64,000 nucleotides of DNA from Microbacterium rhizosphaerae (GTDB lineage: Bacteria > Actinomycetota > Actinomycetes > Actinomycetales > Microbacteriaceae). The DNA is taken from NCBI RefSeq assembly GCF_034120055.1, contig NZ_CP139368.1, positions 806,001 to 870,000 on the forward strand. The letters are read 5' to 3'. Made by a program: the position numbers and the translations under genes. Below the pieces are notes generated by a model that saw only the letters and a program-made list of their open reading frames with translations, was not told where the DNA came from and did no database searches. Of this stretch, positions 1 through 64,000 are shown piece after piece (the stretch's first letter is position 1; the number at the start of each line of letters is the position of its first letter).

Positions 1-1
1 C

Positions 2-739
2 GGCCTCGCCGCGCACGTGGCTGAGGCGTCGGGTCCGCTCGGCCTGCCCCGCCTGCTGGCGGATGCGCGCCGCCTCGGCGATCGCCACCTCGAGGCGCGG
101 ATCCTCACCCTGCTCGCCGGCTCCCTCCTGCATCGGGGCGAGACCGCGGAGGCGGTGCGCGTCGCGCGGGAGGTCTTGCAGCTCGTCGAGTCGCACGGAG
201 GCTCCGGTGCCGCGACGGCGACCGTCGGGGCCCTCGCGACGATCGCGCACGGCGCGGCCGCGGGCGACGAGCTCTTCGCCGCCGTCCGGCTGCAGGAGGC
301 GCTGCGCGGCGCCGCGCCGCGCGCGGCTGCGCTCGCGCTCGGACCCGCCGGCGACCGCATCGACCGTCGGCGCGAGACGCTCACCGCCCGCGACGTCGAG
401 CGAGCGGTCCACGAGGCGTCCGCGTGGACGCTGGCGGATGCCGTCGGCGCGGGTCGCGCGCTGGCTGAGGCGCTCTCTCGTCCCGGCTCCGGTCCCGCGT
501 CCGTCGCCCCCGATGCGTTCTCCGCGACGGGGACCAGCACGCTGACGCCGCGCGAACGGGACGTTCTGATCGAGCTGGCGCGTGGCGCCAGCAACAAGGC
601 GATCGGCGACGCGCTCGGCCTGACGCCGAAGACCGTGATGCATCACTCCCAGGCGATCTACCGCAAGCTGGGCGTGCACACGCGTGCCGAGGCTGCTGTC
701 GTTGCGGTGCGTCAGGGCCTCGTGCCCACCCGCGACTGA
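2..739 (+). CDS. LuxR-type HTH regulator, C-terminal part (5' end outside window)
   Basis: The reading frame is open from the first bases, so the true start lies upstream of the window. The last ~65 residues form a GerE/LuxR helix-turn-helix: LTPRERDVLIELARG, then NKAIGDALGLTPKTV with the recognition helix, then YRKLGVHTRAEAAVVA. The preceding ~170 residues are Ala/Arg-rich and helical, as in the helical-repeat middle of large LuxR (LAL/MalT-like) regulators. No receiver or sensory domain is visible in the part present. Function beyond DNA binding cannot be assigned. The next gene is convergent, so this gene ends its unit. Partial CDS. Confidence 0.85.
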   Translation, partial: GLAAHVAEASGPLGLPRLLADARRLGDRHLEARILTLLAGSLLHRGETAEAVRVAREVLQLVESHGGSGAATATVGALATIAHGAAAGDELFAAVRLQEALRGAAPRAAALALGPAGDRIDRRRETLTARDVERAVHEASAWTLADAVGAGRALAEALSRPGSGPASVAPDAFSATGTSTLTPRERDVLIELARGASNKAIGDALGLTPKTVMHHSQAIYRKLGVHTRAEAAVVAVRQGLVPTRD

Positions 740-786
740 CTCGTGCCCACCCGCGGCTGACTCGGGTCGGCCGAGACGGAACTCGG

Positions 787-1629
787 TCAGGCGAGTCGCA
801 GCTCGGCGGCGATCGCGCGCAGGGCGGGGAGGGCGTCGTCGCGCGCGGGCACGACCTGCACCGACACGTGGTCCGCCCCGGCGTCCAGATGCTCCCGGAT
901 GCGTGCGGCGAGGGCCGCGGCATCCCCCTGTGCGACGATGGCGTCCGTCAGCCGGTCGCTGCCCGGGGGCTCGACGTCCTGCTCGCTGAATCCGCCGCGC
1001 CGCATCGTGGTGGTGTAGTTCGACATGCCCAGGTAGCGCGTGAGGAACGTGCGCGCGGACTCGCGGGCCCTCTCCTCGTCGGAGTCGAGCACCACCGTCT
1101 GCTCGGGCGCGACGAGCACCCCGTCGCCGAGCGCCTCGCGCTCCTGTGTGCTCTGGGCCGGGATCGTCAGGTACGGATGCGTGCCCGCGCTGCGCTCCGC
1201 GGCGAGCCGGAGCATCCGCGGCCCGAGCGCCGAGATCACCCGCCGGTGCGTCGGCACACCGTGCTCATCGAGCACGTCGAGGTAGCGGTTCGTCGCGTCG
1301 AGCGGACGCACCCGCTCGGGCGTCGCCTCGCGGTGCCCCGACCCGATGCCGAGCAGGAACCGCCCGGGATGCTTCGCGTCGATGCGGTGGAAGGATGCGG
1401 CGACCTCCGCCGCGTCGGCCTTCCAGATGTTCACGACGCCTGTCGCGAGGTGCAGCCGCTCGGTCGCGTCGAGCATCCGCTCCACGGCCTCGAGGTCGGC
1501 TCCCGGCGAATAGCCGAGCCACAGCGCGCCATAGCCCAGGCTCTCGATCTCGGACGCGAACGCGGCATCCACCTGCGTGAATCCCCGCCACACGCCCACC
1601 GTTCCGAGGGTGTCGCTCCATGTGCTCAT
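787..1629 (-). CDS. LLM class (luciferase-like) F420-dependent-type oxidoreductase
   Basis: 280-residue TIM-barrel protein of the luciferase-like monooxygenase superfamily, close in layout to the actinobacterial F420-dependent LLM subfamily (TIGR03620 style). Visible hallmarks are GYGALWLGYSPG near the N-terminus, ATGVVNIWKADAAEVAASFHRI, and FLLGIGSGH in the middle. Members use reduced F420 or FMN to reduce or oxidise small substrates; the substrate here is unknown. I chose the ATG at 1629 because GGAAGGAG lies just upstream and MSTWSDTLG aligns with family starts; a longer in-frame extension to 1704 lacks such support. It lies 34 nt downstream of the molybdopterin oxidoreductase on the same strand, so the two may be cotranscribed. 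Confidence 0.85.
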   Translation of the reverse strand: MSTWSDTLGTVGVWRGFTQVDAAFASEIESLGYGALWLGYSPGADLEAVERMLDATERLHLATGVVNIWKADAAEVAASFHRIDAKHPGRFLLGIGSGHREATPERVRPLDATNRYLDVLDEHGVPTHRRVISALGPRMLRLAAERSAGTHPYLTIPAQSTQEREALGDGVLVAPEQTVVLDSDEERARESARTFLTRYLGMSNYTTTMRRGGFSEQDVEPPGSDRLTDAIVAQGDAAALAARIREHLDAGADHVSVQVVPARDDALPALRAIAAELRLA

Positions 1630-1663
1630 CGCGCTCCTTCCGTCGTCGCCGGACGCGGCGCGG

Positions 1664-3376
1664 TCACACCACCGACACCGCGATCTGATGCCATCCTGAC
1701 GCACCGTCGGGGGCCGGGGGCGCCTGCGTGCTGGTCTGCTGCTCGCCGGTCGCGCTCGTCGCCCGGCACCGTACGGTGTGCGAGCCGGACGCCGCCGACC
1801 ACGGCAGCCGCCACTGCACCCACGTGTCGTCCGAGATCGCGGTGGCCAGCTCGGCCTTCTGCCACGGCCCGTCGTCGATCTGCACCTCGACTCCGCTCAC
1901 ACCGACGTGCTGCTGCCAGGCGACGCCGGCGAGCATCACGGTTCCGGCGGTGACCGAGGCGCCGTCGCGCGGCACGTCGATGCGCGACTCGAGCTTGATC
2001 GGGCCGCGCTCCGACCAGCCGCGCTGGGTCCAGTACGCGGAGGCATCGGCGAACCTGGTGACCTCGAGGTCCGTCACCCACTTCGTCGCCGACACGTAGC
2101 CGTAGAGGCCGGGCACGACCATCCGCACGGGGAAGCCGTGTTCGGCCGGCAGCGGCTCACCGTTCATGCCGACGGCGAGGATCGCGTCCCGCCCGTCGGT
2201 GAGCGCTTCGAGCGGGGTGGATGCCGTGAACCCGTCGATCGACGTCGACAGCACCATGTCGGCGCTCGAGGACACGCCGGCGCGGCTCAGCAGGTCGCGG
2301 ATCGGGTACCCGAGCCACACGGCGTTCGAGATGAGGTTGCCGCCCACGTCGTTCGACACGCACGTGAGGGTCGTCGTGCTCTCCTGCAGCGGCAGCGCGA
2401 TCAGCTCATCCCACGTGAGCGTCACCTCCTTGTCGACGAGGCCGTGGATGCGCAGCTTCCAGGTGGCGGGGTCGACCTGCGGCACGATGAGCGCCGTGTC
2501 GATCCGGTAGAAGTCGGCGTTGGGCGTGATGACGGGGGCCAGACCCGGGATGCGGAAGTCCGCGGTCGCCGGAATCGGCGCGGCGGTCTTCGCGGGCGCG
2601 GGCAGCTTCAGCGCGTTGCGCACGGCGGCCACCGAGCGCGAGCCGCCGCGCAGGACCGTGCCGCCCACGCCGGCGAGGATGCCGATCGCCGCCGCCGCGC
2701 CCGTCCACAGGAGGAACGTCCGGCGGGATGTCCCGTCATCGGGCCTCGGTCCCGGGGCGCTTCCCTCCGGTCCCCGAGCGCTTCCCTCCGGCCCCCGAGC
2801 GCTCCCCTCCGGTCCCCGAGCTTGTCGAGGGGTCGCATCGGGAGGCGGAGTCCGCGGGATCGCGGTCGACCCTACCCGCGACGCCTCGATGGGCTCGGCG
2901 AGGGAGGGAGCCGGAGCCACGGGGCGGGCAACAGGGATCCGGCGGAGGCGGATCACCAGCAGCCCGAGCACCCATGCCGCGAGGACGCCCGCCACGGCCG
3001 ACGGGAGCCACGCGAGCAGGCCCGCGTCCGCACGTGTCAGCGCGGCGAGGACACCGGCGAGCCCGAAGACGAAGACGACCACGCGCCCCCACGGAGGGAA
3101 GCGCGCCTCGAGCACTCCCGCCAGGGCGGCGAGCCCCAGGACCACGATCGCGATGCCGGTGAGGAGGGCGGCCTTGTCGTTCGTGCCGAACAGCGAGATC
3201 GCGACATCCTTCGCCCACGGCGGCGCGAAGTCGATCAGTGCCGACCCGATCGCGGCGAAGGGGCTCGACGTCGGATCGATGACCGCAGCGACGAGCTCTC
3301 CGACGCCGGCGCCCAGCACGACGGACGCCACGCCGGCCACGGCGGCGAGGGGATACGACGGGTGCGAGTCGTCCAC
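1664..3376 (-). CDS. Membrane-anchored molybdopterin-dependent oxidoreductase (sulfite-oxidase fold)
   Basis: 570 residues. Four hydrophobic segments (about residues 8-33, 68-88, 97-115, 120-144) are followed by a Pro/Gly linker. A twin-arginine-like SRRTFLLW plus hydrophobic stretch (216-243) comes next, then an exported catalytic region. The Mo-cofactor domain shows TLTCVSNDVGG with Cys339, the expected molybdenum thiolate ligand, and GYPIRDLL. A C-terminal dimerisation (Ig-like) domain follows. This is the architecture of actinobacterial SuoX/YedY-like proteins with an N-terminal membrane domain; the physiological substrate is unknown. The GTG at 3376 has TACTCT 6 nt upstream, which suggests a leaderless transcript. 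The linker carries three perfect RGPEGSA repeats (residues 187-207) encoded by a 21-bp DNA repeat. Confidence 0.88.
   Translation of the reverse strand: MDDSHPSYPLAAVAGVASVVLGAGVGELVAAVIDPTSSPFAAIGSALIDFAPPWAKDVAISLFGTNDKAALLTGIAIVVLGLAALAGVLEARFPPWGRVVVFVFGLAGVLAALTRADAGLLAWLPSAVAGVLAAWVLGLLVIRLRRIPVARPVAPAPSLAEPIEASRVGSTAIPRTPPPDATPRQARGPEGSARGPEGSARGPEGSAPGPRPDDGTSRRTFLLWTGAAAAIGILAGVGGTVLRGGSRSVAAVRNALKLPAPAKTAAPIPATADFRIPGLAPVITPNADFYRIDTALIVPQVDPATWKLRIHGLVDKEVTLTWDELIALPLQESTTTLTCVSNDVGGNLISNAVWLGYPIRDLLSRAGVSSSADMVLSTSIDGFTASTPLEALTDGRDAILAVGMNGEPLPAEHGFPVRMVVPGLYGYVSATKWVTDLEVTRFADASAYWTQRGWSERGPIKLESRIDVPRDGASVTAGTVMLAGVAWQQHVGVSGVEVQIDDGPWQKAELATAISDDTWVQWRLPWSAASGSHTVRCRATSATGEQQTSTQAPPAPDGASGWHQIAVSVV
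2757..2832. repeat. Three 21-bp tandem units inside the molybdopterin oxidoreductase gene
   Basis: Units at 2757-2777, 2778-2798 and 2799-2819 differ by one to three bases and are followed by gcttgtcgagggg (2820-2832). The unit resembles the interspersed gtccctgaacctgtcgaagg element found at 12469. Read on the minus strand it encodes RGPEGSA three times in the interdomain linker, so it is tolerated as an in-frame expansion. Confidence 0.85.
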
Positions 3377-3590
3377 CCCGTCAGAGTATGACCGGTGGCT
3401 GTGGCTGGGCCCCGAGATTCGGTGACAGACCGGTGACAGGCGCCGATCCCATGGCGGTCGGCGTCGACGTCTCCGCCGGCCCCGCGCCCCTCACGAGGTG
3501 GCGCATAGTCGATCCACAGGTTGCGCAGCGGCGAGGAGTCGGTGAAGGTCAGGCGACGGATGCGAAACACCGCCGTCACACGCGCGCCAG

Positions 3591-3605
3591 TAGGCTCGTT
3601 CTCCA
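3591..3605 (+). promoter_or_regulatory. Leaderless-type promoter of the ATP-grasp operon
   Basis: TAGGCT (3591-3596, TANNNT -10 type) lies 8 nt before the ATG at 3605, so transcription should begin at or next to the start codon. There is no Shine-Dalgarno sequence upstream of that ATG. No convincing -35 box was seen. Confidence 0.55.
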
Positions 3606-5284
3606 TGGGTGACCTGTTCGACGGCTACGGCTCCACGCTGGCGCCGCGCAAGACCCCGCAGGGGATGCCCGCGTTCGACGAGATGTTCGGCGAGACCGCC
3701 GGAGCGGCCCCCGCGCGCGACGCGTACGAGGAGCTCTATCAGGCCCTCGCACAGATGACGCAGGAGGAGCTGCGCGGCCGCACGGAGTCGCTGGCCAGCT
3801 CATATCTCGCGCAGGGCGTGACGTTCGACTTCGCGGGCGAGGAGCGTCCGTTCCCGCTCGACGCCGTGCCCCGCATCATCGAGTACGACGAGTGGTCGCA
3901 CATCGAGGCGGGCGTCACGCAGCGGGTTCGCGCACTCGAGGCGTTCCTCGACGACGCCTACGGGCGGCAGAACTGCGTGCGCGACGGCGTCGTGCCCGCC
4001 CAGCTGATCGCCTCGAGCCAGTACTTCTACCGGCAGGCCGCCGGCATCCACGCCGCCAACGGCGTGCGCATCCAGGTGTCGGGCATCGACCTCATCCGCG
4101 ACGAGAACGGCGTCATGCGCGTCCTCGAGGACAACGTGCGCGTGCCGAGCGGTGTGAGCTACGTCATCTCGAACCGGCGGGTGATGGCGCAGACGCTCCC
4201 CGAGCTGTTCGTCTCGATGCAGGTGCGTCCCGTCGGCGATTACCCGAACAAGCTGCTCGCGGCGCTGAAGGCGTCGGCTCCCGCCGGCATCGAGGAGCCG
4301 ACCGTCGTGGTCCTCACCCCCGGCGTGTACAACTCCGCGTACTTCGAGCACACGCTGCTCGCCCGCCTGATGGGCGTCGAGCTCGTCGAGGGCCGCGACC
4401 TCCTCTGCGTCGGCGGCAAGGTCTTCATGCGCACCACGCGCGGCCCGGTGCGCGTCGACGTCATCTATCGCCGCGTCGACGACGACTTCCTCGACCCACT
4501 GCAGTTCCGCGCCGACTCGATGCTCGGCGCCCCGGGACTCATGCTGGCCGCGCGCCTGGGCAACGTCACGATCGCCAACGCGGTCGGCAACGGCGTCGCC
4601 GACGACAAGCTGCTGTACACCTACACGCCCGATCTCATCCGGTACTACCTCTCCGAGGAGCCGCTGCTGCAGATCGTCGACACGTGGCGCCTGGAGGATC
4701 CCGCCGCGCTCGAGGAGGTGCTCGACCGCCTCGACGAGCTCGTCGTGAAACCGGTCGACGGGTCGGGCGGCAAGGGTCTCGTCGTGGGACCGGATGCGTC
4801 GCGCGCCGAGCTCGACGCGCTCCGCACCCGTCTGCTCGCGGATCCGCGCGGCTGGATCGCGCAGCCGGTCGTCATGCTCTCGACGATCCCGACGCTGGTG
4901 GAGGACGGGATGCGTCCGCGCCATGCCGACCTCCGCCCCTTCGCCGTGAACGACGGCGACGACATCTGGGTGCTGCCCGGCGGACTCACGCGCGTCGCGC
5001 TGCCCGCGGGCCAGCTCGTCGTGAACTCCAGCCAGGGCGGCGGGTCGAAGGACACGTGGGTCGTCGGCGGGATCGCCCCCGCCCACGTCGAGTACGGCCA
5101 GGGTCAGGGGCTCGCGGGCCTCGTCGCCGACCAGGCTTCGGTGCCCGGTTCGGAGTCGACGGACGAGGAGGACGCCGGCCATCCGGAGCCCGTGCGGCAG
5201 GTCGCCCACTCGCCGCAGGACCAGCCGGCGAAGAACCGTCGCCAGGAGGAGCAGCAGCAGCAGACGCGAGGTGCGTCGTGCTGA
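3605..5284 (+). CDS. Circularly permuted ATP-grasp family protein (DUF404/407 type)
   Basis: 559 residues. Family features include a start at MGDLFDGYGS, YDEWSHIEAGV, DNVRVPSGVSYVI, an ATP-binding loop KPVDGSGGKGLVVGP in the second half, and SSQGGGSKDTWV near the end. The family is related to glutathionylspermidine-synthase-type ATP-grasp ligases and is expected to form an amide bond, but no substrate is established. The C-terminal ~45 residues are Glu/Gln-rich and probably disordered. Genes for an alpha-E protein and a transglutaminase follow, the same trio as mycobacterial Rv2411c-Rv2410c-Rv2409c. The ATG at 3605 was chosen over an upstream in-frame ATG because of the leaderless promoter and the conserved N-terminus. 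It overlaps the next gene by 7 nt (GTGCTGA). Confidence 0.92.
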   Translation: MGDLFDGYGSTLAPRKTPQGMPAFDEMFGETAGAAPARDAYEELYQALAQMTQEELRGRTESLASSYLAQGVTFDFAGEERPFPLDAVPRIIEYDEWSHIEAGVTQRVRALEAFLDDAYGRQNCVRDGVVPAQLIASSQYFYRQAAGIHAANGVRIQVSGIDLIRDENGVMRVLEDNVRVPSGVSYVISNRRVMAQTLPELFVSMQVRPVGDYPNKLLAALKASAPAGIEEPTVVVLTPGVYNSAYFEHTLLARLMGVELVEGRDLLCVGGKVFMRTTRGPVRVDVIYRRVDDDFLDPLQFRADSMLGAPGLMLAARLGNVTIANAVGNGVADDKLLYTYTPDLIRYYLSEEPLLQIVDTWRLEDPAALEEVLDRLDELVVKPVDGSGGKGLVVGPDASRAELDALRTRLLADPRGWIAQPVVMLSTIPTLVEDGMRPRHADLRPFAVNDGDDIWVLPGGLTRVALPAGQLVVNSSQGGGSKDTWVVGGIAPAHVEYGQGQGLAGLVADQASVPGSESTDEEDAGHPEPVRQVAHSPQDQPAKNRRQEEQQQQTRGASC

Positions 5285-6210
5285 GCCGCATCGCGGAGAG
5301 CCTGTTCTGGATCGGCCGCTACATCGAGCGCAGCGACGGCACCGCCCGCATCCTCGACGTCCAGCTGCAGCTCCTGCTCGAGGACCCCTGGATCGACGAG
5401 GACAGCGCCTGCCGCTCCCTCCTCGCCGTCATGGGCGCGTCCCTGCCCGAGGGCGCGGAGCGCGTCACGCGCGACCAGGTGCTCGCGCGTCTTGCCGTCG
5501 ACCGGATGACGCCGTCGAGCATCGCGTACTCGCTCACGTCGGCCCGTGAGAACGCGCGCCGCGCGCGCGAGATCCTCTCGACCGAACTGTGGGAGTGCCT
5601 GAACACGACGAGCGCCCGGATGCCGCGGCGCCTGCAGATCGACAAGGTGCACGACTTCTTCCACTGGGTGCGCGAGCGCGCCGCACTCGCGGTGGGCATC
5701 GTCGACACGTCGACGAGCCGTGACGAGGCGTGGCAGTTCTTCACCCTCGGGCGCGCGATCGAGCGGGCCGACATGACCGCGCGCCTGCTAGCCACCAGGA
5801 CGCTGACGGAGGCGTCCGGGCCGTCGTGGACCACGATCCTCCGATCGTGCGGCGCCTACGAGGCGTACCTGCGCACCTACCGCGGCACGCCGAGCGCGCG
5901 CAATGCCGCGGAGTTCCTCCTGCTCGATCGCCTCTTCCCGCGCTCGATCATCTACTCCATCTCGCAGGCGGAGGGATGCATGAGCGCCATCGACCCCCGT
6001 GCCGACCGCGTCGGCCACTCCAACCAGGTGCTGCGGGCGCTCGGGCGCATCCGCAACGACCTCGAGTACCGCCCGCTCGCCGAGATCCTGAGCGAGCTGC
6101 CCGCCCACATGGATCAGGTGCAGAAGGTCACCCGCGAGGCGTCCGAGGCCATCCGACAGCGGTTCTTCCCGGCCCAGGCCGAGCCGAGCTGGATCGGAGA
6201 GATCTCATGA
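5278..6210 (+). CDS. Alpha-E domain-containing protein (DUF403)
   Basis: 310 residues, essentially one all-helical alpha-E domain. It starts MLSRIAESLFWIGRYIERSD and later has FFHWVRERAALAVG, FFTLGRAIERADMTARLL and PRSIIYSISQAEGC, all typical of DUF403. The biochemical role is unknown. The domain is almost always encoded beside, or fused to, the circularly permuted ATP-grasp and the transglutaminase, which argues for one complex or pathway acting on a peptide-like amide. The GTG start overlaps the ATP-grasp stop, implying translational coupling. Confidence 0.92.
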   Translation: MLSRIAESLFWIGRYIERSDGTARILDVQLQLLLEDPWIDEDSACRSLLAVMGASLPEGAERVTRDQVLARLAVDRMTPSSIAYSLTSARENARRAREILSTELWECLNTTSARMPRRLQIDKVHDFFHWVRERAALAVGIVDTSTSRDEAWQFFTLGRAIERADMTARLLATRTLTEASGPSWTTILRSCGAYEAYLRTYRGTPSARNAAEFLLLDRLFPRSIIYSISQAEGCMSAIDPRADRVGHSNQVLRALGRIRNDLEYRPLAEILSELPAHMDQVQKVTREASEAIRQRFFPAQAEPSWIGEIS

Positions 6211-6265
6211 CCCTTGTGCCGGTCGGTGAGCCCGTCGAACCACGCCGACCCGGGAGGCGGGAGCA

Positions 6266-7111
6266 GTGAAACGCTTGCGGATCGAGCACTCGACCGGCTT
6301 CTCGTACCCGGGCGACGTGTCGGCGTCGTACAACGAGGCGCGCATGCTGCCCGGCACGACCGACAGCCAGTTCGTCCTGAGCTCGGCGATCGACGTCGAG
6401 CCGTCGACCTCCGTCAACTCGTACGTCGACTATTTCGGCACCCGGGTGACGGCCTTCGACGTCATCGCGCCCCACAGCCTGCTGTCGATCACGGCGCGCT
6501 CGCTCGTCGAGGTGCGCCCGCGCCCCATCGAGCACGTCGGCATCACGTGGGAGGGCCTCGCCCGCGAGGCCCAGCGCTCGATCGCCACGGTGGAGCAGAT
6601 GGCGCAGACGGGCCGCACGCAGCCGCATGAGGAGGTCGTCGAGATCGCGAGGTCGATCGCGTCTCAGCACGTCGACCCCGGCATGGCGGCCCACGAGATC
6701 TCGATGGCGATCGGGGATGCCGTGGAGTACATGAGCGGCGTCACCGGCGTGCGCACGACCGCGCACGAGGCGTGGGAGGCGCGCAAGGGCGTGTGCCAGG
6801 ACATGGCGCACATCGCCATCGGCGCGCTGCGGGCGGTCGGCATCCCGGCCCGCTACGTGTCGGGATACCTGCACCCTCGCCCCAACGCCGAGATCGGCGT
6901 CGCCGTCGCCGGCGAGTCGCACGCGTGGATCGAGTGGTTCGCCGGTGAATGGCAGGGGTTCGATCCGACCAACAACATCGAGATCGGCGACCGGCACGTG
7001 CTGGTCGGCCGCGGCCGCGACTACGGCGACGTCCCTCCGCTGCGCGGCGTGTACGCCGGCCCGTTCAAGTCCAACCTCAACGTCAAGGTGACGATCACCC
7101 GCGAGGCGTAG
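6266..7111 (+). CDS. Transglutaminase-like cysteine protease family protein
   Basis: 281 residues: an N-terminal beta-sandwich region (bacterial transglutaminase-like N domain) followed by a transglutaminase core. The catalytic triad is visible as Cys177 (RKGVCQDMAHI), His219 (ESHAWIEWF) and Asp233 (GFDPTNN). Members hydrolyse or form amide bonds. It is the third member of the ATP-grasp/alpha-E/transglutaminase cluster. The GTG start at 6266 follows a purine-rich GGGAGGCGGGAG. The 55-nt gap before it contains a degenerate copy of the gtgagcccgtcgaac repeat seen elsewhere in the window. Confidence 0.92.
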   Translation: MKRLRIEHSTGFSYPGDVSASYNEARMLPGTTDSQFVLSSAIDVEPSTSVNSYVDYFGTRVTAFDVIAPHSLLSITARSLVEVRPRPIEHVGITWEGLAREAQRSIATVEQMAQTGRTQPHEEVVEIARSIASQHVDPGMAAHEISMAIGDAVEYMSGVTGVRTTAHEAWEARKGVCQDMAHIAIGALRAVGIPARYVSGYLHPRPNAEIGVAVAGESHAWIEWFAGEWQGFDPTNNIEIGDRHVLVGRGRDYGDVPPLRGVYAGPFKSNLNVKVTITREA

Positions 7112-7115
7112 TCCG

Positions 7116-7877
7116 TCAGGCGGTCGTCACCGCCGCGAGGTCGGCCTTCAGCTGCGCCATGTTGAAGCCCTCCGGGCTCTTGCCGCTCTTCAGGTACTCC
7201 GGCGAGATGTAGGCGTAGCTCTCGTCGTTGTACTTCTGGAGGAAGGCATCCGTCATCGGGTGCTCCTTGCCCCACGTGACGATGACGAGCATCCCGTTGC
7301 GACGTGCGACGGCGCTGATGTAGTGACCGCCCTCGATCTTCGAGCCGGGCACGACGTCCCACGGCTGGCCGGCGTTGAACTGGTCCATCGCGCTCTGCGG
7401 GAACTCGACTCCGACGCCCACGGCGCCGAACAGGTAGAGAGCCGTCAGGTGCTCCTGAACGTCGCCCGGCGTGAGGGCGAGGTACGCGCCGATCTTGTGA
7501 TGCTTCCCGTTGGCGTCGACGATGCCGGTCTTGCGGCGGTAGCTCGCCGCCTTGGCCGGGTCGGTGCCCTGGTCGGTCGTGGGGTCGTTCGGGTTGTAGC
7601 CGGTGATCGCCGAGTAGTTCTTGATCGCCGCGTCCGTCGACACCGGGATCTCCGTGCTGCCGTTGGCCGTCCAGAGCATCGTCTCGTGCAGGGCACCGGC
7701 GATGACGCAGTCGCCGACGGTGTCGTTGCCGAGCATCTCCCACTGCGCGATCGGGGCGTCGTGCCCGAACTCGGGAGGCGGCGTGGGCAGCTGCGGTTTC
7801 TCGAGATACGTGGAGAGCTTGAGCTTCACGGCTCCCGGGACTGCGGGGAGCTTGCCGAGTTTGAATGTGCCGGGCAT
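7116..7877 (-). CDS. Papain-fold (C39-like) cysteine-peptidase-related protein of unknown function
   Basis: 253 residues without a signal peptide. The core looks like a papain-like fold: MLGNDTVGDCVIAGALHE places Cys57 at the head of a helix. A GGHYISAVARR segment supplies His185, and VTWGKEH at 200-206 supplies the usual Trp-Gly strand after it. The N-terminal ~45 residues are Pro/Lys-rich (KLGKLPAVPGAVKLKLSTYL). Similar proteins occur as single genes in actinobacteria and phages and are usually called hypothetical. Protease activity is an inference from the Cys/His arrangement only. AGGAGGT lies upstream of the ATG. It converges on the transglutaminase with a 4-nt gap. Confidence 0.7.
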   Translation of the reverse strand: MPGTFKLGKLPAVPGAVKLKLSTYLEKPQLPTPPPEFGHDAPIAQWEMLGNDTVGDCVIAGALHETMLWTANGSTEIPVSTDAAIKNYSAITGYNPNDPTTDQGTDPAKAASYRRKTGIVDANGKHHKIGAYLALTPGDVQEHLTALYLFGAVGVGVEFPQSAMDQFNAGQPWDVVPGSKIEGGHYISAVARRNGMLVIVTWGKEHPMTDAFLQKYNDESYAYISPEYLKSGKSPEGFNMAQLKADLAAVTTA

Positions 7878-8015
7878 GTCGACCTCCTGCGGTCTGACGG
7901 ATGGATTCCAACGCAGAGAAGAGGGCGACGCGACCCGCGGTGATACCGGCGGCGGGTGGGGGATGCGGCTGCGACCCCGTCCGGCGCGACCCCGTTGTCG
8001 CGTCGGCCGGGTGGC

Positions 8016-9335
8016 CTACTTCGTGACGACCCGCAGCGGGCGTGTCTCGTCGATCGCGACGCCGAATCGGGTCGAGCTGTCGCGGTGGACACGGCCCGAC
8101 CACAGCATAGTCGTGAGACCGATCGCGCAGGCGACGAGGCCGGCGGTGGCGCCCAGCTGGATGGCCGCGCGCGGCCCGAAGGTCGTGGCCACCCACCCGG
8201 CGATGGGGGCGCCGATGGGCGTCGCGCCCATGAGGATCGCCATGTAGAGGGCGAGCACGCGGCCGCGCAGTTCGGGGTCGGTCGTCGTCTGGACGTAGCC
8301 GTTGGCCGTCGTGAGCATCGACACGGTGCTGAAGCCGACGAAGACGAGCATCACGGCGTACAGGCCGTACACCGGCATGAACGAGGAAATCATCGACGCG
8401 ACGCCGAAGCCGCCGGCGGCGAAGGTCACGACCCGCATCCGGGCGCGCTCGCGCCGGGCGGCCATCAGGGCGCCGGCCAGGGAGCCGATCGCGAGCACCG
8501 AGCTGAGGAGCCCGTAGCCGTCGGCCTTCTGGCCGAACTCCAGCGCCATCGTCGACGCGAAGATCGGGAAGTTCATGCCGAACGCTGCGATGAGGAAGAC
8601 CATGACGAACAGCACGACGAGGTCGCGCCGGCCCGCGACGTAGCGGAAGCCATCCGCCAGGCGCGCGGCGGTGTGACTGCGGATGCGGGGGATGAGCTCC
8701 GCCGGGCGGATGACGAGGAGCGCCACGATCATCGCGAGGAACGTCACGGCGTTGACGATGAACATCCAGCCGGTGCCGACGAGGACGATCATGACGCCGC
8801 CGACGGCCGGTCCGATGAGACGGGCCATGTTGAAGGATGCGGCGTTCAGCGCCACCGCGTTCGACGCGTTCTCGCGCGAGACGACGTCGGAGACGAAGGC
8901 CTGGCGGGCCGGGCCGTCGAAGGCGTTGGCGATGCCGAAGCAGAGGGCGAAGACCCACATGAGCGGCAGGGTCATCACGTGGGTGAGCAGGAGGACGCCG
9001 ACGGTCACGGCGAGCAGCATGAGCGTCGACTGCGTCACCATGAGCAGCTTGCGACGGTCGAAGCGGTCGGCGACCCAGCCGGTGATGCTCACGAGCACGA
9101 GAGGAGGCCCGAACTGCAGCGCCATCGTGACGCCCATCGCCGTGGCGTCGTTGTGCGTCAGCTCGGTGAGGACCACCCAGTCCTGGGCGGTGGCCTGCAT
9201 CCATCCGCCGATGTTGGAGATCAGCGCGCCGATGATCCAGACGCGGAAGTTGAAGAGCGAGAGCGACCGGAACATGGCGCTCCCGCGCCGGGCTCCGCGC
9301 GATGCGGCGGGAGGAGTGGGCGCGGGGACACTCAC
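8016..9335 (-). CDS. MFS transporter, EntS/MFS_3-like exporter
   Basis: 439 residues with about 11-12 hydrophobic segments. The loop 2-3 signature GWVADRFDRRKLLMVTQ is the MFS motif A. The start FRSLSLFNFRVWIIGALISNIGGWMQATAQDW (quoted only to show its aromatic and small-residue pattern in two pieces: FRSLSLFNFRVW, then NIGGWMQATAQDW) matches the EntS/multidrug-type MFS_3 group. It probably exports a drug or siderophore-like compound. The gene overlaps the MarR regulator upstream by 4 nt (ATGA), so both are one transcript and the regulator likely controls it. Confidence 0.88.
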   Translation of the reverse strand: MSVPAPTPPAASRGARRGSAMFRSLSLFNFRVWIIGALISNIGGWMQATAQDWVVLTELTHNDATAMGVTMALQFGPPLVLVSITGWVADRFDRRKLLMVTQSTLMLLAVTVGVLLLTHVMTLPLMWVFALCFGIANAFDGPARQAFVSDVVSRENASNAVALNAASFNMARLIGPAVGGVMIVLVGTGWMFIVNAVTFLAMIVALLVIRPAELIPRIRSHTAARLADGFRYVAGRRDLVVLFVMVFLIAAFGMNFPIFASTMALEFGQKADGYGLLSSVLAIGSLAGALMAARRERARMRVVTFAAGGFGVASMISSFMPVYGLYAVMLVFVGFSTVSMLTTANGYVQTTTDPELRGRVLALYMAILMGATPIGAPIAGWVATTFGPRAAIQLGATAGLVACAIGLTTMLWSGRVHRDSSTRFGVAIDETRPLRVVTK

Positions 9336-9766
9336 GCGTCGGCCACCTTCCGCATGATGACGGCCGCTTCGGCGAGGGCTGCGCGCTCCGCGTCGCTCAG
9401 CGCAGCGAGAGCCTGCTCGAGCCAGGCGTCGCGGCGGCGGACCGTCTCCTTCACGACGGCGAGACCCTCGGGCGTCAGCTCGATGTTGACCTTGCGCCGG
9501 TCGTCGGCGTCGGTGGTGCGGGTGAGGTAGCCGGCTTCCTCGAGGCAGTTGACCGTGCGGTTCATCGAGGGAGCGGTGACCCGCTCGCGCTCGGCCAGCT
9601 CGCCGAGGGTATGGATGCCGTGCACCTTCAGCGCGGCGAGGACGGCGAACTGTCCGTCGCTCATGGTGTCGACGGCGCGCTGCGCCCGCAGTCTGCGCGC
9701 GAGCCGGAAGGTCGCCATGCGAAGGTCGGCGGCTGTGCTGGTCTGCAGGTCTGTCGTCGCGCTCAT
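9332..9766 (-). CDS. MarR family transcriptional regulator
   Basis: 144 residues with a winged helix: HGIHTLGELAERERVTAPSMNRTVNCLEEAGYL continues into TRTTDADDRRKVNIELT, where the DxRRxxV wing is typical of MarR. I chose the ATG at 9766 (MSATTDLQ) over an upstream ATG at 9787. The upstream one lies inside a palindrome and the -10 region, and a -10 box sits exactly 9 nt before 9766. It likely represses itself and the MFS pump coupled to it by a 4-nt overlap, with derepression by a small ligand. Confidence 0.88.
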   Translation of the reverse strand: MSATTDLQTSTAADLRMATFRLARRLRAQRAVDTMSDGQFAVLAALKVHGIHTLGELAERERVTAPSMNRTVNCLEEAGYLTRTTDADDRRKVNIELTPEGLAVVKETVRRRDAWLEQALAALSDAERAALAEAAVIMRKVADA

Positions 9767-9804
9767 ACGATGCTTAGCATAGCTCATTAGTCTTGCTAAG
9801 TAAA
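9766..9804 (-). promoter_or_regulatory. marR-MFS promoter with overlapping palindromic operator
   Basis: On the minus strand: -35 TTTACT (9799-9804), 17-bp spacer, -10 TATGCT (9776-9781), then 9 nt to the ATG at 9766, giving a leaderless mRNA. An inverted repeat CTTAGCA (9773-9779) / TGCTAAG (9794-9800), 28 bp in all, covers the -10 and spacer, as expected for a MarR autoregulatory operator. Confidence 0.7.
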
Positions 9805-9834
9805 AGTGACGCCGGCTCGCGAGGACGCTGCTCG

Positions 9835-9874
9835 CCTGTCACCTTCACGGGCTGCAGCCCATGAAGGCGACAGG
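9835..9874. terminator. 40-bp near-perfect palindrome downstream of rhaB
   Basis: Arms starting CCTGTCaCCTTCAcGGGCTG fold back on the rest with only two non-Watson-Crick positions (G-U pairs in RNA). It sits 7 nt past the rhaB stop and before the marR promoter, so it can end the rhamnose operon transcript. Its outer CCTGTCAC/GTGACAGG and the flanking gctgctcgcctgtcac resemble the tandem palindromes at 13541-13702, so it also counts as a member of that repeat family. Confidence 0.6.
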
Positions 9875-9881
9875 TGAGCCG

Positions 9882-11279
9882 TCAGGCGCGCGGCAGGTAG
9901 ACCTCGGGCTCGTGCGTGCGGGCCACGAGGTCGCGGAGGGCCTCGAGCGATCCACCGACGAAGCCCGCGGCGCGCGCCTGGACGAGCACGTTGCCGAGCG
10001 CCGTCGCCTCGACCGGACCGGCGGCGACCGGCAGACCCGAGCGGTCCGCGGTGCGCTGGCAGAGGAGGGCGTTGAGCGCTCCGCCGCCGACGATGTGGAT
10101 CGAGCGCACGTCCACGCCCCCGATGCGCCCGGCGTCGGCCGCGGCATCCGCGAACGCCTGCGCGAGGGACTCCACGATGCTGCGGGCGTACTGCGCGCGC
10201 GTGCGCGGAGCCGGCATCCCATGCTCGGCGAACCACGCGTCGATGCGCGAGACCATGTCGCCCGGCGGCAGGAACCGCGGGTCGTCGACATCGAAGATCG
10301 GAGCCTGCACCTCTGCCGCCTCAGCGAGCAGCGACGGCAGGTCGATCGCATGGCCGTCGCGCTGCCACGTGCGGACGGTCTCGCTGAGCACCCACAGACC
10401 CATCACGTTGCGCAGCAGGCGGATGCGTCCGTCCACGCCGCCCTCGTTCGTGAAGCCCGCCTCGCGGGCGGCGTCGGACAGCACGGGCCGCTCGACCTCC
10501 ACGCCGACGAGCCCCCACGTGCCGCACGAGATGTAGGCCGCGGCATCCGGTCGCATCGGAACGGCGACCACCGCGGACGCCGTGTCGTGCGATCCCACCG
10601 CGGTGACGGTGGCGCTGCCGCCGAGATCCGCGGTGAGGCCTGCACGCAACGGGCCGAGCGCCTCGCCGGGCGAGATCAGCTCGGGCAGGATGCGGCGAGG
10701 GATGCCGAGTGCGGCCACGAGCTCGTCGTCCCATTCGCCGGCGCGCAGCAGCCCGGTCGTCGACGCATTCGTGCGCTCCGCGCGCGCCTCGCCCGTCAGC
10801 CAGTACCCGATGAGGTCGGGGATGAGCAGCGCCGAGTCGGCGAAGGCCAGGATGTCGGGATCCTCCGCCGCGAACTGGTACAGCGTGTTGAAGGGCAGGA
10901 ACTGCAGCCCGTTGCGGGCGAACAGCGCGGGGTGCGGCATCCGCTCGTGTACGCGCGCCACGCCCGCCGCCGTGCGGGGGTCGCGGTAGTGGTACGGCTC
11001 GCCAAGGAGGCGCCCGCTGCGCAGGAGCCCGTAGTCGACGGCCCACGCGTCGACGCCGATGCTCGCGATGTCGGCGTTCGCGCGGAAGGCCTCCCGCAGT
11101 CCTTCGGTCGCTCCCGCGTAGAGCGAGAGGATGTCCCAGTGCAGTCCGTCCGACGTCTGCACGGGCGTGTTGAGGAACCGTGCGACCTGCTCGGTCTGGA
11201 GGGTCTCGGCCCCGACGTGGCCGACGATGACCCGCCCGCTCGTCGCCCCCAGGTCGATCGCCGCGACACTGCCGCTCAT
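9882..11279 (-). CDS. rhaB: Rhamnulokinase
   Basis: 465 residues, the usual size for RhaB (FGGY kinase family). N-terminal ATPase lobe AAIDLGATSGRVIVGHVG; the next conserved blocks are GLHWDILSLY, VDAWAVDYGLL, PYHYRDPRT, GLQFLPFNTLYQ, VGSHDTASAVVAVP and YISCGTWGLVGVE, all typical of RhaB. It phosphorylates L-rhamnulose to L-rhamnulose 1-phosphate in the cytoplasm, the substrate of the aldolase encoded just upstream. It is the last gene of the rhaM-rhaI-aldolase/dehydrogenase-rhaB unit and is separated from the aldolase gene by a repeat element. Start ATG at 11279 follows GGGGAG. Confidence 0.95.
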   Translation of the reverse strand: MSGSVAAIDLGATSGRVIVGHVGAETLQTEQVARFLNTPVQTSDGLHWDILSLYAGATEGLREAFRANADIASIGVDAWAVDYGLLRSGRLLGEPYHYRDPRTAAGVARVHERMPHPALFARNGLQFLPFNTLYQFAAEDPDILAFADSALLIPDLIGYWLTGEARAERTNASTTGLLRAGEWDDELVAALGIPRRILPELISPGEALGPLRAGLTADLGGSATVTAVGSHDTASAVVAVPMRPDAAAYISCGTWGLVGVEVERPVLSDAAREAGFTNEGGVDGRIRLLRNVMGLWVLSETVRTWQRDGHAIDLPSLLAEAAEVQAPIFDVDDPRFLPPGDMVSRIDAWFAEHGMPAPRTRAQYARSIVESLAQAFADAAADAGRIGGVDVRSIHIVGGGALNALLCQRTADRSGLPVAAGPVEATALGNVLVQARAAGFVGGSLEALRDLVARTHEPEVYLPRA

Positions 11280-11309
11280 CGCGGGCTCCCCGCATGGCTG
11301 AGGACCGGC

Positions 11310-11381
11310 CGTTGAGCGAGCGGAGCGAGACGAAACGTGGAAAGCGCGACCTCGTTTCGACTCGCTGACGCTCGCTCAACG
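11310..11381. repeat. Inverted repeat of the CGTTGAGCGAGCG family
   Basis: Left arm begins cgttgagcgagcggagcgag at 11310 and the right arm ends ctcgctcaacg at 11381; the arms pair over most of their length around ggaaagcgcgac. The arm sequence is the same element as the two 38-bp direct copies at 35705 and 35757. It lies between the aldolase/dehydrogenase and rhaB and may form an intercistronic hairpin. Confidence 0.75.
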
Positions 11382-11424
11382 ACCCGCGAAGGGGAGACCC
11401 GGGATCGCAGCGCAGAGGGACGCA

Positions 11425-13512
11425 TCATCGGAGGAAGGCGGCGGCGACGCCGGAGTCCACGGGGATGTGCAGGCCGGTCGTGCGGCTGAGCTCGGGGCCG
11501 GTGAGCACGTACACCGCGTCGGCGACGTTCTCGGGCACGACCTCGCGCTTGAGGATCGTGCGGTTCGCGTAGAACTGACCGAGGTCCTCCTCCTTGACGC
11601 CGTACGTCGCGGCGCGGTTCGCACCCCAGCCGGAGGCGAAGATGCCGGAGCCGCGCACGACGCCGTCGGGGTTGATGCCGTTCACGCGCACGCCGTGCTC
11701 GCCGAGCTCGACCGCGAGCAGGCGCACCTGGTGGGCCTGATCGGCCTTCGTCGCGGAGTACGCGATGTTGTTCGGGCCGGCGAACACGCTGTTCTTCGAC
11801 GAGATGTAGATGATGTCGCCGCCCAGGCCCTGCTCGATGAGCGCCTTCGCCGCGGCCTTCGAGACGAGGAAGGAGCCCTTGGCCATGACGTCGTGCTGCA
11901 GGTTCCAGTCCTTCTCGGTCGTCTCCAGCAGCGGCTTGGAGAGCGAGAGACCGGCGTTGTTGACGACGAGGTCGACCCCGCCGAACGCGAGGAGCGTGGC
12001 GTCGATCGCCGCCTGGACGCCCTCGGCATCGGCCACGTTCGCGGCGACGCCGATCGCCACGTCGGCGCTGCCGAGCTCCGCAGCCGCCGCCTGCGCCTTA
12101 TCGAGATCGAGGTCGGCGACCACGACGCACGCGCCCTCGGCCGCGAGGCGGGTGGCGATGGCCTTGCCGATGCCCGAGGCGGCGCCGGTGACGAAGGCGA
12201 TGCGACCCTGGTGGGTCTTCGGCTTCGGCATCCGCTGCAGCTTCGCCTCCTCCAGCGCCCAGTACTCGATGCGGAACTTCTCCGCGTCCGAGATCGGGGT
12301 GTAGGTCGACAGTGCCTCGGCGCCGCGCATGACGTTGATCGCGTTGACGTAGAACTCGCCGGCGACGCGGGCGGTCTGCTTGTTCGCGCCGTAGGAGAAC
12401 ATGCCCACACCCGGCACGAGCACGATGAGCGGGTCGGCGCCGCGCATCGCGGGCGATGCCGGTTCGGCGGTCCCTGAACCTGTCGAAGGGGAGCCCGTCG
12501 AGGCGTGCGCGTCGTAGTAGGCGGTGTAGGCGGCGCGGTACTGCTCGTGCAGCTCCTTGAGACGGTCGATGGATGCCTCGACCGTCGCCGCGGCGGGCAG
12601 GTCGAGGATCATCGGCTTGACCTTGGTGCGCAGGAAGTGGTCGGGGCAGCTCGTGCCGAGCTCGGCCAGGGCCGGCGCCTTCTCGGACGCGAGGAAGTCG
12701 AGCACGACGTCGCTGTCGGTGAAGTGGCCGACCATCGGCTTGTCGGTCGACGCGAGTCCGCGGATCGTCGGGGCGAGGGCCGCGGCCTTCGCCCGCCGCT
12801 CAGCCTCAGGCAGGGCCTCGAAGCCCGGCCGAACTCCACCGAACGGCTCGGCCTTGCCGTGCTTCTCGATGTATTCGGCCGCGCTGGCGATGATCTGCGT
12901 GGAGTTCTGCTCCGCCTCCTGCGACGTCTCGCCCCAGGCCGTGATGCCGTGGCCGCCCAGGATGCATCCGATCGCCTGCGGGTTCTTCGCCTTGATCTCC
13001 GCGATGTCGAGGCCGAGCTGGAAGCCGGGGCGCCGCCACGGCACCCACACGACCTTCTCGCCGAAGATCCGCCGCGTGAGCTCCTCGCCATCGGCCGCCG
13101 TCGCGATGGCGATGCCCGAGTCGGGATGCAGGTGGTCGACGTGCGCTGCATCCACCAGTCCGTGCATCGCGGTGTCGATCGACGGAGCCGCGCCGCCCTT
13201 GCCGAACAGGCAGTAGTCGAACGCCGCGACCATCTCGTCGTCCTTCTCGTGCCACGGGCGGTCGGCGCCTGTGTAGACGTCGACGAGGGCGCGCAACCGG
13301 TCCAGGCGCAGGACGGCGAGACCCTCGGGCCTCAGGGTGCCGAGGTCGCCGCCGGAGCCCTTCACCCAGAGCAGCTCGACCGGCTCGCCGGTGACCGGGT
13401 CGATCTCGGTGCCCTTGGCGGACGTGTTGCCGCCGGCGTAGTTCGTGTTCCGCGGGTCGGCGCCCAGGCGATTCGACCGGGCGATGAGGTCGGCGGCGGT
13501 GGGGTTCGTCAT
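11425..13512 (-). CDS. Bifunctional rhamnulose-1-phosphate aldolase / L-lactaldehyde dehydrogenase (short-chain)
   Basis: 695 residues. Residues ~1-330 form a class II aldolase domain (GGNTSAKG; metal-binding DHLHPDS with His127 and His129; CILGGHGITAWG). Residues ~430-690 form a short-chain dehydrogenase with a glycine-rich loop VTGAASGIGKAIA and the catalytic YSATK. The first half cleaves rhamnulose 1-phosphate into dihydroxyacetone phosphate and L-lactaldehyde; the second oxidises L-lactaldehyde to lactate. It matches the RhaD-ADH fusion (TIGR02632). Residues ~337-351 (STGSPSTGSGTAEP) are an extra low-complexity insert encoded by an interspersed 22-bp repeat, located just before the conserved SPAMRG. 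It belongs to the rha operon. Confidence 0.95.
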   Translation of the reverse strand: MTNPTAADLIARSNRLGADPRNTNYAGGNTSAKGTEIDPVTGEPVELLWVKGSGGDLGTLRPEGLAVLRLDRLRALVDVYTGADRPWHEKDDEMVAAFDYCLFGKGGAAPSIDTAMHGLVDAAHVDHLHPDSGIAIATAADGEELTRRIFGEKVVWVPWRRPGFQLGLDIAEIKAKNPQAIGCILGGHGITAWGETSQEAEQNSTQIIASAAEYIEKHGKAEPFGGVRPGFEALPEAERRAKAAALAPTIRGLASTDKPMVGHFTDSDVVLDFLASEKAPALAELGTSCPDHFLRTKVKPMILDLPAAATVEASIDRLKELHEQYRAAYTAYYDAHASTGSPSTGSGTAEPASPAMRGADPLIVLVPGVGMFSYGANKQTARVAGEFYVNAINVMRGAEALSTYTPISDAEKFRIEYWALEEAKLQRMPKPKTHQGRIAFVTGAASGIGKAIATRLAAEGACVVVADLDLDKAQAAAAELGSADVAIGVAANVADAEGVQAAIDATLLAFGGVDLVVNNAGLSLSKPLLETTEKDWNLQHDVMAKGSFLVSKAAAKALIEQGLGGDIIYISSKNSVFAGPNNIAYSATKADQAHQVRLLAVELGEHGVRVNGINPDGVVRGSGIFASGWGANRAATYGVKEEDLGQFYANRTILKREVVPENVADAVYVLTGPELSRTTGLHIPVDSGVAAAFLR
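12469..12490. repeat. 22-bp interspersed element inside the aldolase/dehydrogenase gene
   Basis: The 22 bp starting ggtccctgaacctgtcgaag are in frame in the linker before the dehydrogenase half. Relatives lie at 2811-2832 (ggtccccgagcttgtcgagg) and, degenerate, near 6222-6240. Such elements are usually intergenic. Confidence 0.7.
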
Positions 13513-13540
13513 TTCATGGTCCTTGTCATGCGTGCTTCGC

Positions 13541-13702
13541 CTGTCACGATCTCGGGGTGTCGCCCGTGTTCGTGACAGCTGAACGGTTGCTCTCCTGCTC
13601 GCCTGTCACGATCTCGGGGTGTCGCCCGTGTTCGTGACAGCTGAACGGATGCTCTCCTGCTCGCCTGTCATGATCTCGGGGTGTCGCCCGTGTTCGTGAC
13701 AG
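13541..13702. repeat. Three tandem 38-bp palindromes with 62-bp period
   Basis: Palindromes at 13541-13578, 13603-13640 and 13665-13702 each have outer arms CTGTCACGA / TCGTGACAG (CTGTCATGA in the third) and an inner GGG..CCC pairing. The 24-bp intervals are nearly identical (one T/A change), so the whole unit is duplicated in tandem. It fills the gap between rhaI and the aldolase gene and could form three hairpins in the operon mRNA. Confidence 0.9.
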
Positions 13703-13743
13703 GGGAAGCGGGATGCGATGGCGGATGCGATCGCCCGTGCGGG

Positions 13744-14910
13744 TCACGCGCCCCAGCCCGCCTGGACCCCGCCGACGCGGTCGGCCTCGATCTGCTGCTG
13801 GTAGCCGGAGGCGGCGTAGGCGGCCATGGGGTCGGCGGGCAGGCCGCGCGACTCGCGCCACTCGGCGAGGGCCGGGCGCACGTCGGTGTAGAACGCATCC
13901 ATCAGCACGGCGTTCGCCGCGAGCACGTCGTTCGCCGTCTGCGCGGCCGCGAGCGCCTCGCGGTCGATGAGCAGTGCCCGCGCGGTCATCTCCTGCACGT
14001 TCAGCACCGAGCGGATCTGGCCGGGGATCTTGGCCTCGAGGTTGTGGCACTGGTCGAGCATGAAGGCCACGTCGGGGTTGTTCAGGCCGCCCCCGCGGAT
14101 CACCTGGTCGATGATGCGGAACAGCTGGAACGGGTCGGCCGCGCCGACGATGAGGTCGTCGTCGGCGTAGAAGCGCGAGTTGAAGTCGAACGAGCCGAGC
14201 TTCCCCAGGCGCAGCAGCTGCATCACGATGAACTCGATGTTCGTGCCGGGGGCGTGGTGCCCTGTGTCGAGGCACACCATCGCCTTGTCGCCGAGCGCTG
14301 CGACCTGCGCGTACGACGTGCCCCAGTCGGGAACGTCGGTGTGGTAGAACGACGGCTCGAAGAACTTGTACTCCAGCACGAGGCGCTGGTGGTCGCCGAG
14401 CCGGTCGTAGATGGTGCGCAGCGAGTCCGCGAGGCGATCCTGGCGTGCGCGCAGGTCGTTCTGGCCCGGATAGTTGGAGCCCTCGGCGAGCCAGATCTTC
14501 AGGTCGCGCGAGCCGGTGGCATCCATGACGTCGATGCAGGCGAGGTGGTGGTCGATCGCCTTCCGACGGATGCGGTCGTCCTCGTGCGTCAGCGCGCCGA
14601 ACTTGTAGTCGTCGTCCTGGAAGGTGTTCGAGTTGATCGTCCCGAGACGCACGCCGAGGTCTTCGGCGTGCCTGCGCAGGTCGTCGAACGAGTCGACCAT
14701 GTCCCACGGGATGTGCAGCGCGACCGACGGGGCGAGGGCCGTGAAACGGTGCACCTGCGCCGCATCCGCGATCTTCTCGTACGGGTCGCGCGGGGTGCCC
14801 GCCGTCGGGAAGACCTTGAACCGGGTGCCGGAGTTGCCGAACGCCCAGCTGGGGAGCTCGATGGCCTGCTGCTCCAGTGCAGCGAGGTGGTCGGGGGTGA
14901 GGTCAGCCAT
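13744..14910 (-). CDS. rhaI: L-rhamnose isomerase
   Basis: 388 residues, TIM-barrel sugar isomerase of the RhaI type common in actinobacteria (TIGR02635-like) rather than enterobacterial RhaA. Conserved blocks include GTRFKVFPTAGTPRDPYEK, GTINSNTFQDDDYKFG, KIWLAEGSNYPGQ, LVLEYKFFEPSFYHTDVPDWG, VCLDTGHHAPGTNIE and FDFNSRFYADDDLI, with the metal-binding Glu, Asp and His residues in the last four. It converts L-rhamnose to L-rhamnulose. It overlaps rhaM by 8 nt, so the two are translated together. Confidence 0.95.
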   Translation of the reverse strand: MADLTPDHLAALEQQAIELPSWAFGNSGTRFKVFPTAGTPRDPYEKIADAAQVHRFTALAPSVALHIPWDMVDSFDDLRRHAEDLGVRLGTINSNTFQDDDYKFGALTHEDDRIRRKAIDHHLACIDVMDATGSRDLKIWLAEGSNYPGQNDLRARQDRLADSLRTIYDRLGDHQRLVLEYKFFEPSFYHTDVPDWGTSYAQVAALGDKAMVCLDTGHHAPGTNIEFIVMQLLRLGKLGSFDFNSRFYADDDLIVGAADPFQLFRIIDQVIRGGGLNNPDVAFMLDQCHNLEAKIPGQIRSVLNVQEMTARALLIDREALAAAQTANDVLAANAVLMDAFYTDVRPALAEWRESRGLPADPMAAYAASGYQQQIEADRVGGVQAGWGA

Positions 14911-15304
14911 GTGCGTCGCCTTCTCGTGTGTTCTCGGGGCTCTGGGGGGAGGGGGATGCCGCGGCCAGCTGGTCCGCGAGGTGGAAGATCTCGGTCAGGA
15001 CCGGAGCATCCTGATCGGGGCGGCCGCCCAGGCCCGCGAAGAACGGGGCCATTTCGGCCTCCCAGCGGGCGGCGACCGCCGAGCTCGCGAGGTAGGCCTG
15101 GGCCGCCTCGTCGTCGTCGGTCTCGTAGTAGCCGATGAGCCGTCCCCCGTCGCCGAGGAAGATCGTGTAATTGCGCCGGCCGGCGGTCGCGATCTCGGCC
15201 AGCATCTCCGGCCACACCGCGCGGTGCCGCTGGACGTACGCGTCGATCAGGTCGGGCCGGATGCGCAGCTCGAAGCACACGCGCTGCGGTGACGTCGTCG
15301 TCAT
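14903..15304 (-). CDS. rhaM: L-rhamnose mutarotase
   Basis: 133 residues, slightly longer than the ~105-residue core because of a Ser/Pro-rich tail. RhaM features: CFELRIRPDLIDAYVQRHRAVWPEM with the catalytic His in QRHRAVWPE, NYTIFLGDGGRLIGYYETDD, and WEAEMAPFF. It interconverts alpha and beta anomers of L-rhamnose to feed the isomerase. It is the first gene of the rha operon, 70 nt downstream of a sigma-A-type promoter with a LacI-type operator. Confidence 0.93.
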   Translation of the reverse strand: MTTTSPQRVCFELRIRPDLIDAYVQRHRAVWPEMLAEIATAGRRNYTIFLGDGGRLIGYYETDDDEAAQAYLASSAVAARWEAEMAPFFAGLGGRPDQDAPVLTEIFHLADQLAAASPSPQSPENTREGDAHG

Positions 15305-15361
15305 CGGTGTACCTCTCGTGGTTCGTTCGCGGCCTCCGCGGACGTCGCCGTCGTCGCGGAA

Positions 15362-15402
15362 TGAATCGTTTCAACCCTAAACCTCGGCCAACGTTTCGTC
15401 AA
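15362..15402 (-). promoter_or_regulatory. rha operon promoter with LacI-type operator
   Basis: Minus strand: -35 TTGACG (15397-15402), 17-bp spacer, -10 TAGGGT (15374-15379). Immediately downstream, TGAATCGTTTCA (15362-15373) is a near-palindrome with central CG, typical of LacI-family operators. Its position over the start site predicts repression by blocking RNA polymerase. The same motif recurs at 19711 and 25961. Confidence 0.75.
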
Positions 15403-15471
15403 GCCGCCGTATAACGTCTCCTTCGACGGGCGGGGCGACCGCCCGCGAGCGCGGGGCGCGAGGAGGCGTGG

Positions 15472-16254
15472 ATGGAGCAGCAGCGCAGAGCGCTGGCGGC
15501 GTACGTGGATTCGGTGCGCGACGACCCCGAGGTGATCGCGGTCGTGCTCGTCGGCTCCGTGGCCCAGGGCCGCGAGCGCGCCGACTCGGACGTCGACATC
15601 TACCTCGTGGTCGCCGACGAGCGCTTCGCGCGCGAGACGTCCGCAGACCGCTTCGCATGGGTGGATCGCCGCGGCCTCGACTACCCCGGCTCGTACATCG
15701 ACATCAAGCTCGCGAGCCCGTCGTACCTCGAGGCCGCGGCCGAGCGGGGAGACGATCCGACGCGGGCGTCGTTCCAGGGAGCGGAGGTCGCCTTCTCGCG
15801 ACAGGCTGACATCGCGGCGGTGGTGCGCCGCATCCCACAGCTGTCGGACGAGGCGTGGGACGACCGTGTGCGCTCCTTCGTCGCGCAGGCTCGCCTCTAC
15901 GGCGGCTACTTCCTGCGCCAGGGCGTCGAGCACGGCGATCCGTTCCTGGTGCGCCACGCGGCCGTCCACCTGACGCTCGCCGCCGCACGCGCCGCGCTCG
16001 CGAAGGCTCACGTGCTGATGCAGGGTCCGAAGTACGTGTCGCGGCTCGTCCGCTCGATCCCGACGCCCGACGGGTTCGTCGAGGCGTGGGACCGAGCGGT
16101 GAGCGAGCCGGGGACGGCGACGGCCGAGCCGCTGCTGCGCCTGCTCGACGAGTGGCTCGCGGACGGGATGGACGGGGACGAGGCCCTGTCCACCTTCATC
16201 CGCGACAACGAGCTCGCGTGGCTCCGCGGCGGGGTGCCCGTCGAGTTCTCCTGA
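15472..16254 (+). CDS. Nucleotidyltransferase-domain protein of unknown substrate
   Basis: 260 residues. The N-terminal pol-beta-type nucleotidyltransferase motif is clear: VLVGSVAQG at residues 26-33 followed by DSDVDIYLVV with Asp40 and Asp42. The third acidic residue could be in YIDIKLAS. The rest is helical (possible substrate-binding half: RLYGGYFLRQGVEHGD, HLTLAAARAALAK). Relatives include aminoglycoside adenylyltransferases and HEPN-linked MNT proteins, but the sequence shows no clear antibiotic-resistance signature. AGGAGG lies 5 nt before the ATG. It is transcribed divergently from rhaM, so its link to rhamnose metabolism is positional only. Confidence 0.8.
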   Translation: MEQQRRALAAYVDSVRDDPEVIAVVLVGSVAQGRERADSDVDIYLVVADERFARETSADRFAWVDRRGLDYPGSYIDIKLASPSYLEAAAERGDDPTRASFQGAEVAFSRQADIAAVVRRIPQLSDEAWDDRVRSFVAQARLYGGYFLRQGVEHGDPFLVRHAAVHLTLAAARAALAKAHVLMQGPKYVSRLVRSIPTPDGFVEAWDRAVSEPGTATAEPLLRLLDEWLADGMDGDEALSTFIRDNELAWLRGGVPVEFS

Positions 16255-16278
16255 CGGTGGCACGGACGGTGGCACGGG

Positions 16279-17187
16279 TCATCCCTTGACGGCGCCGCTC
16301 GTCATGCCTGCGACGATCTGCCGGTTGAAGAAGATGTACATGATCAGCGGGGGGATCGTGATCAGCAGCATGTACATGAACAGCAGGTTGAACTGGCTGA
16401 CGGACTGGCTCTGGAAGTTGTACAGGCCGAGCTGCAGGGTCGGGGTGTCGCTTCCTGGGAGGAAGTACAGCGGTCCCTGGAAGTCGTTGAACACGAACAC
16501 CGACTGCACCACGATGACCGTGACGACGACGGGGCGCAGCAGCGGAAGGATCACCTGGAAGAAGAGCCGCATGGAGCCGGCCCCGTCGATGATGGCCGCC
16601 TCGTCGAGCTCCCGCGGGATCGTGGCGACGAAGGCGCGGAACAGCAGCACGGCGAACGCGAGACCGAAGGTCGCCTCGATGAGGACCATGCCCGGGATCG
16701 TCTTGAACAGCCCGACGCCCTGGAGCACCCAGATCGTGGGCACGACGGCCGGCGGGACGATGAGCGCGGCGAGCACGAAGAAGTTGACCACGGGGTTCCA
16801 CCGCGACTTCTTGCGCTGCAGCAGGTAGCCCACCATCGCGGCGAGCACGACCATGATCGCGACGCTGAACACCGTGATGACGACGGTGTTGATGAACGCC
16901 CACACGACCTGGTAGTCGTTCGTCTGCAGGACGTCGACGAGGTTCTGGAAGAACTGCCACTGCGTCGGGAAGCTGAAGCCCATGAGGCCCGCCTCGCGGG
17001 GGTCCTTCGCGGCCTGCAGGACGATGAACGCGAACGGGAGCAGGAAGACCACGAACGACACCAGGATCGCGATGATGCCGATGAGGTATTTCCGCGCGAA
17101 CCGGCGGGCGGTCATCGGGCGGCGGTCGTTCTTGAACTTCGGCGCGCCTTCGATGTCGGCGGTCGTGATGGCTCGGGTGACGCTCAC
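16279..17187 (-). CDS. Sugar ABC transporter permease (CUT1, MalG-like)
   Basis: 302 residues, six predicted transmembrane segments, starting with a cytoplasmic tail and then YLIGIIAILVSFVVFLLPFAF. The inner-membrane loop ELDEAAIIDGAGSMRLFFQVILP is the EAA motif that docks the ATPase. The product pairs with the permease encoded upstream. The GTG at 17187 overlaps the preceding stop by 4 nt (GTGA), so translation is coupled. No ATP-binding protein is encoded nearby; a shared MsiK-type ATPase elsewhere is expected. It converges on the nucleotidyltransferase gene. Confidence 0.92.
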   Translation of the reverse strand: MSVTRAITTADIEGAPKFKNDRRPMTARRFARKYLIGIIAILVSFVVFLLPFAFIVLQAAKDPREAGLMGFSFPTQWQFFQNLVDVLQTNDYQVVWAFINTVVITVFSVAIMVVLAAMVGYLLQRKKSRWNPVVNFFVLAALIVPPAVVPTIWVLQGVGLFKTIPGMVLIEATFGLAFAVLLFRAFVATIPRELDEAAIIDGAGSMRLFFQVILPLLRPVVVTVIVVQSVFVFNDFQGPLYFLPGSDTPTLQLGLYNFQSQSVSQFNLLFMYMLLITIPPLIMYIFFNRQIVAGMTSGAVKG

Positions 17188-18116
17188 AGCTCCGCCTCCC
17201 TTCTGTTGAGGAACCACGAGACGGGCCACATCACCGCGGTGACGACGACGAACAGGATGACGTTGCCCGCGGTGGACAGGCCGAAGAAGCCCGCCTGGTA
17301 CTCCTTGTAGATCACCGAGGCGATGACGTCGCTGGAGAAGCCCGGGCCGCCGTTGGTCATGGCCCAGATGAGATCGAACGAGCGCAGCCCGCCGATGAGC
17401 GACAGGATGATGACGGTTCCCATGGCCGGGCGGACCAGCGGCAGCGTGATGTTGCGGAACACGGCCCAGGCGTGCGCGCCGTCGACCCGGGCTGCCTCGA
17501 AGTACTCGGACGGGATCGCGACGATGCCGGCCATGAAGATGAGGGTCGCGATGCCGACGCCCTTCCAGATGTCGACGCCGGCGATCGTCAGCAGGGCCAG
17601 GTTCGGGTCGGTGTACCAGCCGGGCTGCGGCAGGTGCAGGAAGCCGAGCACCGCGTTGACCGGTCCGTGGAACGGGTCGAGCAGCGCCTTGAACGTCAGG
17701 CCGACGCCGATCGTCGAGACGAGGACCGGGAAGAACACGACGGCCCGGAGGTAGCCGCGGCCGAGGATCGGGCTCGTCAGCAGCAGCGCGAGGGCGAGGC
17801 CGAGGACGACCTTGGCGGCCGAGGTGACGAAGCCGTAGATGAACGTGTTGACGAATGCCTGCGACAGCGCCGGGTCCTGGAAGAACTGGACGAAGTTGTC
17901 GAAGCCGATGAACTGCGTGGTGAACAGCGTCCATCGCGTCAGCGAGAAGTAGAACGACGCGAACGTCGGGACGGCGAAGAAGACGAGGAACAGCACGGCC
18001 GCCGGGATGTAGAACCAGGTCGGGTACGGGCTGCGGATGCCTTTGCGCTTCTTCGCCGAGCGCTCGGCGCGCTTGTCCCCCCGGACCGTGCCGGTGGGTG
18101 CGACTGCGGTGGTCAT
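17184..18116 (-). CDS. Sugar ABC transporter permease (CUT1, MalF-like)
   Basis: 310 residues with six predicted membrane helices after a Lys/Arg-rich N-terminus (DKRAERSAKKRKG, then PTWFYIPAAVLFLVFFAVP). The EAA loop is visible as YFEAARVDGAHAWAVFRNITLP. Start ATG 18116 is preferred to an in-frame GTG at 18122 because GAAGGAG lies 5 nt upstream of the ATG and would overlap the GTG. It lies downstream of the solute-binding protein gene, from which it is separated by a strong hairpin. Confidence 0.92.
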   Translation of the reverse strand: MTTAVAPTGTVRGDKRAERSAKKRKGIRSPYPTWFYIPAAVLFLVFFAVPTFASFYFSLTRWTLFTTQFIGFDNFVQFFQDPALSQAFVNTFIYGFVTSAAKVVLGLALALLLTSPILGRGYLRAVVFFPVLVSTIGVGLTFKALLDPFHGPVNAVLGFLHLPQPGWYTDPNLALLTIAGVDIWKGVGIATLIFMAGIVAIPSEYFEAARVDGAHAWAVFRNITLPLVRPAMGTVIILSLIGGLRSFDLIWAMTNGGPGFSSDVIASVIYKEYQAGFFGLSTAGNVILFVVVTAVMWPVSWFLNRREAEL

Positions 18117-18135
18117 TTTCACTCCTTCGTGAAGA

Positions 18136-18166
18136 GGGGCCGGCGGCGACGCGCGCCGCCGGCCCC
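18136..18166 (-). terminator. Intercistronic hairpin between binding protein and permease genes
   Basis: Perfect 13-bp GC stem, GGGGCCGGCGGCG (18136-18148) with its complement at 18154-18166, around a 5-nt loop. There is no U-tract. It lies 22 nt downstream of the binding-protein stop, where such hairpins attenuate transcription or protect the 5' mRNA so that the binding protein is made in excess. Confidence 0.75.
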
Positions 18167-18188
18167 TGTGCTCCCGATCAGGTCGGGC

Positions 18189-19517
18189 TCACCAGCCCTT
18201 GATGCCGAGCTGCTGAGCCTGCTTCTTCACATCGGCGTCGTACTGCGCGGCGCCGTCCTTGGCCGGGGTGATGCCGGAGCCCACGGCCACGAGGATCGTC
18301 TCGAGGTTCGGGCCCTTGATCGGCGACAGGAACTCGAGCGCCGGGCTCGCCTTGCCGTCCGCGATGTACTTCTGGATGTCGCCGATCAGCGCCGGGACGT
18401 CGGACGGCAGCTTGCACGTGGAGATCGAGTACGGGCCGGCAGCGGCGCCGGTCTTGTTCTGCACGTCGCAGCCCTCGGGCGAGTTCACGAATGCCACGAA
18501 CTTCTTCGCCGCATCCAGCTTGTCGCCGCTCGTCTTCGCCGACACGTAGATGCCGTTGGGCTCCCAGATCGTCAGCGAGGTGTCGGACGCGTTGGCGGAC
18601 GGGATGGCGAACACGCCGATGTCGTTGACGGCATCCGGCTCGTTCTGCTCCACCGTCGCGATCGACGCCGACAGCATCGGATACTGCGCGCCGGTGCCCT
18701 TGGCCAGGGCGTCCATCGCCTGCGCGTTGGTCATCGAGGCGAAGTCCTTGTTGACGAGCCCCTTGCTCTTGATCTCGGCCGTGTGCTCGAAACCGGCGAA
18801 CGCGGGCTCGTTGACGTATTTCGCGTCGCCCTTGTTGTTGGTGTAGTTGTCGGCCCACTTCGGGTCCTGCGCGTTGATGTTGGCGAAGTCGCCGAGCACG
18901 AGCAGCTGGCTCGTCCAGGTGTCGGCGTACGACTGCAGGATGGGGGCGACGTTCGGGTCGGATGCCTTGATCTTCTCGCTGTTGGAGATGAACTCGTCCC
19001 ACGTGGTGGGCACCTTCAGGCCGAGCTTGTCGTAGATCTTCTTGTTGTAGAGGATCGCGCCGGCGAACGACGTCCCGACGGGAGCGCCGTAGACCTTGCC
19101 GTCGACGGAGACGACGCTCGTGAAGTTCTTGTCGAGGTCCTTCACCCAGGCCTCGTTCGAGAGGTCGGCCATCGTGGTCTTGGGGTTGAGCGCCTGGAAC
19201 AGCGAGCCGGAGTTGTAGTGGAAGACATCGTCCATCGACCCCGTCGACAGCTTCGTCTTCATCAGGTTGTCACCCTGCGTGCCGCCCGGCTGGGTGTCCA
19301 TCTTCACCGTGATGTTCGGGTACTTCTTCTCGAACGCCTGGATCAGGGCTTTGCCCTGGGCCGAGTTGGCCGCGTCGTTCTGGGTCAGGTAGCTGATCTG
19401 CACCTTGCCGCCCGAGCTGCTGCTGCCCGAGCCGCCGCTGCAGGCGGCGAGGGGAAGCGCGAGCGCGGCGAGCGCCGCGGTGGCGATGACCACTTTCCGC
19501 GTGGGGGAGCTGTTCAT
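18189..19517 (-). CDS. Sugar ABC transporter solute-binding lipoprotein (family 1)
   Basis: 442 residues. Signal peptide MNSSPTRKVVIATAALAALA and lipobox LAAC (lipidated Cys at ~26) followed by a Ser/Gly linker. The mature part is a type I solute-binding fold: YLTQNDAANSAQGKALIQAF, AGAILYNKKIYDKLG, NGIYVSAKTSGDKLDAAKKF. In context (rhamnose operon on one side, GH78 on the other) it probably captures rhamnose-containing oligosaccharides; the exact ligand is not readable. AAGGAGGT precedes the ATG. Confidence 0.92.
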   Translation of the reverse strand: MNSSPTRKVVIATAALAALALPLAACSGGSGSSSSGGKVQISYLTQNDAANSAQGKALIQAFEKKYPNITVKMDTQPGGTQGDNLMKTKLSTGSMDDVFHYNSGSLFQALNPKTTMADLSNEAWVKDLDKNFTSVVSVDGKVYGAPVGTSFAGAILYNKKIYDKLGLKVPTTWDEFISNSEKIKASDPNVAPILQSYADTWTSQLLVLGDFANINAQDPKWADNYTNNKGDAKYVNEPAFAGFEHTAEIKSKGLVNKDFASMTNAQAMDALAKGTGAQYPMLSASIATVEQNEPDAVNDIGVFAIPSANASDTSLTIWEPNGIYVSAKTSGDKLDAAKKFVAFVNSPEGCDVQNKTGAAAGPYSISTCKLPSDVPALIGDIQKYIADGKASPALEFLSPIKGPNLETILVAVGSGITPAKDGAAQYDADVKKQAQQLGIKGW

Positions 19518-19583
19518 CCCGTACCTCCTTGTATGTCGGCGGTCCGTTCCGCCGATTCGGGTATGTCGTGCTGTCGAGGGGTA

Positions 19584-19635
19584 TTGAAACCATTCAACTG
19601 ACGCCCACCGTACGCGGAGGGCGCCGGATGGTCAA
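19584..19635 (-). promoter_or_regulatory. Importer promoter with LacI-type operator
   Basis: Minus strand: -35 TTGACC (19630-19635), 17-bp spacer, -10 TACGGT (19607-19612). An operator-like palindrome TTGAATGGTTTCAA (19584-19597) follows at about +10 to +20. This arrangement predicts repression of the ABC importer genes. Confidence 0.7.
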
Positions 19636-19643
19636 GGGGCGGA

Positions 19644-19656
19644 TTGAAACGCTTCA
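19644..19656. promoter_or_regulatory. Central LacI-type operator between divergent promoters
   Basis: TTGAAACGCTTCA is the same half-site pattern as the flanking operators. Its centre lies about 60 bp from the operator at 19584 and about 67 bp from the one at 19711, close to whole helical turns (about six each), which would suit cooperative binding or looping. Confidence 0.55.
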
Positions 19657-19696
19657 TCACGAATCGGTAACGCTGTCGCTGTGCAGCCGCGGACGA

Positions 19697-19726
19697 TTGA
19701 CATCCGCTAGTGAATCGTTTCAGGAT
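19697..19726 (+). promoter_or_regulatory. Promoter and operator of the first rhamnosidase gene
   Basis: -35 TTGACA (19697-19702), 18-bp spacer, -10-like CAGGAT (19721-19726). TGAATCGTTTCA (19711-19722) occupies the spacer and is identical to the rhaM operator. Repression by the same LacI protein as the rha operon is the simplest reading. Confidence 0.65.
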
Positions 19727-19765
19727 GGGAGGGGGATGCGACGACGCCCCCCGGAAGGATCAACG

Positions 19766-22408
19766 ATGCCCGCTCTTCCCGACCTCTCGACGGTCGACTC
19801 CTCCACCCGCGTGACCGGACTGCGCTCGCAGTACGGCGATCTTCTCGGAGTGCCGGCGCACGGCCTGCGGCTCGACTGGCGCCTCGTCGCGACCGATGCC
19901 GGCGCATCCGTCCGCCAGGTGGGCTATCAGCTGGCCGACGCGCCCGCGGGCGCATCCCTGCGCGAGTGCGAGCCGGTCGCCGACGGCTCGTCGATCGGGG
20001 TGCAGGCGGGCGATCTCGCCCCCGGGGAGCGCCGTGACGTCGCCGTCCGCGTGGCGACCGAGGCGGGCTGGACGCCGTGGAGCGACACGCTGACGCTGGA
20101 GGCGGGTCTCGCCGGCGCCGACCTCACCGCGCGGGTGATCGGCATCCCGAGCCCCATCGAGGGCCCGGTGCAGCTGCTGCGCCGCGAGTTCGCGCTCGAC
20201 GGGGCGCCTGTCCGCGCCCGCCTGCGGCTCTCGGCTCTCGGACTCGTCGACGCGTGGGTCAACGGCGTCAAGGTGAGCAGCATCCTGACGCCCGGATGGA
20301 CGTCATACCAGCGCCGGGTGCTCGTCGACACGATCGACGTCACCGATGTCGTCCGCCCCGGCGCCAACGTCATCGTGCTGGCGGTCGGCGACGGCTGGTA
20401 CCGCGGCCGCTTCGGGTTCGCGAACCGCACGGAGATCTACGGCGACCGCTCCGGCGCCCTCGCCCAGCTCGAGACCGAGGACGGCATCGTCGTGGCGACG
20501 GACGAGACGTGGCGCGGCGGCTTCGGCGCCGTGCGCGGCGCGTCCCTCTACGACGGGACCACCGTCGATCTGCGCGAGACGCCCGAGGGCCTGCACAGTC
20601 CCGGCTTCGACGACTCGACGTGGATCGCGGCATCCGTCGTCCCCGCCGACCTGACCGTCTTCGAGCCCCGCGTCGCGCCGCCGGTGCGCGTCGTCGCGGA
20701 GCTGCCGATGGAAGCCACCGCGCGCAGCGGCGCCACCCGCCTGGACGGCGGCCAGAACATCACCGGCTGGGTACGCGCCACCGTGCGCGGCAAGGCCGGC
20801 GACACCGTGACCGTGCGGCACGCCGAGATCCTCGACCCGAAGAGCGGCGACCTCTTCACCGCCGCCCTGCGGACGGCGAAGGCGATCGACCGCTACGTGC
20901 TCGACCGCGACGGGGAGCACGTGCTCGAGCCGGTCTTCACGTTCCACGGCTTCCGGTACGCGGATGTCGAGGGGGCCGACGTCGTGTCGGCCAGCGCGAT
21001 CGCGGTCTCGAGCGATCTGCCGGTGCGCAGCAGCTTCCGCAGCTCGCACGAGGCGCTGAACCGGTTCCACTCGAACGTGCTGTGGTCGCAGCGCGACAAC
21101 TTCGTGTCGCTGCCGACCGACTGCCCGCAGCGCGACGAGCGGCTCGGCTGGACGGGCGACGCGCAGGCGTTCGCGCCGACGGCGAGCACGCTGATGGATG
21201 CCGAGACCTTCTGGATCTCGTGGCTGCGCGACCTCGAGATCGACCAGACCGACGACGGGGGCGTCGCATCCGTCGTCCCGAACATCATCGGGCCCGGCGA
21301 CATGCACATGGGCGGCCGCGAGGAGACCGGCATGGGCCTGGCCGGCTGGGCGGATGCCGCCACGATCGTGCCGCTCGCCGTGTACGACGCGTACGGCAGC
21401 GACGAGGTGCTCGTGCGGCAGCTGAGCAGCATGCGGCGGTGGGTCCAGACGCTGCGCCGGCGCGCGGGCGAGGGCGTCGTCATGCCGACGCTGCCCTTCC
21501 AGTACGGCGACTGGCTCGACCCGGACGCGCCCGGCGACCGCCCGTGGCAGGCCAAGGTCTCGAGCGACTACGTCGCGAACGCGTTCTACGCGCAGTCCGC
21601 GCGACTGCTGGCGCGGGCCGAGCGGATCGTCGGAGACCCGGAGCACGCCCTGGAGATGGACGAACTCGCCGACCGCGTCGCCGCCGGCACGTGGGAGGCA
21701 TGGGGCGAGGAGGCGGTCACCACCCAGACCGGCGCCGCGATCGCCCTCGAGTTCCGCATCGCGCCGGAGGCGCGTCGCGACGAGATCGCCGCGTCGCTCG
21801 CCGTGGACGTCCGGCGCACCGGCGGCCGCATCTCCACCGGCTTCCTCGGCACGCCGCTCGTGCTCTTCGCGCTGTCGCACGCCGGGTACCTCGACGAGGC
21901 GTATCGCATGCTGCTGCGGCGCGACGCTCCTTCGTGGCTGTACCAGGTCGACCGCGGAGCGACGACGGTGTGGGAGCGGTGGGATGCGATCCTGCCCGAT
22001 GGATCCATCCACTCCGGGGCGATGGACACCAAGGAGGGCGACAGCATGCTGTCGTTCAACCACTACGCCTACGGCGCGATGATCGACTGGGTGTACCGGA
22101 CCGTCGCAGGACTCGAGCCTGCCGAACCGGGCTACCGGACCGTGCGGATCGCGCCCCGGCCCGCGGTGGGACTGGACCGGGCGGATGCGTCGATCCAGAC
22201 CCGGCTGGGCACCCTCTCGATCTCGTGGACGGCGACGGCCGAGGCGTTCGACGCCGAGGTGGAGATCCCGTTCGGCTCGCGCGGGCTGCTCGACCTGCCC
22301 ATCACCGACGAGTCGACCGTCGAGGTCGACGGAGGCGGCGCCGCCCATGAGCTCGGCGCCGGGCGCCACCGCATCCGCGTCACGAAGCCGAGCCTTGCGC
22401 GTCCCTGA
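19766..22408 (+). CDS. GH78 alpha-L-rhamnosidase (first copy)
   Basis: 880 residues with no signal peptide, so probably cytoplasmic and acting on imported oligosaccharides. Domain order fits GH78: N-terminal beta domains with the carbohydrate-binding-like WYRGRFGFANRTEIYGDRSG, an alpha/alpha-barrel starting around residue 430, and a C-terminal beta domain (EPGYRTVRIAPRPAVG). The barrel carries the family signature DCPQRDERLGWTGDAQ near residues 451-466, whose acidic residues line the active site, plus TTVWERWDAILPDGS and FNHYAYGAMIDWVYR. It removes terminal alpha-L-rhamnose. The ATG at 19766 has GGAAGGAT 5 nt upstream; longer in-frame starts would read through the promoter. It is divergent from the importer. 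Confidence 0.94.
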   Translation: MPALPDLSTVDSSTRVTGLRSQYGDLLGVPAHGLRLDWRLVATDAGASVRQVGYQLADAPAGASLRECEPVADGSSIGVQAGDLAPGERRDVAVRVATEAGWTPWSDTLTLEAGLAGADLTARVIGIPSPIEGPVQLLRREFALDGAPVRARLRLSALGLVDAWVNGVKVSSILTPGWTSYQRRVLVDTIDVTDVVRPGANVIVLAVGDGWYRGRFGFANRTEIYGDRSGALAQLETEDGIVVATDETWRGGFGAVRGASLYDGTTVDLRETPEGLHSPGFDDSTWIAASVVPADLTVFEPRVAPPVRVVAELPMEATARSGATRLDGGQNITGWVRATVRGKAGDTVTVRHAEILDPKSGDLFTAALRTAKAIDRYVLDRDGEHVLEPVFTFHGFRYADVEGADVVSASAIAVSSDLPVRSSFRSSHEALNRFHSNVLWSQRDNFVSLPTDCPQRDERLGWTGDAQAFAPTASTLMDAETFWISWLRDLEIDQTDDGGVASVVPNIIGPGDMHMGGREETGMGLAGWADAATIVPLAVYDAYGSDEVLVRQLSSMRRWVQTLRRRAGEGVVMPTLPFQYGDWLDPDAPGDRPWQAKVSSDYVANAFYAQSARLLARAERIVGDPEHALEMDELADRVAAGTWEAWGEEAVTTQTGAAIALEFRIAPEARRDEIAASLAVDVRRTGGRISTGFLGTPLVLFALSHAGYLDEAYRMLLRRDAPSWLYQVDRGATTVWERWDAILPDGSIHSGAMDTKEGDSMLSFNHYAYGAMIDWVYRTVAGLEPAEPGYRTVRIAPRPAVGLDRADASIQTRLGTLSISWTATAEAFDAEVEIPFGSRGLLDLPITDESTVEVDGGGAAHELGAGRHRIRVTKPSLARP

Positions 22409-22459
22409 AGCCCGGGTCCTCGGGACGCCGGTATGGTGTAGCGCACGGGAGGGGATGTC

Positions 22460-23461
22460 GTGGGAGTGAGCGTGCGGGACGTCGCAGCCGCTGCGTCCGT
22501 CTCGGTGGGGACCGTGTCGAACGTGCTCAATCGCCCGGCCAAGGTGGCGCCGGCGACGGTCGAGCGGGTCATGCAGGCCATCGACGACCTCGGGTTCGTG
22601 CGCAACGACGCCGCCCGCCAGCTTCGGGCCGGCCGCAGCCGCAGCATCGGCATCGTCGTGCTGGACGTCGGCAACCCGTTCTTCGCCGAGGTCGTCCGCG
22701 GCGCCGAGACGCGTGCCGCGGAGGAGGGCATGTCGGTCCTCGTCGGAAACAGCGATGAGAACGCCGACCGCGAGGACGGCTATCTCGATCTGTTCCGGGA
22801 GCAGCGGGTCAACGGTGTGCTGATCACGCCGGCCTCCAGTGACGTCCCGCGGCTGCAGCGCGTTCAGGATGCGGGCATCCCGGTGATCCTCGTCGACAGC
22901 GAGATCGGCGACGGCAGCTTCGTCTCGGTCGCGGTGGACGACGTGCAGGGCGGCTACCTCGCCGCCTCGCACCTGCTCTCGAAAGGGCGCCGCCGCCTCG
23001 CGTTCGTCGCGGGGCCGCCGTCGATCCGACAGGTGTCGGATCGACTGGAGGGCGCTCGCCGCGCCGTCGGCGAGGTCTCCGGAGCGGAGCTCGAGGTGAT
23101 CGAGACCGCCGCGCTCACCGTGCTGCACGGCCGCACGGCGGGGGAGGCCCTCGCCGCCCGGGACGCCGCCGAGCGGCCCGACGCCGTCTTCGCCGCGAAC
23201 GACCTGCTCGCCGTCGGTGTGCTCCAGGCCTTCACCGCCGCGCCCGACGTCTCGGTGCCGGGCGACATCGCCCTGATCGGCTACGACGACATCGACTTCG
23301 CAGCATCCACGACGGTCCCCCTGAGCTCGGTGCGTCAGCCGGCGCATCTGCTCGGCTACACGGCGGTCGACCTGCTGATGAAGGAGCTCGACCACGCGTC
23401 GGGCGACCGGCACGTGCGCTTCCAGCCCGAGCTCGTCGCGCGGCAGTCGACCGCCGGCTGA
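22460..23461 (+). CDS. LacI family transcriptional regulator (first of three)
   Basis: 333 residues. N-terminal LacI HTH VSVRDVAAAASVSVGTVSNVLNRP with hinge AARQLRAGRSRSIGIVV, followed by a periplasmic-binding-protein-like ligand domain (DVGNPFFAEVVRGAE, VDDVQGGYLAASHLL, VFAANDLLAVGVLQAF, IGYDDIDFAASTTVPLSSVRQP). It follows the GH78 gene by 51 nt and could be the regulator of the TGAAnCGnTTCA sites. The GTG start at 22460 follows GGGAGGGG. The effector is unknown; rhamnose or a rhamno-oligosaccharide is an inference from context. Confidence 0.93.
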   Translation: MGVSVRDVAAAASVSVGTVSNVLNRPAKVAPATVERVMQAIDDLGFVRNDAARQLRAGRSRSIGIVVLDVGNPFFAEVVRGAETRAAEEGMSVLVGNSDENADREDGYLDLFREQRVNGVLITPASSDVPRLQRVQDAGIPVILVDSEIGDGSFVSVAVDDVQGGYLAASHLLSKGRRRLAFVAGPPSIRQVSDRLEGARRAVGEVSGAELEVIETAALTVLHGRTAGEALAARDAAERPDAVFAANDLLAVGVLQAFTAAPDVSVPGDIALIGYDDIDFAASTTVPLSSVRQPAHLLGYTAVDLLMKELDHASGDRHVRFQPELVARQSTAG

Positions 23462-23465
23462 TCCG

Positions 23466-24512
23466 TCAGGAGTCCTGCGCGCCGCGGCCTGCGGTGCTCT
23501 CGCGGATGACGAGCTCCGGTGTCAGCACGATCCGCTCGTGCCGGTGCGCGGCGGCGGGCTCGACGAGCTCGCGCCGAAGGAGCTCGATGCCGCGCTCGCC
23601 CATCTCCTGACCGTGCATCGTCACCGAGCTGAGCGGCATCGCGCCGCCCCACGCCATCGAGTTGTGGTCGCAGCCGATCACGGCGATGTCATCGGGCACC
23701 GAGACGCCCGCCGAAGCGAAGGTGTTTATCAGGGCCATCGCCAGCAGGTCGGTCACCGCGATGATCGCGTCGGGGCGATCGGCGGGATCGAGGCGCAGGA
23801 TGTCGCGCCCCGCCACAGCTCCGCTCGGCGGATTGAGATCCACCGTGTCGATCTCGATCAGCTCGACGCCCTGGTGCTCCGAGACGGCGCGCCTCGCGCC
23901 CGCGAGGCGCAGGGCGACCGGCTGGATGTCGTGCATGCCGCCGACGAACGCGAGGCGGCGACGACCGAGCTCGATGAGGTGGCTCGCCGCCAGGTACCCC
24001 ACCTGCTCGTTGTCGATGACGACGCAGCAGTAGTCGGCATCCCTCGGCGCGTAGTTCAGCATCACGACGGGGATGCCGTCGCGCCTGAGCGCACGGACGG
24101 TCTCGTCCGGCTCATCCAGGTGGGCGAGCATGATGCCCGCTGTCTGCGCCGCGCCGAAGAAGCGCAGGTGCGCCTCCTGCTGCAGCGGGTCGTTGTCGCT
24201 GTCGGCGAGCTGGAGGTCGAAGCCGTGGCGTCGGGCTGCGCGCTGAGCGCCGCGCGCCATCTCGACGAACAGCGAGTTCATGAGGTCGATGACGACCAGG
24301 CCGACCGTCCGGCTCGTGCCGGAGGCCAGCGCGCTCGCGGCGCCGTTGCGCCTGAACCCCAGCTCGTCGATCGCACGGTGGACGCGCTGCAGCGTCTCCG
24401 GCGAGACCTTCTCGGGGTGGTTCAGGGCGTTGGAGACCGTGCCCGTCGACACGCCCGCCCGCGCGGCGACGTCGCCGAGCTTCGGCCGCGCGGGGTTGTC
24501 GGTGCGTGGCAT
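23466..24512 (-). CDS. LacI family transcriptional regulator (second of three)
   Basis: 348 residues. The HTH is PKLGDVAARAGVSTGTVSNALNHP, with a hinge RNGAASALASGTSRTVGLVV. The ligand domain has NSLFVEMARGAQRAARRHG, VIDNEQVGYLAASHLIELG, AVTDLLAMALINTFASAG and IGCDHNSMAWGGAMPLSSVTM. The gene faces the first LacI gene tail to tail with a 4-nt gap. TAGAGT lies 6 nt before the ATG, compatible with a leaderless mRNA. Its target genes cannot be told from the sequence, although neighbouring sugar genes are likely. Confidence 0.93.
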   Translation of the reverse strand: MPRTDNPARPKLGDVAARAGVSTGTVSNALNHPEKVSPETLQRVHRAIDELGFRRNGAASALASGTSRTVGLVVIDLMNSLFVEMARGAQRAARRHGFDLQLADSDNDPLQQEAHLRFFGAAQTAGIMLAHLDEPDETVRALRRDGIPVVMLNYAPRDADYCCVVIDNEQVGYLAASHLIELGRRRLAFVGGMHDIQPVALRLAGARRAVSEHQGVELIEIDTVDLNPPSGAVAGRDILRLDPADRPDAIIAVTDLLAMALINTFASAGVSVPDDIAVIGCDHNSMAWGGAMPLSSVTMHGQEMGERGIELLRRELVEPAAAHRHERIVLTPELVIRESTAGRGAQDS

Positions 24513-24650
24513 GGACGAACTCTAGCGATCGGGCTGTTGCGCCGGCTGCCGGTCCCGGCTCTTCGCCGCCCGCGCGCCGCCCGCTCACCGGCCTGTCGCC
24601 GAGCCGGGATACTGGAGGAGGGCGTGCCGGCACGCCCCCGAGGAGGCGTG

Positions 24651-25673
24651 GTGGCGAGTACGCGGGTCGCTCTGCGAGATGTGGCCGAGCACGCGGGGGT
24701 CTCCGTGGGTGCGGTGTCGCACTACTTGAACCACCCCGAGCGCGTCGCGGCGGCGACCGCGGAGCGGATCGGCGAGGCCATCGACGCCCTCGGCTACGTG
24801 CCGAACATCGCGGGACGTCACCTGCGCCGCGGGGTCAGCGACGTCATCGGCTTCGTCGCGCCCGACCTGAGCAACCCCCACTTCCTCGAACTGTCGACGA
24901 GCATCGAGGACGTCGCCCAGGAGCGCGGCATCCGCGTGTTCCTCGCGAACTCGCGCGGCGTCACCGAGCGCGAGAACATCTACCTCTCCCTCTTCGAGGA
25001 GTACAAGGTGCGCGGCATCGTCATCGCCTCGCACCAGCCGATCGAACACCGCTTGGCGGCGCTCCGCCGCCGGGGCACCCCCACGGTCCTCGTCGGTCAG
25101 CGCGCCGAGGCGCCCGAGCAGATGTGGGTGTCGACGGACAACATCCGCGGCGGTGAGCTCATCGGGCGCCATCTCGTCGAATCGGGACGCCGGCGCGTGG
25201 TGTTCGTCGGCGGGGCTGCGGACGTCCCTCAAGTCGCTGATCGGCTCACCGGCCTCCGGCGCGCGCTGGACGGCACGGCGACGCACCTCGAGGTCGTCTC
25301 GGTCGACGACCGCACCGTGGATGTCGGCAGCGAGGTCGCCACGAGCATCCTCTCCCGTCCCGAGAGCGAGCGGCCGGATGCCGTGGCCTGCGCCAACGAC
25401 CTCCTGGCGCTGGGCTTCCTGCGGACGACGATCGCCCGCGGCGTGCGGGTGCCCGAGGAGCTCGCGATCACGGGGTACGACGACACCGTGTTCGCCCAGG
25501 CCTCGCTCGTGCCCCTCACGAGCGTCGGCCAGGACTCCCCGGCGGTCGCGAGTCGGGCCGTCGCCGCGCTCCTCGACGGGGCGCCCGAATCGAGGTTCGG
25601 CCAGCTCACCGAGCCTCGGCTCGTCCTCCGGGAGAGCTCGGTGCGCCAGGGCTCACGACGAGCCGCGGACTGA
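24651..25673 (+). CDS. LacI family transcriptional regulator (third of three)
   Basis: 340 residues. HTH VALRDVAEHAGVSVGAVSHYLNHPERV and hinge GRHLRRGVSDVIGFVAP are followed by a ligand domain (NPHFLELSTSIEDVAQERG, TDNIRGGELIGRHLVESG, ACANDLLALGFLRTTIARG, ITGYDDTVFAQASLVPLTSV). The recognition helix (GAVSHYLNHP) differs from the first two (GTVSNxLNxP), so it may read a different operator. AGGAGG ends 4 nt before the GTG at 24651. It is divergent from the second LacI gene and runs toward the rhamnosidase remnant. Confidence 0.92.
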   Translation: MASTRVALRDVAEHAGVSVGAVSHYLNHPERVAAATAERIGEAIDALGYVPNIAGRHLRRGVSDVIGFVAPDLSNPHFLELSTSIEDVAQERGIRVFLANSRGVTERENIYLSLFEEYKVRGIVIASHQPIEHRLAALRRRGTPTVLVGQRAEAPEQMWVSTDNIRGGELIGRHLVESGRRRVVFVGGAADVPQVADRLTGLRRALDGTATHLEVVSVDDRTVDVGSEVATSILSRPESERPDAVACANDLLALGFLRTTIARGVRVPEELAITGYDDTVFAQASLVPLTSVGQDSPAVASRAVAALLDGAPESRFGQLTEPRLVLRESSVRQGSRRAAD

Positions 25674-25680
25674 TCCTTCG

Positions 25681-25956
25681 TCAGCGCGACCGGACGGCGC
25701 CGATGACGTGCCGGCCCGCGGCCAGCACGGTGGCATCCGTCGTCCAGCCCGCGGGGAGCGCGACCTCCGCGGTCGTCCCCACCGGTACCTCGACATCGAT
25801 CGTCGCGCTGTCGCCGTCGCGGCGCCACCGCACGGCGAGCCGGCCGTGGGGCGTGTCGACGTGCGCCGCGCAGCGATCGAGCGACCCGTCGAGGTCGGGT
25901 GCGATCGACGAGCGCGCGTAACCCGGCTCGACCAGGGCGAAGGATGCGGCATACAT
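25681..25956 (-). pseudogene. Orphan C-terminal domain fragment of a GH78 alpha-L-rhamnosidase
   Basis: A 91-residue frame (MYAASFALVEPGYARSSIAP to the stop) matches only the last beta domain of GH78 enzymes: VEPGYARSSIAPDLDGSL corresponds to AAPGYARVRIQPVPGPGI of the intact copy at 26045-28297. DTPHGRLAVRWRRDGD, DVEVPVGTTAEVALPAG and AGRHVIGAV follow the family pattern to the C-terminus. The catalytic barrel and all upstream domains are missing, so it cannot be an enzyme. An ATG (25956) follows the operator at 25961, so it could still be expressed as a small protein, but decay of a former rhamnosidase gene, or truncation by the adjacent GH78 gene, is more likely. Confidence 0.65.
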
Positions 25957-25960
25957 GTTG

Positions 25961-25972
25961 TGAATCGATTCA
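25961..25972. promoter_or_regulatory. Perfect LacI-type operator palindrome TGAATCGATTCA
   Basis: A perfect 12-bp palindrome between the rhamnosidase remnant (minus strand) and the second GH78 gene (plus strand). It matches the operator pattern at rhaM and the first GH78 gene and is the best candidate for control of the second GH78. No clear -35/-10 pair could be fixed. Confidence 0.7.
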
Positions 25973-26044
25973 ATGCCGACTAGCGTGAGACGTGACCCAC
26001 ACCGGCGCGCGGCGCCGCCAACGTTCGAAGGAGAACACCCGGCC

Positions 26045-28297
26045 ATGACCGACACCGATCCCCGCGCAGCCCTCGAGGACGCGAGCTTCCTCACCGCCGA
26101 CGCGCCGCGCCCGGCCGCCGTGCGGTTCTCGACCGAGGCCGCGCTCGACCGGCCCCGCAGCGAGGTCTCCTCCGCCGTGCTCGTCGCCACGGCCCACGGG
26201 GTGTACGAGGCCCGCATCGACGGGGAACCCGCATCCACCTCGGTCCTCGACCCGGGCTGGACGTCGTACGAGTGGCGCCTGAACGTCCAGCGGCACGACG
26301 TCACGGCGCTCGTGCAGGGCGGCGAGGGCGACGTGCGGATCGATCTGCTGCTCGGAAACGGGTGGTACCGCGGCGACCTCGGTTTCCGCGGCGCCGATGC
26401 GAACTACGGCACCGAGATCGCGGTCGCAGCCGTGCTCGAGGTGTCGTTCGCCGACGGCTCGACCCAGCGCATCGCCACGTCGCCGGACTGGACCGCGGAG
26501 ACCACCGAGATCACGCGCAACTCGCTCTACAACGGCGAGACGATCGACGCGCGCCTGCGCGGCCGGGCCGGCGAGAGCCTGACCGTCCGTGAGACCGACA
26601 TAGACCGCGCCACCCTTGTGGAGCAGAGCGGCCCGCCGATCGTCCGCCACGAGGTCCGCGCGGTCGAGAAGAGCTGGGCGGCCCCGAGCGGCGCCACCCT
26701 CGTCGACTTCGGGCAGAACCTCGTCGGCTGGATCCGCGTGACGGTGCAGGGGCCCGCGGGCACCGAGATCACGATCCGCCACGCCGAGGTGCTCGAGCAC
26801 GGCGAGCTCGGCACGCGCCCGCTGCGCGGCGCCGAGGCGACCGACGTGTTCATCCTCTCCGGCGGCGTCGACGTCTTCGAGCCCACGCTGACGTTCCACG
26901 GCTTCCGCTACGCCGAGATCACCGGGTGGCCCGGCGCATTCGACCCGTCGGCGCTCGAGGCCGTCGTCGTGCACTCCGAGATGCGGCGGACCGGCACCTT
27001 CCAGTGCTCGGAGCCGCTCGTCGACCAGCTCATCGAGAACTCGATCTGGGGGCAGAGGGGCAACTTCCTGAGCGTCCCGACCGACTGTCCGCAGCGCGAC
27101 GAGCGCCTCGGCTGGACGGGTGACATCGCCGCCTATGCCGCCTCGGCATCCTTCCAGTTCGACACATCCGCTTTCCTCGACAACTGGCTGCGCGACGTGC
27201 TCGCCGAGACCCGCGGGTCCGAGAAGGGGATCGTGCCGATCGTCGTGCCCGATGTGCTGAAGTACGCGCACTTCGAGGAGGGCTTCCGTCACCCCGAGCT
27301 CGGCGCGACCGCCGTCTGGGGCGACGCCGCCGTCTGGGTGCCCCAGGCTCTGTGGCAGGCCTTCGGCGACCGCGAGCAGCTCGCCGAGCAGTACCCCGCC
27401 ATGGTCCTGCACCTCGAGTCCGTCGAGAAGGCGCTGTCGCCGAACGGACTGTGGGACACCGGCTTCCAGTTCGGCGACTGGCTGGACCCGGATGCCTCGC
27501 CCCACGACCCCGCCGCGGCGAAGGCCGACCCGCAGGTCGTCGCGACGGCGTGCCTCTACCGCAGCGCGTCGTTCGCGGCCGAGGTCGCCCGCATCCTCGG
27601 CGACGATGAGGATGCGGCGCGCTGGAGCGCCCTCGCCGACCGGACGCGTGCGGCCTTCAACGAGCACTACGTCACGGGCGGCCGGGTGCGGTCGGACTGC
27701 ACGACCGTCTACGCGCTCGCGATCTCGTTCGATCTGCTCGACGAGGACGACCGCGCTGCCGCCGGCGACCGGCTCGCCGAGCTCGTGCGCGAGCGCGACT
27801 TCCGCGTGACGACCGGCTTCGCGGGCACGCCCTTCATCACGTGGGCGCTGACCGACACCGGACACGTCGACGAGGCCTACGGCCTGCTGCTCGAGCGGGA
27901 GTGCCCGTCGTGGCTGTACCCCGTCACGATGGGGGCGACCACGGTGTGGGAGCGCTGGGACTCGATGCTCCCGGACGGGACCATCAACCCGGGCGAGATG
28001 ACGAGCTTCAACCACTACGCGCTCGGCGCCGTCGCAGACTGGATCTACCAGGTCGTCGGCGGCATCCGCCCCGCTGCCCCGGGCTACGCGCGCGTGCGCA
28101 TCCAGCCCGTCCCCGGCCCGGGCATCGACTGGGCGACGACCTCGTACGAGTCGAGCGCGGGGACGATCTCCACGTCGTGGAAGAAGGATGCCGACGGGTT
28201 CACGCTGGACGTCGAGCTGCCGCACGGTGTGCCGGCGCAGGTCGTGCTGCCCGACGGGTCGGTGCACGAGGTGGTGGGCGGGTCCCACTCCTTCTGA
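26045..28297 (+). CDS. GH78 alpha-L-rhamnosidase (second copy)
   Basis: 750 residues, no signal peptide. It is shorter at the N-terminus than the first copy (one fewer beta domain) but has the same core: LDPGWTSYEWRLNVQRHDVT, GNGWYRGDLGFRG, DFGQNLVGWIRVTVQGPAGTE, then the barrel signature DCPQRDERLGWTGDIAAYA near residue 347. TTVWERWDSMLPDGT and FNHYALGAVADWIYQVVGGIRP come before the C-terminal beta domain. It probably has different linkage or substrate preference from the first copy. The ATG at 26045 is preceded by AAGGAG 11 nt away; an earlier in-frame start at 25973 would overlap the operator and lacks a ribosome site. Confidence 0.93.
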   Translation: MTDTDPRAALEDASFLTADAPRPAAVRFSTEAALDRPRSEVSSAVLVATAHGVYEARIDGEPASTSVLDPGWTSYEWRLNVQRHDVTALVQGGEGDVRIDLLLGNGWYRGDLGFRGADANYGTEIAVAAVLEVSFADGSTQRIATSPDWTAETTEITRNSLYNGETIDARLRGRAGESLTVRETDIDRATLVEQSGPPIVRHEVRAVEKSWAAPSGATLVDFGQNLVGWIRVTVQGPAGTEITIRHAEVLEHGELGTRPLRGAEATDVFILSGGVDVFEPTLTFHGFRYAEITGWPGAFDPSALEAVVVHSEMRRTGTFQCSEPLVDQLIENSIWGQRGNFLSVPTDCPQRDERLGWTGDIAAYAASASFQFDTSAFLDNWLRDVLAETRGSEKGIVPIVVPDVLKYAHFEEGFRHPELGATAVWGDAAVWVPQALWQAFGDREQLAEQYPAMVLHLESVEKALSPNGLWDTGFQFGDWLDPDASPHDPAAAKADPQVVATACLYRSASFAAEVARILGDDEDAARWSALADRTRAAFNEHYVTGGRVRSDCTTVYALAISFDLLDEDDRAAAGDRLAELVRERDFRVTTGFAGTPFITWALTDTGHVDEAYGLLLERECPSWLYPVTMGATTVWERWDSMLPDGTINPGEMTSFNHYALGAVADWIYQVVGGIRPAAPGYARVRIQPVPGPGIDWATTSYESSAGTISTSWKKDADGFTLDVELPHGVPAQVVLPDGSVHEVVGGSHSF

Positions 28298-28304
28298 GGC
28301 GTGC

Positions 28305-28341
28305 GGTGTGCGCCCGGTCCGGTTCGGACCGGGCGCACACC
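28305..28341. terminator. Bidirectional terminator hairpin between convergent genes
   Basis: A perfect 16-bp stem, GGTGTGCGCCCGGTCC (28305-28320) pairing with 28326-28341 around the loop ggttc. It sits between the stop of the second rhamnosidase and the stop of the GH93-like gene, so it can end both transcripts. Confidence 0.85.
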
Positions 28342-28372
28342 ATCTCCGGCGGGCCCGCTGAGCCGGTCAGGC

Positions 28373-29581
28373 TCAGCCGGTCACCGAGACGATGCCCGAC
28401 GTGATCGGGGTCGACGTCCCGTACGGCGCGCCGGTGATCACGAACACGAGGCCGCGGTCCTGGGGGCTGCCCGGTCCGTCGAGCGGGATCGTGAACCGGC
28501 TGTACCCACGCGGCATCGGCGACGACAGTCGCGTCCACTTGGCAGGATCGCCCAGGTCGCGGTTGATGAAGAAGTCCGCGTCATCGTTGTCCGTGACCAC
28601 GATGGCTCCATTGGTGTCGCCCGTGTCCGACCACGACACGATCGGCGCCGCGTTCGGGGCGTAGCCGTTCGGGTCGAGCAGCGGGATGGTCTCGGAGAAG
28701 CGGAACGACTCCGGGTCCGCTGCCAGGCGGTAGTGCACGTGGTAGGTGTAATCGGCCTGGTTCGGATTCACCGGGTCGACGGGCTGGCCGTACTCGAAGG
28801 TCATGATCCACAGGTCTCCCCGCAAGCGTGCCACCGACGTCATGCCGGGACGCTCCGCATACGTCGTCCCCGTCACGTCATCGACGACCGGACCCCAGGT
28901 GACCAGGTCTGTGCTGGTCTGGTGGGACAGCTTCTGTCCGAAGTTCGGGTCACGCTGATCCGAGTAGTAGCAGATCAGCACGTCGTTGTGGAGCAGCAGG
29001 AACGGCTCCCAGACCGGCGTGGCGCCGTTGGTCGTGTTGGCCGGCCCACCCTGAGCCACCGTGCTGAGGAACTTCCACGTGAGCCCGGCGTCCGTGCTCG
29101 CGTAGAGCTGGATGTTGGTTCCGACTCCGCCGAGCTGATTGCACGAGAAGAGCAGTGCGCCCTTGGGCAGGCCCGCGAACGCACGGGGCAGCTCGTACAG
29201 GAAGGGCTGCAGGGCGAATCCGGTGGTGGGGATGCTGCTGTACGGCGCCCAGGTCTGGCCGTTGTCGTCGCTCCGGTAGACCGTGAACCCACGTCCGCCC
29301 TGATAGGTGGCGAGGATCGTCTGCGCCTGGCCCGCAGGGGCCGAGGCAGTGAGTCGCACGGCGCGAGCGTACGACCCGCGCGCCGTGCCCACCGGAACGG
29401 GACCGAAGGTGCGGTCGCCCGTGGACGGTGAGCCGGGAACGCCCGTGTCCGCGAACGCCGGCATCGCCGACAGCCCCAGGCTCGCGCCGGCGACCACAGC
29501 GGCGCCCGCCCCGAGGAACGCGCGCCGTGAGAGCCGCGAGCTGCGTGTCGTTTCGTCTTCCTGAGATGCGTGGTCTTGCAT
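28373..29581 (-). CDS. Tat-exported sialidase-fold hydrolase, GH93-like (putative exo-arabinanase)
   Basis: 402 residues. Tat signal SRLSRRAFLGAGAAVVAGAS with an AFA cleavage region. The mature protein is a beta-propeller with Asp-box-like turns (YRSDDNGQTWAPYSS, ASTDAGLTWKFL). It has the block WEPFLLLHNDVLICYYSDQR, then HQTSTDLVTWGPVVDD, ERPGMTSVARL and WIMTFEYG, a pattern I associate with GH93 exo-1,5-alpha-L-arabinanases. A generic BNR/sialidase-like hydrolase is the alternative. Release of arabinobiose from arabinan would fit a pectin side-chain locus. GAGGAGG precedes the ATG at 29581. It is the only clearly secreted enzyme of the locus. Confidence 0.7.
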   Translation of the reverse strand: MQDHASQEDETTRSSRLSRRAFLGAGAAVVAGASLGLSAMPAFADTGVPGSPSTGDRTFGPVPVGTARGSYARAVRLTASAPAGQAQTILATYQGGRGFTVYRSDDNGQTWAPYSSIPTTGFALQPFLYELPRAFAGLPKGALLFSCNQLGGVGTNIQLYASTDAGLTWKFLSTVAQGGPANTTNGATPVWEPFLLLHNDVLICYYSDQRDPNFGQKLSHQTSTDLVTWGPVVDDVTGTTYAERPGMTSVARLRGDLWIMTFEYGQPVDPVNPNQADYTYHVHYRLAADPESFRFSETIPLLDPNGYAPNAAPIVSWSDTGDTNGAIVVTDNDDADFFINRDLGDPAKWTRLSSPMPRGYSRFTIPLDGPGSPQDRGLVFVITGAPYGTSTPITSGIVSVTG

Positions 29582-29976
29582 GGTTCCTCCTCTTTGAAGT
29601 ACCCCGGCCGACAGACACCGTCGTGTGGTTCGCATTGGGTCGGGGAAAACGTTGGAAGGTTATCCCGCGGTAAATTTCGCGCGCAATCTTTTTGGAAAGG
29701 TCTGATTCTCAGAAGCGTTCGCGCCACCCCCACAGGTTTCGAAAACAGGATGTGAATGGGGATTTTCTCGGCACCTTGCGTGCAATTCATATGAGGGAAC
29801 GTGAGATCCGGCCGAGTTCCCCTGTGTCGGAACAGACGGCGAGAGCCGGCGAAACACCCGCCGTGTTCTCCATCGTTGTACAGCTGCGCTCGAGGTTGCG
29901 CCTGCTCGTTGTGACTTCTCGGGCAGGGGATGCGGCTGCGCGGTCGATGCCCTCGTCGCCGCCCAACTGCAGTGTC

Positions 29977-30018
29977 GCTCGGCTCGGCTCGGCTCGGCTC
30001 GGCTCGGCTCGGCTCGGC
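29977..30018. repeat. Pentanucleotide tandem repeat (GCTCG)n, about 8 copies
   Basis: Uninterrupted GCTCG/GGCTC run of 42 bp, beginning gctcggctcggctc. It lies about 65 bp upstream of the aldo/keto reductase start, outside any gene. Such perfect short repeats can change copy number by slippage and alter promoter spacing. Confidence 0.92.
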
Positions 30019-30048
30019 ATTGTCATCGGAGCACCGCGCAGCATAGGA

Positions 30049-30071
30049 TGAAAGCGGATTCATTATAGAAT
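30049..30071 (+). promoter_or_regulatory. Putative -10 and operator of the aldo/keto reductase-beta-galactosidase operon
   Basis: TATAGA/TAGAAT (30064-30071) is a good -10 about 12 nt before the ATG at 30083. TGAAAGCGGATTCA (30049-30062) just upstream is an inverted repeat TGAA-N6-TTCA, spaced differently from the TGAA-N4-TTCA sites. No confident -35 box. Confidence 0.45.
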
Positions 30072-30082
30072 GGATATGCAGG

Positions 30083-34011
<3,929 letters not shown>

Positions 34012-34024
34012 GCGCATCCCACCG

Positions 34025-34130
34025 CGCCCACCTCCCACTGCGCCCACCTCCCACTGCGCCCACCTCCCACTGCGCCCACCTCCCACTGCGCCCACCTCCC
34101 ACTGCGCCCACCTCCCACCACGCCCACTTC
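34025..34130. repeat. 16-bp tandem repeat array between convergent genes
   Basis: Unit cgcccacctcccactg, five perfect copies from 34025 to 34104, then two decayed copies up to 34130. It fills the gap between the beta-galactosidase stop and the stop of the DUF222/HNH gene and reaches the HNH stop codon. Strand asymmetry is strong (C-rich on plus), with no hairpin potential. Confidence 0.95.
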
Positions 34131-35634
34131 ATGCGGCGGGATGGAATCTTCGGGGCGGTGGCTGAAGGTCGCCGAAGGCGTACCGGCGTGCCAGTCGGGC
34201 GGGCAGAGGCGTCGGCGGCGCACCCGGGGTGTGGAGCATGAAGTCGCCCTTGCCCTCGCGGGTGATGCGCCACCCGTGGTGGTGGAGGTTCATGTGATGG
34301 AAGCGGCACAGGAGGACGCCACGGTCGATGTCGGTCCGGCCTCCGTGCTCGGCGCAGTGGTCGATGTGGTGCGCCTCGCAGTACGACGCGGGACGGTCGC
34401 AGCCGGGAATGCGGCATCCGCCGTCCCGAATCGCGAGCGTCACCCGCTGCTTCGTCGAGTAGAGCCGCGCTTCGCGCCCGAGATCGAGCGGGTTGCCGCG
34501 GTCGTCGAACGCGGCGGAGCGCGTGCCCGTGTCGCAGGTGTGCGTGGCGATCAGCCAACCGGGAAGAGCCGTGTCGGCGTCCTCGAGCAGCGCAACGGCA
34601 GGAAGCCCGTCGAGTGCGTCGCGGTGGGCGGCCGTCGTGGTGACGAGCCGGATGCCGGCCTGGCGGGTGCCGAACACGGCCTCGGCGTCGGCGACCGCAC
34701 CGGCCCGCAGGACGTCCATGATGAGGTCGTACGTCAGCTGGTCGTTCGTGCGCGGATCGTTCACCAGCTCGTCGGCCCGTGCCCTCTCGGCCGAGTCGAC
34801 GAACCTCGGCCCTCCGCGGCGAGGGCGGAGCGCCGTTGCGATGATGGCGTCGACCCAGGCGCCCCCCTCGTCATCGAATGCGAAGCTTCCACGGCGCGTG
34901 CCGTCCCGGTCGAGCCAGGTGCGGAAGGCCCGGCCCTGGAACCGTTCCTCGAACCGCCGTTCGGCGCCGACCGGGTCGAGCAGATCGCGGATGGTCCGGG
35001 CCGCCGAGGCCAGTTCTTCCACCGTGCGCACGCCGGCCTCGTCGATGAGCTGACCGGCGGCCGATTCCCATGCGGCGACGACCTCGAGGTCCGGCCGCAC
35101 GCCATCGAAGCGCGAGGTCGGCGGCTCGCCGAGCCCGCGGTAGACGGCGTCGTGCTGCGCCGAGGTCTGCGCCCCGGTCATCAGCGCGTCGCCGAGGACT
35201 GTGTGCCAGGGGCGCGGCGCAGACGCGGTGCCAGCGGCATCCGTACTCGACGGCGCGCCGGTTGCGTCGCGCCCATCCGACGCGTCATCGAGCCCCAGAG
35301 CGAGCGACTCACCGAGTCGCACGTGCTTGGCGGCGTCGGCGCGCGTCGTTCCTGTGAGGTCCTGGATGAGCGAGACCGTGGATCGATGCCCGCGCTTCTG
35401 CGCCAGTCCGCCATGCCCGGCGCCTCGGCCGGATCGCACCGCGACGGCACCGGTCGCCGCGATCCGTATCGACTCGCCGGCGCGCACGAGCACCGAAGCC
35501 TGCTCGATCAGCGAGAGCAGTTCATCGTCGGTGAGCCGCTGCACGGCGGCCGGTGCATCGGTCGCCTCCACGTCGTCGCCGAGCGCGGCTCGAAGCGCGT
35601 CGAGCGCCCGGTCGAGATCGGTGAAGAATGCCAT
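34129..35634 (-). CDS. DUF222 / HNH endonuclease-domain protein
   Basis: 501 residues. The N-terminal two thirds is DUF222 (helical, TDEELLSLIEQASVLVRA-like pattern at DDELLSLIEQASVL; RSGRGAGHGGLAQKRGH). The C-terminus is an HNH module: CRIPGCDRPASYCEAHHIDH, then GGRTDIDRGVLLCRFHHMNLHHHGW with the Cys and His ligands. These proteins are abundant multicopy genes in actinobacteria, spread as selfish or intron-like elements; their biological role is unsettled. Flanked on both sides by repeats (16-bp array and 38-bp copies), which fits a mobile history. Confidence 0.88.
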   Translation of the reverse strand: MAFFTDLDRALDALRAALGDDVEATDAPAAVQRLTDDELLSLIEQASVLVRAGESIRIAATGAVAVRSGRGAGHGGLAQKRGHRSTVSLIQDLTGTTRADAAKHVRLGESLALGLDDASDGRDATGAPSSTDAAGTASAPRPWHTVLGDALMTGAQTSAQHDAVYRGLGEPPTSRFDGVRPDLEVVAAWESAAGQLIDEAGVRTVEELASAARTIRDLLDPVGAERRFEERFQGRAFRTWLDRDGTRRGSFAFDDEGGAWVDAIIATALRPRRGGPRFVDSAERARADELVNDPRTNDQLTYDLIMDVLRAGAVADAEAVFGTRQAGIRLVTTTAAHRDALDGLPAVALLEDADTALPGWLIATHTCDTGTRSAAFDDRGNPLDLGREARLYSTKQRVTLAIRDGGCRIPGCDRPASYCEAHHIDHCAEHGGRTDIDRGVLLCRFHHMNLHHHGWRITREGKGDFMLHTPGAPPTPLPARLARRYAFGDLQPPPRRFHPAA

Positions 35635-35704
35635 GGTCCATCATCGCATGCCGGTCGGACATTCGAAGATAAAGGCGAGGAATGTGGATGACCGGAATGG
35701 TGTG

Positions 35705-35794
35705 GGTCGCTTCGTCTCGCTTCGCTCGCTCAACGACCGGGGTGCGGGATGACGACGGTCGCTTCGACGCGCTTCGCTCGCTCAACGACCGGGG
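35705..35794. repeat. Two 38-bp direct repeats of the CGTTGAGCGAGCG family
   Basis: Copies at 35705-35742 and 35757-35794 differ only in the stretch after ggtcgcttcg (tctc versus acgc). The reverse complement is the element of the inverted repeat at 11310. The second copy supplies the stop codon and last residues (PGR) of the DUF1537 kinase gene. Confidence 0.9.
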
Positions 35795-37080
35795 CGCCCA
35801 CCCTCGCGCAGGCGATCGTGTCCGAGCGCCGCGACGTCGGTGAAGAGGGTGTCGACGCCGACCTGACCGCCCTTGAGGAGCAGCTCGACGCCGTCCAGCG
35901 GTGAGCCCGGCGCGTGCGCGCGCAGGAGCACGACGTTGCCCCACGGGTTTGCGGCGATCGACAGGGACTCGACGCCCAGCAGCCTTGTGACGCGGCTCGA
36001 GGTGTCACCGCCGGCGACGATGACACGCTGCGCCCCCGCGACCCGCACCGCGGCGTCGACGAAGGCCGCCGACGCGGCGGCGATCTCCGCCAGCGCGCCG
36101 ACCACAGGCAGGTCGGCGTCGTCCGAGGTGAGCGCGACGCTCGTTCCCGCCCGCAGCAGTTCGACGACCGCGTCGAGGGATGAGTCGTCCGCCGGCACGG
36201 GCAGCGGCCGGACGTGCCAGCCGGCGCGGGCCGCCGCATCCGCCTGCCGGCGCGTCTGCGCCGACCGGCTGCCCGACACGACCAGCACCGGGCCGGGTGT
36301 GGGCGTCGACGTCGGCAGGGCGACGGGCTCCGCGTCGAAGGCCCTCGCGAGCCCGAGGCTGAGGCCCCCCGATCCGATGGCGAACACGGGAGCGGGCAGC
36401 CGGGCGACGGCACGGCCGACGAGCGCGACGTGTTCGTCGTCGAGCGCGTCGAGGACGACGGCAGCCGACCCCTGGGAGACGAGGAGGTCACCCAGCGCCT
36501 CCGCGGAGGAGTACGCCGTGAACGGGATCGCACCGATGCCGAGCTCCGTCTGCCGGGCGAGGTGCACCGCGAGCTCCGACTCGGTCATGGGCGTCGCGGG
36601 ATGGTGGGACATCGTCGGCTGGCGGTCGAGCCGGTAGATGTGCCCGGCCTCCGCCGCGAAGTGGTGGCCGAACACCGTGTACCGGCCGAAGTCGGGCTGC
36701 GCGAACAGCAGCGGCACGACGCGGGCGCCGGTGATCTGGCGGCCGAGCTCGATCACGCGGCCCAGGTTCCCGATCTCGGGGGACGAGTCCGCGGTCGAGC
36801 ACGCCTTGTACTGGAGGATGCCGGGCTCCAATGCGGCGAGCGCCTCGAGCGCCGGTCGCACCTCGTCGTCCAGTGCCTCGCCGCCGAGCGAGCGGGCGAT
36901 GCCCGCGATGCCGACGACATCGACCTCGGCCGCGGCATCCACCAGGACGTCGCGATCGGGCACGCCCACGAACAGCCGCACCGTCCACCCGCGCCGCGCG
37001 AACTGCAGCAGCGCGTCGACGCTGCCGGTGAAGTCGTCTCCGTAGAAGGCGACACGAGCGGCCGAGGGCTCGTCAGACAC
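35782..37080 (-). CDS. Four-carbon/acid sugar kinase family protein (DUF1537, OtnK/OiaK type)
   Basis: 432 residues, the usual size for this ATP-dependent kinase family. N-terminal substrate domain: VAFYGDDFTGSVDALLQFAR (DDxTG motif) and YKACSTADSSPEIGNLGR. C-terminal nucleotide domain: GGLSLGLARAFD, VVSGSRSAQTRRQ, VIVAGGDTSSRVTRLLG, NPWGNVVLLRA. Characterised members phosphorylate four-carbon acids (OtnK, LtnK/DtnK) or 3-oxo-isoapionate (OiaK). Being coupled to a RuBisCO-like protein gene (GTGTCTGA overlap) favours an OiaK-like role. The GTG at 37080 is used. The gene end has been remodelled by a 38-bp repeat that gives the stop. Confidence 0.88.
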   Translation of the reverse strand: MSDEPSAARVAFYGDDFTGSVDALLQFARRGWTVRLFVGVPDRDVLVDAAAEVDVVGIAGIARSLGGEALDDEVRPALEALAALEPGILQYKACSTADSSPEIGNLGRVIELGRQITGARVVPLLFAQPDFGRYTVFGHHFAAEAGHIYRLDRQPTMSHHPATPMTESELAVHLARQTELGIGAIPFTAYSSAEALGDLLVSQGSAAVVLDALDDEHVALVGRAVARLPAPVFAIGSGGLSLGLARAFDAEPVALPTSTPTPGPVLVVSGSRSAQTRRQADAAARAGWHVRPLPVPADDSSLDAVVELLRAGTSVALTSDDADLPVVGALAEIAAASAAFVDAAVRVAGAQRVIVAGGDTSSRVTRLLGVESLSIAANPWGNVVLLRAHAPGSPLDGVELLLKGGQVGVDTLFTDVAALGHDRLREGGRPGR

Positions 37081-38338
37081 GCGCCGGCCCGAAGAGCTCG
37101 GCCGCCCTGCGGAGCGGCTCCGAGGAGGCCAGCGCATCCTCGAGGGTCTCGCCACGTGCGGCCGATGACCACGCCGTCCGCATGCTCTCGACGCCTGCGC
37201 GCGCGCCGTCCGGGTGTCCGTGGATGCCGCCGCCCGCCAGCACGAGCAGGTCGGTCGTGCCGACAGCCGCATACGTGGCGTGCGCGAGCCCGCCCCACTG
37301 TCCCGACGAGAGCACCGGCACGGTCGAGTTCAGCCCCAGCAGGGGCGTCCGCACAGCGGCGATGGATGCGAGCACCTCGGCGTCCGTCTCATAGAACTTG
37401 TTGCTGATCCCGTTCGTGTGCAGGTGATCGGCGCCCGAGAGCCGCGCGATCTTCTGCCATGCCTGGAACGCTATCCCGATCTGGGACGAACGGCCCAGCG
37501 CGCCGAACATCGCGCGGTGCCCGTGGATCGGAACGACAGACCGTCGGCGCAGGTACTCGAGTCCAGCGAGCCCGATGAGGTTGATGCACGCCATGACGCA
37601 CGTGCCGCCTGCGGCGACGACGAGGTCGTGATTCGCCTCCAGCCGGTCGATGTCGTCGGTGATGTTGAAGGCATACATCGGCTTGTGCCCAGTGCGATCG
37701 GCATGCCGCTCGATGACCGGCATGACCGCCTTCACCCGCTCGGCGAGCGGCGCCGTCGGCCCGTTGCCCTGCAGCTCGTCGTCCTTGATGAAGTCGGTGC
37801 CCGCGTCGCACAGCTCCTGTACGACGTCAGCGAGGTCGCCGGGGGAGAGGCCGATGCTCGGCTTGATGATCGTGCCGATCATGGCGCCGTCGGGCCGGTC
37901 CACGAGGCGGCGGGTGCCCTCGACGCCGAACTGCGGACCCGAATAGCGCAGCGCGAACGCCGGCGGCAGGTCGAGGTCGACGAGGCGGATGGCGGCGAGC
38001 TCCTTGATCTCGAACAGGTTTCCCGCGACAGCGGCGAGGAGGTTCGGCAATGAGGGCCCGAAGTTGTCGAGGGGAAAGCGGATGCGCAGGCGCGCGCGGC
38101 GGCGGTCGGCCGGGTCGCCGACCGACCCCGGCAGCGGGGCGAAACCGCTCGCCGGCAGCTCCTCGACCGACTCCACCTGCGCGGCGAAGCGGGCGCGGAC
38201 ATCGTCGGACTCGCGCTCGACCCGCACGAAGGTGCCCGTCGACTGCTCCCCGGCGAGCACCTCGGCCGCCTGCGCCAGCGGGACGGACGTCTCGATCTCG
38301 TACGTGGCGATCACGTGCTCTGCGGTCATCGCGATCAC
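37073..38338 (-). CDS. RuBisCO-like protein (form IV large-subunit family)
   Basis: 421 residues with the RuBisCO large-subunit fold. Active-site equivalents are present: Lys159 (GTIIKPSIGLSP; Lys175 of RuBisCO) and the carbamylated-lysine metal site TDFIKDDELQ with Lys185, Asp187 and Glu188. HGHRAMF (His294-Arg295 equivalents), a loop-6 lysine in HTNGISNKFYE and AGGGIHGHPDG are also kept. The metal site is intact, so it is a working enolase-type enzyme, not a carboxylase by context. With the adjacent DUF1537 kinase the nearest precedent is 3-oxo-isoapionate-4-phosphate decarboxylase or transcarboxylase/hydrolase (OiaX/OiaT) of D-apionate catabolism. The GTG at 38338 overlaps the GH127 stop by 4 nt; an internal ATG at 38329 is possible. 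Confidence 0.9.
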   Translation of the reverse strand: MIAMTAEHVIATYEIETSVPLAQAAEVLAGEQSTGTFVRVERESDDVRARFAAQVESVEELPASGFAPLPGSVGDPADRRRARLRIRFPLDNFGPSLPNLLAAVAGNLFEIKELAAIRLVDLDLPPAFALRYSGPQFGVEGTRRLVDRPDGAMIGTIIKPSIGLSPGDLADVVQELCDAGTDFIKDDELQGNGPTAPLAERVKAVMPVIERHADRTGHKPMYAFNITDDIDRLEANHDLVVAAGGTCVMACINLIGLAGLEYLRRRSVVPIHGHRAMFGALGRSSQIGIAFQAWQKIARLSGADHLHTNGISNKFYETDAEVLASIAAVRTPLLGLNSTVPVLSSGQWGGLAHATYAAVGTTDLLVLAGGGIHGHPDGARAGVESMRTAWSSAARGETLEDALASSEPLRRAAELFGPARV

Positions 38339-40323
38339 CACACCGTCGGCAGCCACACCGACATCTCGCCCGCGCCGCGGTTGCCCCACGCGAAGTAGGG
38401 CACGAGCCGGGTGCGCACGGCCTCGACCGGCGCGTCCGGGAGGTCCTCGTAGAGCCGGCCGTCGCCGCCCGCGGGCAGCAGCGCGAGCTCGGCCTCGAGG
38501 GCGATCACACGGGTGCCCGCGATCTCGGTCTCGACCGGCGTGAACGCGGTGCCGCGGCGGATCGCCACCCGCTCGATCGGCAGGCCGACAGGAAGATCCG
38601 CGCTCTCGAGGCAGTACACGACCGGCCCGCGCTGCACCGCGACCTGGCCGGTCACCTCCTCGGCGAGCCGGTGGCCGCGCAGCATCCGCACGGGCATCGG
38701 CAGCTCGAGCTCGATCACGTCGCCGACCCGCCAGTCGCGCTCGACACGCACATACCCCGAGCCGTCGAGGGGCGCGGCCTCGCCGGCGACGGTGAGCGAC
38801 GCATCCTTCGCCCAGTCCGGGATGCGCACGTGCACGGGCACACCGCCCGCCATGGCCGCGGTGACCTCGAAGCGGATCGTGCCGCTCCACGGGTAGTCGC
38901 TGTGCTCGTGCAGCGCCAGGACCCGGTCACCCGAGACGGTGCGGACCTCGCCGCCGCCGTAGAGGTGCAGGTAGAGGCCGTCGTCGCCGACCGAGGCGGC
39001 GCGCTCGTGGAACCGAGCGAGCGTCCGCGCGGTGTTCGGCGGGCAGCAGAAGCAGCTGAGGTACTCCTGGCGCAGTCGGGCGTCCGAGGGCGGTGGGGCG
39101 GGGACCGGATGCAGCGCCGTGTCGCCCGGGCGTCGCAGCGGGTAGGGGAGGTCGCGCACCTGACGCAGCGGGTTCGTGTAGAAGTAGTCCGCGCCGGAGA
39201 GCCCGATGCCGGCGAGCAGGCTGTTGAAGGCCACGCGCTCGATGACGTCGGCGTATCGCGCGTCCGCCGTGAGCGCCAGCATCCGCTCGCTCCACAGGAT
39301 CATGCCGATGTTCGCGCACGACTCGTTGTGAGCCGTTGTGTGAGGCAGCTGGTAGGCACGCCCGTATGCCTGGTGCACGCGGCTGATGTCGCCCTGCCAC
39401 GGCGATCCGTCGGGTGAGGCGCCGTCGTAGAGGGCGCCGCATCCGCCCGTGATGGCGAGCTTGGTGTCGACGACATCGCTCCAGAGGGTCTCCAGCACCG
39501 CCCGCAGCTCCGGGTCGCCGGTCTCGGCGACCAGATCGGCGAGACCCGCATAGAGGTAGTTCGCGCGGACGGCGTGCCCGGCCGCGACGCGCTGCTCGCG
39601 GACGGGGATGCGGTCCTGGTTGTCGTCGCCGCCCTCCTCGAAGTCGTCGCGCACGCGCAGGAACGCCTCGGCGAGTTCGAGGTACCGCCGGTCGCCGGTC
39701 GCGCGGTAGAGCTCGACGACGGCCATGTAGTGCGACGGGCAGATCGCGCTGCGCGCGAGCTCCCGCGGCTTGTTCACGGCGAGGTCCTCGAGGAACCCGG
39801 CTGCCTTGCGCGCCGCGTCGAGCAGGATCTCGCTGCCGGTGACCTCGTAGTGGCGGACGCCGGCGGTGATGAGGTGGCCGAGGTTGTAGGTCTCGAACGC
39901 GAAACGGTCGGCGAGGGCGGCGGCATCCCCGTCGTGGCGCGCCGCGATCAGCGTCGGCGTGTGCACGTACCCGTCCTCCCGCTGCACCGAGGCGACCAGC
40001 CCGGCGACGTCGTCGACGATCGCGCGCAGCTCTGGCGTCGGGTCGGTCTCGAGCTGCGCGATCGCCGCCTCGAGCCACTTGTAGACGTCGCCGTCCATGA
40101 ACGGCGGGCCGCTGTGCTCGCCCTCCTCGAGCCCCGCGGCGATGCGGAAGTTCCGGATGCCGGGGCTCACCTCCGGGTCGTCGAGCATGTCCCACATGCG
40201 GGGGATCGTGACCTGGTGCGTGCGCGTGGTCACGTCTGCCCAGAACCCCGATGCCCAGCGGGCATCGCGGGCGCCGAGCTGCTGGAGAGGGGCGTGCGCG
40301 CGCGGCGGGGAGTTCGTGGACAT
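38335..40323 (-). CDS. GH127 family glycoside hydrolase (beta-L-arabinofuranosidase family, DUF1680)
   Basis: 662 residues, no signal peptide. The alpha/alpha-barrel shows GH127 features: GFWADVTTRTHQVTIPRMWD, PPFMDGDVYKWLEAAI, FETYNLGHLITAGVRHYEVTG, AHNESCANIGMILW near residue 333, and LSCFCCPPNTARTLARF near residue 424. Glu and Cys in NESC together with the CC pair reproduce the Zn-Cys3-Glu site of HypBA1. Known activities are beta-L-arabinofuranosidase and, in a gut Bacteroides, release of aceric acid from rhamnogalacturonan II. First gene of the operon with the RuBisCO-like protein and DUF1537 kinase. Start ATG 40323 follows GAGAGGA. Confidence 0.92.
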   Translation of the reverse strand: MSTNSPPRAHAPLQQLGARDARWASGFWADVTTRTHQVTIPRMWDMLDDPEVSPGIRNFRIAAGLEEGEHSGPPFMDGDVYKWLEAAIAQLETDPTPELRAIVDDVAGLVASVQREDGYVHTPTLIAARHDGDAAALADRFAFETYNLGHLITAGVRHYEVTGSEILLDAARKAAGFLEDLAVNKPRELARSAICPSHYMAVVELYRATGDRRYLELAEAFLRVRDDFEEGGDDNQDRIPVREQRVAAGHAVRANYLYAGLADLVAETGDPELRAVLETLWSDVVDTKLAITGGCGALYDGASPDGSPWQGDISRVHQAYGRAYQLPHTTAHNESCANIGMILWSERMLALTADARYADVIERVAFNSLLAGIGLSGADYFYTNPLRQVRDLPYPLRRPGDTALHPVPAPPPSDARLRQEYLSCFCCPPNTARTLARFHERAASVGDDGLYLHLYGGGEVRTVSGDRVLALHEHSDYPWSGTIRFEVTAAMAGGVPVHVRIPDWAKDASLTVAGEAAPLDGSGYVRVERDWRVGDVIELELPMPVRMLRGHRLAEEVTGQVAVQRGPVVYCLESADLPVGLPIERVAIRRGTAFTPVETEIAGTRVIALEAELALLPAGGDGRLYEDLPDAPVEAVRTRLVPYFAWGNRGAGEMSVWLPTVW

Positions 40324-40412
40324 GGGGTTCCTCTCGAGTTCGATCAGTCTGATGCGCCTCGCGGTCGACGGCAACGGCGCCGCTCAGGAGCACGAATGCA
40401 AGTTCTCGCAGT

Positions 40413-40430
40413 ACTGCATGCTCATGCAGT
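40413..40430. promoter_or_regulatory. Palindrome ACTGCATG-CT-CATGCAGT at the GH127 transcription start
   Basis: Perfect 8-bp arms with a 2-bp centre. The site overlaps the -10 box (40428-40433) and probable start point of the GH127 promoter, the position of a repressor operator. The cognate regulator is unknown. Confidence 0.6.
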
Positions 40431-40457
40431 GTAACCGAGGTGCGGCGCAAGAGTGAA
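40428..40457 (-). promoter_or_regulatory. Promoter of the GH127-RuBisCO-like-kinase operon
   Basis: Minus strand: -35 TTCACT (40452-40457), 18-bp spacer, -10 TACACT (40428-40433). The transcript would have a leader of about 100 nt before the ATG at 40323. Confidence 0.55.
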
Positions 40458-40469
40458 TAGAATTTCAGT
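40454..40469. promoter_or_regulatory. Conserved 16-bp site TGAATAGAATTTCAGT
   Basis: Nearly identical (one base) to the site at 51259-51274 in front of the SorC regulator gene. It contains TGAA-N6-TTCA, covers the -35 of the GH127 promoter and ends 8 bp upstream of the -35 of the divergent ABC importer promoter. A likely binding site for a shared regulator, with SorC the obvious candidate. Confidence 0.6.
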
Positions 40470-40477
40470 ACCAACTA

Positions 40478-40507
40478 TTGACACACCAGGGGTTGAAACC
40501 TTACAGT
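40478..40507 (+). promoter_or_regulatory. Promoter of the second sugar ABC importer
   Basis: -35 TTGACA (40478-40483, consensus), 18-bp spacer, -10 TACAGT (40502-40507). A leader of about 47 nt follows, ending in AGGAGG before the ATG at 40561. Confidence 0.7.
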
Positions 40508-40560
40508 CGTGGCATACCCCGTCATCGAACACCCGCAATGACGTCGTCAAGGAGGACGCT

Positions 40561-41901
40561 ATGATCACCCGCCGAACCCGCCACAGCATGCTTGCGGTCG
40601 GCATCGCGCTCGCCACAGCCGGCACTCTCGCCGCCTGTTCCTCGGGCGCGGGGTCGGGCTCCAGCACCGCCGGAGGCTCCGCCGCGACCGGCAAGGATCC
40701 GTCGTCGTTCACGGTGCTGACCGCCAACGAGAACCCGACGCTGGCCAAGGAGCTCGACGCGCTCGCCGCCAACCAGTGCAAGGCCGAGAACAAGGCCCTG
40801 CCGCTCTCTCACCAGACGACCGCTCAGGCGGACGTCGTGCAGAAGGTCACTCTGCTCGCCAGCCAGGGCTCGCTGCCCGCGCACTTCATCGCCGGCACCG
40901 CCATGGTCCGGCCGGACGGAGACCTCGGCAAGGGCAAGCTCGTGCTCGACTACAAGAAGGCCCTGACCGACCTCGGCGCGTGGGACGACGTTCTGCCTGC
41001 GGCGTCATCCACCGTGCAGAGCGTGTACGGCCAGATGGTCTCGCTCCCGTACCAGTACAACGTCGAGGGCATCTGGTACAACAAGGAGATCTTCTCGAAG
41101 CTCGGCCTCACGCCGCCGCAGACGTTCGACGACCTGCTCGCCGATGCGAAGAAGGTCAAGGATGCCGGCTACACGCCGTTCGCGATCGACGGCAAGGACG
41201 CGTGGCCGATCACGCGCCTCATCGGCATGTACATCTTCCGCAACGTGGGGCCCGACGCCATGAAGGACATCCAGTCCGGCAAGGCCAAGCTCACCGACGC
41301 CGCCTACGTGAAGGCCGCCACCCAGGTCCAGCAGATGGCGAAGGACGGCTACTTCGGCGAGGGCTTCATCTCGAAGGATGCGGCGACCGCCAACAACGAC
41401 TTCCTCACCGGCAAGGCCGCGATGAAGTACGACGGCTCGTGGCTGCTCGCCAACATCAACGACAAGACCCAGAACAAGATCGGCGCCGACAGCATCGGCC
41501 TGATGCCGTTCCCCGCCGTCAGCGGCGGCAAGGGCAGCATCGACCAGTGGGCCGCGAACGCCGGCGCCGCGATGGCGATGAGCACCAAGTCGTACGGCCC
41601 GAAGGTGTCGGCCTGGCTGAAGTGCATCACGCAGAACTACGGCTCTCAGGCCCTGCAGGACGCGGGTGTGATCTCCGGCTTCAAAGTGAACAAGGCTGTG
41701 ACCGACATCCCCGCACCGACGAAGATGGTTCAGGAGAAGGTCGCCGGCATCAAGCAGACCGTGCTCTGGTTCGAGGCGCTGATGGATGCCAAGTCCACGG
41801 CCCTCGCGCAGTCCAACGTCTCGCTGCTGACCACCGGACAGATGTCGCCGCAGGACTACATGTCCCAGCTGCAGTCGAGCGTCGACGCCAACAAGCAGTA
41901 G
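40561..41901 (+). CDS. Sugar ABC transporter solute-binding lipoprotein (family 1), second importer
   Basis: 446 residues. Signal peptide RRTRHSMLAVGIALATAGTL and lipobox LAAC (Cys ~27). The mature domain has type I solute-binding features: GIWYNKEIFSKLGLTPPQTFD, GKAAMKYDGSWLLANI, NAGAAMAMSTKSYG. The ATG at 40561 is set by AGGAGG six bases upstream; the open frame extends further but crosses the promoter. Divergent from the GH127 operon and sharing its control region, so it probably imports the oligosaccharide that GH127 attacks. Confidence 0.92.
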   Translation: MITRRTRHSMLAVGIALATAGTLAACSSGAGSGSSTAGGSAATGKDPSSFTVLTANENPTLAKELDALAANQCKAENKALPLSHQTTAQADVVQKVTLLASQGSLPAHFIAGTAMVRPDGDLGKGKLVLDYKKALTDLGAWDDVLPAASSTVQSVYGQMVSLPYQYNVEGIWYNKEIFSKLGLTPPQTFDDLLADAKKVKDAGYTPFAIDGKDAWPITRLIGMYIFRNVGPDAMKDIQSGKAKLTDAAYVKAATQVQQMAKDGYFGEGFISKDAATANNDFLTGKAAMKYDGSWLLANINDKTQNKIGADSIGLMPFPAVSGGKGSIDQWAANAGAAMAMSTKSYGPKVSAWLKCITQNYGSQALQDAGVISGFKVNKAVTDIPAPTKMVQEKVAGIKQTVLWFEALMDAKSTALAQSNVSLLTTGQMSPQDYMSQLQSSVDANKQ

Positions 41902-41919
41902 AGGACGTCATCCGATGAT

Positions 41920-41955
41920 CGCGTCCGGACCGTTCCTCGGGACGGTCCGGACGCG
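41920..41955 (+). terminator. Intercistronic hairpin between binding protein and permease genes
   Basis: A perfect 14-bp stem, CGCGTCCGGACCGT (41920-41933) pairing with 41942-41955 around an 8-nt loop, without a U-tract. Located 18 nt after the binding-protein stop and 18 nt before the permease ATG. Confidence 0.8.
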
Positions 41956-41973
41956 GCGGATCCGGGAGATCCC

Positions 41974-42855
41974 ATGAAGCGCGTATTCGGAGATCGCAAG
42001 ACGATCCTCATCCTGCTCGCACCCACGCTCGTCATCTACGTGCTGCTGAAGCTCGTGCCGGTCGCCTGGTCGCTGGGGCTCTCGTTCTTCGAGGGCAACA
42101 CCCTGCGCGGTTTCGAGTTCGTCGGCTTCTCGAACTTCACCAAGTTCTTCACCGACCCGGCGGCGATCCAGTCGCTGTGGGTCAGCATCATCTTCGCCGT
42201 CCTGGCCACCGTCGGACAGGTCGTGCTCGGCTACCTTCTCGCGCTGCTGTACGTCTTCGTCCTGCGCAACGGCTCGGCGTTCGTGCGTACGGCGGTCTTC
42301 TTCCCGATGGTCCTGCCGACCGTCGCCGTGGCGCTCCTGTTCCGCAATCTCGTCTCGGTCGGGTCGAACCAGGGGCCGATCAACGCGATCATCAACTTCT
42401 TCGGCGGGCAGAGCGTCGAGTTCCTCGCGTCGACGATCGGCACGATGGTCGTCGCCCTCGTCATGACGTACTGGAGCTCGATGGGCTTCTACGCCGTCCT
42501 GCTCTACACCGGGCTGCTCGACATCCCCGACGAGATCATCGAGTCCGCGCGCCTGGACGGCGCGAGCGGCGTCCGGCTCGTGCGGCACATCGTCATCCCG
42601 CTGTCGATGCCCATCCTGATCTCGTCGATCATCTTCAGCTTCAACTCGACGCTCAAGGTGTTCGACAGCCTGCTCGCCCTCAACAACGGCGGGCCGGGCA
42701 CGTCCACCTCCCCGCTCACCCTCTACATGTACCGCACGGCCTTCCAGTACGCGGAGTACGGGTACGGCAGCACGATCGCGCTCATGCTGACGCTGCTGTG
42801 CCTCGTCTTCACCCTCGCCGTGTTCCGCTCGTCGACCCGGAAGGTGGATGCCTGA
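41974..42855 (+). CDS. Sugar ABC transporter permease (CUT1, MalF-like), second importer
   Basis: 293 residues with six predicted membrane helices, beginning KTILILLAPTLVIYVLLKLVPVAW. The EAA loop reads IIESARLDGASGVRLVRHIVIP. The product partners the next permease. The stop overlaps an in-frame upstream ATG of the next gene, and the two genes are effectively adjacent. No ATPase gene belongs to this operon. Confidence 0.92.
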   Translation: MKRVFGDRKTILILLAPTLVIYVLLKLVPVAWSLGLSFFEGNTLRGFEFVGFSNFTKFFTDPAAIQSLWVSIIFAVLATVGQVVLGYLLALLYVFVLRNGSAFVRTAVFFPMVLPTVAVALLFRNLVSVGSNQGPINAIINFFGGQSVEFLASTIGTMVVALVMTYWSSMGFYAVLLYTGLLDIPDEIIESARLDGASGVRLVRHIVIPLSMPILISSIIFSFNSTLKVFDSLLALNNGGPGTSTSPLTLYMYRTAFQYAEYGYGSTIALMLTLLCLVFTLAVFRSSTRKVDA

Positions 42856-42856
42856 C

Positions 42857-43792
42857 ATGACCGCCACCCAGGCCGCCGCCCACAACGCAGTCCAGGCGCG
42901 CACCGAGTCCCGGAAGGTGGATGCAGGCGTGCCGCCGGTCCGGCAGACGTCGCGTCGCAGGACCGGCCGCATCCTGCGCCGCCTGCCCATCTGGATCGCG
43001 GTCGGCATCCTCCTGTTCGTCGTGCTCTACCCGCAGTTCTGGGTGATCATGGGCTCGTTCAAGTCGCAGACGGAGTTCCTGTCGAATCCGACCTGGTCGC
43101 TGCCGCAGAGCTGGGACGTCAGCAACTACGTCGAGGCGCTCACGCGCGGAAACGTGGCGGTGAACTACCGCAACAGCATCCTCGTGACGATTCCCGCCGT
43201 GACGATGATCGTGCTCCTCGGCGTCGCGGCCGGCTACGCGCTCGAGGTCATGATCTGGCGCGGGCGCAAGGCCACCCTGCTCCTCATCCTCGGCGGAATC
43301 ATGGTGCCGGGGCAGATGATCCTCGTGCCGCTGTTCACCGCGTACTTCCAGATCGGCATCACCGACACGCTGTGGCCGATGATCATCACCTACACGGTGA
43401 TGGGCATCCCGCTGACGACGTTCCTCATGGCGGCCTACTTCCGCTCGGTGCCCCGCGAGATCTTCGAGGCGGCGACGGTCGATGGATGCGGACCCCTGCG
43501 CTCGTTCTTCTCGATCGGCCTGCCGCTCATGCGCAACGCCATCCTGACCGTCGCGCTCGTGCAGTTCTTCAGTGTGTGGAACGACCTGCTGATCGCGCTC
43601 ACGTTCACGACCGATCCGTCTCTGGCGACCATCCAGGTCGGCCTTCTCAGCCTCAACGACGAGTATGGTTCCACGCAGTACGGACCCCTGTTCGCCGCGA
43701 TCTCCATCAACATCGTGGTGCTCGGGATCATCTTCGTATTCCTCAACAAGAAGATCATGGCGGGCCTCGCATCCGGCTCGCTGAAGGGATGA
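42857..43792 (+). CDS. Sugar ABC transporter permease (CUT1, MalG-like), second importer
   Basis: 311 residues. After a hydrophilic ~45-residue N-terminus there are six membrane helices (WIAVGILLFVVLYPQFWVI first). The EAA loop is EIFEAATVDGCGPLRSFFSIGLP. Start ATG 42857 is preferred to ATG 42848 because the GGAAGGTGG at 42838-42846 would abut the latter. Completes a SBP-permease-permease importer. Confidence 0.92.
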   Translation: MTATQAAAHNAVQARTESRKVDAGVPPVRQTSRRRTGRILRRLPIWIAVGILLFVVLYPQFWVIMGSFKSQTEFLSNPTWSLPQSWDVSNYVEALTRGNVAVNYRNSILVTIPAVTMIVLLGVAAGYALEVMIWRGRKATLLLILGGIMVPGQMILVPLFTAYFQIGITDTLWPMIITYTVMGIPLTTFLMAAYFRSVPREIFEAATVDGCGPLRSFFSIGLPLMRNAILTVALVQFFSVWNDLLIALTFTTDPSLATIQVGLLSLNDEYGSTQYGPLFAAISINIVVLGIIFVFLNKKIMAGLASGSLKG

Positions 43793-43799
43793 TGTCGTC

Positions 43800-44453
43800 G
43801 TGACCGGCCTGAACCGCATCGCGTTCCTGCACACCGGAGCGGTGAACATCGCTCCGTTCGGCGAGCTCGCCGCCGAGCTGCTTCCCGGCATCACGGTGGT
43901 CAACTACCTCGACGACCGCATCGTCGCCGACCTGGGAGACCCGGACCGCACCGACTCGGTGGCGGGGCGTGTCAACGATCTCGTGCGCGCCGCCGCGGCG
44001 GGCGGGGCGGATGCCGTCATGCTCACGTGCTCGTCGATCTCGGAGCTGGCCGCGCCCGCCGCGGCGGAGGCCGGCATCCCGGTGCTGCGCGTCGATGAGG
44101 CGATGGCGGATGCTGCGGTCCGGGCCGGGAGCCGCATCCGCGTGCTCGCGACCCTGCCGACCACGTGCCGTCCGACGCTCGCCCTCGTCGAGGAGCGCGC
44201 CGCGCTCGTCGGAGCGCACCCCGAGCTGTCGAGCGAAGTCATCGAGGGTGCCTTCGCCGCGGTGTCGTCGGGCGACCGGGCGACGCACGACCGGCTCGTC
44301 GGCGAGGCGATTCTTCGCGCGGCCGCCGAGTCGGATGTCGTGGTCCTCGCGCAGGCGTCGATGGCGTCCGCGGCCTCCGCGGTCGATGTCGATGTGCCGG
44401 TGCTGACGAGCCCCCGGCTCGGGGTCGAGCGCCTCGCCGCCTTCGCTGCGTGA
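43800..44453 (+). CDS. Aspartate/glutamate racemase family protein, atypical active site
   Basis: 217 residues of the Asp/Glu/hydantoin racemase superfamily. The first catalytic cysteine is kept (DAVMLTCSSISEL, Cys77). The second, normally in a GCT-like turn, is replaced by alanine (VVVLAQASMAS), so a two-base racemase mechanism is doubtful. One-cysteine relatives such as arylmalonate decarboxylase show that other chemistry is possible. It lies 7 nt after the importer permease and is likely cotranscribed, suggesting a role on the imported acid or sugar acid. Start GTG at 43800; the ribosome site is GAAGGG. Confidence 0.75.
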   Translation: MTGLNRIAFLHTGAVNIAPFGELAAELLPGITVVNYLDDRIVADLGDPDRTDSVAGRVNDLVRAAAAGGADAVMLTCSSISELAAPAAAEAGIPVLRVDEAMADAAVRAGSRIRVLATLPTTCRPTLALVEERAALVGAHPELSSEVIEGAFAAVSSGDRATHDRLVGEAILRAAAESDVVVLAQASMASAASAVDVDVPVLTSPRLGVERLAAFAA

Positions 44454-44542
44454 GTTCGGGGCACCCCTGGCGTCCTGACGCTATGGGTGGGGCGCGTGGC
44501 GACCCGCAGCATGCGGACAGGCTCAGCGTGTACGGTGCGGGG

Positions 44543-45115
44543 ATGACTGAGCAGTCACTGCGCGAGGTGGTCGCGGATCGGTCGAGCTGGCGGCTCATGA
44601 CGACCCGCGCGAAGATCGAGACGGTCGTCATCTGTGCGGTTTTCGCCCTCTACGTCGTGTTCGCGCTGAAGCTTCTGCTGTTCTCGCGTACACCTGGCGC
44701 GGAGCGATCGTTCAACCTCGTCCCCTTCGCGAGCATCGCGGACTACCTGTTCAGCGGTTCCTCCGAGCTGAGGAGGTTCGCATTCGGCAACATCGCCGGC
44801 AACGTCTTGCTCTTCATCCCGCTCGGGGCGTACGTGTCTGTCCTGACGACGTGGACGATGGCGAGGACGATGCTCATCGTCGCCTCGGCGAGCGTGGCGG
44901 TGGAGATCCTCCAGGGCGTGTTCGCCTTGGGGGCATCGGACATCGACGACGTCATCCTGAACTGCCTCGGAGGGTTCATCGGCATCCTGCTGTTCCTCCT
45001 GCTCAGGGTGATCCTGCGAAGCCGAGACCGCGTGCGCACGGTCGTCGCGGTGCTGTCGGTCGTCGCGCTCCCGATCCTGTCCTTCTTCCTGTTCGTCATC
45101 AGACTGCGCATGTGA
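44543..45115 (+). CDS. VanZ family membrane protein
   Basis: 190 residues with four to five hydrophobic segments. VanZ-like features: TVVICAVFALYVVFALKLLLF, NLVPFASIADYL (the NLxPF motif), NIAGNVLLFIPLGAYV, and EILQGVFALGASDIDDVILNCLGG. VanZ-type proteins are linked to glycopeptide (teicoplanin) tolerance in some species, but most are of unknown function. The ATG at 44543 has TACGGT 6 nt upstream, so leaderless expression is possible. Confidence 0.87.
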   Translation: MTEQSLREVVADRSSWRLMTTRAKIETVVICAVFALYVVFALKLLLFSRTPGAERSFNLVPFASIADYLFSGSSELRRFAFGNIAGNVLLFIPLGAYVSVLTTWTMARTMLIVASASVAVEILQGVFALGASDIDDVILNCLGGFIGILLFLLLRVILRSRDRVRTVVAVLSVVALPILSFFLFVIRLRM

Positions 45116-45166
45116 GTCCGGCACGCCCGGTCGCTCGGGGATGCCGGAACTCCCGCCGCACCCGGT

Positions 45167-46615
45167 TCAGCGCTGCTCGACAACCCATGCGGCGACAGCG
45201 GCCCGGTTCGGCAGTCCGAGCTTGTGCAGGATGCTGCGCACGTGCTGTTCGACGGTGCGCTCCGACAGGAACAGCATCGTCGCGATCTCCCGGTTCGTCC
45301 GTCCCTGTGCGACGAGCCGGGCGATCTCGTCTTCCCGCGTCGACAGCGGGGGCAGGGCATGCGGCCGTGCGGCGGCGAACTCGCGGGCGGCGGTCGCGTG
45401 CCAGGGGGCCTGCATCGCCTCTGCCCGAGCGAGGGCATCGGCGGCGAAGCGCCCCACGGCATCCTGGTCTCCGAGCACGGCGGAGAGCTTCGCAAGCGGC
45501 AGTGCGACGGGGCCTCCGTAAGGGGTCGTCGCGGGGCCGGCCGCGTGCAGGTGAGCGGCCGGGAGCAGCAATCCGCGCAGTCGCGCCGCCCCGTCGCGGT
45601 CGTCGAGGGCGACCGCGATCTCGGCGAGGGTGACATGACCGACCAGCCATTCGTGCACGTCCGTCGGCATCTGATCGAGGCGGCCCATGAGCATGCGGTA
45701 GATCGTCTCGACCTCGTCCATGCGGCCGAGCGCGAGGAGCAGTTCTGCGCGCCAGCCTTGCGCGAAGTACGGAGCATCGGCGATCAGCAGCCGCACCTCC
45801 TCTTCGACGCCGGCGACGCCGGACCCCGTGCGCACCGCGACGACGCCGCGCAGGATGAGGTCGAACAGATCGGCATCGGCGACGCCCGCGTTGCGCCCCT
45901 CGGCGAGCGCCCGGCGCGCGAGCGGAGCGACGTCGGCGATCCGACCCTCGAGGAGGGCGATGTTCGCGTGGATCGCCGTGAGCCGCCAGTGCCAGACCGG
46001 CGACGCGGCGCGCTCCACGACGGCGGACAGTTCGCGGACGGCATCCAGGAAGTCCGCCCGCAGACCGAGCTGCTCCAGCGCGTCGGCTCGCCAGTGCCAT
46101 CCCCATGCCTCGATGTGATCATCGTCGGCGGCACGGCCCAGCCGTACGGCCTGGTGCGCCAGGACCAGCCGATCGAACACGCCTGAGATGCCGAGCGAGC
46201 GCAGATAGGCGGTCTGCAACTCCGCGAATCGGAACGAGGCGTCTGGAGGCGCATCCCTCGACAGGTCGCCGCGGTGCTCCGCCCAGCCGGTCGACAGCCC
46301 GTCGAGGTGAGCCCGCACGCGTCGGCGCCACTGCGGGAGGGTGGGTGCCTCGTCAGCGGTCGGGGCTCCGAGCAGCCCGAGCGCCTCGAAGCAGAGCGCC
46401 TGGCGCGCACCGGTGCGGGTCCACATCAAGGTCGGCTCGGACAGGACGGTCGCGGCCTCCGCGAGCAGCTCGGGGTCGGGCATGCTGCGGGCGATGGCCG
46501 CTGCGGCCAGGCACTCCTGCCACCCGCGCTCGAGCGAGCCGTTGCGCACCTCGTCGCGCGCCCGGTCGAGGTGCAGCCGGGCGGCGCCCCCGCTCTCGTC
46601 GCGTGCCGCGGGCAC
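45167..46615 (-). CDS. LuxR-type regulator with long helical sensor region
   Basis: 482 residues. The C-terminal ~60 residues are a GerE/LuxR HTH: LPPLSTREDEIARLVAQGRTNREIATMLFLSERTV is seen in two pieces (STREDEIARLVAQGRTN and EIATMLFLSERTVEQHV), then SILHKLGLPNRAAVAAW. The remaining ~415 residues are Ala/Leu/Arg-rich helical repeats, TPR-like, without a P-loop. I chose the GTG at 46615 because GGGAGG lies 4 nt upstream and the divergent membrane-protein gene begins at 46722; a longer frame would overlap it. Target genes unknown; the divergent gene is the first candidate. Confidence 0.85.
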   Translation of the reverse strand: MPAARDESGGAARLHLDRARDEVRNGSLERGWQECLAAAAIARSMPDPELLAEAATVLSEPTLMWTRTGARQALCFEALGLLGAPTADEAPTLPQWRRRVRAHLDGLSTGWAEHRGDLSRDAPPDASFRFAELQTAYLRSLGISGVFDRLVLAHQAVRLGRAADDDHIEAWGWHWRADALEQLGLRADFLDAVRELSAVVERAASPVWHWRLTAIHANIALLEGRIADVAPLARRALAEGRNAGVADADLFDLILRGVVAVRTGSGVAGVEEEVRLLIADAPYFAQGWRAELLLALGRMDEVETIYRMLMGRLDQMPTDVHEWLVGHVTLAEIAVALDDRDGAARLRGLLLPAAHLHAAGPATTPYGGPVALPLAKLSAVLGDQDAVGRFAADALARAEAMQAPWHATAAREFAAARPHALPPLSTREDEIARLVAQGRTNREIATMLFLSERTVEQHVRSILHKLGLPNRAAVAAWVVEQR

Positions 46616-46721
46616 CCTACCTCCCCGTTCGGTGGATCCCAGGCCGATTGCGTGGTTCCACGGATGTCTCCAGAGTGTCGCAGATTCTACTGTCGGCGGT
46701 AGGTGAGCAGGAGGAGAGGCC

Positions 46722-47375
46722 ATGGAAACGGGACGGGTCGAACAAGCCGGCGCACGCGCAGGTGCTCTGAGCGCCCCGACCGTGCGTCTCGGTGCGTCGA
46801 TCGCCGTGGGCGCCATCGCCGGCGCGGCGTGGTCCGCCGCGCTTCGGGCCTACATGGCGGAGATCGCGGGGTCTGAGAGTCACGTCGACTGGCTCCGGAC
46901 CTTCGTCGGGATTCTGCTGCCCGGGATGCTCGTCGGAGCGGCCATCGGCGCGTCTGCGGGGCTCGACCCGTCCACGCGACGCGGCCGCGTCGCGTTGCGA
47001 TGGTGCTCGCTGTCCGTGCTCCTCCTCGCCCTCGTGCCGATGCTGCTTCCCGGGCAGCTCTGGGCGCTGCTCATGACCGGACTCGGCGGGGGTGCGGTCG
47101 CCGTCGCGCTCGGGGGACTGGCGGGCGGCTATGCCCTCGGCGGCGGGCGGCGCTGGCTGAGGTTGGTGTGCATCGTCCCCGCCCTGGTGCTGGTCGTCGG
47201 GATTCCGGCATCCGTCCCCGCCATCGGGGGAGACGCGTTGGCGCCGACGTCACCGCGGGGCGTGTGGGTCATGCTGCTCGCGGCGACTCTCATGGTCGTC
47301 CTGATGGCTGCCGTCGCGATTCCGTTCCGTCGGCTGCGCGCGATCCCGTCGTCCACGGTGCGCACGGCACCCTGA
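46722..47375 (+). CDS. Hypothetical membrane protein, about five helices
   Basis: 217 residues. Predicted membrane segments near residues 25-45, 60-80, 93-112, 115-137, 147-168 and 179-197 (the last two are the clearest: LVCIVPALVLVVGIP and VWVMLLAATLMVVLMAAVAI). No recognised family. GGAGGAG lies upstream of the ATG. It is divergent from the LuxR-type regulator with a 106-bp promoter region between them, so the two may be functionally linked. Confidence 0.75.
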   Translation: METGRVEQAGARAGALSAPTVRLGASIAVGAIAGAAWSAALRAYMAEIAGSESHVDWLRTFVGILLPGMLVGAAIGASAGLDPSTRRGRVALRWCSLSVLLLALVPMLLPGQLWALLMTGLGGGAVAVALGGLAGGYALGGGRRWLRLVCIVPALVLVVGIPASVPAIGGDALAPTSPRGVWVMLLAATLMVVLMAAVAIPFRRLRAIPSSTVRTAP

Positions 47376-47485
47376 AGTCCCCGTCTCGGGAGCCGTCGGT
47401 GTCGCGCCGACAGCTGCCCCGACGCTGCGCGTCGTAGGCTGACCATCGGCAGCCTGATCGACGCACCGTGAACGGAGGCGGACAC

Positions 47486-48136
47486 GTGGATGCGGCCCCC
47501 GGGACGACACAGCGCACTCAGCGCCGACGCATCCTCATCGTGCTGTGCCTGAACGCGGCGCTGATCGTCGGCCTGGTGGTCGCCGGGTTCGCGGCGAACT
47601 CGGTCAGTGTGCTCGCGGCCGCGGGCGATACGGTGGCGGATTGCTTCGGCCTGATCGTGGGTCTGATCGCGATCGGGATGCGCGACCGGGATCCCGAGGA
47701 TCCGCGGGCCCAGCGGCCGATCGCGGTCGCCGCGCTCGTGAACGCGACGCTCCTGCTCGTGGTCGTGGTCACGATCGTGCTCGAGGCGGTGTCCCGTCTG
47801 CTGGCGGGCTCGCCGCCGGTCGAGGGCCTGCCGATCGTGATCGTGTCCGTGATCACGATGCTGGTGATGCTCGCCGGAGCGGTCGTGCTCGGGCGGTCCG
47901 CTGCGAGCGAGGACCTGCACATGCGATCCGTGCTGCTGGACTCGCTGGCGGATGCGGCAGCGGCTGCTGCGATCGCGGTGGCCGGCGTGGTCATCCTGCT
48001 CACGGGCGGACTGTACTGGCTCGATCCCGTGCTCGCCCTGGTGGTGTCGGTCGTGGTCGCCGTCGCGGCTCTTCGGCTGCTGGTCAAGGCGATCGCCTCG
48101 TTGCGCGGTGAGGACGTCGACTTCGACGACGACTGA
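47486..48136 (+). CDS. Cation-diffusion-facilitator-like membrane protein
   Basis: 216 residues with about six hydrophobic segments, equal to the membrane half of a CDF transporter without the C-terminal cytoplasmic domain. NSVSVLAAAGDTVADCFGLIVG matches the first conserved helix (Asp pair kept, the usual His replaced by Thr); EDLHMRSVLLDSLADAAAA matches the later metal-binding helix. The unusual residues make the metal specificity, and transport itself, uncertain. GTG at 47486 is preferred because GGAGG lies 8 nt upstream; GTG at 47468 is an alternative. Confidence 0.7.
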   Translation: MDAAPGTTQRTQRRRILIVLCLNAALIVGLVVAGFAANSVSVLAAAGDTVADCFGLIVGLIAIGMRDRDPEDPRAQRPIAVAALVNATLLLVVVVTIVLEAVSRLLAGSPPVEGLPIVIVSVITMLVMLAGAVVLGRSAASEDLHMRSVLLDSLADAAAAAAIAVAGVVILLTGGLYWLDPVLALVVSVVVAVAALRLLVKAIASLRGEDVDFDDD

Positions 48137-48147
48137 CCGGTGCCGGC

Positions 48148-48176
48148 GGCGCCGGTGGCGCATGCTCGCCGGCGCC
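48148..48176. terminator. Putative terminator between convergent genes
   Basis: Inverted repeat GGCGCCGG (48148-48155) / CCGGCGCC (48169-48176) with a 13-nt loop, between the CDF-like gene and the immunity-like gene. No U-tract. Confidence 0.45.
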
Positions 48177-48195
48177 ACAGCGGCGGTCGGGTCGA

Positions 48196-48792
48196 TCAGT
48201 CCGTGCCGACATCATCGCCGGCGGTGGTGAGGCTCGCTTGGATGCGCCTGATGTGCTGTCCGAGGTCGCCGGAAGCAAGACGACCCGGCCCGAGAGGGCC
48301 GGCGGAATCCTCGCCGACCGGCGGAAGTTTCCGGAGCGCGGCTGCGATCTGCGGCGTCACCTGCTGAAGTTGCCACGTGAGTTCATCGGCGGCGTCGGCG
48401 GCGCTGTCGCGGGATGCCAAGCCGGCCGCCGTCGCCGCGTACGCGGCCGCACCGAGCGCATGCGCGCCCATGTGGGCGACACCGGCCGCTTGCGCGGCAG
48501 CCCGCGCCGCGGCGCCGCCCGCTGGCGACGTTGCCGAGTGCGCCGCACGACCGGCCACGAAGCGACGCCGGATCTCACCGGCCGTGGAAAGCTCGCCACG
48601 CGCGAAGGCCCGTGCCCGCTCGATGGCGTCCCGCGGTCGGTCGTCTGCGGGGGCCTCGGCCTCGAACAGCGGAAGTACGCGTTCGGCGCAGTCGGCTGCC
48701 CACCCCGCGACCAGCCGACGATCCTGTTCGCTCAGTGATTGCGGGGACAGCACGCCAGCACTCTGCCACAGACGCCACGCGCCGGCATCCAC
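48196..48792 (-). CDS. Imm5-type immunity protein family member
   Basis: 198 residues, all helical. The pattern LSEQDRRLVAGWAADCAERVLPLFE, seen here in the pieces LSEQDRRLVAGWAADC and AERVLPLFE, is followed by DDRPRDAIERARAFARGE. An Ala-rich stretch and AHMGAHALGAAAYAATAAG come next. Together they match the Imm-5 family predicted to neutralise polymorphic toxins. No polymorphic toxin gene is adjacent, although a secreted protein with an HNH-like motif is encoded 640 bp away on the other strand. Family membership is from remembered motif pattern; toxin immunity itself is inferred. Confidence 0.7.
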   Translation of the reverse strand: MDAGAWRLWQSAGVLSPQSLSEQDRRLVAGWAADCAERVLPLFEAEAPADDRPRDAIERARAFARGELSTAGEIRRRFVAGRAAHSATSPAGGAAARAAAQAAGVAHMGAHALGAAAYAATAAGLASRDSAADAADELTWQLQQVTPQIAAALRKLPPVGEDSAGPLGPGRLASGDLGQHIRRIQASLTTAGDDVGTD

Positions 48793-48896
48793 CTGCGGGG
48801 TCGAGGGACCTTCGGCCCTTGGCGCGGGCCGCGATGCGCACGTAGACCGATGCCATGGGATATGAGATCAGCAGGATGACGGAGGAGAAGAGCACC

Positions 48897-49379
48897 ATGA
48901 AGGACATCGGGCCTCGCCCCAACGCGTTCGACATCGAGGATGCCACCCGCCGCAACGAGACCTACCGCACCGTTGCGTGGACCGGGCGATATCTGCAGGT
49001 CACCCTGATGACGATTCCCGTCGGCGAGTCGATCGGCCTGGAGGCCCATCCGGCGACCGACCAATTCCTCCGACTCGACTCCGGACGCGGGAGGGTGGTC
49101 ATGGGCCCCGCCGAGGACGAGCTCGACTTCGAGCAGGACGTCACCGACGGGTGGTCCATCCAGGTTCCCGCCGGCACATGGCATGACGTGATCAACGTCG
49201 GAGACGAACCGCTGCGGCTCTACACCGTGTATGCACCGACGCACCATGCGCCCGGAGTGGTGCAGAAGACCCGTACGGATGCCGCGCACGACGAATCGTC
49301 CGGCGCGGACGAGCCGCCCGCGTGGACGGTGCAACCAGAAGAGAGCCACCCCGACCAGCACGCCCCGGACGCGGGTTGA
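48897..49379 (+). CDS. Cupin domain protein
   Basis: 160 residues: a single cupin barrel (YRTVAWTGRYLQVTLMTIPVGESIGLEAH in pieces: LQVTLMTIPVG, IGLEAHPATDQFLRLDSGRG; then QVPAGTWHDVINVGDEPLRLYTVYAP) and a disordered acidic tail. Metal-ligand positions include Glu and His in LEAH and His in TWHDV. Related proteins are annotated as cupins of unknown function. The start is uncertain: ATG 48897 is supported by the conserved MKDIGPRPNAF and GGAGGAG upstream; ATG 48855 would add 14 residues. Confidence 0.82.
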   Translation: MKDIGPRPNAFDIEDATRRNETYRTVAWTGRYLQVTLMTIPVGESIGLEAHPATDQFLRLDSGRGRVVMGPAEDELDFEQDVTDGWSIQVPAGTWHDVINVGDEPLRLYTVYAPTHHAPGVVQKTRTDAAHDESSGADEPPAWTVQPEESHPDQHAPDAG

Positions 49380-49428
49380 GCTCTGAGCCGCGCCTGAGTC
49401 CATCGGGCCGTATGGCAGGATCTGGTCG

Positions 49429-50118
49429 GTGACCACCCCACCGGCTCGGCGCATCCTCGCCCTCCTCATCGCGGCCTGCTGTGTGACGGTTCTGGCGGGC
49501 TGCGCCAGCGTCGACGGTGCGCTCGGCGCCTATTTCGCGGCGGACCCGCTGACGACTCACCCGCTCAGCGGGGCCACCTCGTCACCGGCGGTGGCACCGA
49601 CGTCGCCGGGGGGAATCCGGGTGGTGCGCACTCCCGGGGTCGTGGTCGACGACATGCACCTGGCAGCCGCGGCGTGTCACGCGCGGGTGCGGGATGCGGC
49701 GGCTGGGCTGGTGCTGCCGGATGCGGCGTGCACGCCCGGCGGTATCGACCCGGCCGTGACGCAGGCGAACATCCATCAGACGATCTGCGCGACCGGCTAC
49801 ACGAAGACGGTACGTCCCCCGGTGCGGCAGACGGATGCGCCCAAACATCGGCTACTGGTCGCGTACGGGCAGGCGTACGAGCGGAGCACCGAGGAGGATC
49901 ATCTGATCAGCCTGGGGCTGGGCGGCTCCAGCAGCACCTCCAATCTGTGGGTGGAACCCAACAGGCCCGGGGCGACATCGACGCGCAACCCGAAAGACGA
50001 CGTGGAAGACGTCCTTCATCAGGCCGTGTGCTCCGGCCGGGTGACGCTCGAGGCGGCGCAGCACGCGATGGCCACCGATTGGACCACCGCCGAGCGGAGC
50101 GTGGGGCTCACTCCGTGA
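49429..50118 (+). CDS. Secreted lipoprotein with C-terminal HNH-like EDHLI domain
   Basis: 229 residues. Signal peptide with lipobox VLAGC (Cys ~25), a Ser/Pro/Ala linker, then a conserved ~130-residue domain. NIHQTICATGYTKTVRPPVR is followed by TEEDHLISLGLGGSSSTSNLW and KDDVEDVLHQAVCSGRVTLEAAQ. The DHLI-GG-NLW core resembles the betaBalpha-metal (HNH) motif DHxxPxxxGGxxxxxNL, but nuclease activity is unproven. CAGGAT 7 nt before the GTG start suggests a leaderless mRNA. The domain is common and unnamed in actinobacterial secreted proteins. Confidence 0.72.
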   Translation: MTTPPARRILALLIAACCVTVLAGCASVDGALGAYFAADPLTTHPLSGATSSPAVAPTSPGGIRVVRTPGVVVDDMHLAAAACHARVRDAAAGLVLPDAACTPGGIDPAVTQANIHQTICATGYTKTVRPPVRQTDAPKHRLLVAYGQAYERSTEEDHLISLGLGGSSSTSNLWVEPNRPGATSTRNPKDDVEDVLHQAVCSGRVTLEAAQHAMATDWTTAERSVGLTP

Positions 50119-50172
50119 CCTGAGAAGACTGCGCGCCGGTCCGCAGCCGCACCTGGAGCGCGAAGGGGCGGA

Positions 50173-51153
50173 TCAGGCCTGCTGTCGGTCGATCAGCGCC
50201 TCGGCGGTGTGCACGTCGGTGACGAGCGCGTTCACCCACCCGCCGGCCACGGCGCCGTGGATGGCCTCGAGCTTGCGGGGGCCGCCGGCGACCCCGACGC
50301 GGCGCGGGATCCGGCGCAGGTCGTCGGCCGGGATGGCGATGATGCGGTCGTCGAGGGCGCCCAGGACGGGGGTCCCGTCGGCGCGGAAGATGCGGTGACA
50401 GATGTCGCCGACGGCTCCGGCCTCGATGAGGGATGCCGTCTCCTCCGCCGAGAACGCGTTGCCGCTCGAGGCGAGGAGGTCGGAGGGCTCGACGCTGCCG
50501 ATGCCCATGATGGCCATGGTGAGCTCGCGCCAGCGGCGCGTCACCTCGCCGAGCGCCCCTTCCAGGATGCTGTCGCGGATGTCGGGGCCGGCGACGACGC
50601 CGGGCGCCTGCACGTACACAGCCTCGGCGCCGAGCATGCGGGCGAGCTCGCCGAGCAGCCGGTTGGAGTGGCTCTGCACCTCGGCGACGCCGATGCCGCC
50701 CAGCAGCTGCACCACCTCGGTCGCGCCACGGACCGTGAACGGGCGCATGCGGTCGACCATGGCGAGGAGGGTCTGGCTCCATGACGAGATGCCGATGCGG
50801 TCGGTGCCCGCGAGCGTCGCCTCGAGGTAGGCCGCGGCGCCGGCGCCGATCGCGGCAATGGTCTCGCTGTCGTCGGCGTCGGGGTCGACGTCGACGACGA
50901 CCGCCTCGGCGAGGCCGTAGCCCTGCTCGAGCTTCTCCTCGAGGTCGGCGTAGAGCCCCGGCGCGACGGTGACCGTCGTGCGGACGATGCCGACGTCGAC
51001 CGCGCGCTTGAGCAGGCGCGAGACCTTGGCCTGCGAGATGTTCAGCGCGGTGGCGATGTCGGCCTGGCGGACGCCGCGTTCGTGGTACATGCGGGCGACC
51101 TTGGTGAGCAGGCGCACCTGTCCGTCGAGCGGGCGTGCGTACCCTTGCGACAT
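50173..51153 (-). CDS. SorC/DeoR-type sugar-binding transcriptional regulator
   Basis: 326 residues. N-terminal HTH: VARMYHERGVRQADIATALNISQAKVSRLLKRA is seen in the pieces YHERGVRQADIATALNIS and QAKVSRLLKRAVDVG. A C-terminal SorC ligand domain follows (DRIGISSWSQTLLAMVDRM, QLLGGIGVAEVQSHSN, IMGIGSVEPSDLL, VGVAGGPRKLEAIHGAVAGGWVNALVTD). Such proteins bind phosphorylated sugars as tetramers and control sugar operons. It lies 134 nt downstream of a glycoside-hydrolase operon on the same strand and has its own promoter with a site shared with the GH127/importer region. Confidence 0.92.
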   Translation of the reverse strand: MSQGYARPLDGQVRLLTKVARMYHERGVRQADIATALNISQAKVSRLLKRAVDVGIVRTTVTVAPGLYADLEEKLEQGYGLAEAVVVDVDPDADDSETIAAIGAGAAAYLEATLAGTDRIGISSWSQTLLAMVDRMRPFTVRGATEVVQLLGGIGVAEVQSHSNRLLGELARMLGAEAVYVQAPGVVAGPDIRDSILEGALGEVTRRWRELTMAIMGIGSVEPSDLLASSGNAFSAEETASLIEAGAVGDICHRIFRADGTPVLGALDDRIIAIPADDLRRIPRRVGVAGGPRKLEAIHGAVAGGWVNALVTDVHTAEALIDRQQA

Positions 51154-51233
51154 CAGCCGTTCTCCCTTCTCGGGCTGGCGCTCACCTTAGCGCCTGGAAC
51201 GACGCGCTCGTACGTCCCGTGGCCCCTCCTCCC

Positions 51234-51274
51234 ATCGTACCGAATTCGAATGCGTACATGAATAGAATTGCAGT
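51234..51274 (-). promoter_or_regulatory. sorC promoter with shared 16-bp site
   Basis: Minus strand: -35 TTCATG (51257-51262), 17-bp spacer, -10 TACGAT (51234-51239). The site TGAATAGAATTGCAGT (51259-51274, plus-strand reading) covers the -35 in the same register as at the GH127 promoter (40454-40469), differing by one base. This suggests autoregulation plus control of that operon. Confidence 0.6.
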
Positions 51275-51287
51275 GCAGTGAGGTCGG

Positions 51288-53072
51288 CTACCGGGCCCGG
51301 ACGACGCGCAGCGCCATGAACTGCCGACCGGGCAGATCGACGCGGGACGTGCCGCGGTGGATGCCGGGCACGCGGTCGACGGTCATGTTCCACGTGTCGA
51401 TGACGTCGATCGTCCAGTCGCCCTCGGAGAGCATGACGTTGCGGAAGCGCGGGCGGTTGAACCCGAAGTAGCCGATGCGGTGGTCCTCGGTGCCGCCCCA
51501 CGGGACATCCCAGTCGCCGACCAGCGGATCCCACACGCCCTCGGGCGCCTCGGCGAGCAGGCCGTCGAGGAAGCGGATGCGGTCGGCGCTGGAGCCATGC
51601 AGCAGGCCGCCCTTCGACCACCACAGCACCTCGGGGTCGTCGCCGGCGGTCGCCGTCGTGTCCGTCGCACCCCCTGCATCCACCGGCAGATACGTCTCGC
51701 CGTGGCCGACGTAGCCGCCGCGCACGGCGCCCTCCCAGAACCGGCGCGTCATCTCCTCGCCGGTGATGTTGCCCCAGCCCTGGTCGATGTCGCCCTCGTA
51801 GGCGCACTCGTCGATGACGACCGGCTTGCCCCACCGGGTGCGCCACTCGTCGGTGTTCTCGGCGGTGCGGTACACGTCCACGCGCTGCACCGAGACGTGG
51901 GTGATCCACGGCTTCGAGTAGTCGTAGAACGGACGGCAGTTGTGGATCGAGTTGAGATGGCCGAAGGCATCCTCCTCGCCCACGATCGCGGCGAGGCGCT
52001 CCCAGTCCGATTCGTCCTTCGCCCACAGCAGGTCGTACTCGTTGGCCATCGACCACCACACGTTCTCGAACGCCGCGAGGCGCCGCACGACGTAGCGGAG
52101 ATACCGGTCGTCCACCGCGGGGCCGAGGTCGGCGAAGCCCCAGCGGTCATACGCGTGGAACAGGATGAGGTCCGCCTGGATGCCGAGCGCGCCGAGCCGG
52201 GCGATGCGCTGCTCGAGGAGGCGGAAGTGCGCGGGATCGAACCGCTCGAGGTCGAAGCCGCGCTCGAGCGACCCGACGAACGGGAAGTCGCTCGGCTCGT
52301 TGGCGTTGTAGAGGTACGACTTCGGGAAGACGCACATCCGGATCTTCGTGAACGGCGACTCGGCCAGCGTCGCGAGCGTCTGCTTCTGCAGGGCCTCCGG
52401 CTGGTGGGTCCACGCGTAGGCCGTCGTTCCCAGCGGGCGATGGCGCGTGCCGTCCGCGTGGCGGAAATGGAAGCCGTCCACGCGCACCGGACCGTGGCTT
52501 CCCTCCACGGGAGCAGTGACGGATGCCGAGCCGGAGATGCCGTCGAGCGAGCGCGCAGTCGAGCGGGTGACGAACGACCACGGGCCCACGGCATCCGCCA
52601 GTGCCCGGATGGCGTACGAGCCGTCGCCGTCGTAGAACCCGCCGGTGCGCACGGTGGATCCATCCGGCCGGGTCCACTCGGCATCCAGCTCGACGTCGAC
52701 GAACGGGTTTCCGTGCGACGGGCCCTCCAGGCGCACCTCGAGCACGCCCCACCGTGCGGCCTCCGCGACGGGACGCAGCGTGGCCGATCCCCGCGCGACG
52801 GACTCGTCCTCGTAGGCGGGATCCGGGTCGATCGCCGGTGCGTACGGCGCGCGCTGCACGTCGTCGCCGACCTCGGCAAGCGCCGCCCACAGCTCATCAC
52901 GGGCGGCCGGATGCTCGAGCGTCGGCGCGAGTGCGATCAGCGATCCCAGGCGACCGTCGCGGAACTGCGTCGCCATCGGCGATGCGGCGATGCCCGGCAG
53001 GTACCGCTCCAGGATCGCCCGCGCCGCGGGGTTGTCGAGGGCCTCGCCGAAGGTGGAACGGCGGTCGAACAT
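51288..53072 (-). CDS. DUF5060/DUF5605-like glycoside hydrolase (TIM-barrel)
   Basis: 594 residues, no signal peptide. After an N-terminal helical region (~1-60, ending around residue 90) comes a beta-sandwich resembling DUF5060 (WGVLEVRLEGPSHGNPFVDVEL in part). A TIM barrel follows: RPLGTTAYAWTHQPEALQKQ, FTKIRMCVFPKSYLYN, LILFHAYDRWGFADLG, WWSMANEYDLLW with the probable acid/base Glu, and KPVVIDECAYEGDI with the probable nucleophile Glu. The C-terminal part resembles DUF5605. The arrangement is that of clan GH-A enzymes; the substrate is unknown. Last gene of the Opp-importer/glycosidase operon, 30 nt after the GH43 gene. Confidence 0.8.
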   Translation of the reverse strand: MFDRRSTFGEALDNPAARAILERYLPGIAASPMATQFRDGRLGSLIALAPTLEHPAARDELWAALAEVGDDVQRAPYAPAIDPDPAYEDESVARGSATLRPVAEAARWGVLEVRLEGPSHGNPFVDVELDAEWTRPDGSTVRTGGFYDGDGSYAIRALADAVGPWSFVTRSTARSLDGISGSASVTAPVEGSHGPVRVDGFHFRHADGTRHRPLGTTAYAWTHQPEALQKQTLATLAESPFTKIRMCVFPKSYLYNANEPSDFPFVGSLERGFDLERFDPAHFRLLEQRIARLGALGIQADLILFHAYDRWGFADLGPAVDDRYLRYVVRRLAAFENVWWSMANEYDLLWAKDESDWERLAAIVGEEDAFGHLNSIHNCRPFYDYSKPWITHVSVQRVDVYRTAENTDEWRTRWGKPVVIDECAYEGDIDQGWGNITGEEMTRRFWEGAVRGGYVGHGETYLPVDAGGATDTTATAGDDPEVLWWSKGGLLHGSSADRIRFLDGLLAEAPEGVWDPLVGDWDVPWGGTEDHRIGYFGFNRPRFRNVMLSEGDWTIDVIDTWNMTVDRVPGIHRGTSRVDLPGRQFMALRVVRAR

Positions 53073-53102
53073 GGTGTCTCCTGAGTTCTGCAGGGGTGGT
53101 GG

Positions 53103-54620
53103 TCAGTCGTCGTGGCCCTCGGCGACCCAGCTGTCGACGGCGATGTCGCCCTCGACCGCGTAGACGCCGATGACCCGGCCGGTGAACGACTCGGCGACCT
53201 CGGCGGAGAGGAACCGGCCGTCGACCTCGGTGAGGTCGACGCGCTCGCCGCCGACGGGTGTGAAGCCGAGGTGGAAGACGTCGCTCGTGCGGGGGAGTCC
53301 GGCGCTCGGCTGCGGCGCGCGCGATTCGAGGTGCAGGTCGACGATGGATGCGTCGAGCGGTGCCGTCCATTCCTGCACGAGGTCGGCGACGACCGCGCGA
53401 GCGGTCACCGTGCCGCCACCGGCCTCGACCTCGACGTGGAAGCGTTCGTCGTAGCGGACCGCGAGGCCGCCGACGCCGGCGCCCACGTCGATGCGGACCG
53501 TGACGGCGTTGGTCAGGTGCTCCTGGCGGCGGCCGAGGAACACCGGTCGCGGGTCGTTCAACGTCGACCCGTCGGCGTGGAGCACGAGCCTGCCCGGCTG
53601 TGCCGACAGGTCGGCGACGGCGGCCGGCGTCGCGCGGACGGCGAGCCATTCGTCGTCGAGGCCCGCCTCGGACGCGAACGTCGCCTCGGTGCGCGTGCCC
53701 GGGCGGGGATTCAGCTGGACGGGCTCGATCGACGGCCAGCCGTCGTCCTCCCAGTGCACGGGCGTCACGAACGTCTCGCGACCGAGGGCCGAGAACGCGC
53801 GGGTCATGCTGCGCGGACGCACGCCCAGCAGCACGCAGAGCCATGCGCCGTCCGGACCGACGACCAGGTCGCCGTGGCCGGTGTTCTGGATCGGGCGGAT
53901 CGTCGACCGGGCAGACACGAGCGGATTGTGCGGCGCGGTCTCGAACGGTCCGTCGGGCCGGTCGCTGCGCGCGATCGAGATGCCGTGGCCGCGCTCGGTG
54001 CCGCCCTCCGCGATCATGAGGTACCAGCGGTCGTTCACGCGGTAGAGGTGCGGCGCCTCCGGGAACTGGCCGCCGGTGCCCGACCAGAGCGACCGCGGCT
54101 CCTCGAGCGCGATGTGGCGGTCGAGGTCGACCCGCGCCTGCTGGATGCCGAGGTGCCGGCCGGCATCCGCTCCGTTGAGGATGAGCCCCGAGAACGTGAT
54201 GTAGGCCGTCCCGTCGTCGGCCCACGCGATGTCGGGGTCGATGCCGTCGATCGGCGAGACGCCGTCTGCCTGCAGGATCGGGTCGCCGTCGGACCACGGA
54301 CCGGCGGCATCCGTCGCGGTGAAGTGCAGGGTGCCGCGACCCATCGCGTCCGTGATCACGAGGTGGAAGACGCCGTCGCGGTGTCGGATGGTCGGCGCCC
54401 ACGCGCCTCCCGCCGTGGGCACCTCCTCGACCTCCAGCTGCCCCGGCCGCGTGGCGACGTGCCCGATGAGCTCCCAGTTCTCGAAGTCCGTCGAGCGGTG
54501 GATGGGGATGCCCGGCAGATACTCGAACGACGAGGTCGCCAGGTAGTACACGCCGTCGACGGCCACGACGCTCGGGTCGGGGTGGAAGCCGTTCAGCAGA
54601 GGGTTGAACAGGGTGGTCAC
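53103..54620 (-). CDS. GH43 family glycoside hydrolase (beta-xylosidase / alpha-L-arabinofuranosidase)
   Basis: 505 residues. Five-bladed propeller with the catalytic acids in place: base Asp15 (NGFHPDPSVV), pKa-modulating Asp in GIDPDIAWADDG, and acid Glu in GGQFPEAPHLY. The C-terminal ~190 residues form the beta-sandwich (DUF1349-like) typical of xylosidase-type GH43 members. It is intracellular, so it trims imported oligosaccharides. The GTG at 54620 has GAAAGG 5 nt upstream. It is 19 nt downstream of the serine hydrolase gene. Confidence 0.92.
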   Translation of the reverse strand: MTTLFNPLLNGFHPDPSVVAVDGVYYLATSSFEYLPGIPIHRSTDFENWELIGHVATRPGQLEVEEVPTAGGAWAPTIRHRDGVFHLVITDAMGRGTLHFTATDAAGPWSDGDPILQADGVSPIDGIDPDIAWADDGTAYITFSGLILNGADAGRHLGIQQARVDLDRHIALEEPRSLWSGTGGQFPEAPHLYRVNDRWYLMIAEGGTERGHGISIARSDRPDGPFETAPHNPLVSARSTIRPIQNTGHGDLVVGPDGAWLCVLLGVRPRSMTRAFSALGRETFVTPVHWEDDGWPSIEPVQLNPRPGTRTEATFASEAGLDDEWLAVRATPAAVADLSAQPGRLVLHADGSTLNDPRPVFLGRRQEHLTNAVTVRIDVGAGVGGLAVRYDERFHVEVEAGGGTVTARAVVADLVQEWTAPLDASIVDLHLESRAPQPSAGLPRTSDVFHLGFTPVGGERVDLTEVDGRFLSAEVAESFTGRVIGVYAVEGDIAVDSWVAEGHDD

Positions 54621-54639
54621 GACGGCCTTTCGGGTCGAT

Positions 54640-55767
54640 TCAGGAGGACAGGACGCGGCCCAGGTCGGCGGCGAGTGCGACGGCGCGCGGATCCGCACCG
54701 CCGGGCCACGGGCCCCGGGCGATCGTGTAGCCGAATGCCACGCCGGTGTCGGGGTCGACGCAGGCCAGCGCGCCGGCGGCGCCGTCGTGCCCGAAAGCAC
54801 GCGGGCCGCCGAAGGCGAGCTGCTGCGACGGCTTCTGGAAGACGATCGAGTGCGCACGACCCTGCTGCCCGAGCACCTCGTCGTAGCCGCGCACCTGCTG
54901 CAGGCCGATCATCTCGACGGTGTCCGCGCTGAGGAAGGGCTCGGCGCCGTCCACGCCGGTGACCGCGGTCGCGAACATGCGGGCGAGGCCGCGCGCGGTC
55001 ACGGTGCCGGAACCGGCGGGGTGCCCGAAACGCCAGCTGGCCTCATCGTTCGCGAGGTCGACCTGCGGACCCGCCATCCGCATCGCCGTGCCGATGAGAC
55101 CGGACCACGGCGGCACGAGCGCGTCGGACACCGGGCGGACCATCGGCAGCACCGGCACACGGCGGTCATCGAGCTCGGGCGGCAGGCCGAGGTGCACGTC
55201 GAGGTCGTGCGGCGCGCGGATGTCCTCCTCGAACACCTCATGCAGCGTGCGACCCATGGCGCGGAAGACGAGCTCCGAGGCGAGATTGCCGATCGTCACG
55301 GCGTGGTAGCCGAACGCGCTCCCCGGCTGCCAGAGCGGACGGGATGCGGCGAGCCGCTCGGCCGCCGCGTGGTGGTCGAGGAGTTCGGCCCATGTCAACG
55401 CCGGCGTCGCCTGCGGGAGGCCCGCCTGGTGCGACAGCAGCTGCCGGACCGTCACGGCGGCCTTGCCCTTCGCCGCGAACTCGGGCCAGTAATCGGCGAC
55501 CGGCGCGTCGAGGTCGAGCCGGCCCCGCTCCACGAGCAGGCCGATCGTCAGGCCGATGGTGTTCTTGGTGACCGAATACGGCACCATGAGCGACGTCTCG
55601 TCGAGGTGCGGGCCGCCCCACACATCGAGCACCGGACGGCCCTCGTGGTAGGCGGCGGCCTGGAAGGAGAGGTCGGGATCTGCCGCGAGGAATCCTTCGA
55701 GGCGGGCGACGAGCTCGCCGAGCCGGTCGTCCGCCCATCCCTTCAGGTTCCCCTCGAGGCCTGTCAT
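54640..55767 (-). CDS. Serine hydrolase of the class C beta-lactamase/esterase family
   Basis: 375 residues, no signal peptide. The nucleophile motif SxxK is Ser65-Val-Thr-Lys68 (MVPYSVTKNTIG). The loop YHAVTIGNLAS takes the place of the YxN motif and FGHDGAAGALACVDP that of the HxG box. Without export it is more likely an esterase (for example removing acyl groups from sugars) than a beta-lactamase or DD-peptidase. It lies inside a glycosidase operon, overlapping the GH3 gene by 4 nt (ATGA), which supports a deacylase-like role. Confidence 0.87.
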   Translation of the reverse strand: MTGLEGNLKGWADDRLGELVARLEGFLAADPDLSFQAAAYHEGRPVLDVWGGPHLDETSLMVPYSVTKNTIGLTIGLLVERGRLDLDAPVADYWPEFAAKGKAAVTVRQLLSHQAGLPQATPALTWAELLDHHAAAERLAASRPLWQPGSAFGYHAVTIGNLASELVFRAMGRTLHEVFEEDIRAPHDLDVHLGLPPELDDRRVPVLPMVRPVSDALVPPWSGLIGTAMRMAGPQVDLANDEASWRFGHPAGSGTVTARGLARMFATAVTGVDGAEPFLSADTVEMIGLQQVRGYDEVLGQQGRAHSIVFQKPSQQLAFGGPRAFGHDGAAGALACVDPDTGVAFGYTIARGPWPGGADPRAVALAADLGRVLSS

Positions 55768-58196
55768 GCGTCGATCGTCCAGTCGAGGCTCAGCGGCAGC
55801 TCGGCGACCGACGATCCGATGCGCAGGGCGTAGGTGCCGGGCTCGACGACCCAGCCGTCGTTCCAGTAGGCGAGGCGTCGCTCGGGCAGCGGTATCGTCG
55901 CGGTGACGGTCTCGCCCGCGCCGGCGGCGACGGTGGCGAAGCCGACGAGCCAGCGCTCGGGGCGCTCCACGGCGGAGCCCCCGGCCTCGGCGTAGACCTG
56001 CACGACCTGCTTGCCGGGACGGGCGCCGGTGTTGGCGAGGGTGACCTCGACGCTGTCGCCGTCGCGCTGGGCGACGCCCCACGACCACGTCGTGTAGCCC
56101 AGGCCGTGGCCGAACGGGAATGCCGGCGCCGCGTCGGACCGCAGCCACGCGCGGTAGCCGATGTGCAGACCCTCGGTGTAGCGCAGCACGCCGTCCGTCG
56201 GCGTGACGTCGGTGACGGGCACATCACCGAGCGCGGCCGGCCACGTCGTGGGCAGGCGCCCACCGGGTTCGGCGGCCCCGCTCAGGACGTCGGCGATCGC
56301 CGGCCCGAACTCCTGACCGCCGAAGTAGCCCTGCACGACCGCGGACACGTCGCCCGCCCATGGCAGCACGACGGGGGAGCCGGCGTTGACGACGACCACG
56401 GTGGGAGTGCCGGTCGCCGCGACGGCGCGGACGAGGTCGTCCTGGCGTCCGGGAAGGTCGAGGTCGGTGCGGTCGTAGCCCTCGGACTCGACCTTCGCGT
56501 TCGTGCCGACGACGACCACGGCGACCTCGGCCGCGGCGGCCGCCTCGACGGCGCGCGCGATGAGCGCGCCGGGGTCGGAGTCGTCGGGCGCTGTGCCGAC
56601 CGTGACCGACAGCGCGCCCGCGAGCGCGCCCTCCTGCGCGAGCGTCAGCTCGGTGCGGATGCGCAGGGCGACACCCGCCTGGGTCTGCACCGCGGCGGTC
56701 AGTGACGGCGGATTCAGGAAGGCGGCGCCGAGGTCGGTGCCCTCCACGACCGGGGTGTCGTCGAGCAGGAGCTCGCCGTCCACGAAGAGGCGCCCGGGGT
56801 TGGCCCCGGCGAAGCCGAGGAGGACCTCGCCCGACTCCGCGGGAGTGAAGCAGCCGTCGATCTCCACGCGACGGCTCGCGGCGATCGGGGCATCGCCCCC
56901 GAACCAGACGAGCGCCGTCGAGCGGCGGTCCTCGGCGAAGATCTCGGCGCCCTCGGCGTCGAAGAAGGTCACTCGGACGCCGGGCTCGCCCGTCACCGGA
57001 TTCGTGAGCTGGGCGAGCGGGATCTCGGCGACGCCCTCCTGGACGACGGCGCCGAGCTCGTATCGGACGTCCGCGACGGCGAAGAGCTGACGGATGCCGT
57101 CGAGCGGCGACGTGACGTGCTCCGGGATGACCGTCGCGCTGCCGCCGCCCTGGGTGCGGGCCTCGCGCGCATTGTGCCCGATGACGGCGACCCTGCGGAG
57201 GGATGCGGCATCCAGCGGCAGCACCCCGTCGTTCGCGAGCAGCACCGTGCCCGCGACGGCGGCCTCCCGTGCGAAGGCGGGGCCGTCGAGGGGTGCCGGC
57301 TCGAGCTGCTCCGCGCCGTCGAGGGCGCCCACGCGCTCGGCGAGGAGCAGGATGCGCAGCACCTTCCGGTCGAGATCCTCCTCCTGCACGCGGCCGTCGC
57401 GGACGGCAGCCACGAGGTCCGCCCAGGCCGGCGCCGGACCGGGCATCGCGAGGTCCTGGCCGGCGGGCACCGCGGCGAGCGAGCGGACGGCGGTCCAGTC
57501 GCTGACGACGACGCCGTCGAAGCCCCACTCGGTGTTCAGCGGCGTCTCCAGCAGGTCGTTCTCGGTCATCGTGACGCCGTCGACCGAGTTGTACGCGCTC
57601 ATGATCGACCAGGCGCCGGCCTCGACCGCGCGCTCGAACGGCGCGAGGTAGAGCTCGCGCAGCGGGCGCTCGTCGACCTGCACGTCGACGGTGAAGCGGT
57701 CGGTCTCGGAGTCGTTCGCCACGTAGTGCTTCGGGGTCGCGGCGACGCCGTTGTCCTGCAGGCCGCGCACGTAGGCCGCGGCGAGCTCGGCGGTCAGCTC
57801 CGGGTCCTCGCTGAAGCACTCGAAGTGGCGACCGCCGAGGGGCGAACGGTGGAGGTTGATGGTCGGCCCGAGGACGACGTCGACGCCCTTGCGGCGGGCC
57901 TCGGATGCGGCGGCCGCGCCGTAGCGATACGCGAGGTCGACGTCCCACGAGGCGGCGAGGGCCGAGCCGGACGGCAGGTTGAGCGACGGCTCGCGCTCGT
58001 CCCACCGCGGGCCGCGGACGCCGGCGGGTCCGTCCGACAGCGTGATCGCCCGCAGTCCGATCTCGGGGAGAGGCACGGTGGTCCAGAAGTCGGCGCCCTG
58101 CACGAGCGCGGCCTTCTGCTCGAGCGTCAGCTTCGCGAGCAGCGGGACGAGGTGCGAGACGCTCGCCGGCTGGACGGAGGTCGCGGGGGTGGTCAC
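55764..58196 (-). CDS. GH3 beta-glucosidase with PA14-type insert
   Basis: 810 residues. The GH3 barrel starts with KLTLEQKAALVQGADFW and has LSDGPAGVRG, GPTINLHRSPLGGRHFECFSEDP in part, KHYVANDSE and nucleophile Asp233 (GVVVSDWTAV). The second alpha/beta domain has GTVLLANDGVLPL and the acid/base region GYDRTDLDLPGRQDDL. Between them a PA14-like beta domain (about residues 390-530, VTFFDAEGAEIFAEDRR; LLGFAGANPGRLFVDGE) is inserted. A fibronectin III-like C-domain ends the protein. It cleaves terminal beta-glucosides or xylosides from imported oligomers. The GTG start overlaps the GH1 stop by 4 nt. Confidence 0.94.
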   Translation of the reverse strand: MTTPATSVQPASVSHLVPLLAKLTLEQKAALVQGADFWTTVPLPEIGLRAITLSDGPAGVRGPRWDEREPSLNLPSGSALAASWDVDLAYRYGAAAASEARRKGVDVVLGPTINLHRSPLGGRHFECFSEDPELTAELAAAYVRGLQDNGVAATPKHYVANDSETDRFTVDVQVDERPLRELYLAPFERAVEAGAWSIMSAYNSVDGVTMTENDLLETPLNTEWGFDGVVVSDWTAVRSLAAVPAGQDLAMPGPAPAWADLVAAVRDGRVQEEDLDRKVLRILLLAERVGALDGAEQLEPAPLDGPAFAREAAVAGTVLLANDGVLPLDAASLRRVAVIGHNAREARTQGGGSATVIPEHVTSPLDGIRQLFAVADVRYELGAVVQEGVAEIPLAQLTNPVTGEPGVRVTFFDAEGAEIFAEDRRSTALVWFGGDAPIAASRRVEIDGCFTPAESGEVLLGFAGANPGRLFVDGELLLDDTPVVEGTDLGAAFLNPPSLTAAVQTQAGVALRIRTELTLAQEGALAGALSVTVGTAPDDSDPGALIARAVEAAAAAEVAVVVVGTNAKVESEGYDRTDLDLPGRQDDLVRAVAATGTPTVVVVNAGSPVVLPWAGDVSAVVQGYFGGQEFGPAIADVLSGAAEPGGRLPTTWPAALGDVPVTDVTPTDGVLRYTEGLHIGYRAWLRSDAAPAFPFGHGLGYTTWSWGVAQRDGDSVEVTLANTGARPGKQVVQVYAEAGGSAVERPERWLVGFATVAAGAGETVTATIPLPERRLAYWNDGWVVEPGTYALRIGSSVAELPLSLDWTIDA

Positions 58197-59614
58197 GAGG
58201 AGGATCCTTCGGAGTCCGACGGGAGGGAGGAGACGAGGGCGCGGCTGTTCGCGCGGATGAGGTCGCGGTACCAGTACGCGCTGTCCTTGGGGATGCGCTG
58301 CTGGGTGCCGAAGTCGGTGTAGACGATGCCGAAGCGCTGCGAGTAGCCCCACGACCACTCGAAGTTGTCGAGGAACGACCACAGGAAGTACCCGCGCACA
58401 TCGGCGCCCGCGGCACGCGCATCGGCGAGGGCCGCGGTATAGCCGGCCAGGTAGTGCACGCGCTCGGGGTCGTGCACCTCGCCGTCCGGCGTGACGTAGT
58501 CGGTGAAGGTCGCCCCGTTCTCGGTCACATGGAGCGGAAGGTCGGTGAACTCGCGCGCGAGGCGCTGCAGCACGGCACTCAGCGCCTCCGGGGTGTCCGA
58601 CCACTCGAAGTTCGTCGGCGCCGGCTCGACCTGGATCATGCGGGCGCCGTTCCAGGCGTCCGGGTCCGCTGCGACGAGCGTGTTCGTGTAGTGGTTCACC
58701 CCGGCGAAGTCGCCGCGCGCCGAGATGAACGCGAGGTCGCCGTGTCGCACGAGTCCGTCGTCGGTCTCGGCCTCGGTGAGCCCCTGCGCGGCGAACACCG
58801 CCGCCACCTCTGCGCCGTAGGAGCCGTGATAGACCGGCTCGAGGAAGACGCGGTTGAAGCGCACGTCGAGACCGGTCGCGGCCCTCGCGTCCGCGTCCGA
58901 CCCGCTCGCGGGTGCGAGGTTGCTCACGAGGTTCGTGATACCGACCTTCGCCCCGGGGCGCCGCTCCCGGAAGGCCCGGAGCGCGAGCCCGTGGCCGAGC
59001 AGGAGGTGATGCGCGGCGCGCACGGCCTCGGTGAGATCGGTGTGGCCGGGGGCCTGCATCCCCCACCAGTAGGAGAGGAAGGATGCGCACACCGGCTCGT
59101 TCACGGTGATCCAGTGCTCCGCGAGATCGCCGAGGGCGTCCGCGACGAGCGCGGCGTACGCGCCGAAAAGCTCGGCGGTGCGCCGCTCGGGCCACCCGCC
59201 GGCATCCTGCAGCGCGAGCGGGAGGTCCCAGTGATACAGGGTGACGTACGGCTCGATGCCGCGCTCGCGGCAGCCGGCCAGCAGGTCGCGGTAGAAGGCG
59301 ACGCCCTCCGGGTTGAGCGGCCCCCGGCCCGTCGGCTGGAGGCGCGACCAGGACAGCGACAGCCGGTACGCGGGGATGCCCAGCTCGGCCATGAGGTCGA
59401 GGTCGGACTCCCAGCGGTGGTAGTGGTCGCACGTCACGTCGGCGGTCTCGGCATGGTGGATGGCGCCGGGCTGCGCCGTGAAGGCATCCCAGATGCTGGG
59501 CCCGCGTCCGCCCTCGGCGACGCCGCCCTCGATCTGGAAGGCCGCGGTCGCCACACCGAAGACGAAGTCGCCCGGAAGCTCCAGTCGGCGCGGGGAGAGG
59601 TCGCGCTCGCTCAC
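58193..59614 (-). CDS. GH1 beta-glucosidase
   Basis: 473 residues, full-length GH1. N-terminal signature FVFGVATAAFQIEGG, acid/base Glu173 (HWITVNEPVCA), nucleophile Glu365 (PLHVTENGATF), and the C-terminal FLWSFLDNFEWSWGYSQRFGI. It hydrolyses cellobiose-like or aryl beta-glucosides in the cytoplasm. It sits directly after the importer ATPase genes (GTGA overlap) and before GH3, so uptake and hydrolysis are coupled in one transcript. Confidence 0.95.
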   Translation of the reverse strand: MSERDLSPRRLELPGDFVFGVATAAFQIEGGVAEGGRGPSIWDAFTAQPGAIHHAETADVTCDHYHRWESDLDLMAELGIPAYRLSLSWSRLQPTGRGPLNPEGVAFYRDLLAGCRERGIEPYVTLYHWDLPLALQDAGGWPERRTAELFGAYAALVADALGDLAEHWITVNEPVCASFLSYWWGMQAPGHTDLTEAVRAAHHLLLGHGLALRAFRERRPGAKVGITNLVSNLAPASGSDADARAATGLDVRFNRVFLEPVYHGSYGAEVAAVFAAQGLTEAETDDGLVRHGDLAFISARGDFAGVNHYTNTLVAADPDAWNGARMIQVEPAPTNFEWSDTPEALSAVLQRLAREFTDLPLHVTENGATFTDYVTPDGEVHDPERVHYLAGYTAALADARAAGADVRGYFLWSFLDNFEWSWGYSQRFGIVYTDFGTQQRIPKDSAYWYRDLIRANSRALVSSLPSDSEGSSS

Positions 59615-60456
59615 GCGGCCTGCTCTCCGGCGGGCGCGTCCAGCAGAGCCCGGCGCGCGGCGCGACGCTCCTTCTGCTCGTCAGGGTCGGGCACGGGCGC
59701 GGCGAGGAACAGGCGCTGCGTGTAGGGATGCTGCGGGTGCGCGGTGACCTGGTCTCCGTCGCCCGTCTCCACGAGTTCGCCGTGGTACATCACCGCGACG
59801 CGGTGGCTGATGTGCCGGACGACCGCGAGGTCGTGCGAGATGAAGAGGTAGGCGACGCCGGTGCGCTCCTGGATCTCGATGAACAGGTCGAGCACGCGCG
59901 CCTGGGTGGACAGGTCGAGGGCCGAGACGGGCTCGTCGCACACGATGAGCTTCGGGTCGAGCGCCAGCGCCCGTGCGATCGCGATGCGCTGGCGCTGACC
60001 GCCGGAGAACTCGCGGGGCAGGCGCGTGGCCGCCCCGGTGGGCAGGCCCACGCGGTCGAGCAGGTCGCGCACCCGAGTCCTGGCGGCCTTGCTCGACACA
60101 CCGCGGGCGGTGAGCGGCTCGGAGAGGATGCCCTCGATCGTCAGCGACGGGTTCAGCGACGAGTACGGATCCTGGAACACGACCTGGATCTCATCCGCCA
60201 GCGACCGGCGGTCGCGGCGCTTGAGGTGGCCGATCTCGCGGCCGTCGTAGCGGATGCTGCCGCCGGTGACCGGCGCGAGTCCGAGCACGGCGCGGCCGAG
60301 GGTGGTCTTGCCCGAGCCCGACTCGCCGACGAGACCCATGGTCTCGCCGGGCTTGATGTCGATCGAGACGCCCTTCAGGGCGCGGAACGGCGGGGTGCGG
60401 AATCCCTTGCCGGGGTATTCGACGACGAGGTCCTCGACCTCGAGGAGCGAGCTCAT
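59611..60456 (-). CDS. Opp/Dpp-type ABC transporter ATP-binding protein (OppF/DppF-like)
   Basis: 281 residues. Walker A GLVGESGSGKTTLG, signature FSGGQRQRIAIARAL, Walker B KLIVCDEPVSALD, switch His in FISHDLAVV, and the C-terminal oligopeptide/dipeptide extension TAHPQHPYTQRL. It is the second ATPase of the importer whose first ATPase is fused to a permease. The ATG at 60456 overlaps the upstream stop by 4 nt. Confidence 0.94.
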   Translation of the reverse strand: MSSLLEVEDLVVEYPGKGFRTPPFRALKGVSIDIKPGETMGLVGESGSGKTTLGRAVLGLAPVTGGSIRYDGREIGHLKRRDRRSLADEIQVVFQDPYSSLNPSLTIEGILSEPLTARGVSSKAARTRVRDLLDRVGLPTGAATRLPREFSGGQRQRIAIARALALDPKLIVCDEPVSALDLSTQARVLDLFIEIQERTGVAYLFISHDLAVVRHISHRVAVMYHGELVETGDGDQVTAHPQHPYTQRLFLAAPVPDPDEQKERRAARRALLDAPAGEQAA

Positions 60457-62348
60457 CGTGCGACTCCTTCGGTGACGCCGGCGGCGGTGGCGGCCGTGGC
60501 GGTGACCAGCGGACCGCGGGCGGGACCCTCGTCGAGGATCGCGTCCAGCAGCGACTGCGTGTACGGGTGGGACGGGTTCTTCAGGATGGTGCGCACCGGC
60601 CCGGATTCGACGAACAGGCCCTGCTGCATGACGGTGACCCGGTCGCACAGGTCGGCGACGACGCCGAAGTTGTGGGTCACGAGCAGCATGGCCATGCCGC
60701 GCTCGCGCTGCAGGTCGCGCAGGAGGTCGAGCACCTCGGCCTGGACCGTCACGTCGAGGGCCGTGGTGGGCTCGTCGGCGATGATCAGGTCCGGGTCGGT
60801 CGAGACCGCGCCGGCGATGAGCACGCGCTGGGCCATGCCGCCGGAGACCTCGAACGGGTAGGCGTCGAAGGTGCGCTTCGGATTCGGGATGCCGACGCGA
60901 TCGAGCAGCGCGAGCGACCTGGCGGTCGCCTCCTTCGTGCTGAGCCCGAGGTTGAGGCGCAGCGGTTCGACCAGCTGCCTGCCGATCTTGAACGACGGGT
61001 CGAGGTTCGACATCGGCTCCTGCGGGATGTAGCCGATGCGCTTGCCGCGCACGCCGGCGTACACCCTGTCGGACGCGTTCTGCAGGGCCGTTCCCTCGTA
61101 GTCGATCGTGCCGCCGCTGACGCGTCCGCCCCGGGGCAGCAGACCGAGCACCGCGAAGGCGGTCTGCGTCTTGCCCGAGCCCGACTCGCCGATGAGGCCG
61201 TGGATCTCGCCCTTGCGGACGTCGAGCGACACGCCGTGCACGACCTCGAGGGTCGAGCCGTCGGACTGGTCGTATCCGACCGTGAGGTCGCGGACGGTCA
61301 GGACCGTCTGCTGCGGCACGGTGCCGGCTTCGTCGGGGTGCACGATCGTCTCGGCGATGACCGGCAGCTCTGTCGAGTCCTCGATCGGGCCGGCGTCCGC
61401 GCCGCTCGTCGCGATGGACGTGGTCACGGCGGCGACCGAGCCCGTCTGCGTGGTGACCGCGCGCCGGCGGCGCCGGCGGACGACGACCGTCCGCTCGAGC
61501 TCGTCGCGCATGGCGTTGGCGAGGAGCGTCAGCGCGATGCCGGTCAGTGCGATCGCCAGCGACGGCCAGATCATGTTCTGCGGCGCCTTGTACATGTTCT
61601 GGAACGCGTCGCCGAGCATCTGGCCCCATGTGGGGGTGGATGCGTCGCCGAGGCCCAGGAACTCGAGTCCGGACTGGATGGCGATCGCGATGCCCATGAT
61701 GATGGCGGACTGGATGATGATCGGCGCGCGGACGACCGACAGGATGTGGCGGCCGATGATGCGCATGTCCGAGAGGCCCGACACGCGTGCCGCGTCGACG
61801 TACAGCTCGTTGCGCACGGCCGTGACCGCCGCGTACACGAGGCGGTAGTAGGCCGGTGCGAGCAGGAAGCCGAAGACGAGCATGGCGAGCCACACCGAGG
61901 GGCCGAGCACCGCACGGGCCGCGAGCAGGACGACCATGCCGGGCAGCGCCATGACGAGCGAGGTGATCCACGATGCGGTGCCGTCGAACCAGCCGCGGTA
62001 GTACCCCGCGATGAGGCCGGAGATGACGCCGATGACGAGCGAGGTCACAAGTGCGACGAGGGCGGCGAAGATGGTCACCTGAGTGGCCACGAGCAGGCGC
62101 GACAGGATGTCGAACCCGCTGCTGTCGGCACCGAGCGGATGCGCGGCGCTCGGCGGAGCGAGCACGAGCTGGAGCGAGGCCTTGTTGGGGTCGTGCGGGG
62201 CGATCCAGGGGCCGATGATCGCGATCAGCCCGACGAATGCCAGGAAGAGCAGCGAGATGAAGCCGAGCGGGCGCCGGTAGAGCCGCGTGAAGAGCGAGGC
62301 GCGGACAGGCGGCGTCGGGACGGTCTGGGGGACGTCGATGGCGGTCAT
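60453..62348 (-). CDS. Fused Opp/Dpp-type permease and ATP-binding protein (DppC-DppD)
   Basis: 631 residues. Residues ~1-300 are a DppC-type permease (RRPLGFISLLFLAFVGLIAIIGP in part; EAA loop YVDAARVSGLSDMRIIGRHILP-like at YVDAARVSGLSDMRIIGRHI). A basic and acidic linker (RRRRRR, then ~55 residues) joins it to an ATPase: Walker A GLIGESGSGKTQTA, signature VSGGMAQRVLIAGAV, Walker B DLIIADEPTTALD, switch His in LVTHNFGVV, tail NPSHPYTQSLL. Such fusions occur in actinobacteria and keep permease and ATPase in fixed ratio. ATGA overlaps link it to both neighbours. Confidence 0.93.
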   Translation of the reverse strand: MTAIDVPQTVPTPPVRASLFTRLYRRPLGFISLLFLAFVGLIAIIGPWIAPHDPNKASLQLVLAPPSAAHPLGADSSGFDILSRLLVATQVTIFAALVALVTSLVIGVISGLIAGYYRGWFDGTASWITSLVMALPGMVVLLAARAVLGPSVWLAMLVFGFLLAPAYYRLVYAAVTAVRNELYVDAARVSGLSDMRIIGRHILSVVRAPIIIQSAIIMGIAIAIQSGLEFLGLGDASTPTWGQMLGDAFQNMYKAPQNMIWPSLAIALTGIALTLLANAMRDELERTVVVRRRRRRAVTTQTGSVAAVTTSIATSGADAGPIEDSTELPVIAETIVHPDEAGTVPQQTVLTVRDLTVGYDQSDGSTLEVVHGVSLDVRKGEIHGLIGESGSGKTQTAFAVLGLLPRGGRVSGGTIDYEGTALQNASDRVYAGVRGKRIGYIPQEPMSNLDPSFKIGRQLVEPLRLNLGLSTKEATARSLALLDRVGIPNPKRTFDAYPFEVSGGMAQRVLIAGAVSTDPDLIIADEPTTALDVTVQAEVLDLLRDLQRERGMAMLLVTHNFGVVADLCDRVTVMQQGLFVESGPVRTILKNPSHPYTQSLLDAILDEGPARGPLVTATAATAAGVTEGVAR

Positions 62349-63286
62349 GAGAGTCGCACCTTCGGGTTGAGGGCGGCCTGGGCGAGGTCGATCACGAGGT
62401 TCACGATGATGACGATGATCGCCGTGGCGACCACCACGCCCATCACCACGGGGATGTCGCCGGAGGTCGTCGCCTGGACGGTCAGCTGGCCGATGCCGGG
62501 CAGAGCGAACACCTGCTCGATGACCACGGCGCCGCCGATGAGGCCGACGAACGTGAGGGCGAGCACGGCGAGCGCGGGGCCGCCGGCGTTGCGGAGCACG
62601 TGCTTGTACACGACGCGGTTCGTGCTGAGGCCGCGGGCGCGCAGCGTCCGCACGTAGTCGCGGGACATGGCGTCGATCACGGATCCGCGGATCTGCGAGG
62701 CGACGGATGCGATGGCCCCGATGGCGAGGGCCGTGATGGGCAGCGTCACCGATGACAGCCAGCCCGTGACGGAGGTCGTGATCGGCACATAGCCGACGGC
62801 CTTGAACCAGTGGAGGTTGAGGGCGAAGGTCACGACGAGGAAGAGCGCGATGAGGAAGCCGGGGATGGCGAAGCCGACGACCGAGATGAACTGGACGGTT
62901 CCATCGACCCAGCCGCCGCGCCGCGCAGCGGCGACGCCCAGGACGACAGACAGGATCGCGGCGACGATGATGGCGCCGAGCACGATCGAGAGGGTGACGG
63001 CCAGGCGGCTCGAGACGCTCACGGCCACGAGCTGTCCCGTGGTCCACGACCGGCCGAGGTCGCCGCTCAGCGCGCCGGTCAGCCAGTCCCAGTACTGCAC
63101 GAAGAGCGGGCGGTCGAGGCCGAGCTCGTGGGCCTTCTGCGCGACCGTCTGGGGCGTCGCGTTCGTGCCGAGCAGCTGGCGGGCGATGTTGCCGCCGCCG
63201 AGGTAGAGGAGGGTGAACGCGATCACCGTGATCGCGAGCACCATGAACGCGCCGGAGATGACACGGCGCACGATGAACATGAGCAT
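62345..63286 (-). CDS. Opp/Dpp-type ABC transporter permease (DppB-like)
   Basis: 313 residues with six predicted membrane helices; start MLMFIVRRVISGAFMVLAIT is the usual OppB/DppB N-terminus. GLDRPLFVQYWDWLTGALSGDLGRS lies in the periplasmic loop and RDYVRTLRARGLSTNRVVYKHVLRNA (in pieces) is the EAA loop. It forms the channel with the fused permease. It follows the binding-protein gene and is separated from it by a hairpin. Confidence 0.93.
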   Translation of the reverse strand: MLMFIVRRVISGAFMVLAITVIAFTLLYLGGGNIARQLLGTNATPQTVAQKAHELGLDRPLFVQYWDWLTGALSGDLGRSWTTGQLVAVSVSSRLAVTLSIVLGAIIVAAILSVVLGVAAARRGGWVDGTVQFISVVGFAIPGFLIALFLVVTFALNLHWFKAVGYVPITTSVTGWLSSVTLPITALAIGAIASVASQIRGSVIDAMSRDYVRTLRARGLSTNRVVYKHVLRNAGGPALAVLALTFVGLIGGAVVIEQVFALPGIGQLTVQATTSGDIPVVMGVVVATAIIVIIVNLVIDLAQAALNPKVRLS

Positions 63287-63310
63287 TTCCGCTCCCGGGG
63301 TTCAGGGGAT

Positions 63311-63350
63311 CCGGCCCGCCCGCCCCGGAAGGGCGGGACGGGCGGGCCGG
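63311..63350 (-). terminator. Intercistronic hairpin between binding protein and permease genes
   Basis: Arms CCGGCCCGCCCG (63311-63322) and CGGGCGGGCCGG (63339-63350) pair perfectly around a 16-nt loop with further inner pairing, in the 74-nt gap. No U-tract. Third example of such a structure at a binding-protein/permease junction in this window. Confidence 0.75.
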
Positions 63351-63360
63351 GTGGCCGGTG

Positions 63361-64000
63361 TCAGGACTTCGGGACGAAGTTGTAGATGGCCGGGAAGGCG
63401 TTCGTGCTCATCATCGTGACGGATGTGCTGGCATCCGACGCGACGCTGCCCTGAACCCGGAAGAACGGAGCGAACCAGGCCTGCTGCACCACATAGGTGT
63501 TGAGGTCCTTGACCGCGCCCGTGTCGCCGTACTGGATCTTCTTGATCAGCGCGTTGGCGGTGTCGTCTCCGTAGTGGAACGGGTTCCACGTGGCGGTCGG
63601 CGAGAGCATGAACTGGATCAGCTGCCAGTCGGGGTTCTGCTCGAGGGCCATGAACGCGGCCGGGTACTTCGGCGCGAGCATCGCGGTGATGTAGTTCGTG
63701 CCGACGTCCGTGCCCTTGACGGTGATGCCGATGTCGGCGAGCTGCTGCGAGATCAGATTGAACGTGCTCGCACCCAGGAGCGACGTGGTCGGCATGTCGA
63801 GCGTGAAGCCGTTCGGGTAGCCGGCATCCGCCAGCAGCTTCTTGGCGCCGGCCGGGTCGTACTTGTAGGTGCTGTCGAGCGACTTGTCGAAGCCCGCCGA
63901 CGTGGTCGGGAAGACCTGCTCGGTGACCGTGCCGTAGCCGCTGGCGACCGTCTTCAGCAGCGCCTTGCGGTCGAACGCCATGTTGATGGCCTGGCGCACC
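63361..64000 (-). CDS. Family 5 extracellular solute-binding protein, C-terminal part (runs off window)
   Basis: 213 residues of the C-terminal half of an Opp/Dpp-type (SBP_bac_5) protein: QAINMAFDRKALLKTVASG, YDPAGAKKLLADAGYPNGFT, LQ-like QQLADIGITVKGTDV and NPDWQLIQFMLSPTATWNPF. The N-terminal signal and first half lie beyond position 64000. With GH1, GH3 and GH43 genes in the same transcript it probably binds an oligosaccharide (cello- or xylo-type) rather than a peptide. Confidence 0.92.
   Translation of the reverse strand, partial: VRQAINMAFDRKALLKTVASGYGTVTEQVFPTTSAGFDKSLDSTYKYDPAGAKKLLADAGYPNGFTLDMPTTSLLGASTFNLISQQLADIGITVKGTDVGTNYITAMLAPKYPAAFMALEQNPDWQLIQFMLSPTATWNPFHYGDDTANALIKKIQYGDTGAVKDLNTYVVQQAWFAPFFRVQGSVASDASTSVTMMSTNAFPAIYNFVPKS

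Follow-up and report, generated by a model that had tools for sequence, protein, structure and literature searches.

The 64,000-nucleotide stretch of Microbacterium rhizosphaerae DNA analyzed here, referred to as the window, harbors a GH127 glycoside hydrolase, a RuBisCO-like protein (RLP), and a DUF1537 kinase in a compact minus-strand operon (Table 1). The carrier is a soil-type bacterium. Coordinates and Pfam domains both bear out the overlapping arrangement that the preliminary description had given for the three genes: the kinase gene overlaps the RLP stop by 8 nt (GTGTCTGA), and the GTG start at 38338 results in a 4-nt GTGA overlap between the RLP and GH127 genes. The catalytic, middle, and C-terminal GH127 domains (321.9, 73.4, and 76.3 bits), the RuBisCO_large and RuBisCO_large_N domains of the RLP (218.7 and 50.6 bits), and the SBD_N and NBD_C domains of the kinase (154.5 and 60.5 bits) all exceed their Pfam cut-offs, and all three proteins stay under the NCBIfam equivalog cut-offs. 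For the kinase, the best of three NCBIfam models was OiaK (NF042436; 256 bits; cut-off, 700), and OxoTetrKin reached 146 bits.

Table 1. Genes of the window considered in this analysis
Feature	Position	Strand	Remarks
L-rhamnose genes	9882-15304	-	rhamnulokinase, rhamnulose-1-P aldolase/SDR fusion, rhamnose isomerase, small putative mutarotase (14903-15304; named by position, without model match)
GH78 alpha-L-rhamnosidase	25973-28297	+	family c2; NCBIfam rhamnosidase 611.8 bits, cut-off 1720
GH2 LacZ-type beta-galactosidase	31003-34011	+	family c10; candidate for Gal-beta-1,2-aceric acid
DUF1537 (four-carbon acid sugar) kinase	35782-37080	-	GTG start
RLP	37073-38329	-	ATG start; alternative GTG start at 38338
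GH127	38335-40323	-	662 aa counted from ATG
ABC importer substrate-binding lipoprotein	40561-41901	+	ORF opens at 40453; PF01547 83.8 bits; lipobox LAAC by eye
ABC sugar permease 1	41974-42855	+	NCBIfam UgpA/GlcT-like, under cut-offs; conserved in compared loci
ABC sugar permease 2	42848-43792	+	NCBIfam GlcU-like, under cut-off; conserved in compared loci
Asp/Glu-racemase-like protein	43800-44453	+	PF01177 57.5 bits; candidate pathway isomerase
SorC/DeoR-type sugar-binding regulator	50173-51153	-	PF04198
DUF5060/DUF5605 domains	51291-53072		these domains flank PF13204 in L091

The genes of an ABC importer are divergent from this operon. The regulator of the window is of the same type as the c13 regulator beside related loci, a member of which also has PF04198. 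In the L-rhamnose genes, TIGR02632 (998.5 bits) and TIGR02635 (630.8 bits) score over their cut-offs and the rhamnulokinase model TIGR02627 (401.9 bits) under its own; these genes are a possible source of a dihydroxyacetone phosphate (DHAP) aldolase. The c2 member of locus L027 has GH78 Pfam domains. Family c10 is present in 15 of 81 compared RLP loci according to clustering, its L019 member is a LacZ-type GH2, and the GH2 enzyme BT_0993 is reported to take Gal off aceric acid (PMC11739564).

Judged by its sequence, the window GH127 is of the aceric acid hydrolase (BT1003) type. Its closest solved structure is PDB 5mqo (BT_1003 of Bacteroides thetaiotaomicron; 642.7 bits, next structure 356.2), and it reaches 766.3 bits, under the cut-off of 950, with the NCBIfam model AcerHdlse (NF049879). 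The motifs ICPSHYM, DDNQDRIP, GALYDGxSPDG, and VHQxYGRxYQLP are common to both proteins and, among five PDB chains compared, occur only in 5mqo, whereas the four arabinofuranosidase chains lack them. Both proteins also carry Gln at the position of the acid/base Glu, as does 7exu, where it is an engineered E322Q mutation. Each of VHQ(A/S)YGR, CPSHYM, DDNQD, and GALYDGASPD is found in all 23 acerase-type proteins of the compared loci, including that of the window, and we infer that this Gln together with the motifs defines the aceric acid hydrolase type. E334, C336, C426, and C427, invariant in 7 of 7 GH127 proteins, correspond to the residues of zinc-cysteine glycosidases, with Glu, Cys, and Cys-Cys as Zn ligands and a Cys nucleophile, roles known for GH146/GH127 (PMC10850190). 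Unlike BT1003, the window enzyme has no signal peptide visible by eye, and it is therefore probably cytoplasmic; its operon mates, again unlike the situation of BT1003, are enzymes that could break down the sugar it releases.

The RLP is predicted to decarboxylate a 2-hydroxy-3-oxo-acid 4-phosphate by OiaX-like chemistry. Its best NCBIfam model is OiaX (NF042437; 422.8 bits, cut-off 700) and its best PDB match is 3nwr (387.8 bits). Three ApnO-associated RLPs likewise fall below the OiaX cut-off (478-499 versus 700), so that this cut-off does not discriminate, and NCBIfam cut-offs were dropped as a means to separate apionate from aceric acid RLPs. Lys159, Lys185, Asp187, and Glu188, earlier noted as retained, are indeed there (K156, K182, D184, and E185 in ATG-based numbering). 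All 55 RLPs compared, with that of the window among them, share these residues; 19 are from ApnO-type and 36 from racemase-type loci, in a comparison drawn from 76 of 81 RLPs. The commonest residue is identical in the two groups at all 15 active-site positions, and no specificity-determining column was found between them at the 80% level. The position equivalent to Lys177 of RuBisCO is Ser in 51 and Asn in 4 of the 55. A genuine RuBisCO was rejected based on the Ser at this position and on the type III RuBisCO model (242.5 bits; cut-off, 497), and an MtnW diketo-methylthiopentyl-phosphate enolase of a salvage pathway on its score (TIGR03332, 144 bits; cut-off, 513.6). The preliminary description had proposed that an RLP inside OiaX/OiaT, if fully active on 3-oxo-isoapionate 4-phosphate and accompanied by an apionate gene set elsewhere, would indicate the known pathway. 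Placement as a test is ambiguous here: in the tree, the RLPs of acerase/racemase-type loci interleave with ApnO-associated RLPs. Because of this interleaving and the shared active-site residues, the RLPs of these loci probably carry out the same chemistry as the ApnO-associated ones, on a different precursor.

Asp/Glu racemases possess two catalytic Cys residues, one per half. The racemase-like protein of the window has only the first of them (TCSS), whereas its fold is that of the superfamily: the top Foldseek matches were Asp/Glu racemases, allantoin racemase, and arylmalonate decarboxylase. In two alignments (26 of 26 and 14 of 14 racemase-like proteins), C77 is invariant and LAQxSMA replaces the second Cys. 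Among the 120 matches listed from a large database, the names are exclusively "aspartate/glutamate racemase," "Asp/Glu/hydantoin racemase," or "hypothetical." We know of no enzyme of the Asp/Glu racemase family that is an aldose-ketose isomerase; this protein is the most likely candidate for the isomerase of the pathway proposed below.

Links between these families emerge from 394 actinobacterial genomes, searched with profiles built in part from the window and from sequences of some of these same genomes. Acerase-type GH127 (at least 910 bits; next best 468.6) was present in 9 genomes, the RLP (E at most 1e-40) in 12, and the racemase-like protein (at least 248 bits, a line set after inspection of the list, in which scores continue at 226.5, 224.8, and 221) in 11. 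Each of the 9 genomes with the acerase type contains the RLP too, along with a racemase-like protein of high score, and the hypergeometric probability for acerase within RLP genomes is 3.8e-16 by genome and 2.4e-5 by genus. At an E value of 1e-15, 40 of the 394 genomes match the racemase-like protein, which, together with the scores running below 248, implies that this family is wider than the proposed pathway.

A GH127-type hydrolase is encoded in 39 of the 81 RLP loci, and of these 39, 35 encode the racemase-like protein and 1 an ApnO-like protein. Genes were called mechanically and incompletely, and presence was rechecked by six-frame profiles; since the loci themselves supplied these profiles, the scores do not count as independent evidence. 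The RLP tree comprises 76 of 83 RLPs: L045, L085, and L024 were omitted by name, and L055, L060, L081, and L012 (and L085) have a stop in the matched range; L013 was also omitted from the trait counts (75 rows). Placing 34 RLPs of hydrolase loci in a single clade was rejected (p = 3.9e-67), so the association between hydrolase and racemase recurs. In 11 phylogenetically independent pairs differing in the racemase, the hydrolase differed on average in the same way in 7.5, in the opposite way in 0.5, and not at all in 3.1 (median p = 0.016). Raw counts show a strong mutual exclusion of racemase and ApnO, which occur together in 2 loci (Fisher p = 1.9e-6), but on independent pairs it is not significant (median p = 0.63), and the same value was obtained for hydrolase and ApnO.

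Three GH127-superfamily hydrolase groups are in use: c6 and c34, both with Pfam PF07944, and c14. Group c14 has no Pfam match. Its best 20 Foldseek matches are all GH127/GH146, whereas the 50 matches listed by VIA-align 2 for the c14 model (mean pLDDT 66.8) are other alpha-toroid proteins, not GH127; given the pLDDT of this model, the Foldseek ranking was preferred. In a profile alignment with GH127 the E-x-C motif is in register and the Cys-Cys pair is not. Exceptions to the general pattern are L036, where acerase, racemase, RLP, and kinase are joined, at a distance of about 8 kb, by an ApnO-like gene; L086, which combines racemase and ApnO; L023, in which the acerase is accompanied by an ApnL-like gene (345 bits); L039 and three Kribbella loci, whose c14 hydrolase comes without the racemase; and Occultella, with the RLP on one contig and acerase and racemase on a different one. 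Elsewhere in the genome (25 of 80 locus genomes), acerase-type GH127 reached at least 723 bits only for L064, L035, and L052, and none was found in the genomes of L055, L041, L046, L062, L063, L065, and L051.

L-Aceric acid is 3-C-carboxy-5-deoxy-L-xylose, a rare sugar that is, to our knowledge, known only from rhamnogalacturonan II (RG-II), the plant pectin of greatest complexity. As gene content and enzyme classes, the sequence provides an ABC importer, a GH2 beta-galactosidase, a GH78 rhamnosidase, an acerase-type GH127, an Asp/Glu-racemase-like protein, a DUF1537 kinase, and an OiaX-type RLP; from these we infer the substrate, the role of the isomerase, and the fate of the product. Aceric acid is the best-supported reading, and we consider it fairly probable that the locus is a catabolic operon for L-aceric acid from RG-II side chain B. 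The suggestion of an aceric acid route in the preliminary description is partly supported: the GH127 has the aceric acid hydrolase as its nearest relative, and phylogenetic profiles and recurring neighborhoods tie this type to the RLP. The racemase-like gene and the ABC importer, which round off the set, had been missed, and the genome also contains an apionate-type gene set, free of an RLP, next door.

In the proposed route, a piece of side chain B would be taken up by the ABC importer and trimmed by the rhamnosidase and galactosidase, and GH127 would free aceric acid in the cytoplasm. The isomerase, most likely the racemase-like protein, would then convert the C1 aldehyde into a C2 ketone, CH3-CHOH-C(OH)(COO-)-CO-CH2OH. 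This product would be 3-oxo-isoapionate plus one methyl group, so that neither a dehydrogenase nor a lactonase or oxidoisomerase would be needed. The CH2OH beside the ketone would be phosphorylated by the DUF1537 kinase, as by OiaK, and the RLP would strip the carboxylate, in a reversal of RuBisCO carboxylation and as in OiaX, to give CO2 and 5-deoxy-pentulose 1-phosphate. DHAP and acetaldehyde would then be formed by a class II aldolase, a role that the rhamnulose-1-phosphate aldolase of the window may fill. This last step resembles the aldolase routes for 5-deoxy-pentulose 1-phosphate in 5-deoxyadenosine metabolism (PMC6302742), but the phosphate ester would have another origin and the window operon has no dedicated aldolase. 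Of the 38 racemase loci, only 4 showed a class II aldolase in the fetched stretches, which counts against the proposal. The idea of a dedicated aldolase near the operon was dropped: three single-sequence searches returned only L014, L026, L028 (rhamnose genes), L064, and four loci that lack both racemase and ApnO.

D-Apionate catabolism, which Carter et al. are said to have described in 2018, employs an OiaK kinase and an OiaX or OiaT RLP. The window operon resembles it in its adjoining DUF1537 kinase and RLP genes, its best models, and the active-site residues shared with ApnO-associated RLPs, but differs in lacking ApnO, ApnL, and a dehydrogenase, in having an acerase-type GH127, a racemase-like protein, and an ABC importer, and in a predicted substrate one methyl larger. 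It is unlikely that the operon serves ordinary apionate catabolism, with kinase and RLP acting as OiaK and OiaX on apiose-derived 3-oxo-isoapionate and GH127 merely co-located as both sugars come from RG-II. Consistent with that reading are the best models and like active sites of the RLPs, the RLPs of racemase-type L064 and L074, which adjoin in the tree those of ApnL or ApnO/ApnL loci, and ApnO-like and ApnL-like genes about 30 to 33 kb from the operon in the same genome. These genes qualify the earlier remark that no apionate lactonase or oxidoisomerase gene is present: profiles found neither near the RLP, with no ApnO in the 24-kb stretch around it, but both are located beyond the right end of the window, at a distance of a few kb, the ApnO-like gene about 32 kb from the RLP. 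However, the apionate-type operon there contains no RLP and seems not to need one, having its own downstream set of a xylose-isomerase-like TIM-barrel protein, which could be OiaC, a dihydroxyacetone-kinase-like kinase, and TIM-like and RpiB-like isomerases. The argument consequently shifts from an absence of apionate genes to apionate being probably handled elsewhere in the genome, and not by the RLP operon. Moreover, ApnO was not found in 38 of the 39 hydrolase-bearing loci, and the tight association of the RLP is with acerase and the racemase-like protein. Counting against the aceric acid reading, a PF13204 search found no apiosidase in this genome, although the window has the DUF5060/DUF5605 domains listed in Table 1.

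Quite improbable is a use of aceric acid through OiaT-type chemistry, in which the RLP would move the carboxylate and hydrolyze the product to 3-phosphoglycerate and lactate, to be oxidized by a GlcD/GlcF-like FAD oxidase. Lactate also arises from rhamnose, via the aldolase/dehydrogenase fusion. Such an oxidase (c19; 7 of 81 loci by clustering, 9 by profile) is encoded next to the RLP in L036 and, in L014, by a gene that overlaps the kinase gene at its end, and by chemistry the extra methyl would turn glycolate into lactate, but the oxidase may serve rhamnose-derived lactate instead and was not found within 24 kb around the window operon. Transcarboxylase/hydrolase activity on 3-oxo-isoapionate-4-phosphate has been reported for an RLP (PMC6302742), whereas the best model of the window RLP is OiaX; the NCBIfam matches included no OiaT model for comparison, and the searches yielded no sequence labeled OiaT. 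A beta-L-arabinofuranosidase role of GH127, with an RLP operon serving an unrelated sugar acid, is highly implausible: characterized GH127 enzymes are mostly beta-L-arabinofuranosidases (PMC10850190) and 5mqo itself bears this molecule name in the PDB, but the motifs and Gln shared with BT1003 argue against it, and a second GH127 far off in the genome (357.5 bits with the acerase-type profile, versus 1203.4 for the window's) is by sequence the better arabinofuranosidase candidate.

Returning to aceric acid, we see an even chance for the wider proposal of a new redox-neutral pathway, in which an aldose-ketose isomerase with the Asp/Glu racemase fold and an RLP decarboxylating a phosphorylated branched ketose would have been assembled repeatedly in several phyla with three GH127-superfamily hydrolases, c14 without a Pfam match among them. 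A literature search, made mostly at listing level, found no description of aceric acid breakdown after its release. Since the predicted intermediate is a known one plus a single methyl group, the chemistry is simple to test. If true, the proposal would provide a complete four-step route for aceric acid, extend by one substrate the small range of functions known for RuBisCO-like proteins, explain what a racemase-like family with a single catalytic cysteine does, and point to a hydrolase family that has no Pfam match.

Genes for a GH127 hydrolase, a RuBisCO-like protein (RLP) and a DUF1537 kinase form a minus-strand operon in the window, and the overlaps of 4 nt (GH127/RLP) and 8 nt (RLP/kinase) given in the preliminary description are borne out by the sequence. 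A DUF5060/DUF5605 protein and a GH43 enzyme are also encoded among the genes surrounding this operon. The host genome is a single contig of 4.06 Mb, and a protein database search placed the nearest named relatives of the RLP in Microbacterium. The GH2 and kinase genes flank an ORF (34129-35634, minus strand) that by eye resembles DUF222/HNH proteins and has a relative at the same spot in locus L016; a short tandem repeat whose translations repeat GGGRSGRWAQWE separates this ORF from the GH2 gene (about 34000-34100).

Features of the window, of the nearby apionate-type operon and of two further hydrolase groups at RLP loci
Feature	Location	Strand	Remarks
L-rhamnose gene set	9882-15304 (rhamnose isomerase 13744-14910)		
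Second GH78	19529-22408		
GH78 rhamnosidase	25973-28297		
LacZ-type GH2	31003-34011		
DUF1537 kinase	35782-37080	minus	
RLP	37073-38329	minus	
GH127	38335-40323	minus	
Substrate-binding lipoprotein, two sugar permeases, Asp/Glu-racemase-like gene, in that order	40561-44453	plus	divergent from GH127
SorC-type regulator	50173-51153		
Dihydroxyacetone-kinase-family kinase	apionate-type operon	minus	above a subfamily cut-off
RpiB family	apionate-type operon	minus	ribose-5-phosphate isomerase above cut-off (200.5 bits); DerI 145.7, cut-off 240
TIM-like isomerase	apionate-type operon	minus	below cut-offs
Xylose-isomerase-like TIM-barrel protein	apionate-type operon	minus	
ApnO-like	apionate-type operon	minus	PGDH_C
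SDR	apionate-type operon	minus	
ApnL-like	apionate-type operon	minus	220.8 bits, cut-off 750
GntR-like regulator	accompanies apionate-type operon		
Group c14	L044:7533-9257; L033, L034, L038, L039, L043, L045, L048, L069, L072, L082		
Group c34	L068:7368-9191; L077, L079, L083, L091		

The top NCBIfam match of the GH127 was aceric acid hydrolase (766.3 bits, below the curated cut-off of 950), and its best solved relative was BT_1003 (5mqo, 642.7 bits), followed by a Geobacillus arabinofuranosidase (356.2) and HypBA1 (about 250). In the tree of characterized GH127/146 enzymes in PMC10850190, almost all members are beta-L-arabinofuranosidases, and BT1003, an aceric acid hydrolase, is the exception. 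Across five alignments, the motifs ICPSHYM, DDNQDRIP, GALYDGxSPDG and VHQxYGRxYQLP were common to the window enzyme and BT1003 and absent from the other four chains. The Gln of VHQ is placed opposite a Glu in 4qjy, 6ex6 and 3wre; 7exu also has a Gln there, but it is the engineered E322Q mutant. The window GH127 is of the aceric acid hydrolase (acerase) type, with that activity predicted, and scores below the curated cut-off. All 23 acerase-type proteins of the RLP loci contain VHQ(A/S)YGR, CPSHYM, DDNQD and GALYDGASPD.

The best models for the RLP and the kinase were the apionate-pathway families OiaX (422.8 bits) and OiaK (256 bits), neither of which reached its cut-off of 700. Ten RLPs of other loci scored 398 to 514 with OiaX irrespective of a nearby ApnO gene. 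When 19 RLPs from ApnO-type loci were compared with 36 from racemase-type loci, the window included, the commonest residue was identical at 15 of 15 RuBisCO-equivalent positions, numbered from our own alignment by eye, and no alignment column separated the two sets at 80%. From these comparisons, it is concluded that both types probably carry out the same chemistry, with the substrate determined by context. The RLP stretch matched by tblastn in Paraburkholderia kirstenboschensis (L081) contains an in-frame stop codon, and this locus was omitted.

Gene neighborhoods were surveyed in 81 RLP loci, namely, the window and the 80 top-ranked among at least 550 relatives in a genome-contig scan, a sample that is therefore skewed to close relatives. 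Six-frame profile searches, with hydrolases counted above 500 bits, identified a GH127-superfamily hydrolase in 39 of the 81 loci, 23 of them of the acerase type (group c6), 5 of group c34 and 11 of group c14. A racemase-like gene accompanies 35 of these 39 hydrolases, and an ApnO-like gene accompanies one (L036). Over all 81 loci, ApnO was found in 25, the racemase in 38 and both in 2 (L036 and L086), and one locus (L023) combines the acerase with an ApnL-like gene. The racemase gene adjoins GH127 in seven loci (L014, L017, L021, L028, L030, L036 and L074; on the opposite strand in L030), and seven Paenibacillaceae have the order c14, racemase, RLP and kinase with small gaps or overlaps; the racemase is taken as a core enzyme rather than a transport accessory. 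In L014, a GlcD/GlcF-like FAD and Fe-S oxidase (12524-15307) overlaps the end of the kinase gene, and profile searches detected its relatives in 8 further loci.

Group c14 comprises a 575-aa protein near RLP and kinase genes in 11 loci (eight Paenibacillaceae and three Kribbella) that has no Pfam or NCBIfam match. Profile comparison aligned it to GH127 (probability 93, E 2.9e-7) with the E-x-C motif in register and the Cys-Cys pair out of register, both motifs being invariant within the group. A Foldseek search with its model (pLDDT 66.8) returned GH127/GH146 structures for all of the top 20 hits (E 2e-11 to 3e-8; next 5e-4), and the prediction for c14 is a zinc-cysteine hydrolase of the GH127/GH146 kind. 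Genes of group c34, a distant second GH127 group, adjoin RLP and kinase genes in four sphingomonads and one Granulicella, and its ETPC and CC are invariant (5/5). Both c14 and c34 may represent additional acerases.

In the RLP tree (INDEPENDENCE; 76 rows), the hydrolase/racemase loci fall into an actinobacterial, a Paenibacillaceae and a sphingomonad-Granulicella group, with one planctomycete (L064) and one Chloroflexota (L074) member placed on their own next to RLPs of ApnL or ApnO/ApnL loci. A single clade for the RLPs of these loci was rejected (34 rows, p 3.9e-67). The RLP of L026 (Planococcus sp. APC 4015) groups among Microbacteriaceae and relatives, and this name may be wrong. For 11 independent pairs differing in the racemase, the hydrolase varied in step with it in 7.5, against it in 0.5 and not at all in 3.1 on average (median p 0.016). 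On independent pairs, neither racemase nor hydrolase avoided ApnO significantly (median p 0.63 for both).

The acerase, RLP and racemase were also sought in 394 genomes of the class, with profiles of which A2 and A3 contain the window and loci from some of these genomes. Nine genomes have the acerase-type GH127 (at least 910 bits; next 468.6, a clear gap), 12 have the RLP, and 11 have the racemase at a line of at least 248 bits that was set afterwards, 40 genomes matching at E 1e-15 with no clear gap. All 9 acerase genomes also possess RLP and racemase; they represent 3 genera, and occurrence of the acerase within RLP genomes gave p 2.4e-5 at the genus level. In Occultella (G360, contigs C7 and C18), acerase and racemase are together with GH2 and GH78 on one contig and the RLP is on another that also has GH28- and pectinesterase-like genes, the set being split in the assembly; this acerase match also turns up for the genome of L035. 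Locus L052 is without hydrolase and racemase; to judge by the contig number (C4), an acerase-type gene (723 bits) elsewhere in its genome shares a contig with the RLP, at a distance of roughly 20 kb.

The genome itself contains a minus-strand apionate-type gene set at 873.8-881.3 kb (L106:5845-13281), 3.8-11.3 kb past the window's right end. The non-RLP apiose route consists of ApnO, OiaC, L-erythrulose kinase and isomerases, and this operon fits it; we infer that its xylose-isomerase-like TIM-barrel protein, which no NCBIfam model matched, is OiaC. Since the separate set fits the non-RLP route, the RLP operon would be unneeded for apionate, which is probably handled outside it.

Within the 5.39 million papers searched, none mentions aceric acid or apionate together with RuBisCO-like proteins; an aceric acid pathway may be published in subscription literature. 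The racemase-like protein was modeled with an Asp/Glu-racemase fold (pLDDT 95.2) and retains the first alone of the two catalytic cysteines (26/26); by elimination, our guess is that it may be the pathway isomerase. The RLP product would have two possible fates, one being conversion by an aldolase to dihydroxyacetone phosphate (DHAP) and acetaldehyde. Alternatively, the RLP may work like OiaT and yield lactate and 3-phosphoglycerate, which is favored by the GlcD/GlcF-like oxidase gene immediately after the kinase in L014. As to aceric acid catabolism itself, 3-oxo-isoapionate is HOCH2-C(OH)(COO-)-CO-CH2OH, and the 2-ketose isomer of aceric acid, CH3-CHOH-C(OH)(COO-)-CO-CH2OH, is its methyl homologue; therefore, hydrolase, isomerase, kinase and RLP would suffice for aceric acid with no redox step, which agrees with the gene content.
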